Assembly: GCA_032622095.1 (NCBI GenBank)
Contig: CP136061.1
Coordinates: 2,852,001-2,916,000, forward strand
From: Siphonodentalium dalli
Lineage: Eukaryota; Mollusca; Scaphopoda; Gadilida; Siphonodentaliidae
Direction: 5' to 3'
Length of the DNA: 64,000 nt
The notes under the pieces were generated by a model. It was not told the DNA's origin, made no database searches, and worked only from the letters and a program-made list of their open reading frames with translations. The first letter of the stretch is position 1; every line of letters begins with the position of its first letter. This document shows positions 1 to 64,000 of this stretch, in pieces. Position numbers and translations under genes: made by a program.

Positions 1-1080
1 TATTTGGTGTGGTAAGATTGTATTTCCACATCCGTTTCGAAGCCTTTCTGATTCAACTACGTACATTTTTGATTGGATAATACTATGCTAGCCTCCCTCA
101 AAACAGTCGGATAGACTGAAGGATAATGTCTTTATAGCACGAATGTATGCATTTTGTGTTATCCTCTCCCAGGGTTAGTGACAGTATGTTGGCGGTATTA
201 TTCAAGAATAATTCGGTGAGACGATTACTGGACGCAAACAAGCTTGTTCTTATGATCATGTTCAAGGAGTTTGGGTATATTATGCATTATGGTCATCTAC
301 GCCTTAGTAGAAATGCATCCGTCAAATGTCGGGCTTCAACATTAGAAGCCATATTCAGAAGTTGTCCGGGTACGTCAGTGCATTAGATGAGTATGCGAAT
401 TGATGAACCATATATTGGGAAGTGGCTGTTTGGGAAGATCACCAGGTGTACACGTTGTTATCCCCATTGGGCCACCATAGCTGACAATACGCATATAGAT
501 AGGTCCTTCTGGAAGCTAGTATACGCATCGACCGAATACCTTTCTAGTGTATCGCACAAGATGACACCTATACCCCATAAATTATGTAGCATCTGAATTA
601 TACCATAAGCTATACCACGAATGAAGCTCGCTAAGAATTCCAAGCTTTCGAAACAAACACGTGAGCTGGACACCGGCATATGTATTGTTTGAAACATTCC
701 GATTAGTGGCACCCTTCTACAAAGAAGTGTAGTAAACTGTTGTTGTGAGTGAGATAGATTAATCTGGCGAAGAGACGGAAACGGGTATAGATATTGCTGA
801 ATGTGGCAATTCAGAATAAGCTCAGGTACTGTTGTTTTGATTCTTGGAAGTCATAATATGACTATTCGGCGCACCTATATACGGTTACGGCCAGTTTGAG
901 CCCTTAGTGGAGAATGGATTTTGAAATGCCACATCGCGATTGTGGGTTTTCATCATTCCAAAAGGCTACGACTTACATTGGAACTAATATATGGCTTATA
1001 TTATGTACCGTTTCGTCTATACACATCGATATTATGACAAAAAGATGAAATTATTATGTGATAATATCGGCTTCTTATCA
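1..1080. other. Upstream intron or flank without recognised features
   Basis: No exon of the receptor and no element was recognised. Short open frames here look random. Confidence 0.45.
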
Positions 1081-2130
1081 ATTTCTGGCCGCCAGTTTGG
1101 CCGCCATATTGACTTTGAGTATCACTTGCCAAACCCTAATGAATAATTCATACATACCAACATCTAATGGTGGGTAGAAATCGCGAAACAATAACGCCCA
1201 TCCTAAGAAAGTAAAGGAATGTAGGCGTATTTTCAAATTTCGGTCGACATTTTGGCCGCCATCTTCGATTTGGAAAACCATTTCTTGCTTGAGATGTTAG
1301 GTAATTACTTCACCTCAGTATTTCCAACTCAACTGTACGCATGGATGGAGTTGTCTCGACAATAATGCCCAATGATGTGAATATGAGGGAATTTCGGTGA
1401 TTTTTCAAAATATGTCCGCCATTGTGGGCGCCATTTTGGATTTCGGGTACTTTTATTTGGCTATGGTACAAGGAAAGTTCTTCGCCTAAGTGTTCACAAC
1501 TCACAATAGTAAGCAAGTGTGGAGTTTTCATGACAATAATGCTCACTGATGTTAAAATCGGCGATTTTCGGCGATTTTTATTTCTGGTGGCCATTTTGGC
1601 CGCCATCTTGGATTTGGGCAAATATTCCTCAACTCAGATATAAGAGGAATCATAGCTCGAGTATCTCCTGCACATATATATGCATGGGTGTTGTTATAAT
1701 AGCAATAACATTCATTGATTCGAAACATTACATCGCGTTATTAACGTAGATTCGGCATTTGGGGAAAACGTGATATCGGACAAAAATATCCCGCAATGAA
1801 TGTATATTATGGTCCCCATGTGGTCGAAAATGACTCCTCTATATGATAAATGTATAAGATGACGCAAAGATATCAACATTTTCCCACAGAGACAAACGAA
1901 ATGTGGTAACATGTCAGAAAAATAGCATATTTTCATATTTCGGCGGCCATCTTGGCCGCCATATTGGATTCTGGTGTCGGATTTTTGGCTAATTTGTAAG
2001 GGTTGTATATTAGCATAACGAATCGAGCGGAAAACAAGACCGCATATGATACCGTCTTTACTATAACGGCGATCAAAGAGACATGGTGAATTTTAAAAAA
2101 TGGACGCCATGATGGACGCCATCTTGTCTG
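1081..2130. repeat. ~170-bp diverged tandem repeat carrying GCCGCCATNTTG (YY1-like) sites
   Basis: GGCCGCCATATTGAC (~1098), GGCCGCCATCTTCG (~1252), GGCGCCATTTTGGAT (~1428), GGCCGCCATCTTGGAT (~1598), GGCCGCCATATTGGAT (~1954) and GGACGCCATCTTG (~2113) recur with spacing near 155-180 bp, with one unit worn out near 1775. Surrounding words (GACAATAATGCCC, TGATGT, CGGCGATTTT) also recur. Confidence 0.8.
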
Positions 2131-3912
2131 GAGTCTCTGCGGCCACTTTTTTGTCTTGTTAACAAGAGAAAAAAAAATTAGAGAAGACCGTAAGGAAGAA
2201 AATTAGTGTGGTGAAGTTGAGTCCTGGGGGGGGGGGGGGGTGCAGAGGTCGACCAATATCTCCTGGACTAATAAATTTAATCACTATTTGACTTGTGTCT
2301 AGGTGATAGCCATTCCCGCGCAGCGACCAGGAGATTCCCTCCGACGGCGATAGTTTGATCAACTCTAGGAATCGGCTAAATTTGTCGACACTAAAATATA
2401 ATACATGTTACGCCAGCGATCAGAAGCAAGTGTTCGTTATGCTCGTTCTGGAATTTATGTATTCAGCAAGGTTTTCTTGACGTTAGCTTTTGGTATGTCT
2501 GAAACTATTTTCTTTCAAACTGTCTATTGGCAAAACCACTTTTGTTCATAATTCGATCATATCTCTCATAGTGTGTGGGTAAACACGCGCTATGCTACCG
2601 TGGCATACATTCGTTATGATTTTTCCCTCCAAATTGTTTCTTTTAAATTGAGTTTTTTATCAAAATTCACCAATCAGGCAGAATTAACAATTAATTAGTT
2701 CCCTTTGTATATCCATATACACTTTTCACTTCTGGAGGTAGCTTAGGCGTGGAAACCCTTAGCTGATTACTCCCCATTGAGTCCCTTTACGCTTTGCAAT
2801 ATATCCACAGAAGTGCATGTTGACAACTCGCATCATCTCCATATGTAATACAAATAAAGTTGCACACCATAGGCATCGTGTGCGGTTCCCGCTGTGTTGG
2901 TTTGGGCTCTACATTTGAGCCAGGCGTTAGTTATATCATTTCAAGTATTGTATATCATGGCTGCAACATTTTCTAAACAGCAAGTTATCGACATTTTAAT
3001 GGGGATGATAGCGTTTTTGTCGGAAATTGTTGTACCTCATCATTAGAATATTTAGACGACGATGACCCCCCCCCCCCCGGCTATCAACTACAACCTGTCG
3101 CCCAGCGCCGATGGCTTCGATAATATCAACTCGATTGACTGATCAAAACACGTTGAAAGGTATCAATACAACCATTTACCCAAAGTCAGAGCCATTTTTA
3201 TATCGCAAAATAGTGCGTATGCTCATATGCTATATATATGGATTGTCAAATTTATCTTAAACTATATCATAGGTGTGGCATCGAATATACACGCATGCCA
3301 ACGATATATCAGGAATATGTGTGAACGGGTAGCATGCAAGCTCCATTTAGGTTAATTTTGACCTCACTTATTTATCACGGAAGCGTGTTTATAACATTTG
3401 TTCACCTAAGAGTGGCTCAGTGTTACAACTTGCACGCACACACATATTATCCACACCTATTCTTCTGCTGCTACAAATTACACGAAGATACACACAAAGA
3501 GGAACCTCGTATATACATGTGTATATACAGCTGGAATCTTATTTTCGAACATGCACCAATTAATTGACTACATGTCGCACGTATTCATTGTGTACATGTA
3601 TTTATATCCGATATGTATTCGTACACATTTATATTGGATAGGGTTTGTATTGGAGCCAAATTATGCATAACCTTACAATAACATACTAATTATAGGTCAC
3701 TGAATATAATCTCGACAAAGGAGTTATTATCCAATGTACTTCCTCACACGGGCTCATGGCCAGAACTGAACGAGGAATGAGAATGTAGTAAAACGTTTGT
3801 TATGTCTTTATGTCAGCTCGATCGTGGTACGCTAATCAGTCGGTGCAGCAGTTTGGAAGAGATAACACTGGCGTAAGTCAGCGTCAGTTGTAATTTGTTT
3901 GGGGAATTTTAG
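2131..3912. other. Upstream intron with G15 and C13 tracts
   Basis: G15 at 2226-2240 and C13 at 3066-3078. 2405-2495 resembles 4120-4212. No exon recognised. Confidence 0.5.
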
Positions 3913-4050
3913 GGCTGGCGTACAATGCTGTCTGCAGTACTAATCCAAATGTGGAAAACCAATGTGCTGCGTTGCTGTCGTGTCAAGGAGGCGTCTGTAA
4001 ATGTGCTGATAGTGCTAACCAGTATTGGGATGGAGACAGCTGTGAAACAA
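3913..4050 (+). CDS. Exon: EGF/EB-like cysteine-rich ectodomain module
   Basis: Acceptor TTTTAG before 3913, donor GTTAGT at 4051. Only the frame starting after two bases is open. It gives six cysteines in the order AVC, NQC, LSC, GVC, KC, DSC, with a closing WDGDSCE, as in EGF-like or EB modules of invertebrate multi-EGF receptors. The exon ends with one spare base (A), which the next exon completes to a Thr codon, so the module sits directly outside the membrane. Similar exons may lie upstream. Intron sequence just after this exon (about 4120-4212) resembles 2405-2495, which hints at an older duplication of the area. Confidence 0.8.
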
Positions 4051-7000
4051 GTTAGTAGCCTACATCCAACACAAAAAACAGTCACCTACGTTCGTTTGAT
4101 AGTTAATGTCACTTCCGGAAAGTTACACCAGTCAAATGTGTTAGTAGCAAGTATTTGTCATGCTCGATCTGGAATGTATGTGTGAAGCAAGGGTTTCCTG
4201 TCGTTAGCCTTTGTGTAAGGCTAACAAACATCACAGATTGAACCCCAAATTATCAATTTGTAGATTTGGTAATAGCTTCCAAAAAACATGTTTCGGTTTT
4301 ACTGAGCGGCTTTATGATCAGAAAATGTGAGCTTATTCCATCATATAAAGCATTCCAATTACACCTATAGTAATGCATATATAGTACAGCGTTGGACAAA
4401 AACGTGCCCGGACTTGCTTTAGTCATGTGCTGTAGAGATTTGTCATCCCACGAAAAAGTCCAAAGTCTATTCACATGTGAACCATCTGGGATATTGGGAT
4501 ATGCTGTTTGTACGGGTTAGTGACAAACTTACATAATACCACCAGTGAATGTATCTAATTGTGAAAATACACTGTTTTATTCCGTAGCAAATATGTTATT
4601 TGTTCGGAACTCCAACAGTTGCTAATGGAAAATGTTTACTCTGTCCTGATATATATAGCATCATGTACTGACTTGGTGGGTAACAGCGAGTACAATGTAC
4701 AACAATTCCCTTCACAGGCATGGGTGTAAAACCAGTCATGATGGTCTCGGGGCGTAAACAGCATTTCGCTATCATAAAATCCCAGCTGGTTTACCTACAA
4801 GCAGACTTGGATTATTCAAGAACAAACGGTTTGCCTCGATCCTGAATACTGTGATATCATTGATGGTATAGTTGCTTTTGTGATTTAGTAATGATACAAA
4901 GCCTCCACTCCTATTTTCTGTATATTATGGAAAACGATTATATCAGCTTCGAGGACCTTCTGTATTTATTTTTAATAAAAGCTGCCCACAAGTATGTCTA
5001 ACAATGTATATCTCATTCTCCTCACATGTTCGACTTGGATATACTGCATGATTCACATGGATATTGGAGTTGTCATTTGTGTTTCCTTCGTGTCCTTGGT
5101 GGGCGACACGAATCTTGTATATTCTATGAAATTGCCATCTAAAAACCAACTCAACACAATTGCTCGCTTTATGAACATATATAGAGTAAAAGAGAGTTTT
5201 TGATCTATGCATTGTTTAACATGCAATTTATTCAATTGCAAACCCTACTTGAGACAAATTATATAATATTAGACATCAAGAATTAATATCCAATATGTAT
5301 CTTATTGAGAGCTGATCCGATCGTACTTTTCCAATTTCAGCGGATACTGGAACACATACAGGAATAGATATGATTACAATAATTATTATAATAAGTGTTA
5401 TCGCTGTTGTGGTGTTACTGCTGATTGTTGTGACTGTTATATTAATCAGACGAAGACGAAACAAACACGAGTAAGTGTATACATATATACATTATCCTGA
5501 AATAAGTAATTGGTTATCTTCAATGCGATGAATTATTTCATTCAAATCGGGATTGTGTGATTCCGCATTTGGACCTGAAGGTGGAACCAGGGTTTCACAT
5601 TCGTGATATTTAGTTGTTGTTATTGATATATATATATATATATCTTCATCGGATATAAAGAGTGTCAAACGTCCATCATATTTTGGTCGATTTGAAGTGT
5701 GAAAATGACTTCCCCTCAATATACAGATCACATAGCATGGACAGCTTTTATATTCAGATTAGCAACATCATATGTATGTGTTACTACTCTGATTTGTGTA
5801 TTCACCAGTACTTCCCTATGTTTTTAATATTTTTAGAAGATAGATAAGTTATGATAAATTTTATTTAAAAGTCGGAGGTATTTATTTATTAGGGACATTC
5901 TTCTGTGCGCGAAACTACAGATTGCCGAGTTGTGTACTAATCATTCAAGCCATTCCAATAAATCAAACAGCTTTGTGTGTTTATTATACACATTTATAGA
6001 TCCTGGAACTTGTATGCCACTAGAACATTGGAAAATCAGTTAAGGTCAAAGCTGTTTTGTGAATCGGCAAATATTTTCTAAAAAAATGAATGTTCCACAT
6101 TCGTCATGCTTCCTATTTTCCGGAACAGTCGTGATTTTCCCCCGCAAATTACATGAATTAACAATAGCGGCAAATTACATGCATTAACAATAGCGGCAAA
6201 TTACATGCATTAACAATAGCGGCAACTTACATGCATTAACAAAAGCGGCAAATTACATGAATTAACAATAGCGGCAAATTACATGCATTAACAATAGCGG
6301 CAAAGGCAAATTACATGCATTAACAAAAGCGGCAAAGGCAAATTACATGCATTAACAATAGCGGCAAAGGCAACTGGAAACTCGTTGCTCTCCTGTAACA
6401 ATGCTCTTCCCTGAAATAGCATTTATATGTTTGGTTTAGCCAGGGATATTACGTACATACTACATGCATATGAATATAATTATGTTATGCATACTCATTT
6501 ACTTTACTTTGCGGCCGTAGCCAACGGCGACCAATGACCATGTCATTCCCGGTTATACACGTCTACAACGTTTGCATATGGTCATACATCTTGTTTGGAA
6601 TACACATATACATTTCCACTCATTTGCATAAATGCCAAATAGAACTGTCAATCAATCAATCAGTATCGATCTGATGATACCCACCCTGTTTGGTCTCATT
6701 TCAGGAACGATAACTCTATCCGAAGTACACGACCTATATGCAGTACTCCCGTCGGAGTTTGACCTATATTCTCCGCCCACGCATTGCATCATGGTCTATT
6801 TGTATGCCGGTTGTGCATGTCCGGACATGACCCGTTGGTTATATCCAATGGGATAATGTTAAAGTGACACTCGCATTGAAAACTTCAAAAAATTCAAAAC
6901 TTCAAAAATTTCAAAAACTTCAAAAATTTCAAAAATTTCAAAAACTTCAAAAATTTCAAAAACTTCAAAAATTTCAAAAATTTCAAAAACTTCAAAAATC

Positions 7001-8052
7001 TCAAAAAATTTCAAAAAAGTTCAAAAACTTCAAAATACTCAAAAATTTCAAAAAACTTAAAAAACTTTTCAAAAAGAAACAAAAATGAAAAACAGAAAAA
7101 AATTCATAAATTAAAAAAATATGAAAAACTTAAAAAACTTCAACTTTTTCTAAAATTCAAAAATAATTTAAAATTAAATTAAAATTAACTGTCTTTTAAT
7201 ATATCTAACCCACTGCCACTTCTAAGGGTTCCACACTACACCTGAGGGGATATTGAGTGGTCTACACACGTCTCCTAAACCCTAGAATAAGATCCAGCCC
7301 ATAAGAAACACTGCCTCCTGCAATGCCTGTCATTCGAATCTGACGCAATCACTACTTCTGGCGCAATGCCTGAGTCATTCGAATCTGGCGCAATCCCTAC
7401 TTCCGGCGCAACGCCTGAGTCATTGGAATCTGACGCAATCCCTCGTGAAACCTACCGGCTGACTCACACCCATCGGCTAAACGTTGTATCACATGCTTAT
7501 TATTTGATCATATCGTGGAAATTCAATGTTTTGTCATCACTCATGAGATATAACCCATATCCACTGAAAAAGGGTGGATATCCTCTATTTATTTATAATT
7601 TTTTCTTTGTTATCTTTTTTTTTATCCCTCTTTTTTATCTACCACTTCCTGTTTTTATTCGCTCTTCTTTTTCTTACAACTTCTAATCCCTCATAATCTT
7701 CGAATATCCACTTTCATCTCCAAGTTTTTGAAAAAATTCCTTGTTTAGTAGCACCTCCAGATGGGCTCTATAGAATTTGAACGAGGCATCCATCTTGGAT
7801 ATTACTCTTTTTATGACTAAATCAGTTAGCACGCTCTACAGATGGCATATAGGTAGCATGCTCTACAGATGTCATATAGGCCTCTTCACATCTTGTTTTC
7901 CATAATTTATTCATTCCTAATCGCTCCATTGACTGTAACAAATTAAATTACCCCCTCCCCCTGTATTTAGAATACATCCTTGATTATTAATATTTCCTCC
8001 TTTCATGGTGTGCATGTTCCTTGGGACATCTTTGCTAATGTGAAGCCACACC

Positions 8053-8107
<55 letters not shown>

Positions 8108-11100
8108 ACTTTAAAAGCCCGCGAAAATATTACTCATATTATAGACTTCCCTTTGAAGACCTTTGTATGTGACAATGATCCGTAATATTGTTTCTAAGTG
8201 ACACTGGCCAGTGAAACTGATACTACGGGTATGAACTAGCCAACTTCACATCGTAACGATAATAAAAGGGACACTTCATCTATATCAGTCTCAAAACGTG
8301 TTGGTACACATCTGTGTGGAAACTAAAACCAATCACTCTTCGTCCGTCATCCGTACATAATTGTAATATAATTTTCTCAGAAACCACGGGATCCCTTTGG
8401 CTGAAATTTGGTCTCAACATGGGATCAGAAATTATCCATGGAAGACAACAGTGTCCGTGTGGGGAGAAGCTTCGTAGTGTTTCGCTGTCGCCATGGTGTT
8501 TGTTTGGGTATAGGCATGGGTGGTGAGTGTGGTTCTCATATGGTCTGAACTAGCCTTTACTGACTGAGGTAATTTAGTGCACATGTCATCACTTCACTGA
8601 TAACCATTATATGGTCAAATCCCTACACTATCAAACGCAATGTTTCAATAATGGGTTTTCTTAAAATTTTGACTAAATATTGGTTATATTATACGCATCA
8701 GCGATCCTTCTTAATAACGCTCTGTATATTTTCAAACGCATTGCACTAAATGGGTTTGGAATAGCCATACAGGAAAGGAGAAACTGAGGTCCTGGGTAGG
8801 TCGACTGCATATAGCAGTATATATGGGGTACAGACATGGACAGCAATGGGTTCCTCGTGGCTTCTGGTCTACACATGACATATTAAAGTTAACCACACCC
8901 ATCGGCGCGCCTTTATTGGGCTATGAAGCGCCATACAGGCTCGAATCATGGCCTTCGCCATGTGTTTCTATTTGAACCCACATTAGTAACTAAATAAAAT
9001 CTTTCTCTCCAGGTTGTTTCACGCCATAACCTTGATTTGGAAAGCTTGAAGGGCTAATTAAGCTTCAATTTAAATCTCAACATTTTCTTATTTGAAGAAC
9101 GTATCTGGTTAAACATGTCCACCATAGTAAGCTCATTTAATTCAAAGAGCTTCACACATAGTCCCACTAGTAATGATGTGTCGTTATTTACTGCAGAAAT
9201 GGTCATATAGAATACAATACAACACATTTTGGTCACATACCTTAAAGGTGCACGTCACTTTCGCAAGATATCGAACTGACCATGTATAGAGTGGAATGAC
9301 ATGTCGGGTATCAAATGTATAATCAGTTCCAGTATTTCGTCCATAAGGCAGTTTTGGTTGTAACATCATTGTGTATGACGGTTCATTCATATGATACCTT
9401 AGCGGTTGCATTCGATACTGTCTGTTGTATTTTATGTCTTATATCATGTATATTAATTGCTCCATGGATGGTAGGAGTATGGCATTGGTGTCTGGTTCTT
9501 CGATGTATTCTAGTCATAGTTCATTCATATTATTACTCTAAAATCTCCATTAAATGGAGAAACTAAAGAGCCCATATTATGTAGACTAGTGTATAAATAC
9601 TTACTTCATGCATTATTTTTATCAATTATATGTATTATAACTCCCATCAAGATAGGCTGTTATACAGAGGAAACAAAGCATGTACCAAGTGACAGTCTGT
9701 ACCAAGTGACAGTCTCATGTCACGAAAGGCCTACTATGTGGACACATTTTCTTATCAAAACGCTCTATTATGTAGGGGGTTATCAACCATTGGTCTGGAA
9801 AAGGCATACGAGCGGAAGGCGTGTATACACATTTATTCGATGTACTCTTTAATCGTCGATTTCTATTTATTGTCGTTAATTTATAGCATTATTAGTAGGA
9901 ATCTAAACTCGCCGTTATATTGAGAAAATAATGCGTCAATACCAGTCAATACTGCTTTATTGGCGGTAAATGAAATTATTGAATCATGTATCGCAGCTAA
10001 ACAAGCGAGACAACTGATCACAACTGATTACAAAAATTAGTAATATTTCTGAAGCCTTGAGTGGGTTGTAATACACAGTGTGAATTTTCATTATTGCTAC
10101 CATTTAAGGAAACATGCCCCCGATAGGGCTACTATGCGAACACATGTCTATATTAATTTCACATATTCCTTACCGTTCATTCGTATATACTCCAAGCTCT
10201 CTGTTAATACAGAGGCATCAAAACATTGGTCTGGAAGAGACCTACTATGTGGATGCGTGTATACATATTTACTTGATGTATTCTTTAATCGTTCATTTCT
10301 CTTTATTATCGTTCATTTATAGCATTATTAGAAGAAATTTAGTCTAAAATCTCCATTACATGGAGACAATAAAGAGCCCATATGGTGTAGACTAATGCAT
10401 AAATACTTACTTCATGTATTCTTTTCACCAATTATATGTATTGTACATCCTATACATTTAGTCTGTTATACAGAGGAAACAAAGCATGTACTACGTGGCA
10501 GTTTCATATGACGATAAGACCTACCATGTGAACACATGTGCATATTAATTTCACATATTCTTCTCAAAACGCTCTATTTTATACGGGGGGTATCAAACAT
10601 TGGTCTGGAAAAGGCATGCTATGTGGACGCGTGTATACATATTGACTTCATATATGCATTCATAGTTCATTTCTCTTAATTGTCGTTCATTTAATAGCAT
10701 TATTAGTAGAAATATAGTCTAAAACCGTCGGTATATGGAGAATATATAGCGTCAATACTGTTTTATTGTTGGTAACTCAAATTATTGCATCATGTATCGC
10801 AACTAAACAAGCGAGATAACTCATAAATTCTTAATAGTTCTGATGTCTATGGCAGTTCACACAGTGTATATTTTCATTGTTGTTACCATTTTAGTGCATA
10901 CATTACTGATTTCTGTGTAAGAACGCCGGTCTCCATTGTTGTTATGATTGTGCCTATAACTGTCCATATTCTTAAAGCAAGTACGGTACCTCTATGTGAT
11001 ATGATCTATAAAAATTTCCATTTTCATAGGTAAATCACGTATAAACGCTCTTTAATGTATAGTTAAACTGAGTTTTCACATGCAGGGCTATGTCTTTGTG

Positions 11101-14100
11101 GACTATATACGTGGTATACTTCAGTATATACACGAAGTGAATGTGTTCTAAGTATGCGTATCTGATTTATGTATACGTCCGTGTTTCTTAAAGCAAATCC
11201 AATACATATTAGTGCGTTATATTATGATGTACATTAAGTGCCCTTTTCACTGTTAAATCAAGTAAAAAGGCCCTCTACTATAGTTAACTATTCAGTTCCA
11301 CATACGCTATAAGATCTATGGTGGTCCGGTGTGTCTTATCAATATGCCATTATATGCACGAATGTAATGTGTTCAAATATGTGGGTTATGATGTATACTT
11401 TAGTGTTAAAGTATATAAGCACTCTTTAAGATATGCATATGCAGAATGTTGCCTCTTTACACTGACAGAAAAAAAAGGAATATATAATTTTGAGTACTAC
11501 TCTTCATAAAACGTTAGAAAACCATAATCTAACAACGAATATCGAAGAACAATGTAATTACTTGATAAGCATTGTAAATATTTCGTCTGTTTTAAATAAA
11601 ATGGAAATATTTCGTCTATTTGAAATACAGTTGGAAGCAACAATCAAGTATTTAAATGAAATTTGGACCAAAATCTTATAATTTGAGAAAACGTATATAA
11701 TTTCTATCGAAGTCTTATAATAAAGGAAGGCTTTGTGCGAATCCATTCGGTCTAATGTGTGAATGTGTTCATCATCGCAAATATAATGATGCAGAAATTA
11801 ATATTTCCTAGAATAATGTTAACATAGCTTGTATTTAACCGAAATAATATAGCATTTGAGTTAAAATGTTTCATATTAGGACCATAACGAACCAATGCAT
11901 AAAAATACAATATTTTGTTTTTCATTCTCGATCAAAATAATGCAGGGTTGTCAATTATCAACAAAAAACAAATACTTTGAAACAAAAACGATGACATAAG
12001 AAGGAATATCCAAGAGCTAGTGTGAAAATAACCCTCACATTTATAAAAAAAAAACAATAAAATTAAAGTTTTCGAGTAAGTCCTTCAAATTTATTGAATG
12101 TTTTCGTCTATGTTGGATCAAATTTGACACAAAAATCAATTAGCTCACTAACAGTTCGCGCAATATCTCATATTTTGAGAAAACGTTTGCAATTTTAGAC
12201 AACAATATTGCTAGTGAAGGTGAATATTTCATCCTGGAACTCATGAAATATGATAAAAATAGATGTAAAGACACTTCACGAGCCCTCATATATTTGAGTT
12301 ATGAACATAAAGTCATCTCATAGTGCCATTGTACCCCATAATTTGGTCAGGAGAAATATGTATTTCATATTTGACCCTTCATCTGTGGTAAAAAATGAAT
12401 TAAGGGACATGGGAGTGGTGTCCCTAGACATTAACCTAGAGCATAAATTGACTCAATTATGCAATTTTAGGCAACATTCTTGCCAGGGAAAGTGTATATT
12501 TCATGTTGGAACTCATCCAATGTGATAAACATGCATCATAAGACACTTAATGAGCTCTGATGACTTTGAGTTATGACAACAACGGCATCTCATACTAGAT
12601 TGTAAGCCATAATTTGGTCAGGAAAAGTGTAAATTTCATATTTTATCCTACATGTGTTTTAACAATCAATGTAATTACACCCCATCGGTCGCCTAGACAC
12701 AGCGTAAATGTTCTCAAGTTTTCAATTGTAGGCCACAATGTCGGCAGTGAAGGTAAACATTTCATGTTGGAACCCATGAAATGTGATAAAATGGATAAAA
12801 AGACACTTCCTGAGTCCTTATGACTGAGTTATGAACATAAAGGGAACTCATAGTGTATTGTAGGTCATAATTTGTTAAGGAAAATTGTAAATTTCATGTC
12901 TTAAGCTCCATGTGTTTAAAAAATATATGTAATTACAACCATTGGGTCCCTAGAGATCAATCCACAGTCCATATGTAGTCCATATGCAATTTTAGGGAAC
13001 AGTTTTGCTAGTGAAGGTGAACATTCCATGCTGGAACTCATGAAATATGATAAAAATAGATGAAAAGACACTTTCTGAGGCCTTGGTCGGGAGAAATGTG
13101 TATTGTATTTTGACCCTTGATGCGTGGTAGCAATCAATGAAATTACACCCCACGGTATCCTCAGATATGAAGCAACATCATAAATGCACTCAGTTTTGGC
13201 AATTTAGACAACATTGTTGATAGGGAAGTTGTACATGTCATGTTGGAACTGGTGAAATGTGATAATAATTGATCAAAAGACACTCGATGAGCCCTGATGG
13301 GTTTCAATTATGGTCATAAAGGCATATGATAGTGTCATTATACAACGGGGAAATTTGTGAAGCGCTAACAAAGCGTATCTGCACGGTGTTATACGAATCA
13401 AAATGATCCTGATATAATAAATGCAATCTAGATCATACTCAGTATCTTCGTATCGACTGAATATATCGTTATTCGATGGTGTTCCTGACATACCTCCGTC
13501 TTTACTTTTCTTATGCTTTTGTAGATTGTAGTTCGTCGATAATATCTTTCTGCACAAATGGCACCCGTGTATTGTCTCGAATCATGGGAAGAACTATCGT
13601 CCTTATACCAGCGAAAAGATGAGCAAATATGGTGTGGTATTATAAACTCGCCGCGTTCGTACCTCTATTTATCGTTTAGAGTAATTGTTCTTAGATAAAA
13701 AAAATAGGCGCGCCGGCCCCCTCATCCCCACTGCCGCCGCGCCTATTTTTTTTATCTAAGAACAATTACTCTAAACGATAAATAGAGGTACGAACGCGGC
13801 GAGTTTATAATACCACACCATATTTGCTCATCTTTTCGCTGGTATAAGGACGATAGTTCTTCCCATGATTCGAGACAATACACGGGTGCCATTTGTGCAG
13901 AAAGATATTATCGACGAACTACAATCTACAAAAGCATAAGAAAAGTAAAGACGGAGGTATGTCAGGAACACCATCGAATAACGATATATTCAGTCGATAC
14001 GAAGATACTGAGTATGATCTAGATTGCATTTATTATATCAGGATCATTTTGATTCGTATAACACCGTGCAGATACGCTTTGTTAGCGCTTCACAAATTTC

Positions 14101-17100
14101 CCCGTTGTATAATGACACTATCATATGCCTTTATGACCATAATTGAAACCCATCAGGGCTCATCGAGTGTCTTTTGATCAATTATTATCACATTTCACCA
14201 GTTCCAACATGACATGTACAACTTCCCTATCAACAATGTTGTCTAAATTGCCAAAACTGAGTGCATTTATGATGTTGCTTCATATCTGAGGATACCGTGG
14301 GGTGTAATTTCATTGATTGCTACCACGCATCAAGGGTCAAAATACAATACACATTTCTCCCGACCAAGGCCTCAGAAAGTGTCTTTTCATCTATTTTTAT
14401 CATATTTCATGAGTTCCAGCATGGAATGTTCACCTTCACTAGCTAAACTGTTCCCTAAAATTGCATATGGACTACATATGGACTGTGGATTGATCTCTAG
14501 GGACCCAATGGTTGTAATTACATATATTTTTTAAACACATGGAGCTTAAGACATGAAATTTACAATTTTCCTGACCAAATTATGACCTACAATACACTAT
14601 GAGTTCCCTTTATGTTCATAACTCAGTCATAAGGACTCAGGAAGTGTCTTTTTATCCATTTTATCACATTTCATGGGTTCCAACATGAAATGTTTACCTT
14701 CACTGCCGACATTGTGGCCTACAATTGAAAACTTGAGAACATTTACGCTGTGTCTAGGCGACCGATGGGGTGTAATTACATTGATTGTTAAAACACATGT
14801 AGGATAAAATATGAAATTTACACTTTTCCTGACCAAATTATGGCTTACAATCTAGTATGAGATGCCGTTGTTGTCATAACTCAAAGTCATCAGAGCTCAT
14901 TAAGTGTCTTATGATGCATGTTTATCACATTGGATGAGTTCCAACATGAAATATACACTTTCCCTGGCAAGAATGTTGCCTAAAATTGCATAATTGAGTC
15001 AATTTATGCTCTAGGTTAATGTCTAGGGACACCACTCCCATGTCCCTTAATTCATTTTTTACCACAGATGAAGGGTCAAATATGAAATACATATTTCTCC
15101 TGACCAAATTATGGGGTACAATGGCACTATGAGATGACTTTATGTTCATAACTCAAATATATGAGGGCTCGTGAAGTGTCTTTACATCTATTTTTATCAT
15201 ATTTCATGAGTTCCAGGATGAAATATTCACCTTCACTAGCAATATTGTTGTCTAAAATTGCAAACGTTTTCTCAAAATATGAGATATTGCGCGAACTGTT
15301 AGGGAGCTAATTGATTTTTGTGTCAAATTTGATCCAACATAGACGAAAACATTCAATAAATTTGAAGGACTTACTCGAAAACTTTAATTTTATTGTTTTT
15401 TTTTTATAAATGTGAGGGTTATTTTCACACTAGCTCTTGGATATTCCTTCTTATGTCATCGTTTTTGTTTCAAAGTATTTGTTTTTTGTTGATAATTGAC
15501 AACCCTGCATTATTTTGATCGAGAATGAAAAACAAAATATTGTATTTTTATGCATTGGTTCGTTATGGTCCTAATATGAAACATTTTAACTCAAATGCTA
15601 TATTATTTCGGTTAAATACAAGCTATGTTAACATTATTCTAGGAAATATTAATTTCTGCATCATTATATTTGCGATGATGAACACATTCACACATTAGAC
15701 CGAATGGATTCGCACAAAGCCTTCCTTTATTATAAGACTTCGATAGAAATTATATACGTTTTCTCAAATTATAAGATTTTGGTCCAAATTTCATTTAAAT
15801 ACTTGATTGTTGCTTCCAACTGTATTTCAAATAGACGAAATATTTCCATTTTATTTAAAACAGACGAAATATTTACAATGCTTATCAAGTAATTACATTG
15901 TTCTTCGATATTCGTTGTTAGATTATGGTTTTCTAACGTTTTATGAAGAGTAGTACTCAAAATTATATATTCCTTTTTTTTCTGTCAGTGTAAAGAGGCA
16001 ACATTCTGCATATGCATATCTTAAAGAGTGCTTATATACTTTAACACTAAAGTATACATCATAACCCACATATTTGAACACATTACATTCGTGCATATAA
16101 TGGCATATTGATAAGACACACCGGACCACCATAGATCTTATAGCGTATGTGGAACTGAATAGTTAACTATAGTAGAGGGCCTTTTTACTTGATTTAACAG
16201 TGAAAAGGGCACTTAATGTACATCATAATATAACGCACTAATATGTATTGGATTTGCTTTAAGAAACACGGACGTATACATAAATCAGATACGCATACTT
16301 AGAACACATTCACTTCGTGTATATACTGAAGTATACCACGTATATAGTCCACAAAGACATAGCCCTGCATGTGAAAACTCAGTTTAACTATACATTAAAG
16401 AGCGTTTATACGTGATTTACCTATGAAAATGGAAATTTTTATAGATCATATCACATAGAGGTACCGTACTTGCTTTAAGAATATGGACAGTTATAGGCAC
16501 AATCATAACAACAATGGAGACCGGCGTTCTTACACAGAAATCAGTAATGTATGCACTAAAATGGTAACAACAATGAAAATATACACTGTGTGAACTGCCA
16601 TAGACATCAGAACTATTAAGAATTTATGAGTTATCTCGCTTGTTTAGTTGCGATACATGATGCAATAATTTGAGTTACCAACAATAAAACAGTATTGACG
16701 CTATATATTCTCCATATACCGACGGTTTTAGACTATATTTCTACTAATAATGCTATTAAATGAACGACAATTAAGAGAAATGAACTATGAATGCATATAT
16801 GAAGTCAATATGTATACACGCGTCCACATAGCATGCCTTTTCCAGACCAATGTTTGATACCCCCCGTATAAAATAGAGCGTTTTGAGAAGAATATGTGAA
16901 ATTAATATGCACATGTGTTCACATGGTAGGTCTTATCGTCATATGAAACTGCCACGTAGTACATGCTTTGTTTCCTCTGTATAACAGACTAAATGTATAG
17001 GATGTACAATACATATAATTGGTGAAAAGAATACATGAAGTAAGTATTTATGCATTAGTCTACACCATATGGGCTCTTTATTGTCTCCATGTAATGGAGA

Positions 17101-19342
17101 TTTTAGACTAAATTTCTTCTAATAATGCTATAAATGAACGATAATAAAGAGAAATGAACGATTAAAGAATACATCAAGTAAATATGTATACACGCATCCA
17201 CATAGTAGGTCTCTTCCAGACCAATGTTTTGATGCCTCTGTATTAACAGAGAGCTTGGAGTATATACGAATGAACGGTAAGGAATATGTGAAATTAATAT
17301 AGACATGTGTTCGCATAGTAGCCCTATCGGGGGCATGTTTCCTTAAATGGTAGCAATAATGAAAATTCACACTGTGTATTACAACCCACTCAAGGCTTCA
17401 GAAATATTACTAATTTTTGTAATCAGTTGTGATCAGTTGTCTCGCTTGTTTAGCTGCGATACATGATTCAATAATTTCATTTACCGCCAATAAAGCAGTA
17501 TTGACTGGTATTGACGCATTATTTTCTCAATATAACGGCGAGTTTAGATTCCTACTAATAATGCTATAAATTAACGACAATAAATAGAAATCGACGATTA
17601 AAGAGTACATCGAATAAATGTGTATACACGCCTTCCGCTCGTATGCCTTTTCCAGACCAATGGTTGATAACCCCCTACATAATAGAGCGTTTTGATAAGA
17701 AAATGTGTCCACATAGTAGGCCTTTCGTGACATGAGACTGTCACTTGGTACAGACTGTCACTTGGTACATGCTTTGTTTCCTCTGTATAACAGCCTATCT
17801 TGATGGGAGTTATAATACATATAATTGATAAAAATAATGCATGAAGTAAGTATTTATACACTAGTCTACATAATATGGGCTCTTTAGTTTCTCCATTTAA
17901 TGGAGATTTTAGAGTAATAATATGAATGAACTATGACTAGAATACATCGAAGAACCAGACACCAATGCCATACTCCTACCATCCATGGAGCAATTAATAT
18001 ACATGATATAAGACATAAAATACAACAGACAGTATCGAATGCAACCGCTAAGGTATCATATGAATGAACCGTCATACACAATGATGTTACAACCAAAACT
18101 GCCTTATGGACGAAATACTGGAACTGATTATACATTTGATACCCGACATGTCATTCCACTCTATACATGGTCAGTTCGATATCTTGCGAAAGTGACGTGC
18201 ACCTTTAAGGTATGTGACCAAAATGTGTTGTATTGTATTCTATATGACCATTTCTGCAGTAAATAACGACACATCATTACTAGTGGGACTATGTGTGAAG
18301 CTCTTTGAATTAAATGAGCTTACTATGGTGGACATGTTTAACCAGATACGTTCTTCAAATAAGAAAATGTTGAGATTTAAATTGAAGCTTAATTAGCCCT
18401 TCAAGCTTTCCAAATCAAGGTTATGGCGTGAAACAACCTGGAGAGAAAGATTTTATTTAGTTACTAATGTGGGTTCAAATAGAAACACATGGCGAAGGCC
18501 ATGATTCGAGCCTGTATGGCGCTTCATAGCCCAATAAAGGCGCGCCGATGGGTGTGGTTAACTTTAATATGTCATGTGTAGACCAGAAGCCACGAGGAAC
18601 CCATTGCTGTCCATGTCTGTACCCCATATATACTGCTATATGCAGTCGACCTACCCAGGACCTCAGTTTCTCCTTTCCTGTATGGCTATTCCAAACCCAT
18701 TTAGTGCAATGCGTTTGAAAATATACAGAGCGTTATTAAGAAGGATCGCTGATGCGTATAATATAACCAATATTTAGTCAAAATTTTAAGAAAACCCATT
18801 ATTGAAACATTGCGTTTGATAGTGTAGGGATTTGACCATATAATGGTTATCAGTGAAGTGATGACATGTGCACTAAATTACCTCAGTCAGTAAAGGCTAG
18901 TTCAGACCATATGAGAACCACACTCACCACCCATGCCTATACCCAAACAAACACCATGGCGACAGCGAAACACTACGAAGCTTCTCCCCACACGGACACT
19001 GTTGTCTTCCATGGATAATTTCTGATCCCATGTTGAGACCAAATTTTAGCCAAAGGGATCCCGTGGTTTCTGAGAAAATTATATTACAATTATGTACGGA
19101 TGACGGACGAAGAGTGATTGGTTTTAGTTTCCACACAGATGTGTACCAACACGTTTTGAGACTGATATAGATGAAGTGTCCCTTTTATTATCGTTACGAT
19201 GTGAAGTTGGCTAGTTCATACCCGTAGTATCAGTTTCACTGGCCAGTGTCACTTAGAAACAATATTACGGATCATTGTCACATACAAAGGTCTTCAAAGG
19301 GAAGTCTATAATATGAGTAATATTTTCGCGGGCTTTTAAAGT

Positions 19343-19393
<51 letters not shown>

Positions 19394-22300
19394 GGTGTGG
19401 CTTCACATTAGCAAAGATGTCCCAAGGAACATGCACACCATGAAAGGAGGAAATATTAATAATCAAGGATGTATTCTAAATACAGGGGGAGGGGGTAATT
19501 TAATTTGTTACAGTCAATGGAGCGATTAGGAATGAATAAATTATGGAAAACAAGATGTGAAGAGGCCTATATGACATCTGTAGAGCGTGCTACCTATATG
19601 CCATCTGTAGAGCGTGCTAACGGATTTAGTCATAAAAAGAGTAATATCCAAGATGGATGCCTCGTTCAAATTCTATAGAGCCCATCTGGAGGTGCTACTA
19701 AACAAGGAATTTTTTCAAAAACTTGGAGATGAAAGTGGATATTCGAAGATTATGAGGGATTAGAAGTTGTAAGAAAAAGAAGAGCGAATAAAAACAGGAA
19801 GTGGTAGATAAAAAAGAGGGATAAAAAAAAAGATAACAAAGAAAAAATTATAAATAAATAGAGGATATCCACCCTTTTTCAGTGGATATGGGTTATATCT
19901 CATGAGTGATGACAAAACATTGAATTTCCACGATATGATCAAATAATAAGCATGTGATACAACGTTTAGCCGATGGGTGTGAGTCAGCCGGTAGGTTTCA
20001 CGAGGGATTGCGTCAGATTCCAATGACTCAGGCGTTGCGCCGGAAGTAGGGATTGCGCCAGATTCGAATGACTCAGGCATTGCGCCAGAAGTAGTGATTG
20101 CGTCAGATTCGAATGACAGGCATTGCAGGAGGCAGTGTTTCTTATGGGCTGGATCTTATTCTAGGGTTTAGGAGACGTGTGTAGACCACTCAATATCCCC
20201 TCAGGTGTAGTGTGGAACCCTTAGAAGTGGCAGTGGGTTAGATATATTAAAAGACAGTTAATTTTAATTTAATTTTAAATTATTTTTGAATTTTAGAAAA
20301 AGTTGAAGTTTTTTAAGTTTTTCATATTTTTTTAATTTATGAATTTTTTTCTGTTTTTCATTTTTGTTTCTTTTTGAAAAGTTTTTTAAGTTTTTTGAAA
20401 TTTTTGAGTATTTTGAAGTTTTTGAACTTTTTTGAAATTTTTTGAGATTTTTGAAGTTTTTGAAATTTTTGAAATTTTTGAAGTTTTTGAAATTTTTGAA
20501 GTTTTTGAAATTTTTGAAATTTTTGAAGTTTTTGAAATTTTTGAAGTTTTGAATTTTTTGAAGTTTTCAATGCGAGTGTCACTTTAACATTATCCCATTG
20601 GATATAACCAACGGGTCATGTCCGGACATGCACAACCGGCATACAAATAGACCATGATGCAATGCGTGGGCGGAGAATATAGGTCAAACTCCGACGGGAG
20701 TACTGCATATAGGTCGTGTACTTCGGATAGAGTTATCGTTCCTGAAATGAGACCAAACAGGGTGGGTATCATCAGATCGATACTGATTGATTGATTGACA
20801 GTTCTATTTGGCATTTATGCAAATGAGTGGAAATGTATATGTGTATTCCAAACAAGATGTATGACCATATGCAAACGTTGTAGACGTGTATAACCGGGAA
20901 TGACATGGTCATTGGTCGCCGTTGGCTACGGCCGCAAAGTAAAGTAAATGAGTATGCATAACATAATTATATTCATATGCATGTAGTATGTACGTAATAT
21001 CCCTGGCTAAACCAAACATATAAATGCTATTTCAGGGAAGAGCATTGTTACAGGAGAGCAACGAGTTTCCAGTTGCCTTTGCCGCTATTGTTAATGCATG
21101 TAATTTGCCTTTGCCGCTTTTGTTAATGCATGTAATTTGCCTTTGCCGCTATTGTTAATGCATGTAATTTGCCGCTATTGTTAATTCATGTAATTTGCCG
21201 CTTTTGTTAATGCATGTAAGTTGCCGCTATTGTTAATGCATGTAATTTGCCGCTATTGTTAATGCATGTAATTTGCCGCTATTGTTAATTCATGTAATTT
21301 GCGGGGGAAAATCACGACTGTTCCGGAAAATAGGAAGCATGACGAATGTGGAACATTCATTTTTTTAGAAAATATTTGCCGATTCACAAAACAGCTTTGA
21401 CCTTAACTGATTTTCCAATGTTCTAGTGGCATACAAGTTCCAGGATCTATAAATGTGTATAATAAACACACAAAGCTGTTTGATTTATTGGAATGGCTTG
21501 AATGATTAGTACACAACTCGGCAATCTGTAGTTTCGCGCACAGAAGAATGTCCCTAATAAATAGACCACTCAATATCCCCTCAGGTGTAGTGTGGAACCC
21601 TTAGAAGTGGCAGTGGGTTAGATATATTAAAAGACAGTTAATTTTAATTTAATTTTAAATTATTTTTGAATTTTAGAAAAAGTTGAAGTTTTTTAAGTTT
21701 TTCATATTTTTTTAATTTATGAATTTTTTTCTGTTTTTCATTTTTGTTTCTTTTTGAAAAGTTTTTTAAGTTTTTTGAAATTTTTGAGTATTTTGAAGTT
21801 TTTGAACTTTTTTGAAATTTTTTGAGATTTTTGAAGTTTTTGAAATTTTTGAAATTTTTGAAGTTTTTGAAATTTTTGAAGTTTTTGAAATTTTTGAAAT
21901 TTTTGAAGTTTTTGAAATTTTTGAAGTTTTGAATTTTTTGAAGTTTTCAATGCGAGTGTCACTTTAACATTATCCCATTGGATATAACCAACGGGTCATG
22001 TCCGGACATGCACAACCGGCATACAAATAGACCATGATGCAATGCGTGGGCGGAGAATATAGGTCAAACTCCGACGGGAGTACTGCATATAGGTCGTGTA
22101 CTTCGGATAGAGTTATCGTTCCTGAAATGAGACCAAACAGGGTGGGTATCATCATCGATCGTCACGACGGCCCAAGGAACTCATCGATTCGTCAATGTAA
22201 ATATTAGAAGATCCCGTGCAGAATAGTCTCCTAACACTAGGTTTGGTTTGGGAATTTCTGCACTTTGAGCACTACATATTCTCTGAATGTTACCCACATG

Positions 22301-25300
22301 GACGATAAGGCGATTTCAGGCCAGCCGTGTGACATGCCCATACATATTATACAATACATCAATATAGTGAATATACATTAAGTGAATGTGATATGAAAAC
22401 AATTATCAACACCATTACACGTTGAACTGTACGTGGGAACATGGATTGTTAAAATACCTTATTCCATGCAATTCGCTGGGAGGATAAGCCTTCTCTTCAG
22501 AATGAAAGACAAAATTGTATTATGCGCATTGTGAAGTGTGTTGTAATAAGCATCGTTTGCTGGGGATCAATGTAACCAGACATGTGTGATATGTATCGTA
22601 AATACATCCACCCATTGTACATGCTGTTTTGAAATATGTTATAAATGTTATGTGTTGTGGTTATCCGTACTGCTAACACATTTACATCATCAATGTACAA
22701 TATCATGTTCTTATTTTGTGTTTAATTTAAGGCGAAATGGGCAAAAGAATCCCCGTGCTACTCACACGACAACCACTGATCAAGGTGTGTTACATATCCT
22801 CAATCTTAATAATATTCCTATATAACTCTGCAATTCTTTCCGAAGAAAATCTACTTGGCGTCACTGATTGGAAATTAAATACATATACACCATTTCAAAA
22901 ATTAGCAGATGCCTGTTTCGAAAGTCAGTAGATGATGGCACAGGGGTGTGAGCCCGCCATACTTAGATGATATCACTTGGTTTGTTTGATATTGCGTCCG
23001 ATATCAGCCCGTGGTAACCTCATACCAACCCGTGACCGAAGTTGATCAATTTGCCAACAGCTTCGTGTTTTGTTATATTTTTAATTATTAAATATATATA
23101 TATATATACTCTGCAAGGTAAATAATTGGGCAATACTACTGCCCATTAGATGACCATTGTATGTTACTTTACACTCGGAAAATGTGTTAAGATCACAGTT
23201 TTGCTGAGAGATATGTATGTGGAAATATGGATTAAAATGCCTTATTAATTAACTTAGAAAACAAACTTTTTCATTCTGAACACAATATACATTGTTTATG
23301 ATGCGCATCTCGGGATACCTCACATGTGCCCTATATGTATGTTTATGTTCCCAGAGAATCAGTCGCTTAGGACATGTGCACATTTACACATTCTTCATTC
23401 CAGCTCGAATAACGTTCTTGTCTCGTTCCAGAGATCCAACTGTCAGTTCTGGACTGGCGAATAACAATCGAACAACTGGGAGGTTATATCAAACATCTCT
23501 CATTGGGTACAAATTATTTTCAACAATTCAAGGTAATTGTTATATTATTCAAGGATTGCAATAGGTTCCTCCGTAAAAATAACAATTGTGGTAGATTGGC
23601 AATAGCATTAAAGTAAACGCACAGTATGTATGATTATTGTGCCATTACACCAGTCCCTACTCACAGATGGCATCATATATGGTGTTATAGCTGACAAAAT
23701 GACAAAGCATACGGAATAATTATGTCATGCAATTATCGAACATTAAGAAAATTAAAAGTCAATATCGACTTCTAGATTTATACAGCTTGACATTAAGATA
23801 CTTTTTATCATTGTAAGAATATACATTGTTTTACCTGGGAGACCACTGAGCTTGTATTCACCAAATGGGTTTGTTAATCTTCCAGGTAGTTTATAACGGG
23901 TTTGTCCAATCAAGGGGTTGTATCAATCAGTTGGTGAATACGAGCCCCGGTATTCCTAGCTTATAGCGCTATTTGTTTTATTATCTGAATAAATTACACA
24001 CATGAGTTGCCAGCCTCTTTCAAAAGCCGACGAAATCATTTGCGCTATATTCATTAATTCAAGATTCAATATACTTTATTTGATTTTAGTTCAACATAAT
24101 AATATTCGCAAATATAGTTTTACCAGATTGTGCGTTTGAAAGCTGTTTTGTTTGCGTGGTAAACGTAACGTTTGTATAACATAATGCATATGTTTGAGCT
24201 TCTGCTTTGTTTGCGTTATGTTATACCTAAAGTTTGGATAACATAATGCATATTTTTTCAGTTGCTGCTTGTTTTGCGTGGCAAACCTAATGTTTGGCAG
24301 TATAATGATCTTTAAAACGCCATTTAAAAATATATCGTTTGCACAATTTAGTCAGTGTAGTAAATGTGTCGCACCACAACAGCTTAATGTGAATGCTATT
24401 AAATGTTAAATGAATGTCACGTGTTTTTGTTTTATTTAATTGTGTATAGAAATACAACTGTTCATATTTTTATTTATATTATATTTGTGATTGATCATTT
24501 TCACATAAAAGTCGATGAATTTCCTCGGGATTGAACTCTTTCTCCATCGGTCATAGTAAAAACTGCACCATTACAATGGTACTATTGACATCAGTTAAAA
24601 CAGTACTATTGCAATGGTACAATTGCCATCAATATAGTAACATGTCCTTTCCACAACTGTTCGTTAATGTAGTATCCGGAATCGCGGATCCGATGTGGGT
24701 TCAGTTATACGTTGCTGCTCTTTATTGTGACTTTATATCGCATCAAAACACAAGTCACGCACGTGTCATTCATGAGTGTACGTTGTCTTGAAACGAAATA
24801 TGGAAGAGAGCTGTATGAGTAATTACATTAGCAGATAAAACGTGCACAACTATTGTTAATTATATAATATCTACTATCACTATCAGGATAATATTGTAAT
24901 GCTATGTATCACTTCTGATCTATCAGACAATATAGACAAAGATTTGACATATATAATAACATATGTTTCTTAGAAACTGACACAAGGAGCAGTGAAACCC
25001 TGCATAGCAGCCAAAAATAATGTCAAATCAAGGAATCTAAAAGGGACAAGGAGGATATGTACATGTGAGTGAACCAGTTAATATTTAGTTGTTATCTTGA
25101 TACATCCAGATTGAATTGACATTGACACGTTTGATTGTTGCTAGTATTAATAACTGATGTCCACTGGATTCCACCCAATTAAACTTTAAAACATGAGACC
25201 TGCAGTCCTTCAAAATATCACATCCCGTACATTAATTTATGTTACAAATAATTAATGTGCACATTGTCTGCAGAGAATAAATGATTCAATTGGACAAAAA

Positions 25301-28300
25301 TACATTGTAATGTGATGTCATAAAATACATACACACCTATACGTGTTCCCTGGGCTAGTATTGTTTAATGAATCACCACAATGTCAATTATATGACTTTC
25401 CTACGATTGATGTGTGTATGATGTGTGCATGTTTGCGAACCGATATATTGTAATGATGTCTCATTTATTATTATTTGATACCATTTATTTACTTATAATC
25501 GTATTGTAATGAATTCATATATGTTGATACCAGAGCCAATAACAAGCAACTTCCTCTGGACTCAACAAATAAATTATTCAAGAGAAACGAGAATTACCTT
25601 CATCTGAAATATCATTGCCCACATCGTCTGCTGAAATCATTCAATCTGTGCGTGACTGCTTGGAATCTAAGAATATGTTGGGTAGAACATCAGCGTGCTG
25701 CATAGGTTAATTGGTTTATGGATCATATGTAATGATTTTGATGAAATTTTAAAGAGAATAATATTCAGTGAGTTCATTTTGCTTTCTTTAATCATTGCTA
25801 ACATAAATGCAAACCCTTTTCTTCAGATGACCACACACGAGTCATCCTCACAGACGATGAAGAGCCTCGATTCGTGAATGCGTCATACATTAACGTAAGT
25901 CTTCTGTTCACGTTCAACATATTTAAAAAAAAAAAATTTTGGTTCACGCCACGACATACACCCACTGTCATATCTGAACTCTGTAAATGTGGTTGTGGAC
26001 TAAAGGCCACCAGTCCATGACATGTATATACAGTACACGTAACGTAAATTATACTGCGGTATGGTGCAACTGATTGTCAGACCATGCCATGTATATACAG
26101 TACACGCAACGTAAATTATACTGCGGTATGGTGCAACTGATTGTCGGTCCATGAAATGTATATACAGTACACTTAACGTAGATTATACCGACGTACGGTG
26201 CAAGCGATTGTCAGTCCATGTCATGTATATACAGTACAGGCAACGCAAATTATACCGCGGTATGGTGCAACTAATTCTCTGTACATGACATGTATATACA
26301 GTACACCTAACATAAATTATACCGCGGTACGGTGCAACTGCTGGTCAGTCCATGACATGTATATACAGTACATGTAACGTAAATTATACCGCGGTATGAT
26401 GAACCTGATTGTCAGTCCATGACATGTATATACAGTACACCTAACGTAAATTATACCGCGGTATGGTGCAACTGATTGTCAGTCCATGACATGTATATAC
26501 AGTACACCTAACGTAAATTATATCGCGGTATGGTGCAAATGATTGTCAGTCCATGCCATGTATACACAGTACACGTAACTTAAATTATACCACGGTATGG
26601 TGCAACTGATTGTCAGTCCATGCCATGTATACACAGTACACGCAACGTAAATTATACCGCGGTATGGTGCAACTGATTGCCAGCCCATGCCATGTATATA
26701 CAGTACACGTAACGTAAATTATACCACGGTATGATGAACCTGATTGTCAGTACATGACATGTAAATACAGTACACCTAACGTAAATTATACCGCGGTATG
26801 GTGCAACTGATTGTCAGTCCATGCCATGTATATACAGTACACATAACGTAAATTATACGGCGTTATGGTGCAACTGATTTTCTGTCCATGCCATGTATAT
26901 ACAGTACACGTAACGTGAATTATACCGCGGTATGGTGCAACTGATTGTCCGACCATGTCATGTATATACAGTACATGTAACGTAAATTATACCGCGGTAT
27001 GATGAACCTGATTGTCAGTCCATGACATGTATATACAGTACACCTAACGTAAATTATACTGCGGTATGGTGCAACTGATTGTCAGTCCATGCCATGTATA
27101 TACTGTACATATAACGTAAATTATACTGAGGTATGGTGCGACTGATTGTTAGTCCATGACATGGGTATACAGTACATCTAACTGTAATTTATACCGCGGT
27201 ATGGTGCGACTGATTGTCAGTCCATGACATGTATATAAAGTACACTTAACGTAAATTATACCGCTGAACGGTGCAACTGATTGTCGGTCCATGACATGTA
27301 TATACAGTACACATAACGTATATTATACCGCGGTATGGTACAACTGATATTGGTCCATGCCATATATATATGTGGTTGTGGACTAAAGGCCATCAGTCCA
27401 TGACATGTATATACAGTACACGTACCGTAACTTATACCGCGGTATGGTGCAACTGATTGTCAGTCCATGCCATGTATATACATTACACGTAACGGCAATT
27501 ATACCGCGGTATGGTGCGACTGATTGTCAGTCCATGACATGTATATACTGTACATATAACGTAAATTATACTGAGGTATGGTGCGACTGATTGTTAGTCC
27601 ATGACATGGGTATACAGTACATCTAACTGTAATTTATACCGCGGTATGGTGCGACTGATTGTCAGTCCATGACATGTATATAAAGTACACTTAACGTAAA
27701 TTATACCGCTGAACGGTGCAACTGATTGTCGGCCCATGACATGTATATACAGTACACGTAACGTATATTATGCCGCGGTATGGTACAACTGATATTGGTC
27801 CATGCCATATATATATGTGGTTGTGGACTAAAGGCCATCAGTCCATGACATGTATATACAGTACACGTACCGTAAACTATACCGCGGTATGGTGCAACTT
27901 ATTGTCGGTCCATGCCATGTATATACATTACACGTAACGTCAATTATACCGCGGTATGGTGCGACTGATTGTTAGTCCATGACATGGATATACAGTAGAT
28001 CTAACGGTAATTTATACCGCGGTATGGTGCGACTGATTGTCAGTCCATGATATGTATATGAAGTACACTTAACGTAAATTATACCGCTGTACGGTGCAAC
28101 TGATTGTCGGTCCATGACATGCATATACAGTACACGTAACGTAAATTATACCGTTGTATGATGCAACTGATTTTCAGTCCATGCCATGTATATACAGTAC
28201 ACGTAACGTCAATTATACCGCGGTATAGTGCCACTGATTGTCAGTCCATGCCATGTATATACAGTACACATAACATAAATAATACTGCGTTAAGTTGGAA

Positions 28301-31300
28301 CTGATTGTCGGTCCATGACATGTATATACAGTACATGTAACGTAAATTATACTGCGGTATGGTGGAACTGATTGTCAGTCCATGCCATGTATATACAGTA
28401 CACATAACGTACATCATACCGCGGTATGGTGCAACTGATTGTCAGTCCATGACATGTATATACAGTATACGTAGCGTATATTATACCGCGGTATGGTGGA
28501 ACTGATGTTATGCTACTGATTGTCAGTCCATCACATGTATACACAGTACACGTAACGTAAATTATACCGCGGTATAATGCAACTGATTTTCAGTCCATGC
28601 CATTTATATACAGTACACGTAACGTCAATTATACCGATGACTTGTGCGACTGATTGTCAGTTCATGCCATGCATATACAGTACACGTAACGTAAGTTATA
28701 CCGCGGTGTAATTCAACTGCGTGTCAGTCCATGCCATGTATATACAGTACACCTAACATAAATAATACTGTGGTATGGTGCAACTGATTGTCAGTCCATG
28801 ACATGTATATACAGTACACGTAACGTAAATTATACCGCGGAATGGTGCAACTGATTGTCAGTCCATGACATGTATATACAGTACGCGTAACGTAAATTAT
28901 ACCGCGGTATGGTGGAGCAGATTGTCGGTCCATGACGTGTATATACAGTATACATAACGTACCTATACTATACCGCGGTATGGTGGAACTGATTGTCAGT
29001 CCATGTCAAGTATATACAGTACACGTAACGTAAATAATAATGCGGTATGGTGCAACTGATTGTCAGTCCATGCCATGTGTATACAGTACACATAACGTAC
29101 ACTATACGGCGGTATGGTGCAACTCATTGTCAGTCCATGACATATATATACAGTACACTTATTGTAAATTATACCGCGTGGTGGTGCAACTGATTGTCAG
29201 TCCATGACATGTATATACAGTACACGTACCGTAATTTATACCGCGGTATCGTGCAACTGATTGTCAGTCCATGACATGTATATACAGTACACGTAATATA
29301 AATAATACCGCGGTATGATGCAACTTATTGTCGGTCCATGGCACGTATATACAGTACGCGTTACGTAAATTATACCACGGTATGGTGCAACTGATTGTCA
29401 GTCCATGACATGTATATACAGTACACGTACCGTAATTTATACCGCGGTATCGTGCAACTGATTGTCAGTCCATGACATGTATATACAGTACACGTAATAT
29501 AAATAATACCGCGGTATGATGCAACTTATTGTCGGTCCATGTCACGTATATACAGTACGCGTTACGTAAATTATACCACGGTATGGTGCAACTGATTGTC
29601 AGTCCATGACATGTATATACAGTACACGTAACGTAAATTATACCGCGGTATGGTGCAACTGATTGTCAGTCCATGACATATATATACAGTACACGTAACG
29701 TAAATTATACCGCGGTATCGTGCAACTGATTGTCGGAATTAACGACTACTGATAAGAAGCTCACATGCTTCAGCAGATGCAGGAGCACAACGGATTCAAC
29801 TTTCCTAAATTACTGGAATACGATTGTCTCAAATACCTTTGCGAATTATAACACATATAGCAGGCAGCCTTAGTAGCAACCAAAACGAATTACGAATAAT
29901 AACAATTACCCATAGCTAATAATAGTCAAAAATGTGTTGATGGTTGAAAACCCTATTCGTCAGATTCAGAGTACAATAAGATATCTCAAAGTTAAAACTC
30001 AGTTCTTGCGACCACAATGGCTGATCCAATTTACAAGGCAGAGTTATGCCCGCTCGCTAAGCTGATTATACTACTGTCATCACGTACATAATTGACGCTT
30101 TATCACATATTTTAATTAAAGAATTATTGTTCCTTCAAATATTTTCTGCTTTATTCTGAAATAATAAGGTGTACATTTTCAACTGGACAGTTACCATTTG
30201 TGCATGTCGAATTAATTGCAAATTTCCCGAAATAGTATACACTTTTCGTGTAATGAACTACATCTAATAGAATTAAATTTGCCTATGATTATAACTCTTC
30301 ATATAGTATATACAATTATCTATACAGTGTACTATTTTAACATTCAATGAACTATCGGGGACTGCTTACCTGCCGTCCCCGTTGAACAGTAATATAAATA
30401 TATATGTAATAGTAATTTGAAGTTTTGTCTTGTTAACTATAAACATTGGTATATCAACGTGTGTTGCTATAAATATTAGTATAATTCGTTCGTCGTTCAC
30501 CGTTCATCGATCAGTTTGTGATGTGATATATAAATCACAAACATGTGGAATATGAATATGTGGAAGAGGCTAGCAGAGTACCATGCGATTGGGAGATTAC
30601 AAGCATATATTATTTAACCGTTTCTCTTATCGTACAATGTCAGTCATCGATATAAGAATAAAATACTACGTACTACAAATCGTTGCAATCAGGACAATTT
30701 GTGTATGTACATTTGAGATTCAGTTGATAAGAAGATAGAATATTTCGAGAGTAATCATTTGGTTACATTGTTGGAAGGCATTTTAATTTGTCTTCCAGTG
30801 AATTCCACATCCTTAGAAGATATTGTTCTGGTATGTTTTCCGAGAAGACACTGTTTGGTGTCCCAGATATGAGCATCTCGTTGCGTATCATTTTGGGAAA
30901 TTGTGAAGAAGATTTCAAATTAATTTGGTAGCTGGTCGTGAAATCAATCATGAACAAGGATATTTCAATATAGAGTATATGTATCAATGAATATCAAGAT
31001 GTCCATATACTAGTAATTAAATATCGGATGTTTGACTATTGTATTTTTATTTTTTTATTATGCGCATTTACTTTTTCTAAAGTATGAATACCCTATTTAT
31101 TTTATGCGAATTTCCCCATATATATAGCATACATCAAATAACTGTGGACTATTGAATAGTACATCAACTTGAGTGCTTCGCGTGGTAAGAAGTGCTTAAT
31201 TTTATTCAGACTATAGTTTACACTGGCAATGCTAGCACTCTCATGATGTATATGTTAATGGAATTTCTATTTTTCATCTAATGTTACACCTAGATATGTT

Positions 31301-34300
31301 AGATATTGTTCGGATCATGTGTAACCAACCTGTGTAATTTCGGTGTTGTTGATCCCTAATTGATAAGTTATCACTCCAATGCAAGTTTGTAATTCGTTTG
31401 TGTTATTACTATATGTATATAGGTGGTGTCGTCAACAAATGAAAGCAATGAGAGGGTGGATGCATCTTTCATATTGTTAACGTACATATGTACGTTAGAA
31501 AAATGAGGTTCTAAAATGAACCCATAAGGCACGCCACAGTTTACATCTAGACCTTCGGACAGTGTATTTTTAAAACATACACGTTATTTTCTATTAACTA
31601 AATAGCAACGAAACCAAACGTCGGTTAGATCTATAATTTGATAGTGAGATAGTTTAGATAAAAGTAACTCACGATGACTAATGTCGAATCGCTAGATAAT
31701 TGGCCATTAGTTTGTGCAACGGAACTTAGGAGTTTAATTATTGGATGAAAGGTTGAGTGTTTGCTACGAAAACCATACTGGTGTTCGTACAATATATCAC
31801 TGTCGTTAAGAAAGTCTCTAAACATTACAACATTTGTGCACATTAAATTTGTCGACCATGAGCTCGCCATGTTTTTAACATAATTTTGAAAAATGGTAAA
31901 CTCCCATACAGAGGTTACCCTGAGTATACATATGACGTTTGGTGACGAACTGATGAGAGATGTGACCTATGTGGTGTGTCAAATTAAATTGTTGACGCAC
32001 GTACGCACGAATGCATGCACGGACGGACTGACTGAGTACTTTGCCATGTTGTGCTGACCATGAAAACCTTACTATTAACTGTCATGCATCATGTGATGAT
32101 TTGTTGTAATAATTAGTTTTATGACATAATGGTTGTCAGACATTGCACGCATATTTCTTCATGTTCTCGACTATTTGTGGAAATCCTCAGATGCGACATA
32201 GAACTACTTCCGTTAACACCATGTAGAGTCTCGCTGAATAAAAAAACACATGAGAAAGACTAATGTTACAAATCATATTAAACTTTATTTCTATACCATC
32301 TGGTACGGGATTCGTTTTCTCGGCCATATTTGAATTGTGGTTGATCGATATGTTATGTAAGCTATTCGAGTCTTAGTTTGGTAAGGAAACCGAACAAAAC
32401 CAACATTGAACAGGGTTATACAATGGGGATGGTATATGTCAAATATGCGGCTCCTATCAGCATATATTAAGCAAATGGAACACAACATGACAGCGATGTG
32501 ATTCGCATTCACTTCGCGGCGCGATCGACGTAAACTACACCACCATTGTTCCCTTGTGAGTGTTGCATGTCGTGTCGCTTCACGCCGGGGGGGGGGGGGG
32601 GGTGGTACACGTATATCACGTCTTTGTGGCATCAAATTGGCGTTGTGAACTCCATGTCATGTTGCATTCGCTAAATATGGACTGATAGGTGTGACATAAT
32701 ATTAGACGATATCAACGACAATACATGCTCTAATCATTACACTGTATTGAACAACGTCCATTTTATCTTTACTTAAAACCTCTCTATTTTGTCATTTCTC
32801 CTGACATTAGATAATAGAGAATTGGTGTTCAATTACCAAATACGTATGTTATAATGTTAAACTGCCACAGGTGGTGTATCACAACAAAAATTACAGTTAA
32901 TTCATTATTTGCTTTCCTTTAGTTAAAAGAACAAAATGAGCGAAATATAATACGATGTGAATTCTAAAGCATTTCTAAAACGAAACTGACTCCATGAGAA
33001 AGACTAAAATGTGAAAGTTATGTTGTGGGACAATCGATATTGGGTATGCGGTTATGTTGTGAGACAATCGATAATGGGCATGCAGTTGGCGCATTATAAA
33101 ATACTTTATCGCGTAATACATCAATCGTAACATCACGATGTTTTAATTATTGAAGATTTGATGAACTCTAGTATTTGTAACTTAGAATAACACAACATAC
33201 GATTTAGATATCGTATTTCGGTATAAACACGAAGCACTCTCGTTCAGCTGGAAATTCATAGTGGCTACATGTGTATATACATGCATGCTTACTTCAAGGA
33301 TATCATGTCGCGTTAGCCTCACAATAAATGAGGAGTTGTCAACCTACTTGTGTACATGCATATGGATATAAAATTACTAATTAAATACCTCCACACCTGT
33401 CTCTTAATTGGGTTACAATATGTCGTACTGAGTAAATATTGTTTATCACATACACATTATGTGTAATTATTCTTTCAGGGTTATGACGCTGAAAAGAGTC
33501 ATATCGCAATGGCAGGTGAGTCGCATTTAGAAACTTTAATACGATTTTTGCGATCGTATTTCATATTGCGTATTTCACCTTTTTCATTTCGCATATTTGA
33601 AATTATGGGATCAACATATAGTGAATCAGGTGCATGGTGTTATTTAGGGGACACGCTTGTTGCCTGGTGTGATTTATGGGATAAACAAGCTGCATGTTGT
33701 GATTTACGGGATACACTTGTTGCTTGATATTATTTAGGGGATAACATGCTGCCTGGTGTGATTTAATGGACACACTTGTTGTTTGATATGATTTAGGGGA
33801 TAACATGCTGCCTGGTTTGAGTTTGTCTTTTTTCGGCGGGTTTTACGAAGGGAAATGCTGTTTAACCCGTTGTATACTAAATGGATTATCCATTTCAGTT
33901 CCAGGATCATAGGACACCAAATTTTCTAGATTACCACGTTAGTGCATGTTTAGAAATATGTATAACTATATTAATGTCAGGAAGTATATGCAATATTCAT
34001 TCTATAGCATATTAAAGATTTGTGATCCGAACAGATATAAAATGGCATATGCCAATTTTCGACTCAGCAGGCTAATACACACCGAACAAATACTTGCAGT
34101 CGCATTATGTTCATGACACACACACCGACTATATACACATCATCACCCATCAGTGTTTTGTTTCGGATCGTATTTGGCAGTACACATTATAAGAGGTGAC
34201 CATTGACTGTTTTTCACCCACTGACCGACGCGCGAAGCGCGTCCAGTGGGTGTACTATAATCGTAGGACTCATGCGTTTCTGCTGAACTGAACTAGTGTC

Positions 34301-37300
34301 TATGCGTTTCTGCTGAGCTGCACTGACGTTTGATCGCAAAATAAAATTATAATCATTATCAAAGCACACGTTTGGATAACACCGCCATAAACTGTTTCAT
34401 GTTATGCTGTTGAGCTCATATCGTCAATACAATTAGAGTTATAACTCATTAAACTAAGAATTACTGCTAACGTATTTCTACCAATTGGGTAACTAGATTC
34501 AGGTTGAGCTGGAACTTGAGAAATTTTTAATTTCAACCAATTGAAATGCCGCTGGAATTGGAAAGGGTTAAGGTTGTGGGGCAACGCAAATGACGTCATC
34601 GAAAACAAGGCGCCTCAAAGTGAGTCAAAAATCGTACACAGTACATGTCTCGCTTCGTCTAGGAATCGTGATTTAAATTCATTCATTTTGACTGTTACTG
34701 TGTCCTAAGATATTAAAAACTTGTGGAATGTGCTTAGGAAGGATTGTTTTTTTATCTAATAAGTGGGATTTACCTCCCAAAAAGGTGAGTTTCAGGCCTG
34801 CATTTGTTGTCAATCTGTATTATCAGTTTACCTGATTCTGACAGCGCTCGTCTGCAACTGTAATTGGCAGAATTCGCGTGTTTGACTAAACGTTTTCTCC
34901 ACTCGATTCTCTCAAACTGCACAATAATCGGTCAAATTCTTTCAATAATTCTATCTAAATACATCTTAGCTATTATTCGGATCAGATCTCCCCGTCGAGA
35001 AAGCGATATGTTGACCAAAACGACACTTGAGAAAATTGTTTACATTTTGAGCGCACACTGCCTGCGGCACAGTACACGCTCGATTTTTATCATGGAAACA
35101 AATCAATTTCTTCCATCTAAAAGATAATTACTTGCTGGACCCTGTCATTTTAGGAATATAAAAGTATTCCACGCAGACATACCTCAGTCTGAGCTTAAAA
35201 TTTTGAAAAATAACAGTTTTATCGACATAAATCGATTTGAATGGGAAAATCCCGTGTTAAAATTTATCATAGAAAAAAAATAATTTCTTTCATCTAAAAA
35301 ATAATTACGTGCTGTACCCTGTCATTTTAGGAATATATAAGTATTCCACGCAGACACACCAAGTCTCAGCTTAAAATTTTGAAAAATAAGAGTTTTATCG
35401 ACATAAATCGATTTGAATAGCAAATCCCATGTTAAAATTTATCATCGAAAAAAATTTATTTCTTCCATCTAAAAAATAATTACGTGCTGTACCCTGTCAT
35501 TTTAGGAATATATAAGTATTCCACACAGACACACCAAGTTTCAGCTTAAAATTTTGAAAAATAAGAATTTTATCGACATAAAGCAATTTTAATGGCAGAT
35601 CACATGTTAAATAAATTTTAGGGCCCTGCGAATGTTTTCTGAGCTGTTCCATATTGGCCACCAGAGTCCATATTTGACAGGCTCTACCTGATAATTGTGC
35701 GACAGTACAGTCGCGTTACTTTATACGTCAACATTGGTCATTATCACCCGACAAATTTATTTCGGTCTATCGTATCAACCGCCTGACTAAGTGTCAACAT
35801 TGGTCTTTATCGCTCCACTAATTTTTATAGTCTCATCGGTATGAATTCCATATCCAATTATCCACATATAACCAACCGAACCTCTAATCCCGGTCCAATT
35901 TTATTTTTTTTCATCGCTATAGTCAAGTTACGTAATATTTTATCATGTGATACTTGTACTTATATGTCTATGGTATTACTATAGTATACGGTATACGTAT
36001 ATCAATTGCTATTCCTTTCTATATAATCCTGGTGCCATCTATAGAGATAGAGATAATTTCAGACCCCCCCCCCCCAATTTTATATCATTGCCGCTACAGT
36101 ACAGTCGCGATGCATCACATGGCAACATTGATCGCTATTGCTCTACTAATTTATGTCAGTTCATCGTTCCCCTTTTTCTCCGAGTCTATTTAACCAACCC
36201 AACATCTAATCCCGGCCTAAATTATTATTTTTATTTTCATCCGTATACCGTAGTTGTGTTACATACATATTTTTATCATTTGATTCCAATTTGCATTGTA
36301 CCACTATAGAAGTCCATAAATGACTATTCTGGCACTATATAGAGATAACTAAGATTATGACACCCCCCCCCCCCCCCATTTTATAGCCTTGTTGCAACAG
36401 TAGAGTTGAGATGCATGATATGTCAACATTGGTCGTTATCGCTCTACAAATTTATATCGGTTCAACCCTTAGTTCCCTGTATCGCCCACTCCTCCCTCAA
36501 TTTATTTTTCTCATTTGTATTATAGTCTCGTTACGTACATTTTTTATCTCTTGTAACTTTTGCTTCAACGTGCCGAGTTCTGCTGCAGACGATACAAAAC
36601 TGACAACATTTCGAAATGTAAGCAGGCTTCAAACTCATCTTATCCAAGAAAGTTGTGTATAAGGTGTACTCGCATTTGTTGAGTTAAAAACCAAAGGTCC
36701 CAAGTCAAGGTCCAAAATCCCCAACACACTGATGCGAGGTGTAATGATAACTCCATTCACATACAGTAATGTCCAAAGTAATTGACCACTTAACCACAGC
36801 GGAATTATGGGTAATTTTTCAGGATTTTAAATCCTTAAAAATTACCAATAATTCTGCTGTGGTTAAGTGGTCAATTACTTTGGGCATTACTGTAACCAAT
36901 ATAAGGATGTGAGGTTTAATGATAACTCTATCCACATAATCAATATACGGGTGTGATGTTTAATGATAACGCCATCCACATAACTAATAACTATGTGTGA
37001 AAATTAAATAAAAAAATTAAATTCCATGATGGCGTCCAATATGGACTATCTAATTCTGCTCCAAAAACATGTATATTCAATATAATGAATATATGGATGT
37101 TTATTGGATGGGGGGACCGATTATTTCAATGATATTTTAATTCACTGGGATCCAAAACCCGACCTACGGGAGCGCGCTTCGCGCACGACTGTATCTTAAG
37201 CATATTTGCATATTTAATAAGCCAACAATTGGAATCCCAACAGAGAAGACTGGCGTAGGTCCCGTGCGCATATACATCGTTGATGATCTCTATGGGAAAC

Positions 37301-40300
37301 CAACTTGACATTTAATAGACAATTTCGATTAACTGCAATAACTTAAGGAATCTCTAATTGAGCTCAAGCCCAATAAGAATATTCCTTCAGTTATTGTGCT
37401 TAAGCGCAGTTAGAGATACCTTATTGCGCTTAAGCACAATGTGATATTCCTGTGCAATAAGGAATATTCTTATTGCGCTTAAGTGTAATAAGACATTCCT
37501 TATTACACGTAAGCGAAATTACATCAATATTGCACTTAAGCGCAATTAATATCTCTCTCATTAGATCACCCTCGTGCAAGTAGTAGAATAATCCTATATT
37601 TGTTCCACCCATTGTACCATGGAGATGGACTACATCACCTGAATTATAGGGAGTTTATGTTCTATATATAATATATTCCTTATTAAGAGATTCCTTATTG
37701 GGTTTTATTATATAAGCGCAATTTGTAAATTCTATTATTGCGGTTAAGCACAGTTAAATATATACTTATTGCGCTTAATCACAATAGAGATTCCCTTATT
37801 GTGCTTAATCGCAATTAGCTCTTCTTGCGATTAATTTAAAAAAAGTTCTAATTATATTGTAACTATTGTTTTGTCCTTTAATATTTCCCATACATCATGT
37901 ACACATATATTATGCTAGAATGGTACTATTATTACTAATACCACTCGTAGTAGATAATACCACCTTACTGTCAATATCCTATCATGGTTAGTTTCAAATC
38001 ATAACGTTAATTGTTATTACTATGTGTGTACTGTACATCAGTCATCAATTAATAATATTTTGCTATTTAGCATGCGAAGTGGAAGACCCTCCAATAGCTT
38101 ATCAATACCACTCGGGACAGTGGGTGTTTTTCCTCAATTAATTGAATTTCTTGTTATAGGTTGACAACAAATAAAAAAACTGAGTCACCATTTGACAATC
38201 TATATATGGCCATCATAACCACCTCATATTTATTAGCTGATCGCATCCATTGTATTATACAGAAACATGGTAGTTTTATGGTGTTTAATTGGACAGGACA
38301 ACTGAAATCCGTGTTTAAAACACTCCTGAGTTGGCATTGCATGAATTAATCTAGTTGTATGAATGTCACTACAGATCCATCCGACGAACATTTAGAAGAC
38401 ATCTGGTCCGTGGTGTGGAGTGCAAGCTGTCAATTTATTGTCATGCTTAACGGAACTAGTGATCAACAGGTTTGTCATATGTATATGGAGAGCTATGTGT
38501 CATTTGTTATTTAACTTCTGTCATCTGATATAATGATGATGACACTAGCTCGTCGTTGTTGTAGTATCTTGTCACGTTTCAGGGCACATATTTATTAAGC
38601 CCATTTCATCCTAGTATGAATTTTATACCTTTATGAAAATATCCCATGGACATCTTCACTCGTGTGTTTGCATACACATACCCATTAAAAATATTTCCAG
38701 TTCCCCAGTACGTACTAAAACATCATCTAAATCGTTTAAGTATGCGCGTTGTTTATACAATAACAAAGTTATGTTCTTTGAGAGATTCTTGGGGTGGCGC
38801 TTAAATATCAATGTTTTACATCAGCACCTGCAACCTACGAAAATTCACAACAACCAATGATCTATGATTTTTTAGCCCAATAAGGGCTCTATAGGTATGC
38901 ATTATCCTACCTTAATCTCTCGATGCAGATAGTACTGTTCGCCCATAGTCCCTGTGTTCCTCCACTGGTTTATTGTCATATTTTGCTAATATTGAGATAT
39001 TTCTGCAGCCTGCAGTGTTTGAATATCCCATGATTTGTTATAAAGAGCTGATGTGAATCCATTACATTCTGTATGATTTGAGACTTACATGACATATTAC
39101 ATTCTGTATGATTTGAGACTTACATGACATATTACATTCTGTATGATTTGAGACTTACATGAATCTATTACATTCTGTATGATTTGAGACTTACATGACA
39201 TATTACATTCTGTATGATTTGAGACTTACATGACATATTACATTCTGTATGATTTGAGACTTACATGAATCTATTACATTCTGTATGATTTGAGACTTAC
39301 ATGACATATTACATTCTGTATGATTTGAGACTTATTTATCTAAACGCGTTTTTTCTATAATTCACGGTTGTGCGTATAATAAATAGCATTACTACAGCTA
39401 ATTTCCATTGTAAACTCACTACCTGACACATTGTGTTTAACAAAATGCTGTATTACCATTATACAATGTTTGAATATCCCATGATACAGTGTTTGAATAT
39501 CCCATGATTTGTTCCTAAGTGCCAAAATATGCACCCCACCTGCAGTATTCTTCAAAACAACAGGATTACATTTAATTTATGAATTGTGATGCTTATTTAA
39601 CATATCGAGCCCTGTTTGTCTTCTCCCTGGCTTGATTCGCCTAATCTAGTATATATAGTCATGCACGTGCAGATTGGATATTGAGTTGTCTCCTGCTAAA
39701 ATGGAATAGTAAGATCTGGCCTAACCATAGTGCCCCACTTTTGCATCCTATGCGATATTGTATGTATCCGGTAGATCTAAAGTCAAATCAGCTGCCATTG
39801 AGACGATAGAGAACAGGACATACATGTATGCTTTAACTAAACTCGATAATTTTTGTTTGAGTGCCGTTATCGTTGTGTCCGACCAATTTATACAAGAATG
39901 TCCATGGCCAATGTAATCAATTTAAAATTCATTTATATTCAGGTATTGTGTTCCATTTTGATCAAATCTGGCCCAGGTATACAATATGAACATTTTCATT
40001 TATTAATCTCGAAGTCACTATATGTAATCAAAACGTTTTTGATTACGTTTAGAACAGTATTGTATTTGTAATAACATGTGTCAACTGGAAAATGAATAGT
40101 AGTCCATGCATAGATAAGAGTCCACCAAGCATCCAACATGTGCAAAGGTATCGATATCGATATGGTATTGCTCAGGTTGATTCATTGACATAGGTTTATT
40201 ATTAAGTAGTATTCTCTGGAGACGTTTAGTTAGGTGTTGTCTAGAGTTGTATGTTGTGAAATTGGCCTCAGATTCGGGAGATTTCCAGGTCAGGTTATGT

Positions 40301-43300
40301 GCCTTATATTGTTCCGCATGTTCGCTTATATTGGCTTATACTGTCATCAGACCGTGTGGCATGTTCCTATCAATGAACAGTTGTTGTTGCTGTAGTTGGG
40401 TTTTGCGGTGGGAAATGTTGTCCCTACCAGGATACTGCCATTCAACCCTCTGCAAACATGCTTCAATTCTAGAAATGTGTACATTGTTAATTGTTGTTTG
40501 TTTATGCGCGTCCATGATCATAAGTATATTTGTTTCCTTAGCCCATGAAGCTGCAGTGGTGTCCTTTCTCTGTGATAATAACCCGCTACGTTGTCTTTCT
40601 TTCATCCAGATTTAATTCCCAAATCTCACTAAAATGCTACCTCTAAAAGCTCATTTCAAGCTTACTGTGAAAAGTTCTTGCTCTGGTAATGAATGTGTTT
40701 GAATGCACATTCAATATTATTCACATATGACAAGAAACAATCAATGCTGAAGCCTTGCAACTAGCAAGGCTTATTACTATTCATCTCATTTTTAAATTTC
40801 TATGACCAAAATGTATGGTTACCCATTTATGTTGGTACAGTGTGCGTGTCCGAGATATTGGCCCAGAAAGGAGAAACTACCGACAGCTTACGGGAAATCA
40901 TCAGTGGTTTTAAGATCTGAAGAGATTATATCAACGTTTGTATTGAGAGAACTGACAGTATGGAGGGTGAGTTTTATATTGTACAATCTGGAGGGTGAGT
41001 TAGCTATTATACAGTGTGGAGGGTGAGTTCACTATTATACAGTCTGGAGGGTGAGTTCACTATTGTGCAATCTGGACGATGAGATTAATATTGTACAGTC
41101 TGGAAGGTGAGTTCCCTATTATACAGTCTGGAGGGTGAGTTCACTATTATACAGTCTGGAGGGTGAGTTCACTATTATACAGTCTGAAGGGTGAGTTCAC
41201 TATTGTGCAATCTGGATGATGAGATTAATATCGTACAGTCTGGAGCACAGGTATTAGGCACAAACTTTGTTTTTTTAATTTAATCAAAATCTCGGAAAGG
41301 TATCTATCTCATTTTTGATATAGGTCAGCATTTTTCTCTACAAAAACAACATTTTATTTTGTATTGATCTGTAATTGCAGCACTATGTGACCAAATAATC
41401 ATAGTTTTCAAAATTTATTTGGTTGGTACCCAAAACGTCCGTCCAATGAAAAATAAAAAATAAAAAATCAAACAATCCAACAACAATCCAACAACTAGAT
41501 CACCGAAATCTATACTCTAATCATCAAACTAAATAGCCCTATTGTCAAACAGACGTTGTTTCATGAAGGATAGCTAATTTGGGTGTGTTACTCAACATAC
41601 ATCGAGTTTAATAACGAATTTTGTCTATTTTTCCCGTCAGTTTAACATGATTCTATTATCGGGAGGCCATTTTGAAAGTGCGAAACAAACTCGATAAACG
41701 CTGCCGTACATGACTCCAAAATAAGATAATTTTACATCGATAAAAAATAATGTTTTATCAAATTCCTTATCTAGTGGGTATTACATATCCACCGCATGAT
41801 CTTTGTCATTAAAAATGCCGGATATCAATTAAAAGAGAGACATTAAAATTAATTTAATAAAGTTCAAGTTAGTTTCGCTTTCAGTTTTGCAAAATGGCTT
41901 CCCGGGAATAGAAATATGTTAAACTGACGAAATGAAAGAACATAAATCGTTATTAAACACGATGTATGTTGAGTACCACCCCCAAATTAGCTGTAATTCA
42001 TGAAACAACGTCTGTTTGACAATAGGGCTATTTAGTATATAGTATAGATTTCGGTGATTTAGGGGTTAGATAATTTGATTTTTTGATTTTTCATTGGACG
42101 GACGTTGTGGTTACCAAAATATAAATTTCATTGACAACTTCGAATGATATTCTATGCTCACTTGTTTAAAGTACGATGGAAAGCTAAACTTTAACAACAA
42201 ATATGATTACTTGGGCACATAATGCTAGAATTCCAGATCAATTTGATGAGGATGATGTTTTGACCTCCTATTTTCACTATCAGCCTTGATACTTACCTTT
42301 CCGAGATTTTGATTAAATTAAAAAAAGGAAACAATTTGTGCATAATACCTGTAGTCTGGAGGGTCCGTTTACTATTGTACAAACTGGATGATGAGATTAA
42401 TATTGTACAGTCTGGAGGCTGAGTTCACTACTATACAATATGGTTGATGAGATTAATATTGTACAGTCTGGAGGGTGAGTTCACTATTGTACTAGTCTGG
42501 AGGGTGAGTTCACTATTGTACAGTCTGGAGTGTGAGTTTACTATTGTACAATATGGATGGTAAGTTTACTATTGTACAGTCTGGGGGTGAGTTTACTATT
42601 GCACATTCTGGATGGTGAGTTTACTATTGTGCAATATGGAGGGTGAGTTCACTATTTTACAGTCTGGAGGTGAGTTTACTATTGTACAGTCTGGAGGGTG
42701 AATTTACTATTGTACAGTATGGAAGGTGAGTTTACTATTGTACAAACTGGAGGGTGAGTTTACTGTTGTACAATCTGGAGGGTGAGTTCACTATTGTACA
42801 GTCTGGAGGGTGAGTTCACTATTGTACAGTATGGATGGTGAGTTCACTATTGTACAGTCTGGAGGGTGAGTTCACTATTGTACAGTATGGATGGTGAGTT
42901 CACTATTGTATAGTCTGGAGGGTGAGTTCACTATTGTACAGTCTGGAGGATGAGTTCACTATTATACAGTCTGGATGATGAGATTAATATTGTACAGTCT
43001 GGAGGGTGAGTTCACTATTGTGCAAACTGGATGATGAGATTAATATTGTACAATCTGGAGGGTGAGTTCACTATTGTTCAATCTGGAGGGTGAGTTCGCT
43101 ATTTTTCCATTCTGGATGGTGAGTTTACCATTGTTTACATGTACATACGTTATTGAAATGTAATATTTTCTACTAAGTACCATAATGATGTTAACGCTAC
43201 AATCTTGTACGTATATGTACAAACATGTGCGTACATACACTGAATCAACCTCCGAACTATGCTTTTGAGTTTTATTGTTCAGATATAACAGCATATAAGT

Positions 43301-46300
43301 TGTGATTTAAACACAACATGGTTTTTAGATTAGTTGAAATGTATCGCATTGCACGTAGGACTCAATTGTATGAGGAGCACGCGTGAAAATAGCCTATGTT
43401 AAGTGACTATTACTAGCAGATTTTAACATATTTCGCTATTGCCAACGAAAGTAACCAGAATCACGTCACAATTTCACATACACGTCCATTCTATTTATGA
43501 GTTTTGTGTATAGCATGTATCATGCCAAACTTGTACATGTAGCAAAACAAAGAAATAATCCTATATTAACCGAATGAACGACAAGTGCTATGAAGACAGA
43601 CCTCAAAATAAATTTGCCTATGTGTAAAGGTCTAAATATTATTTAAGCCAATCAATCCACGGACATAATATGTCATTATACGTTGTGCCGTTATATATGC
43701 ACGTACGCTTGTTAGTCTCGCATCATGAAATCGTGTGACTGCTACCAAGTGCACATACATAATTATGTTACACATACGTGGTTCTTAAACTGGTTAGCAA
43801 TAGATGTCATCCGCTATGATATGCTCACATTTCATTAATATCATTCAATTCCACTATGCGTATTCAGAATTATAACGTGGCATTATTTTCTAATTGCGTT
43901 GTTGAGTTGTTCCGTGATTTAACATTATGTTAAATGAATGTTTCTGTGTTTGTGCTGGTTTCTACTAAGCAATGTAGGATATTAATTTGGAGATTTAATA
44001 CGATAAGAACTTGATATCACGAAACTGATGAAATCAAAATCAGCTGATATACTACTGATTCAAACTCTTGTTTTCCCACAATAACTATTGAAAATTGATA
44101 CGCCATTTGGAAACACAAAGTCTAATATAACGTATCAGATATATCTCACCAGGGCGAATGTAGCAGAGAGGTTACCCAACTTCAACTCTTACCAGACTAT
44201 AATTTCACAGACATGGTTAATCTGGATGAATCACTACTGATCTTACACGAAGCGAGAAGTTATCAGCAACATGGTGGTAGAGTCCTGGTTCACTGCAGGT
44301 TAGTTTCACAAAGATCAGTTATGTATACTGCTTATACGATAACAAAGCTTCGACTAAACTTAATCTAAACCCATCCATTCTAACGTTGTTATACATTAAC
44401 ATATCTATCCATAACAGCTGAATGATGTATATTGGGTCTGGCCTTTTGAACTGAAACTTAGCTTTATACTCCCTCGAACCAAGGCCGTTATTTGTGTTGG
44501 ACCCCGCGTTGGGCCGACATTGTACATTGCCGGTGACCCTCCGCCCAAGTAAAGTTTACAGCTTCATATCTGGAATAGATATGCTAACAATCAACATAAA
44601 TTCACAAAAGTAATGCGAGATGAAATTAGCGTATATTATTGTTCGCTGCCGATTTAAAGTTCGCGAATATACTCTTGACAAGGTTTTTTTTATCTAGAGA
44701 GCAGTCACTGGATAGGCCATAGCTTCTTAAGTCATTGAGATGGTTATTTTGGGGATTGTTTATACAATATGAGTCTTTAACTTATGTCGAATCACTGTTA
44801 TCAAAAATTGGACAGTGTTGCGGTGAATAGCAGATATAGTGTTGCGGTACGTCGAATTTCACCTTCAGTTTGGAGGGCTATGATTTACTCAAAACGTGTA
44901 TCTGGTTAATTTGTATTATATAAACAATATTGTAATATACGATTGTGAATCACCCGATCGTTCGTTGTTGAACTAATATTGGTATCCATATAATATACTT
45001 ATTTCAATGGGGATCGCCGCGTTGAATCTAAGCACCTCGAATGTATAGTTCCCCCTCATAAACTAACCAGTAACTCTCATGCTATTCCAACAATATTGAT
45101 AAAATGTTGAACAAATTGAGAACTTGGTAGGTGCAGTACATTGCGGGTGTTAATTATCGCGATGGTTTTCTGAAATTCGATTATATGTGATGGTGTTTGA
45201 TTGGAAATGTTTTTTGCGTTTTGTATGCGGTGTGATGAATGATATGTACTATCCAACATGGGATAACGGTAACACAGTGCGTGAGAATGCCGACCAAACA
45301 GCTGATACATCAAAGTTCATCGATGTTGGGCCAATTCGTATGTCGCCCATAATATACTACTATCTGCATGTGCTACATAAAAAAAATTATGCCGGGTCAC
45401 GGATTGGATGAACTATCTGCTCAACAATCATTATGTGCAGGCAATTGCAAGTTGATAAACAACCTATCATCACTACATGAAAAAGGTTGATGAATGTATA
45501 TTCACAGTAGTTGACAATGTGTATGTAATTAACATACGAGGGAAGTAATAAACAGATAAATCCATTCACAGTAGTTGAGTATTTGTATGTAATTAGCACA
45601 GACAGTAAGTAATAAACATATATGTCTACTGAAACACTTGTTCCAATTCCCACATATCTGGGTTGCTCAGGTCAGTCAGTAATTGAACATTATGAGTAGC
45701 ATATGTATTTGCTTGTACAATTGATGTAAATCCCCTTACTATGGACAAATTTTGGTGGTATTTTTCTCTCAATGCTTTGCTAAACAAACTTTGTTCAAAC
45801 CTTATTTTCGATTGTATTATGTATGAATCATCATCTTGTTATTATTATATTTTATTACACTCCTATGCGCGATTTCCATTGAAAACACTGTTAATTAAAA
45901 AGTGGTAATGTCACTAGTGGATTATGTCATTTCCCGTGACGCCAATGACGTTACGTCGCTCACTGATCTAGAATGAATTTTCGATGGTTGATCTTTCTAC
46001 ACATCCGGGATTTCATGCATTACTTATGTGTGTTTTAATAATCATATTTGCCGAAACAAATTGATGCAGAAGTGTAATAAATAGAGTAATCAATTAGTTC
46101 CGAGAATTACATTCAATAATTCACTTGAGGCGAGAGACGTTTGGATAAGAAACGCTAACGCGCACTCGTTTATTACCGACGTCTCTCGCCTCTCATGAAT
46201 TATTTAACGTGATTATTAGAACCAATTGATTACTCTCTATATATCCCTTAACTTTTTTTCTAATTAACGTATACGCCAACTTACGTCATGCATGCATTAA

Positions 46301-47696
46301 CGAACTGGATTTTCCCGTCCCAACTATATATAGCCAATTATTAGAGAAATGTTTTTTGATATGACGAAATAAAACCACGTTTCTATTGGTGAACATAAGC
46401 CAACTGAAAACTTGTTTCCGTTATAGCAACTGGATGTTAAATTAAAGACAATATTATTTTAGGGTGGTACCATAATGCCTTTGATGGGTGTCATAGATGT
46501 GACTGGTATGTTTCATGTGTGACTTATTCCCTGGTTTACACTGCTGGCATTGGTGTGACTAGTGTGTATACTCAACATTCAGTGACGGTATTGGTGAGAC
46601 TAGTATATATCCGTGAATTTCAGTGCGACTAGTACATATTATTTTACTTTCAGTGACGGTATTGGTGCCACAGGTGTTTTCCTAGCGGCTGATTATCTTA
46701 TAGACCAGAGCAGAATGGAAAGCAGCATTGATGTCTTTACTTGTGTTCAGAACCTCAGGGAGCAGAGAGCGGATATGATTCCTAAGCTTGTAAGTACCAT
46801 GGTGTGTTAACTAAAGTCCAATTTGCTTATTAGTCCTGGGCTTGTAGTACCCCTCGTGCACAACCACTACTTAACTTCTTTCGGTATGTTCATATACCCT
46901 AATGTGTACTGGTCAGGAAAAATGATGTTAACAGCAAATATGTTGTGTACCTACTTGGTCAATGTTTAGCCTTACTCAGTAACCATTTATGATGGGTGGG
47001 GAAAACAGTAAAGACAAGACAGTGGCAAACTGTTTTGTGTTCAATCGAAACACTATATGTACTTTGTTCAAAGAAATTACCCATTTACGACGATAAAGTT
47101 TTGACACAATCATATTACATCGATGTATCAAAGACAACAACCGATCGCTGCCTGTTCACTTCACCATCCGAGGAATAGAGAAATATAGTTCCCATATAAT
47201 TCCATTTATTTCGCAAATAGCTGACGAATTTCATCATAAAACATAACTGATATATTCCCTTCTGTGAGATAAAAACAAATGTTCAACAACGATTGTTATG
47301 AGAACTTGAGAGTTTAAATTATAGTCAATAATGATTCCTTTGTTCTAGGAGCAGTATAAATTTCTATATGAAGCAGTGAACAGAATATTCATAGACAACA
47401 CTTATGATAGTCTGCTATACCAGACACCGGCAAATTACGATCGACTGGAGAGGAACCAATCATATGCTAGGAATGTGGCCAACGATAGAGACAGCACTTA
47501 TGATACTGTGCCAAGCGAAAAACCGTCGAATTACGACCAATTAGAGAGGAACCAGCTATCTTACGACCAATTAGAGAGTAACCAGCCATCTTACGACCAA
47601 TTAAAGAGGAACCAGCCTTCTGCTGCGAATGTGGGCGGATATCGAGAATTGGACTACTTAGTTCCTATTGCACATTCGACAAATTCTGGGAAATGA
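3913..47696 (+). CDS. Receptor-type PTP-like pseudophosphatase with EGF-like ectodomain and ITAM-like tail (12 exons, 5' partial)
   Basis: Exons 3913-4050, 5341-5470, 22732-22784, 23432-23532, 24974-25064, 25827-25894, 33479-33515, 38375-38469, 40841-40966, 44153-44298, 46654-46789 and 47349-47696 all have AG/GT borders. They join in phase to 488 codons plus stop, after two bases left over from an earlier exon. The order is a six-Cys EGF/EB-like module, a ~25-residue transmembrane helix, an RRRRNK stop-transfer, the PTP domain (about 270 residues) and a ~100-residue tail. PTP landmarks are YIKHL and FQQFK, YDHTRV, FVNASYIN, CPRYWP, SREVTQ, VHCS and EQYKFLYEAV. Known RPTPs need Cys and Arg in HCX5R and an Asp in WPD. 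Here Arg is Ala and WPD reads LPD, so loss of catalysis is inferred. The tail has YDSL, YDRL, YDTV and three YDQL. Only one PTP domain is present, whereas many RPTPs have two. Exact family and true N-terminus are unknown. Confidence 0.88.
4051..5340 (+). other. Intron 1
   Basis: Spans donor GTTAGT (4051) to acceptor CCAATTTCAG (ending 5340). I see no further exon, RNA gene or clear element. 4120-4212 is a diverged copy of 2405-2495. Confidence 0.7.
5341..5470 (+). CDS. Exon: transmembrane helix and stop-transfer
   Basis: Acceptor CCAATTTCAG, donor GTAAGT. The frame gives a short Thr/Gly linker (DTGTHTGID), an uninterrupted hydrophobic run of about 25 Ile/Val/Leu-rich residues, then RRRRNKHE, a classic cytoplasmic stop-transfer. 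It ends in GA, and the G at 22732 completes GAG (Glu). This fixes a type I orientation with the EGF module outside and the PTP domain inside. Confidence 0.88.
6143..6372. repeat. 26-bp minisatellite (left arm)
   Basis: About eight units of GGCAAATTACATGCATTAAC followed by AATAGC. Some units have GAATTA or an extra GGCAAA. The mirror copy is 21074-21303. Confidence 0.9.
6882..7150. repeat. TTCAAAAA/CTTCAAAA low-complexity tandem repeat
   Basis: Short units ACTTCAAAA and ATTTCAAAA alternate, then decay to A-rich sequence. It creates an open frame of Phe-Gln-Lys and Leu-Gln-Lys repeats that I do not consider a gene. Other copies are 20296-20564 and 21676-21944. Confidence 0.85.
8056..8105. repeat. 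(TA)n microsatellite, left arm (~50 bp)
   Basis: Perfect TA run. The mirror run in the right arm (about 19346-19391) is 4 bp shorter, and this is the only length difference I found between the arms. Confidence 0.9.
9538..10880. repeat. ~800-bp direct repeat inside left arm (mirrored at 16570-17912)
   Basis: CTAAAATCTCCATTA, followed by TGGAGA and AGAGCCCATAT, starts at 9538 and recurs near 10344. A partial third start (TCTAAAACCGTC) lies near 10718. Internal pieces such as CATTGGTCTGGAA and GTGTATACA recur in each unit. I see no coding potential. Confidence 0.7.
12040..13330. repeat. ~265-bp tandem repeat, ~5 diverged units (mirrored at 14120-15410)
   Basis: Blocks resembling GTGAAGGTGAACATTTCATG, then ACTCATGAAATRTGATAA, AGACACTT and GAGTTATGA, recur near 12217, 12488, 12748, 13010 and 13223. 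Units are diverged, so this repeat is older than the palindrome that copied it. Confidence 0.8.
13713..13737. other. 25-bp GC-rich loop of the palindrome
   Basis: The last paired bases are 13712 and 13738. The unpaired loop is 20/25 G or C, unlike the AT-rich arms. The innermost arm sequence GGCGCG continues the GC-rich island, so about 35 bp at the centre stands out. It has no counterpart elsewhere in the window. Confidence 0.85.
19346..19391. repeat. (TA)n microsatellite, right arm (~46 bp)
   Basis: Counterpart of 8056-8105, two TA units shorter. Confidence 0.9.
20182..20774. repeat. 593-bp direct repeat, copy 1 (inside right arm)
   Basis: Matches 21562-22154 at a constant offset of 1380. 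Runs from TAGACCACTCAATATCC to GGTGGGTATCATCA. Confidence 0.95.
21074..21303. repeat. 26-bp minisatellite (right arm mirror copy)
   Basis: Reverse complement of 6143-6372, with the same number and order of unit variants. Confidence 0.9.
21562..22154. repeat. 593-bp direct repeat, copy 2 (just outside the palindrome)
   Basis: Third occurrence of this block, counting left arm 6672-7264. It is fused to the outer end of the right arm with only a TA overlap, and stops at 22154, where unique intron (TCGATCGTCACG) resumes. Confidence 0.95.
22732..22784 (+). CDS. Exon: cytoplasmic juxtamembrane segment
   Basis: Acceptor TTTAATTTAAG, donor GTGTGT. Its first G completes the GA of the transmembrane exon. 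The frame reads ERNGQKNPRATHTTTTDQ, polar and basic as expected just inside the membrane. It ends with one base, completed by AG of the next exon to Glu. It is short (53 bp), so the support is mainly phase on both sides. Confidence 0.72.
23432..23532 (+). CDS. Exon: start of PTP domain
   Basis: Acceptor GTTCCAG, donor GTAATT. It reads IQLSVLDW, then ITIEQLGGYIKHLS and NYFQQFK. This matches the opening helices of PTP domains, where a V/I-x-x-hydrophobic-x-x-YI pattern leads to a Phe-x-x-Glu/Gln-Phe-Lys core. It ends in phase 0. Confidence 0.85.
23845..23953. repeat. Small foldback (possible MITE)
   Basis: GAGCTTGTATTCACCAA near 23848 pairs with TTGGTGAATACGAGCCC near 23934. The interior is also partly self-complementary. 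No certain target duplication. Confidence 0.4.
24136..24310. repeat. ~80-bp intronic repeat, 3 units
   Basis: TTTGTTTGCGTGGTAAACGT, followed by AACATAATGCATAT, recurs in diverged form around 24145, 24207 and 24270. Confidence 0.55.
24974..25064 (+). CDS. Exon: PTP domain, degenerate KNRY region
   Basis: Acceptor GTTTCTTAG, donor GTGAGT. It begins with KLTQG and continues AAKNNVKSRN then LKGTRRICT. Active PTPs have NxxKNRYxNI here, a loop that sets substrate-pocket depth. Here it reads NNVKSRNLKGT, so the Tyr that recognises phosphotyrosine is missing. The single leftover T joins AT of the next exon to give the Tyr of YDHTRV, which strongly supports both borders. Confidence 0.85.
25827..25894 (+). 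CDS. Exon: PTP YDHTRV ... FVNASYIN segment
   Basis: Acceptor CCCTTTTCTTCAG, donor GTAAGT. It reads (Y)DHTRVIL, DDEEPRF and VNASYIN. This is the conserved beta-strand pair of PTPs (YDHSRVxL ... DYINASYI), and the best single family signature in the gene. Confidence 0.92.
25990..29740. repeat. 67-bp satellite array, ~55 units, with TACCGCGGTA core
   Basis: The unit includes CCATGACATGTATATACAGT, then ACACGTAACG, TAAATTATACCGCGGTATGG and TGCAACTGATTGTCAGT. Consecutive units near 26417 and 26484 are exactly 67 bp apart. Higher-order copies exist: a 446-bp block (27371 and 27817, each beginning GTGGTTGTGGACTAAAGGCC) and a ~187-bp block (29203 and 29390). The same GTGGTTGTGG junction opens the array at 25990. 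It lies wholly in the intron 25895-33478. Short open frames in it are repeat translations only. Confidence 0.95.
29741..30762. other. Intronic stretch without recognised features
   Basis: AT-rich intron between the satellite and the LINE remnant. I see no exon, RNA gene or clear repeat. Confidence 0.5.
30763..31920 (-). pseudogene. Decayed LINE (non-LTR retrotransposon) reverse transcriptase, 3' part
   Basis: On the - strand, reading from 31920 down, three frames carry successive RT blocks. First LYEHQYGFRSKHST (consensus LxxxQyGFRxxhST), then DISHRELLLSKLSHY and WFRCYLVNRK. Next GVPYGFILEP (GVPQGSILGP), then SFVDDTTYI (the catalytic YADDT box, here FVDD) and YLTYLGVTLDEK (YLGVxiD), and finally the C-terminal region ending near 30763. 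Frameshifts and stops separate the blocks, so it is dead. The order and motifs fit the Jockey/CR1-type clade of endonuclease LINEs. The 5' half is missing, as is usual for truncated insertions. It sits antisense inside the RPTP intron. Confidence 0.85.
31921..33478. other. Intronic stretch with a G16 tract
   Basis: Holds a G16 run at 32587-32602 and no recognised exon or element. A modest open frame on the - strand across the G run (Pro-rich) looks spurious. Confidence 0.5.
33479..33515 (+). CDS. Exon: PTP segment GYDAEKSHIAMA
   Basis: 37-bp exon with acceptor ATTCTTTCAG and donor GTGAGT. It reads GYDAEKSHIAMA and corresponds to the PTP stretch (x)GYxxxxxYIAxQGP. The usual Gln-Gly-Pro becomes Ala-Asp-Pro across the junction. 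One leftover G is completed by AT of the next exon (Asp). Confidence 0.82.
33610..33830. repeat. ~34-bp minisatellite, ~6 units
   Basis: TGATTTAGGGGATAACATGC, then TGCCTGGTG, alternates with GGACACACTTGTTGTTTGATA. It starts about 100 bp after the exon's donor. Confidence 0.8.
34216..34253. repeat. GC-rich hairpin
   Basis: CACCCACTG pairs with CAGTGGGTG, and the inner CGCGC and GCGCG enclose GAA. The core CGCGCTTCGCGC-like word also occurs near 37172-37184. Confidence 0.6.
35060..35620. repeat. ~183-bp tandem repeat, 3 units
   Basis: TTCTTCCATCTAAAA, then AATTAC, GCTGTACCCTGTCATTTTAG and GGAATATATAAGTATTCCAC recur three times. Each unit has AGCTTAAAATTTTGAAAAAT and TTTTATCGACATAAATCGAT. Confidence 0.85.
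35690..36560. repeat. Diverged ~310-bp repeat with poly-C tracts
   Basis: CAGTACAGTCGCG, then TCAACATTGGTC and TTATCGCTC, recurs near 35705, 36092 and 36400, with a shorter piece near 35790. C12 (36064-36075) and C15 (36363-36377) fall at equivalent places. Confidence 0.7.
36764..36892. mobile_element. Tc1/mariner-type MITE (129 bp, TA target)
   Basis: CAGTAATGTCCAAAGTAATT at the left pairs with AATTACTTTGGGCATTACTG at the right, and the whole element folds into one hairpin. It is flanked by TA on both sides (36762-36763, 36893-36894). A relative lies at 59717-59822. TA duplication and this form suit a non-autonomous Tc1/mariner element. Confidence 0.85.
37330..37825. repeat. Cluster of GCGCTTAAGCGC-type palindromic repeats
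   Basis: Variants of ATTGCGCTTAAGCACAAT recur about ten times at irregular 25-60 bp spacing, joined by AAGGAATATTCCTTATT. Each unit is close to its own reverse complement. Confidence 0.8.
38375..38469 (+). CDS. Exon: PTP segment with EDIWSVVW and FIVMLN
   Basis: Acceptor CACTACAG, donor GTTTGT. It reads (D)PSDEHLEDIWSVVW and SCQFIVMLNGTSDQQ. This is the PTP pattern LxxTxxDFWRMVWE ... IVML, which forms the central helix and core strand. It ends in phase 0. Confidence 0.88.
39040..39335. repeat. 35-bp minisatellite, ~8 units
   Basis: ATTACATTCTGTATGATTTG, then AGACTTACATGACAT, recurs. Two units end in GAATCT instead of GACAT. A related short word, TGTTTGAATATCCCATGAT, flanks it near 39018 and recurs near 39467 and 39490. 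Confidence 0.92.
40841..40966 (+). CDS. Exon: PTP segment CPRYWP ... LRELTVWR
   Basis: Acceptor TTGGTACAG, donor GTGAGT. Exactly 42 codons in phase 0: CACPRYWPRKEKLPTAYGKS ... IISTFVLRELTVWR. PTPs have KCxxYWP at this point, followed by strands leading to TxxxFxV. Its last ten or so bases (ACAGTATGGAGG) plus the donor look like the first unit of the following minisatellite. Confidence 0.88.
40955..41245. repeat. 28-bp minisatellite derived from the splice donor, part 1
   Basis: Unit ATTGTACAGTCTGGAGGGTG plus AGTTCACT. The exon end ACAGTATGGAGG joined to GTGAGTTT fits the same pattern, so the real exon border behaves as unit 1. About eight units keep GTGAGT. A foldback element interrupts the array at about 41246. 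Confidence 0.9.
41247..42352. mobile_element. 1.1-kb foldback transposon inserted in the minisatellite
   Basis: The ends are ACAGGTATTAGGCACAAA and TTTGTGCATAATACCTGT. Complementarity continues inward, with AATTTAATCAAAATCTCGG at 41276 against CCGAGATTTTGATTAAATT near 42301. Further pairs are the GTCCGTCCAATGAAAAAT block with its reverse complement near 42090, and AGCCCTATTGTCAAACAGAC near 41536 with 42015. The whole element is one long imperfect hairpin. AGTCTGGAG flanks both ends but is also minisatellite sequence, so the target duplication is uncertain. No transposase. Confidence 0.88.
42353..43130. repeat. 28-bp splice-donor minisatellite, part 2
   Basis: Continues the unit TACAGTCTGGAGGGTGAGTT, with variants (GATGGTGAGTT, GATGATGAGATTAATATTGT). 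Roughly 22 units keep a GTGAGT or GTAAGT word after GAG or GATG. Confidence 0.9.
43131..44152. other. Intronic stretch without recognised features
   Basis: AT-rich, and I see no exon or clear repeat before the acceptor at 44152. Confidence 0.5.
44153..44298 (+). CDS. Exon: PTP segment with altered WPD loop and VHC of the P-loop
   Basis: Acceptor ATCTCACCAG, donor GTTAGT. It reads GECSREVTQLQLLPDYNF, later ESLLILHEARSYQQHGG and RVLVHC plus AG. Active RPTPs have SREVxQFHFTSWPDHGVP. Here the loop is two residues shorter and Trp is gone (LPDYNF), although the Asp remains. The catalytic Cys of VHC is kept, and the exon breaks inside the next Ser codon (AG + T). Confidence 0.9.
44299..46080. other. 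Intronic stretch, little structure
   Basis: Two ~78-bp repeats around 45495-45630 (ATTCACAGTAGTTGA, GTATGTAATTA, AGTAATAAAC). Otherwise I see no exon or element. Confidence 0.5.
46081..46240. mobile_element. Foldback MITE (~160 bp)
   Basis: AGAGTAATCAATTAGTTC at the left pairs with GAACCAATTGATTACTCT at the right. The inner GAGGCGAGAGACGT pairs with ACGTCTCTCGCCTC. No certain target duplication and no coding capacity. Confidence 0.82.
46583..46653 (+). other. Degenerate tandem copy of the acceptor and start of the P-loop exon
   Basis: ATTCAG followed by TGACGGTATTGGTGAGACTAG repeats the real junction CTTTCAG + TGACGGTATTGGTGCCACAG 71 bp upstream. An even more worn piece (GGCATTGGTGTGACTAG) lies near 46547. 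Use of this acceptor would read SDGIGETSIYP and then stop. Confidence 0.75.
46654..46789 (+). CDS. Exon: catalytic P-loop exon, Arg replaced by Ala
   Basis: Acceptor TTTACTTTCAG, donor GTAAGT. The first T completes Ser, giving VHCSDGIGATGVFLAADY over the junction. The PTP signature is HCSAGVGRTGxFxAxD. The Gly-x-Gly frame and Thr-Gly are kept, but the phosphate-binding Arg is Ala (GCC). It goes on to DVFTCVQNLREQRADMIPKL, matching VDVxxxVxxLRxQRxxMVQT. The QT of the Q-loop is PK. Confidence 0.92.
47349..47696 (+). CDS. Terminal exon: end of PTP domain and tyrosine-rich ITAM-like tail
   Basis: Acceptor TTTGTTCTAG, stop TGA at 47694-47696; 115 residues. It opens with EQYKFLYEAVNRIF, the last PTP helix. 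The tail has YDSL, seven residues, then YDRL, later YDTV, then YDQL repeated three times with exactly six residues between each Leu and the next Tyr. It closes with LDYLVPI. ITAMs in immune receptors are YxxL/I-x6-8-YxxL/I and recruit tandem-SH2 kinases once phosphorylated, so several copies are possible here. The three YDQL units are 30-bp DNA repeats, so unit number may vary. A possible ATTAAA signal is at 47712-47717, very close to the stop. Confidence 0.9.
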   Translation, partial: EQYKFLYEAVNRIFIDNTYDSLLYQTPANYDRLERNQSYARNVANDRDSTYDTVPSEKPSNYDQLERNQLSYDQLESNQPSYDQLKRNQPSAANVGGYRELDYLVPIAHSTNSGK

Positions 47697-47977
47697 CCCC
47701 AAATAATATGGATTAAATTTAGAATTTAGAACAGCGTGGAAAAGTTATGGTGATATTGTTACCATATTCATATTATAAAACATCTCATCAGTTTGAACAC
47801 TTCGCTGTCACTTCCTTACATAAGTGACATCCGGCAGTGATGCTGAATGAGAATTGTGAATTTGCAGAATTTCTCCACAACGAGACAAAGCAGATGGACT
47901 GGTTATTTGTATAGGACAGAACAGAGATATTTATTTTAAAAATGTGCATATCAGAGCATTCATGGGTACACAATTAG
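47697..47977 (+). other. 3' flank / probable start of 3' UTR
   Basis: Non-coding sequence between the stop codon and the next transposon. It has one ATTAAA near 47712 and no AATAAA. Confidence 0.4.
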
Positions 47978-49989
47978 TCTGGTCGATAAAAGGTTTGACC
48001 TAGAAAGTTGGACTAAGTTGGTTTTTATTCTATTTTGAAGAGGAATATTTCCTCTACAACATATCCAAAATCCGCTAAAATCCGCTTTGAGCAAACGTTT
48101 TTACAGAGAATTTAAAAAATGCTCATTTTTCGACCTTGCGACGACGTTTTTCTACAATATCCCTCATCGGCGACACCAGAACGCATTAATCCTCCATCCG
48201 ATATATACCAGTTTGTGTAAAAGAGTATAGGGGCGAATAGAGTGACAATGACAGAAAACAATGCAATAGCGGCGATGAAATGGCTGTCAAAATGGCCGCA
48301 ACTACAATCCATGCTACGATGAAAGCAACATATTGGATAACCCCCTATAAGCGAAAATACACATTTGTAATTTACAAGAATGTTGTTATATATCTTTAAA
48401 GGTACAAATATAATTAAAACAGATCTATCTGAATGATTTATCGATCACTGCTACGCACGTTAGCCCAATGCTTTACGTTCGGGTTTTCTTATTAGAATAC
48501 ATCCAACAGTCGGATCAAAAACAGTTATTTTGGGCATGCAACACACGAAGTAATATTTCGTCACACAGTGCGTGGTAGTTTCATTTTGGATTGATGATTA
48601 ATTATTGAATGTAAAACAGAAACTGAAGAGCCCAGCCTATCTGTGTAAATACTAGTTATTTTTCCAGAATTTTCAACACTCTCAGTGACAATAAACCATA
48701 CACGTATGTCGTACTGCTGATTATACTGTCAAGAAACACTTATCTCTTCAACAGAATAGTACCCTATCTCACTAGATCGAAGAGACTGTACGTCGTACAT
48801 TTTATTTAGTACTAATTTTCATGGTGCTCCCAAACCGGTTTCTTAGTAGACAATTATGTTCATATTACTTCAATCGGCACTTTACAACATGAATATGTAC
48901 TCCGCAATACACACTATTAGTTGTCAGTATCCTGTTGTTTGAAATTATGTTACCACTGCCACCCACATACTTGCGCTAAATATCAGGTCATCAGCGTTTA
49001 AGGTTATTAGTTCTGCGTTTACCATTCACTCAATGTTGCTGTTTATGGTTTTGTATGCAGCAGATATGTGTAATTTAGGGAGAATGGGTAAATGCGGCGA
49101 TGTGGTTGCAGAAAAGGTCGTACGTTTCGCGTATATGTGGCATTAGTGCATTTAAGTGCACATAATTTCCAGGTATAACGACAGTCTCTGCCATAGAGTA
49201 TGTAGGCAAATTGGGTTATGTTGAGAATTTATTGAAGATAGTCTATTGTAATCTTTTGTATTTTGATATATGAAATATTCGTGTTTAATCACTTGACCGG
49301 AGGCAACTATGACTACTATTTTAAGACACGGACAATAGGATCTACACATTTTACCTAGTACCATGTGAATATCTTTCATACTGTCATATAGTAGTGAATT
49401 TTGACAGACTGTGTGTTGTAGATTCAAAAATAAATTATTATCGGTCACATTCGTGAGACTGTTTTCATTACATATATTTCTGCTTCTAGAAAAGGTCACA
49501 CAATGAGTACATCCCTATTAGATCACATTTAACTGTTTTAATACACATATATTACACGATTCAAGATAAACATACTAGTATTAATAGCTCCCCTTATACT
49601 CTGAAATCATTCTTCCTCGTATAATTCGACGGCCTGTTCGTTCTTGTATACCTAGCTATTCAATTTTCCGCAAATTGTAAATTTCATTCGATTTTGTCCC
49701 TTTTGGCGGCCATTTTGGACAGACATTCAACCGATATGGTTTACGACTAAGGATTGGATTTTATTTTATTACTAATTTGGTATTTGTTACCACCGAAATT
49801 CAGGATTTTTCTATACCAACTGCCACCATGGACGCAATCTTGTATTACAGAAAATGCTCAAAGCGGATTTTAGCGGATTTTGGACATGTTATACCCTCGG
49901 AGGATATATTCCTCTTCAAAATGGAATAGAAACCAACTTAGTCCAAATATTTTCTAGGTTGACCCTAAAATTTTAGTTTATCGACCAGA
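47978..49989. mobile_element. 2.0-kb DNA transposon with ~130-bp terminal inverted repeats
   Basis: The ends TCTGGTCGATAAA and TTTATCGACCAGA start inverted repeats that continue inward. GGACTAAGTTGGTTT and GAAGAGGAATAT pair, as does CCAAAATCCGCTAAAATCCG near 48065 with its complement near 49880. The right arm has a few small insertions relative to the left. The interior has no recognisable transposase; a short hydrophobic frame at 48112-48312 (-) and a 115-codon frame at 49152-49499 (-) match nothing I know. No clear target duplication. Confidence 0.82.
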
Positions 49990-50369
49990 ATAAATATAGA
50001 ACCGTCTACATTTAATGAATCGCTGTGCCATGTTTCCGATATTGGCGGACCTGGCATGGCCCTGGTCGATGTTGGTTCGAAGATCAATTGTGATAATCGT
50101 CATATCACTTGCTTGAGGCAAGCTGACATAATTATCCTTCTTGACCACGGTTATTATTTTGATGTCCAATCACTGGTTTTGTTACATTGCTGAACTATTT
50201 CCATGCCCATTATCAATTGCTTTGTGCACACGTGGGACAGTTCTCACTACGCAAACACAGGTTGTGCCTCTTCTTCCATGATTTCATGAGAGTGTAAGCT
50301 GTTCGTACATCAATGTTCATCTTTCAATAAGTCTTCACAGTTATGTCACAAATTGTTCAACTTCTCCGT

Positions 50370-50655
50370 TGCGATGCTTGCGTCCGAGTGTTGGGTTGTC
50401 ATCATTTAAATTATGATCCAGTCTTATCTTATGTAGCTATTTGCGATGCTTGCGTCCGAGTGTTGGATTATCATCATTTGAATTATGATCCAGTCTAATA
50501 TTATGTAGCTATTTGCGATGTTTGCATCCGAGTGTTGGATTGTCATCATTTGAATTATGATCCAGTCTAATCTTATGTAGCTATTTGCGATGCTTGCGTC
50601 CGAGTGTTGGATTGTCATCATTTGAATTATGATCCAGTCTAATCTTATGTAGCTG
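50370..50655. repeat. ~70-bp minisatellite, 4 units
   Basis: TTGCGATGCTTGCGTCCGAG, then TGTTGGATTGTCATCATTTG and AATTATGATCCAGTCTAAT, recur four times with few changes. Confidence 0.92.
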
Positions 50656-51863
50656 AGCCAGTCACTACAATAAAGAGTAGCCCCATTTCACCACTACGAA
50701 TAAATCACTTTACATGTTTGATTTTAGTATTGATTGTCCACTTGAATTTATCTTGCAGGTATGATGTGCTGTCCTGTGTACGTATGAAAGCGTTTGTCTG
50801 CAAAATCGTTCATTATGCTGCTACCATAATAATGTAGAAAAGTTGTTTCCAAATATAATTCCAACAGAGAACATAAGTTCTGATCTGAGATTGGAAACTT
50901 CGGCGGAGAGACGCAAAAAGATTGAAGTTGGATCAATTTACTAAATGTTCCATACATAAACTCCTCGGTACCTTTATAGCATGGTGAACCCCAGTGCAGA
51001 ACTATACTCTTATGCCCCCACGTTCCGATCACTCTTCATATCTGGATTATTTTGGCTGTTGTATATGTTACGCCAATTTTGACAAAGTGGATGTCAGATC
51101 TGTTAACTTTAAACGGGGTGCACAGACGCCACACTGGCTCACCGGACTGGCAGATCAAAACAGTATGATAAATCAACTGACAACCGGAAGGTGTGAACCC
51201 ACCGCTATCTACAAGACAACAAATGAATACAGAAAAGTAAAAGGGCTGAATGTTCTGTCGTCATACATAATATGATCGTACGTGACACGTAATGGAGCAA
51301 CCACCAAGTTGATCATTAAGTTCAATATTACAATAATTATAGGATGTTACGTACATGGTACTACATGTGCTAGACCACTCGGAGAAATGTCTGTGTCATC
51401 AAACTAAAATACCATGTTACAACTTGGATTGATATAATCGTAATCGTACATATAGTCACGGAATATCAATTTATCCCAGCACTTTCAGCGCATGATTCAA
51501 ATCTGAGCTGCCAATGCTTCTGTGCATAAATTGGAGGTACCCTCGCGGGGTCTAAATAAGCATACATGCAGTGCGGAATAAGAGTACAGGGTGGATAATT
51601 CTGCCAATGTCGATACGAGTATACGGGGCGACACGGTAGAAATTCCCAACATAGCATAAAGTCAGCCTGGAAAGCTCTATTATGTCAATCATATAAATGT
51701 CCCAAATTCAGAAATGTTTTGTCGAAAATAGGTTTTACCAAACAGCAACATCATTTCTTGATCTGAGTAAATAATCCATTCTGATTGGCCTTTAGTATAT
51801 ATAGTCTGCCTGACAATCCCACAGTTTAAATAAACATACGGACACAAGTACACACTATATACA

Positions 51864-52410
51864 GGGGGGGGGTCGGAAAAATATTTCAGGCACGTATGGC
51901 ATTTTTTCCCTTTCGATCATTTTTTGTACCCACCCACCCCCACCGCCAAATTTTTTTCCGTTTTCGGCAGTTTTTTCCGACCATTTTTTGACACCCCCCC
52001 CTTTTAACACTAAAACAGAGATTTGCGGGGGGAAATTCACTGTAAACAGCTGTATATGAATTTCTGTGCATACTATTTATCATGGATGTTAACATGGACA
52101 TGTAAATAGGAATGAGTCATTTTGAGGTCATTCGGCCAAAACAACATGGCTGCCAGCGGCCATCTTGGATTTCAAAATTTGCAACAAAATACAACACGAT
52201 AACTGCCTGCAGTCAGTTTACCAGTTAGAATTACATTATTTCTCTCATTCAAAGTGGTTTTGAAGCCCAACCCATTGCCAAAACACTAAAAAAAACAAGC
52301 AGGAATTTTTTTTTTAGTTGCGGAAATAATTGCTTGTTGGTGGCTTTGACCACCCACCCACCCACCCCGGCATACGTGCCGGAAGAAAATTTTTCATACC
52401 CCCCCCCTTC
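51864..52410. mobile_element. ~550-bp element with G-run-led inverted ends
   Basis: A left G9 run leads into GTCGGAAAAATATTT and GGCACGTATGGCA. The right end, read on the other strand, leads from a G9 run into TATGAAAAATTTT and GGCACGTATGCC. TGGGTGGGTGGG-type tracts follow in both. AAGAGTACAGGGTGGA occurs near 51576 and 52455 outside the element. The interior also has GGCCATCTTGGATTT at 52158. Confidence 0.55.
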
Positions 52411-53151
52411 TATATAGGGCAGCAAATTAAAAACATAATTAAGCATACAAGTATAAGAGTACAGGGTGGACATAGAAGCATACATGTATCCTTATTTAGA
52501 TCCACAAGAGTAGTTGGGTGAGCGTACTTAGCAGAACGGCGCGTACCCCTGTTACGTGTATTTGGTGTAACACTCTGTTACATGTAGCAAGCATGCATAC
52601 GGACAAACTTCCGGGAATATCAACAACTCTGAAACGCACTGTGGAACTTTCAATGATTAAGAAATAGCCATGAATTAATAGGAGCAATTAACAGATTTGT
52701 GGACTGTTATCACATTGCATGTCGCAAGCATACGGACGCACCTGCCACTATATCAATACCGCACGCTTGGTACGAAAGATAATTATACACACAATCGCAT
52801 GCATCTCATAACCTATTGACAGGTAACTTTGTTTGATTGAGGGTTTAACGTCGTTTCAGCCGCTAGGCCATATCACGACTATGTCATTTCCCACTTGACA
52901 GGTAACACACATTCATATATATGCGGTTCTGTGTTTATCTCACACTGAACTGATATAATTATGCTATATGATTCCCTCTACATCCATGACAGAAATGTGA
53001 GTGGTTCAATGGAAGCGGGAAATTTCAAGTTGGAAACTCATAGATTTAACCACACGAATGGAAAATTTAAGCATTTTATAGTGACAATATTTCTTGGGAT
53101 AATTGTCATATCTCACAAAATTGAATCGACACCAAATACTCGGGCATGTCA

Positions 53152-54600
53152 GGTAGCGTCGAGAATACTGTAACGGTACCCATTTACTGGCTATGCCACA
53201 ACCGTAAGGCTGTATATTTTAAAACGTGTTTTACACTGCGCTACTGCCTCAATAGGACTGTCAGATATATATGCAATATGCGTTCATTGCGTTGATCAAG
53301 GTCGTTAAACTATATGGACGAATCTTCCGGAATATCGATAAATCCATGCAACCATGATACATAGATTCAACAACAGAAAATGGTAGTAAGGCTGTGTTAC
53401 AAAACTTGTTTCCTTTAAAATATCGCATGCTTTCAAATTGCTATGCATAACATATAACATCTACCTGGAAGGGGGATTGACTGGAATCCTTCAGTGGCGT
53501 ATGTTTTTTCTTTGATAATCTAATTGAACCTATTAATAATTGCTTTTTGTTGTCATGGTTCAGGAATTTTAGATAGTGGTACTGTAGGTCAGAAATACTG
53601 AACTTTGATGTCCAGTAAATAGTTTATTTGGAAATTTTATTTCGCTCGATCACACGCATGTGATATTGCTAATCAGGTTTTAAAATGGCAACTGATATTC
53701 GGACACCTCTGTGTATGCCTTCCCATTTATAAATCCTCTAGATTATCACCGACCTCACTAACACATACAAATGCCAGAACATGGCCGCATGCGTGTGACA
53801 TGACATAACACTGTATGATTAATAGTGTGATTAGTCTAACATTTGCATACATATTTATATAACATGTATATATTTGTCATCTGTATATATGCTCTCCTAA
53901 ATGGAGGTTAACAATAAACTTATTGTGAAATTAAGAACTTGCCACGATTGAACTAAGTGCCAGTAACAAATTAAGACTATTGTCGTTGTGTATGTCACAA
54001 GCATATGGGCGCAAGCTTGGTACGAGATAATATACATAACAATAATAATGCATGTTTGTATTCCGGTTGTCAGTTTTATCGCACGATTGTAATGGCGTGA
54101 TTGAAAGATTTTTTATCGGGGTCTCGGTCATACCAGGTAGCGTCGAGAATACTGTAACGGTACCCAATTACTGGCTATGTCACAACCGTAAAGCTGTATT
54201 TTTTAAAACTGTTTTTACAATTCGTTCCGGCACTTATCATTTTACAATGCGCTACTGCATCAATAAAGGACTGTCCGATCAATATGCAAGATGCGTTGAT
54301 CAAGGTCGTTAAACTATATGGACGAATCTTCCGGAATATCGATATATCCGAACCATGATACATAGATTTAACAACACAAAATGGAAAATTTAAGCATTTT
54401 ACTAACAATATTTGTATGTCAAAACCGTAAGGCTGTATTACAAAACTTGTCTCCTTTAAAATATCGCATGCTTTCAAATTGATGTGCATAACATATAACA
54501 TCTACCTGCAAGGGGGATTGACTGGAATACTTCAGTGGCGTATATTCTTTCTTTGATAATCTAATTGAACCTATTAATAATTGCTTTTTGTTGTCATGGT
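53152..54600. repeat. Tandem duplication A-B-A' (unit ~984 bp)
   Basis: 53152-53571 (starting CAGGTAGCGTCGAGAATACT) recurs at 54136-54600. Segment B (53572-54127) recurs after the inserted element at 57203-58012. So two A-B units are present, the second split by the 54601-57196 insertion. Confidence 0.88.
54595..54600 (+). other. Target site duplication CATGGT (left)
   Basis: CATGGT directly precedes the element end TGTTACGCC. It recurs at 57197-57202 directly after GGCGTAACA. Confidence 0.85.
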
Positions 54601-54829
54601 TGTTACGCCAGCTTTTGAAGTAACTGACCACTTTTGGAAGTAGGTCTCCACTTTTGAAGTAAAAAACGCCAGCTTTTGAAGTACCTCACAACTTTTGTAA
54701 TAAAATCGCCAGCTTTTGTAGTAAAGTGATGTCTCCGCTTTTGAAGTAAAACACGCCAGCTTATGTAGGTCTCCACTTTTGTAATAACAAAATTACAGCT
54801 TTTGAAGTAAACTGACTCAATACATTTTG

Positions 54830-55270
54830 ACGGGCGCTGAACGATTTTCATGACAAAGTCAACCCGATAATACATTGTCGCTATCGCCCATACGAGTGTG
54901 ATGTGGTTTGTATAGCTTTCAGGCATACCAACACAAGAGAAATCACACAGTCAATCACCCATACACGTGTGACGTGTACCAAAAGGCACTTAGTGAGTCT
55001 GGTTGCGTGACAAAAGAATACACACCGGTAATCGACCATACGAGTGTGACGTGGTTTGAATAGCTTTCAGTTAAACTATCACACAGTCAATCGTCCATAC
55101 ACGTGTGACGTGTACCAAAAGGTACTTGATGAGTCCGTTCCGTGACAAAATAATCTACACCGGTAATCGACCATACGAGTGTAACGTTGTTTGAATAGCT
55201 TTCAGTTAAACTATCACAAGACAAATCACACAGTCAATCGTCTATACACGTGTGACGTGTACCAAAAGGC
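54830..55270 (+). pseudogene. Decayed C2H2 zinc-finger array (left arm)
   Basis: 84-bp (28-codon) periodicity. Readable pieces include RPYECDVV and HPYTCDVYQKALSESGC, followed by VTKEYTPVID. C2H2 arrays read HTGERPYxCxxCxKxFxxxxxLxxHxxT. The RPYxCDV start and QKA core are kept, but the second Cys is mostly lost (DVY, DVV), the His pairs are scrambled and frames break. No finger could bind zinc. Confidence 0.72.
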
Positions 55271-56429
55271 TTGGGGAATGTTTCTGGGTGAACTGTGAAC
55301 TTGATTTATTATATTTTGGCTTCAGTAAACGTGAATCAGTGGACGAATTTGCATGGCTGGTAGATTTAGAGATCTGGTATATTACTAAAATTATAAGACT
55401 TTCTTTATAAACTACACACTTCAAGATTTAAACTAATTGCTGAAATATAAGTGCATGCAATATTTCGGATCAGTGACCATTAACAATATAGACTACCAAC
55501 TAGAATATGTACCTACATATATTGTGTTTTGGTATGTGTTTTGTTGTGTTCTGAGATATCTCAAAATAATTTATCATTGTTTTTATGTTAAGTTATCAGT
55601 CAACGAGACACCTCAACCTTCCCTGTATATAGTACACCACTTAGTCTGACCCCAATTGATAGGTGCAACATAGCAATAGTAAATATGTATACCATCATAT
55701 ATTGTCTTCATGATAGAATATTGATTTAATTTATTGACCATAATAAACAAAAAAGATTTAGATAGCAGAATTGTTGATGTAGATGAGAGGCGATAAGGGA
55801 TCAAGCTATACAATAGTATACATAACTATTCAAGAAATATAGCGTCTTAGGGGAGGTTAAGGATAAAGTTGACTAATTATTATTTAACTATATCAACAAC
55901 ATCGTTCCATTCATTCTTAATTTTGTTATGCGTTTCATTATATATTGCTGTGACTGAAAATTGACAATAAAATTATTTGTATTCGTATATTGTGTTGAAT
56001 AAATTTTGAAAGGAGACTGAACCTTTGGCGTCAAGAACATTGAGATTTGAAAGTTTAACTTTCCCTGTATAGCGACATAACGCCATCGACTCCGTTATTT
56101 TATATACTCAATCATCAGAGGATATGTGAACCCAATGGTTTCCACACAACACATTACTGGACCCCGTGTTTTATAGCTGGCCACGTTTGACGTAGTTCTA
56201 ATACTTCGGTTATGTGACATAATTTCAATGATCGAAATTTGTTGTTAATGTCGCCTTCCAGAGACGAAGCTAATAAACCGAACATTTTCTGCTGTCCCAA
56301 AAGCGTCGGCGGATCACCTAATTTCGAGGGTATGAATATGCAATTAAAAGTGAGGCCAAATATACCAACTATGTTCCGTTGGAACTACTATACATCACCT
56401 AATTTCGATGAACTATATATGTTGTCATG
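55271..56429. other. Interior of the 54601-57196 element
   Basis: AT-rich, no recognised coding domain, no further repeat seen. Confidence 0.5.
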
Positions 56430-57005
56430 TTACTGGACTGACAAAACGTCTTGTCTCACTCAATGTCACATCAAACTTCTTCTGACAAAGGTCGCACTTG
56501 TAAGGGCATTCTATGATGTGGGTTGTCAGGCTGACTGGGAACAATCGTATATACTCGTATGATTGGTCACCTATGTGTGTTAATAAGCGTAGGCAGGGAA
56601 ACGGACCCACTAATGCCTTTTGGAACACGTCACATTTGTATGGGCGATGACGCTGTAAATTATCTCGTGTTGGTATGACTGAATGCTATACGAACCACAT
56701 CACATGCATGTGGTCGATTACCGGTGTTGATTGTTTTGTCACGGAACCGGACTCACTAAGTGCCTTTTGGTACATGTCACACGTGTATAGGCGATTGACT
56801 GATTTATCTTGTGTTGGTATGACTGGAGGCTATTCAAACCACGTCACACTCGTATGGTCGATTACCGGTGTGTATTCTTTTGTCACGCAACCGGATTCAC
56901 TAAGTGCCTTTTGGTACATGTCACACGTGTATGGGCGATTGACTGATTTCTTGTTGGTATGACTGAAAGCTATTCAAACCACATCACACTCGTATGGTCG
57001 ATTAC
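56430..57005 (-). pseudogene. Decayed C2H2 zinc-finger array (right arm)
   Basis: Same family on the - strand, pointing toward the left array. Pieces include RPYTCDMYQKALSESGC and RPYKCDVFQKALVG. CPYKCDLCQKKFDVTLSE still has both cysteines and is the best preserved finger. Stops and frameshifts break the rest. Confidence 0.72.
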
Positions 57006-57202
57006 AGGTGAGGAGACCTAGTTTTTTTTACTACAAAAGCTGGCGTTTTTTACTTCAAAAGCGGAGACCTTACTTTACTACAAAAGCTGGCGATTTTATT
57101 ACAAAAGTGGTGAGGTACTTCAAAAGCTGGCGTTTTTTACTTCAAAAGTGGAGAACTACTTCAAAAGTGGTCATTACTTCAAAAGCTGGCGTAACACATG
57201 GT

Positions 57203-58012
57203 TAAGGAATTTAGTTAGTGGTACATGTAGGTCAGAAAAATTTATAGTAAACATTTGTATAACGTTATCCACTCTGAAGAGGCTCAAAATGGATACATGT
57301 ATATACATGTACAAGAACTAAATATTAATTTAATTTACTTGCTATTTTCAATTAACTTTCCACATCAAAATGAGAATAACTCACTTTTGATACATATTAT
57401 ATTGGTGAATTCGATGTCTGAAACCGTTGTCTAAATTCACTCGAGAATGTAATATGAGGCAAACATTCTCAATTTGTTATACTCAACTTTGATGTCCAGT
57501 AAATAGTTTATTTGGAAATTTTATTTTGATCGATCACACGCATGTGATATTGCTAATCAGGTTTTAAAAGGGCAACTGATATTCGGGCACCTCTGTGTAT
57601 GCCTTCCCATTTCTAAATCCTCATTATCACCGACCACAAAAACACTTAAAACTTGAAAATGTCAGAACCTGGCCGCATGCGTGTGAGATAGCATAAACAC
57701 TGTATGATTAATATTGTGATTAGTATAACATTTGCATGCATATTTATATAACATGTATATATTTGTCATTTGTATAGATACTCTCCTAAATCGAGGTTAA
57801 CAATAAACTTATTGTGAAATTAAGAACTTGCAATGATTGAACTAAGTACCAGTAACAAATTAAGACTATTGTCGTTGTGTATGTCACAAGCATATGGGCG
57901 CATGCTTGGTATGAGATAATATACATAACAATAATAATGCATGTTTGTATTCCGGTTGTCAGTTTATCGCACGATTGTAATGGCGTGATTGAAAGATTTT
58001 GGATCGGGGACG
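57203..58012. repeat. Segment B' of the tandem duplication, with a ~245-bp insertion
   Basis: Copy of 53572-54127. After GGTCAGAAA it carries about 245 extra bases (about 57240-57484) absent from the first copy. It then resumes at AACTTTGATGTCCAGTAAAT. Confidence 0.85.
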
Positions 58013-59716
58013 TGGCTAGAATATCTATCATTTAGACTGGCCTCAAACTTTGCAAGAGAAATTTCCAACTGACACCCCCGACGGTTGGAAAATGTCCAAC
58101 TGATGTCTAAAGTCGGAAAATATTTTTTTCTTAAATTAATAAGCAGTTTTTGACTGGCCACAGGGGAGGGACCTAGATCATGTCACAAATATCTACTCTT
58201 TTCTACACACAAGGCACGTAGCCAAAGTAGAGATTCATGACAATAAATTTCAAACTGATAGCAATTTCATTAAAACAAATTGATTAAACAAATTGATCAA
58301 AAGTAGGAAATATACAAATGTTGTTCTAAAAAAAAATTCCCATTAATAAATTGTTGGAAAATAAAACTACAAGAACAATTGCAACCTACTGTTCCGTCAG
58401 ACATGCAATTTCCAACTATTGAAAATTTTGACCTGAGTTGGGGACACCCCCCCCCCCCCCCCAATCGCCATGTCTCTGCTTGACCTATCAAATGTCCTTC
58501 CGTTGTTACAGGAGTGTCAACTTTTCCACCAGTAATATACATGAGCGGTTGTATTTGTGATATGATAGAACACCATCTCCCAAGCCCCCCCCCCATCATG
58601 TCGACATTTGTATAAGATGTGTGTTGCCTAACACTGTGCCTTAAATAGCAATGAAATCGCAAAATTTGTATTTAAAAACACATATACTTAACCACAAAAC
58701 TGGAAATATTAATAATTTTTGTGATATTATTTGTCTTGGGATAAGTTCCATATATGCTTAAACTTAAAAGACACCATACACCACCAGTAGTTTTACAGGA
58801 CAAAACAATGTTATACAAATGTATGTAGCGAGCATATGGACAAACTTCTCAACACACTCTGTATCCTGGAACATGACAAACATAGCAAGAAATTACCAGG
58901 TACACCTTCTTTTAAAAATGACACCACCGGGCATGTCATTCTAGTAATAAAATAACCCACTGTGATATTATGGTTGTTGGTGAATTTGGATTTAGTTAAA
59001 AATATTATGTTCACATACATGTAGTTGGCACCAATATTTTATTAATCAGAAGGCAATTACATCATGGTGGAGTCTTCGGGTCTTCTTAGGTTAACAGTAC
59101 ACTTTCTGTTAGACAATAGACATACACCTTCACATGTAACGTATGGCGCTTTCCAAACATACATGTATATAAGTTTGTTCTATGCCATGCTAAGATTTGT
59201 TGCACAGGAGAAAGAAATCTGCATCAGCTTCATGGAGTGGATTCCTTAGTGACTACAGATTCAAGAATCACTGTACAGTATACAAATGGGTTCTCCCCCA
59301 AAGACATCCATTGCACTCTTGAAAAACTCAAATAGTTTGGTAAGAATCTTGAGTTTCCCAAAACTTCATTCTAGTATTATAAGATGCAAATTCTTGAAAA
59401 TCGTTGGTCCTTGTTGTAGATATTGTCTTTCCATCATGCGAGCTCGCAGGGTCACACAAACCATATTGGCTTTACAGTTCCATTTAATCACTGCTTGTGA
59501 ATGTGAATTTTACACCTGTTCAAGGAAGTTGTCTGACAAAATTTGCTAATTTATTCAGAAACCAGTACATGTGAGATCTCAGATCACAGAATTGAACTTC
59601 TGATAGATAGTGCATGTGATGAACAGGATGTACCGGTAGATCTGAAGCATCTCTGAAAAATCTGGAAAAATAGGAAAAAAAACACTGTAATAAGTATACA
59701 TGTACATGTACATGTA
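58013..59716. other. Intergenic stretch with poly-C tracts
   Basis: Holds C16 (58447-58462) and C10 (58585-58594). No recognised gene. Confidence 0.5.
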
Positions 59717-59822
59717 CAGTAATGCCCTAATTAATGACTCGATGAGAGCTTTCCGACTAAATCCTGAAAATTTACCCATAATTATGCTGTGGTTATGGAG
59801 TCAATTAATTATGGCATTACTG
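59717..59822. mobile_element. Tc1/mariner-type MITE (106 bp, TA target)
   Basis: CAGTAATGCCCTAATTAATG pairs with CAATTAATTATGGCATTACTG-type sequence at the right end. TA on both sides. Same family as 36764-36892 (shared CAGTAATG ends and GCTGTGGTTA core). Confidence 0.82.
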
Positions 59823-60704
59823 TAGATGTAACATACAGTAAAGACCTGATAAATGAAATCACCTACAACTTTTGTAAGTTTGAACAGTAATTTTCTCTGT
59901 ACATGAACATGAAATGACAGTACATGTGATGAAGTCGCTGATTTAACTTGAGAAACACTGAGAACGATTAGTGAGACTAATAAACAAAACATTATTCCTG
60001 ATACCGGTATATATTCATCCATTTTTCAGAAATCTATAATTCTTTCAATCAAATGGCAATATTCTCAAACAAAAAGCAATGTTTTATTTCACTTTGTATA
60101 CATTCATTTATTTATTCATTCCCTCATTTCAGCTCTAATGCGATTATCCTATTTAAAGATGCATAATCCGAATTAACGCTCGCAAATTACTATTTCTTTG
60201 GCTTTGGGGAAACAAATATTTGATTTGAGTCGAGGAACCCACCCATCAAAGCTCAGAGTGATCAGATATAAATTTTTGCAATCCATTATTTTTCACCACT
60301 GGTACTTTTTAGTGGCCTGGCAAAAAGTAAACGAGAAGAAGTTCGCGGATCAAATTTGCGTATGAAGATGGATAACTCTAAAGTCAAGTGGCTTTTGTGT
60401 ATCTGATATTTGACAATCCGTTGTTTTAATTACCACACCAAATCACTCAGAATTATTCATGTATGCAACTACGTAACTTCTGTTAAAGAGATTTGCATGG
60501 AAATCCCCTTTCAAAATTGTTCACTTGACCTTCCCCTTAATAGATTCTGACTGAGGCATATTTTTTTTAAATGTTGTTCGAATCTAATGATATGGGGACT
60601 ATCAAATCAGATTGAGTACCTTTAAATAAAATTGAAACTTCCTTGTCGTCGCACACTATTTTGAGTTTTTTTAATAGACCTGGCAAGGTTGGTACATACA
60701 TGTA
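59823..60704. other. Intergenic stretch without recognised features
   Basis: AT-rich; nothing supported. Confidence 0.5.
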
Positions 60705-61048
60705 CCGCTATTCTCAAAGTAATTGACCAGAAAAACGGGGTGATACCCCGGTCATGACCGCGGTGATACCGGTAATAAACGGTAGTGGTATCAAGACGGT
60801 CATGGCGGTGGAGTTACGGTATTGGGCGATAATGATACCGCGGTCTTTTAGCGGGCACCGCATTAATTTTGTTGAATACCGCGGTGATTTTCATGGAACT
60901 GTTTGAGGGGAGGTATTTACTAACACATACTTGTTCGCGTTAACAAGCGGTATCAGTACCGCGGTATTGGAGGATACAGCGGTATAGTACCGCCATATTA
61001 ACGGGGTGACACCACGTTATTGGTGGTCAATTACTTTAAGTATAGCGG
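60705..61048. mobile_element. ~344-bp MITE rich in ACCGCGGT words
   Basis: CCGCTATTCTCAAAGTAATT at the left pairs with AATTACTTTAAGTATAGCGG at the right, with TA outside both. The interior is a scrambled set of TACCGCGGTATT and GATACCGGTAAT words. Confidence 0.75.
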
Positions 61049-61089
61049 TACATGTACCCTGCTAGGCAAAACAAGTGTCCACTTAACCA

Positions 61090-61400
61090 CATTGCGGTTA
61101 GCAATGCCACCAAAGCTGAAATGCAACTACATGTACACCGCGCTCCAACGGCTAACTACAGTTGGGCCGTGGTGTATTTGCCATTCGGCCATGGTGTAAA
61201 TGTACGTGTAGTTGCTGCGGTCTACATGTACATTGTACATTCATTAAACTGAAAAAAGACAATACAAACCAGAAATCTAACCATGGTGTACATTGTACAT
61301 GCCATCTGGCCCTGTTGTACATGTAGTTGCTTTTCGGCCACGGTGTACATGTGTACTTGTCGTTCGGCCGAGGTGTACTTGCCGATCGGCCGCGGTACTC
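61090..61400. repeat. Degenerate GGCCRYGGTGTACATGTA repeats
   Basis: TTCGGCCATGGTGTAAATGT, GGCCACGGTGTACATGTG, GGCCGAGGTGTACTTGCC and similar words recur, mixed with ACATGTAGTTGCT. Confidence 0.65.
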
Positions 61401-62810
61401 AACTGCAGAATTTACAAACTCTGACACGCCTAACCACAATCAAACACCATACAATGACCCAATCAACCAACAAATTGGTGATAAAACCGGTATATGCAAA
61501 CAAGATATAATTATATATATTTTTACGATAATAAGTTTAATTATCCACCAAACAGGAAATATATCATAGATATAAAATATCTAGTTTGATGTCAACAAAA
61601 TGGGAATGACAATTACAATGTACATGTATGTGTCCCCAGGGAGCAGTTTTAAAACAAATATCTCCACAATAAGAAATTCTCCTATCAGAGTCGGGGTACA
61701 ATGTTTACTTTAGTGATAGTCGCTTTTATTTCCCTGGCTGCTGTAGCTTCCTACCGCGCATGTCTTATAAGTAACAGCCGGCTACAGCTTTTTTGCTCAA
61801 ATACCGGTACATACTCCATATCAACACAAACACATGCTTCCAGTCAGCAAAGAGGAGCGATAACCTGTACTCTTCTGGTATTGAGTCCGGTCGTAATTTG
61901 ACTAGAACTGTTTGAAGAGTGACGATGTGGCTTTGCGAAAAATATATAAATATATCAAAGATATCATTTATCTCGCGAGGTGAATCAGATAAAATGGAAC
62001 CACGCGTAAATAGTTTGGTTAATATCAGTGTGGTTGGTCGGTTTATAAATTTTTTATTTTATTTAAAACAAATAAAATGAACTTGGGTCGGGTTACGGGA
62101 AACACGCATTCATTTTGTTTTGGCCTTATTATTAAAGGTGGACTATATTAAAGGATGACATCGTGTTTATTTGATTTGTACATCATATCTGAATAATTTA
62201 AATTGGTGAATTAATGGGGGAATGGACTTTTTTGTGAGTGAGAAATTGATTTATCTAGCTGCTGTAGTTCTTGCTTTTTCCAGTCAAAATTTAGCTGTGG
62301 GATAGCCCGGCCTGTCGTACAATTTCAACACAATTCAGTGTGGATTTATTAAAAAAAGTAAACACATAACCTTGGATTTTTCTTGCACTTTTGTGATCAA
62401 CTAGTGTCAATCTAGCTGGGTAAACATCAATGGAATAGCCTGTAGGCTTAAATTCAGAGAATTCGGTCGAAACGTTAACACTATCGCTATGGAAAACCAT
62501 TTAGTTCAGTGATTCCTCTAAACTGAACACAACAAAATAACTGGTTCTCAGAATTAGATAACACATATGAGCGTTTGCATGAAACAGCGTCTGGTTGATA
62601 CTTTCTGTTCTCTAGAGTGTTCTCCTCAAGGCTTGTGAGATGGAACAGGTAGAATTATATCTTTATACTTGTCACGCATATCCAGGACATATATAATGTA
62701 CCTGAAATACATGTATGCCCAAATTTTGCACGTCCAAATTAATTATATAACAAATGTCCAAGTCCAAATTAACTCTTTATAACAAAATAATTAATTGAAA
62801 TTTTATTATT
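61401..62810. other. Intergenic stretch without recognised features
   Basis: AT-rich; only short unremarkable frames. Confidence 0.5.
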
Positions 62811-62901
62811 TATACTGGTTGTTGATCAATATCCATGGGAATTTATACATTTAGGCTTAGTGTATATAGATTCTCATGGATATTGATCAACAACTGGTAT
62901 A
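62811..62901. mobile_element. 91-bp foldback MITE
   Basis: TATACTGGTTGTTGATCAAT plus ATCCATG pairs with CATGGATATTGATCAACAAC plus TGGTATA. GAAATTTTATTATT to the left and GAAATTTTATTGTT to the right may be a target duplication. Confidence 0.75.
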
Positions 62902-63589
62902 ATTATGAAATTTTATTGTTTCAGTTTTTATCCACGACTTGTAGGGTTCAATTTGTAACAAGTATATAGGAACAACACTTATGTGGGGTTGAGAAATATT
63001 AATAGTTTAATACCCCATAATCTATTGGGACATCCTTGGCACAACAATAGTTGTCCCCAAAATATTCTCAGACATGCCCCTGCTGTCATGCTTACCTAAG
63101 AATATTCCTTTGCATATCATTTACATGTACATACCTGTATGTGGGATTATAACATGTCATTTTTTTAAATTAGATTTACCCCTTATAACATTTAAGTTAA
63201 CATATAAACTAGTTTTGCTCAAAGCCTGCAATACTCATGAATGGTATTAATTTTCCAGTCCTCGAAATTGGCCATGGAAATAAGCAATGCCGTGGGAAAT
63301 GCCATAGCCAAATTGTTAAAATATATGCCACAGCATTAAATTAGCTGGAACTTTTTCCTAATTTCAAGGGCTGATTTGAAGTGCGCTAATTTCAAACTGA
63401 CTGAATAATAGTACAATTTAAAGTCATTAGCTTCACTCCCGGTGGGTATATATTTCATGTCAGACAGAACTGTATCCGATATACCATAAGAAAGGTCATA
63501 AAAAACTAGAAATAAAACCCCAAGGTTGCATATTATTGATGCGGTATTCGCCCCGTATTAAATTGTTGAAAACTGCGGTCAGAGTAAGA

Positions 63590-63760
63590 AATCTTCTCAG
63601 ATACAACCACATTTTCGGCGCGAATCATCGCGTGGAGGTCATGGAATTATATTCGGAAGAAATCGGAACCGCCCGAAAAACGACGATCGGCTGGCACGCA
63701 CGGTTAAGAGAACAGCCAAAACAATAGCCGACATGTCGATAACCGAAAGTAGATTCAACA
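63590..63760. promoter_or_regulatory. CpG-rich patch, possible promoter or 5' exon of a neighbouring gene
   Basis: Against an AT-rich, CpG-poor background this stretch has about 20 CG dinucleotides in 170 bp (TTCGGCGCGAATCATCGCG, CGACGATCGGC). Frames are open on both strands but match nothing I recognise. Confidence 0.25.
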
Positions 63761-64000
63761 AAACACAAACTAGATAATGTGATTATGTCTTGATTTTTGC
63801 ATCGATATCTCATGTTTTCTAATTGAAATGTCGAGAATTAATTGGCAACTAACAAAGTGTACACACTGTGTATATGTTATATATGGATTGTTTGCAAATT
63901 TAGGCGTGAATGGGTATTCGTGCACAGCATGCAAAATACGATTGGCACACCTCCGAACCGATCAGCTGATCCAGGTCGTCATGCTTCGCATCGATTGAAA

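What the first reader, a model, noticed from the sequence alone, without database searches (positions are those of the whole stretch)
5883..21563. 15.7-kb near-perfect palindrome with a 25-bp loop inside a receptor gene intron
Seen: arms of 7830 and 7826 bp, only about six base differences and one (TA)n length difference, and a loop too short to buffer hairpin extrusion. Such palindromes are usually unstable in cells. The arms share all older repeats, so duplication was recent. Either it is a real fold-back duplication, or an assembly/library artefact from fold-back long reads. The small differences between arms argue against simple mirroring of one consensus.
Basis: partly seen in the sequence, partly recalled or inferred. 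Interest (0 to 1): 0.85.

Follow-up and report, generated by a model that had tools for sequence, protein, structure and literature searches.

The report
Giant jumping palindrome with matching arms
The huge mirror-image DNA stretch is a real mobile element with sister copies elsewhere in this animal's genome, and in the copies compared its two halves match each other far better than they match other copies, as if one half is rewritten from the other at each jump.

Summary
The palindrome is real, at the stated coordinates. It is neither a local fold-back duplication nor an assembly artefact, but one copy of a dispersed transposon. Its centre has 40 scored copies (223 candidates) in the window's own 2.2-Gb genome. 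All 10 other copies fetched whole are giant palindromes, nine about 14 kb. True ends are TGATGATA...TATCATCA; exact 6-bp target duplications flank 19 of 21 copies read at both predicted ends, the window's included (TCGATC, 6666-6671 and 22155-22160). Arms within a copy differ at 0-17 of about 7,000 sites, copies at 2-21 per thousand; each arm's nearest relative is its partner, 20 of 20. So the arms seem made alike about once per round, like LTRs but inverted. The window copy carries a scar: a break 593 bp from its right end, healed by copying the left arm 789 bp into flanking intron and joining at TA, made the 15.7-kb palindrome. Trinucleotide-repeat ends, the 6-bp duplication and a 1.97-kb relative with the same ends and an A32-type ATPase match suggest a gene-less Polinton/Maverick derivative. 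Its helper is not identified; the replication mechanism is inferred.

The parts
6672..20774 (.). Palindromic transposon as it now stands in mirror form (14,103 bp); the original element was 6672-20181 plus 21562-22154
   Evidence: Ends coincide with the ends of other copies; sister copies genome-wide
6672..13717 (+). Left arm
13718..13732 (.). 15-nt loop of the GC-rich tip (imperfect stem 13707-13717 / 13733-13743); core identical in 10 of 10 fetched copies, three bases shorter here
13733..20774 (-). Right arm; the part 20182-20774 is, by my reading, re-synthesised from the left arm
6666..6671 (+). Target-site duplication TCGATC, left
22155..22160 (+). Target-site duplication TCGATC, right
5883..6671 (+). 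Ordinary left flank of the insertion (intron DNA), later mirrored
   Evidence: Not part of other copies
20775..21563 (-). Inverted copy of the left flank, 789/789 identical; overrun of arm-templated repair
21562..21563 (.). TA shared by both sides of the repair junction
21562..22154 (+). Original right end of the element (593 bp), left over beyond the break
5343..5470 (+). Host exon with transmembrane segment
22732..22784 (+). Next host exon, in phase
23432..23532 (+). Following host exon, in phase

Best explanation
A gene-less, palindromic transposon that probably depends on machinery of the Polinton/Maverick type supplied by other elements. SHOWN: a dispersed family of mostly about 14-kb palindromes with TGATGATA ends and 6-bp target duplications, whose two arms are nearly identical within a copy but differ between copies, ends included. 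INFERRED: replication outside the chromosome starts at the open end by protein priming, for which the repeated trinucleotide (TGA)2 would allow jumping back. The new strand reaches the GC-rich tip, snaps back on it and copies itself (or the strand folds into a 7-kb hairpin whose mismatches are repaired), so both arms come from one template. A retroviral-type integrase then inserts the linear palindrome with a 6-bp duplication. In the window copy the arms also served as repair template after insertion: a break 593 bp from the right end was healed by copying the left arm through its end and 789 bp into the flank, then end-joined at TA. My odds: transposon copy 0.97; repair scar 0.85; arms made alike about once per round 0.8; Polinton-type membership 0.6; the exact snap-back or hairpin step 0.45. 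The figure below is for the whole statement without the exact replication step.
For: 40 scored centre copies of 223 candidates; 18 inverted pairs about 5.15 kb apart among 40 scored mid-arm matches of 708 candidates; 10 of 10 other copies fetched whole are palindromes; 6-bp duplications in 19 of 21 copies; within-copy arm differences 0-17 against 2.3-21.4 per thousand between copies, and 381 of 428 non-majority bases on both arms; partner is nearest neighbour 20 of 20; outer 60 bp identical on both ends in 18 of 19 copies although 14 types exist; window scar: 789/789 and three identical 593-bp copies with a shared TA. For the Polinton link: Maverick 6-bp duplications and repeated end motifs for jumping back (PMC8097293, passages); many protein-primed polymerase genes in this genome; a 1,971-bp relative with the same ends and an A32-type ATPase match above cut-off.
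Against: No element with these ends and a polymerase or integrase was found: none of the polymerase matches lies inside the 39 end pairs formed (compared by eye; only 69 of 1,596 polymerase candidates were scored and 100 of 127 ends listed). The one Polinton family examined appears to begin AGAAGAATAGGGG instead. The arms encode nothing recognised by Pfam in 17 frames tried. Gene conversion in the chromosome could also keep arms alike.
Confidence: 0.6

Rival explanations
1. An ordinary cut-and-paste foldback element with very long inverted repeats; the arms are kept alike in the chromosome by gene conversion, as in human Y palindromes, not once per round.
For: The window copy itself shows arm-templated synthesis after insertion. 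Large mammalian palindromes are kept above 99% identical by conversion (PMC8981503, abstract start in the listing). No helper element was identified.
Against: Ends swapped on one arm only were not seen: 18 of 19 copies have identical 60-bp ends and the other differs by one base, although 14 end types exist. Single-arm differences range from 0 to 17, as for insertions of different age, and fall on both arms.
Confidence: 0.3
2. A local fold-back or template-switch duplication of intron DNA, made once at this locus.
For: The imperfect GC-rich stem and short loop at the centre resemble fold-back priming sites in yeast (imperfect 11-bp repeat, 6-bp spacer; PMC10622511, passages). The outer 789 bp are indeed a local inverted duplication.
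Against: The same centre, arms and ends occur at many places on other chromosomes, and target duplications flank the element.
Confidence: 0.02
3. An assembly or library artefact from fold-back reads.
For: Such artefacts exist: about 0.55-0.6% of ONT genomic reads (PMC12870357, Results) and 40-50% of reads in amplified Arabidopsis samples (PMC6218980, passages).
Against: Copies have different flanks, exact 6-bp duplications and arm differences on both sides; both outer flanks of the window differ, and the host frame is kept across.
Confidence: 0.01

Closest known systems
Polinton/Maverick elements
   Same: 6-bp target duplications; short tandem repeats at the very ends, there explained by jumping back in protein-primed replication; size within 12.7-24.6 kb (PMC8097293, passages). 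A short relative with the same ends has an A32-type ATPase match.
   Different: Mavericks carry a polymerase, integrase and capsid genes between inverted repeats of 46-1,447 bp; here the whole element is inverted repeat, no genes were recognised, and the end motif is (TGA)2.
Foldback-like elements, Galileo two-TIR copies
   Same: Non-autonomous copies made almost only of long inverted repeats, variable ends (PMC3573991, passages).
   Different: Galileo repeats are 18-1,250 bp with 7-bp duplications, and the two repeats of its longest copy are 95.2% identical; here arms are about 7 kb, 99.8-100% identical, with a 6-bp duplication.
LTR retrotransposons
   Same: Two copies made alike at each round and diverging after insertion; TG...CA outer bases (recalled).
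   Different: LTRs are direct repeats at the ends; here the repeats are inverted, fill the element, and no reverse transcriptase was recognised.
pFOXC clothespin plasmids of Fusarium mitochondria
   Same: Closed hairpin at one end, protein-linked open end with short terminal repeats: the form I propose for the intermediate (PMC3035579, passages).
   Different: About 1.9 kb, one reverse transcriptase gene, not integrated; no such molecule has been seen here.
Large sex-chromosome palindromes of mammals
   Same: Long, nearly identical arms (PMC8981503, abstract start in listing).
   Different: Not mobile and without target duplications (recalled).

Membership tests
Polinton/Maverick (as a gene-less derivative) | 6-bp target-site duplication | tested here: met
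   19 of 21 copies; the two others had an end outside the stretch read
Polinton/Maverick (as a gene-less derivative) | Short tandem repeat at the 5' ends | tested here: met
   TGATGAT in 19 of 19 copies aligned at both ends; motif differs from the vertebrate ones
Polinton/Maverick (as a gene-less derivative) | Shares its ends with an element carrying Polinton-type genes | tested here: inconclusive
   One 1,971-bp relative has a Pox_A32 match, E 3.1e-7, 30.6 bits against cut-off 22.8; no polymerase or integrase between such ends found
Polinton/Maverick (as a gene-less derivative) | Codes protein-primed polymerase, integrase and capsid proteins | tested here: not met
   Longest stop-to-stop frame in the arms 110-131 aa; 17 arm frames without a Pfam match above cut-off. 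So it is not an autonomous Polinton
Polinton/Maverick (as a gene-less derivative) | Replicates by protein priming | not testable with these tools
   Only the end motif speaks for it
Foldback-type element (long inverted repeats with little between them) | Element made mostly of inverted repeat, with target duplications and dispersed copies | tested here: met
   this is a description of form, not of kinship
Foldback/Galileo (P superfamily) | 7-bp target duplication (as in Galileo) or P-type transposase | tested here: not met
   Duplications are 6 bp; no transposase recognised
Local fold-back inverted duplication | Arm sequence single-copy apart from the duplication | tested here: not met
   Arms and centre occur at many places
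Assembly or library artefact | No single molecule spans both arms and both flanks | not testable with these tools
   No reads at hand; sister copies with duplications argue against it

The most novel reading that the evidence does not exclude
A class of transposon that alternates between a 14-kb palindrome in the chromosome and a 7-kb clothespin molecule (closed GC-rich hairpin at one end, protein-primed open end at the other). It rewrites one half from the other in every cycle, so its arms are an inverted equivalent of LTRs and date each insertion. It parasitises Polinton-type machinery and may have spread to hundreds of long mirror-image copies in one animal genome.
Probability: 0.4. Interest if true: 0.92.

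Novelty: new variant of a known kind. Interest (0 to 1): 0.85.

Why it matters
Long palindromes are held to be unstable and rare in natural genomes (PMC10766186, passages). Here 40 scored copies of one palindrome centre (223 candidates) stand in one genome, palindromic in all 11 read whole (window included), some with arms without a substitution over nearly 7 kb. That is a natural test set for how an animal keeps, repairs or silences giant inverted repeats. The mirrored ends suggest a replication cycle in which one arm templates the other. The window copy appears to record a single arm-templated repair that mirrored host flank inside a gene, a concrete way in which mobile palindromes make inverted duplications.

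Tried and rejected
Local fold-back or template-switch chain: my first model, with 22154/22155 as a third switch. Dropped when other copies showed that 22154 is the element's true end, followed by a TCGATC duplication.

TA-duplication transposon spanning 5883-21563: dropped; 5883 is not an element end.

The Polinton family with a polymerase of about 950 aa as direct partner: a TGATGATA 4.8 kb upstream of one polymerase gene was absent from seven 1-kb stretches at the predicted place in other copies, but only two of the seven showed homology to that end, so the test is weak. Where those two and the first stop being alike, the sequence is AGAAGAATAGGGG or close to it; its duplication was not tested. 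I count the TGATGATA there as coincidence.

Coding content of the arms: 17 frames scanned with Pfam, nothing above cut-off (one C2H2-like frame, E 0.009). Rfam and tRNA scans of the window: nothing. A 26-base arm-end pattern in viral contigs: 0. A scan for A32 ATPases in the genome did not complete.

Whether this element is in print: the listings of the ten paper searches showed no giant palindromic transposon with renewed arms; I saw only the top rows, and most subscription papers are not in that library.

Selection: the 10 whole copies are the best-scoring centres after the window, and the 10 end-only copies were picked from the other 29 scored, so young, intact copies are favoured. Rows dropped: c023 (right arm interrupted); c023 and L031/L032; a truncated range for c013 and the last 40 alignment columns; ends unpaired or not listed (27 of 127 not listed), where for one C4 site with two left ends I took the nearer. 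Whether pairs shorter than 13.7 kb are palindromes was tested only for one (L071: not one).
Full report
The window compared with itself gives one inverted match, 5883-21563. The arms differ by seven substitutions and a (TA)n length change, and the lists of homopolymer runs of five or more are alike. The spacer is 25 nt; pairing resumes beyond one mismatch, so the tip is an imperfect GC-rich stem with a 15-nt loop. A further feature had been missed: 21562-22154 is a third, identical copy of 593 bp of the arm.

The gene context is right. Exons 5343-5470, 22732-22784 and 23432-23532 read in phase through a transmembrane segment; the gene resembles an EGF-bearing receptor tyrosine phosphatase, below Pfam cut-offs. 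The intron, 5471-22731, is 17,261 bp; without 6672-22154 and one copy of the 6-bp duplication it would be about 1.8 kb.

The decisive result came from the window's own genome (2.227 Gb, 9 contigs). The 71-bp centre has 40 scored places out of 223 candidates, the window's included, the others at 93-96% identity. A mid-arm stretch gave 40 scored matches of 708 candidates, 36 of them in 18 inverted pairs about 5.15 kb apart. I fetched the surroundings of ten other centres. All ten are palindromes; nine extend over 13.9-14.2 kb and one, c023, has its right arm interrupted. Directly outside the ends TGATGATA...TATCATCA lie exact 6-bp duplications, mostly different from place to place. With ten more copies read only at their predicted ends, 19 of 21 copies have them. 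In the two others (c023, L031/L032) an end lay outside the stretch read; exact ends for both appear 25.3 and 9.3 kb apart. The window's duplication is TCGATC at 6666-6671 and 22155-22160.

This re-reads the window. The element was 14,103 bp long, 6672-20181 plus 21562-22154. A break in its right arm, 593 bp from the end, was healed by extending the broken arm on the left arm as template. Copying ran through the left end and 789 bp of flanking intron, then the new end was joined to the remaining 593 bp at a shared TA. That explains the third copy, the 789/789 identity of 5883-6671 with 20775-21563, and why the palindrome seen is longer than the element. The order of events is inferred from these facts.

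The arms evolve as pairs. Over 6,894-7,053 compared sites, within-copy substitutions are 0, 0, 1, 0, 1, 11, 5, 17, 7 and 5 in ten copies (window 7), while copies differ by 2.3-21.4 per thousand; 381 of 428 non-majority bases are on both arms of the copy concerned. The nearest neighbour of each arm is its own partner, 20 of 20. The outer 60 bp are the most telling: 14 types among 19 copies, identical at both ends in 18 of 19 and one base apart in the other, whereas ends of different copies agree in 12 of 342 comparisons. Single-arm changes fall on both arms, as expected of mutations after insertion. I infer that one arm is the template for both about once per round, as with LTRs. Conversion in the chromosome cannot be excluded, but copies with one end swapped were not seen.

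What moves it? The arms encode nothing recognised. The 6-bp duplication and the (TGA)2 ends fit the Maverick plan, whose repeated ends are thought to serve jumping back in protein-primed replication (PMC8097293, passages read). The genome is rich in protein-primed polymerase genes: 149 matches from 69 scored of 1,596 candidates, one listed match with a stop inside, 0 of 14 control genomes. The exact 22-base end occurs 127 times, reversed control 0. Of 39 inverted pairs that I formed from the 100 sites listed, 19 are 13.8-14.6 kb apart, 7 under 3 kb, 12 between 4.1 and 12.4 kb and one 25.3 kb. One short relative (1,971 bp, duplication CACAAT, 79-bp inverted repeat at 98.7%) is not a palindrome and holds a 385-aa frame with an A32-type ATPase match, E 3.1e-7, above cut-off. 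A32-type ATPases are packaging ATPases of Polintons and relatives (recalled; an ATPase is among the Maverick core genes). Against it: no polymerase match lies within the 39 pairs (compared by eye), and the one Polinton family examined appears to begin AGAAGAATAGGGG, so the supplier of the machinery is not identified.

Mechanism, inferred: protein-primed synthesis from the open end, snap-back at the conserved GC-rich tip (core identical in 10 of 10 fetched copies, three bases shorter in the window), giving a palindrome whose arms share one template, then integration. A linear plasmid with one closed hairpin and one protein-linked, repeat-bearing end exists in fungi (pFOXC, PMC3035579, passages), so such a form is possible.

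Artefact is excluded in practice: different flanks, exact duplications and independent arm mutations in many places, although fold-back reads are a real nuisance (PMC12870357, Background and Results read). No reads were at hand.

Noticed in passing
L049-L056 and pieces L057-L062, L070: The genome holds many Polinton-like loci with long open protein-primed polymerase frames (about 950 and about 1,310 aa), several 98-99.9% alike: apparently young families.
   Followed up: partly
L071 (C5:84620320-84622290): Small non-palindromic element with the same ends as the palindrome, a 6-bp duplication and one 385-aa frame joining a weak zinc-finger match to an A32-type ATPase match.
   Followed up: partly
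outer ~90 bp of the copies (alignment): The ends look like a mosaic of exchangeable short modules after TGATGATA; variation between copies is much denser there than in most of the arm (profile).
   Followed up: partly
26011-29734: Array of about 55 copies of a 67-bp tandem repeat in the same gene.
   Followed up: no
C2:200811591-200836928 (c023): A copy whose ends lie 25.3 kb apart, with the right arm interrupted: probably another insertion inside it.
   Followed up: no
47349-47693: Frame with repeated NYDQLERNQ-like tyrosine motifs, possibly the cytoplasmic tail of the host receptor.
   Followed up: no
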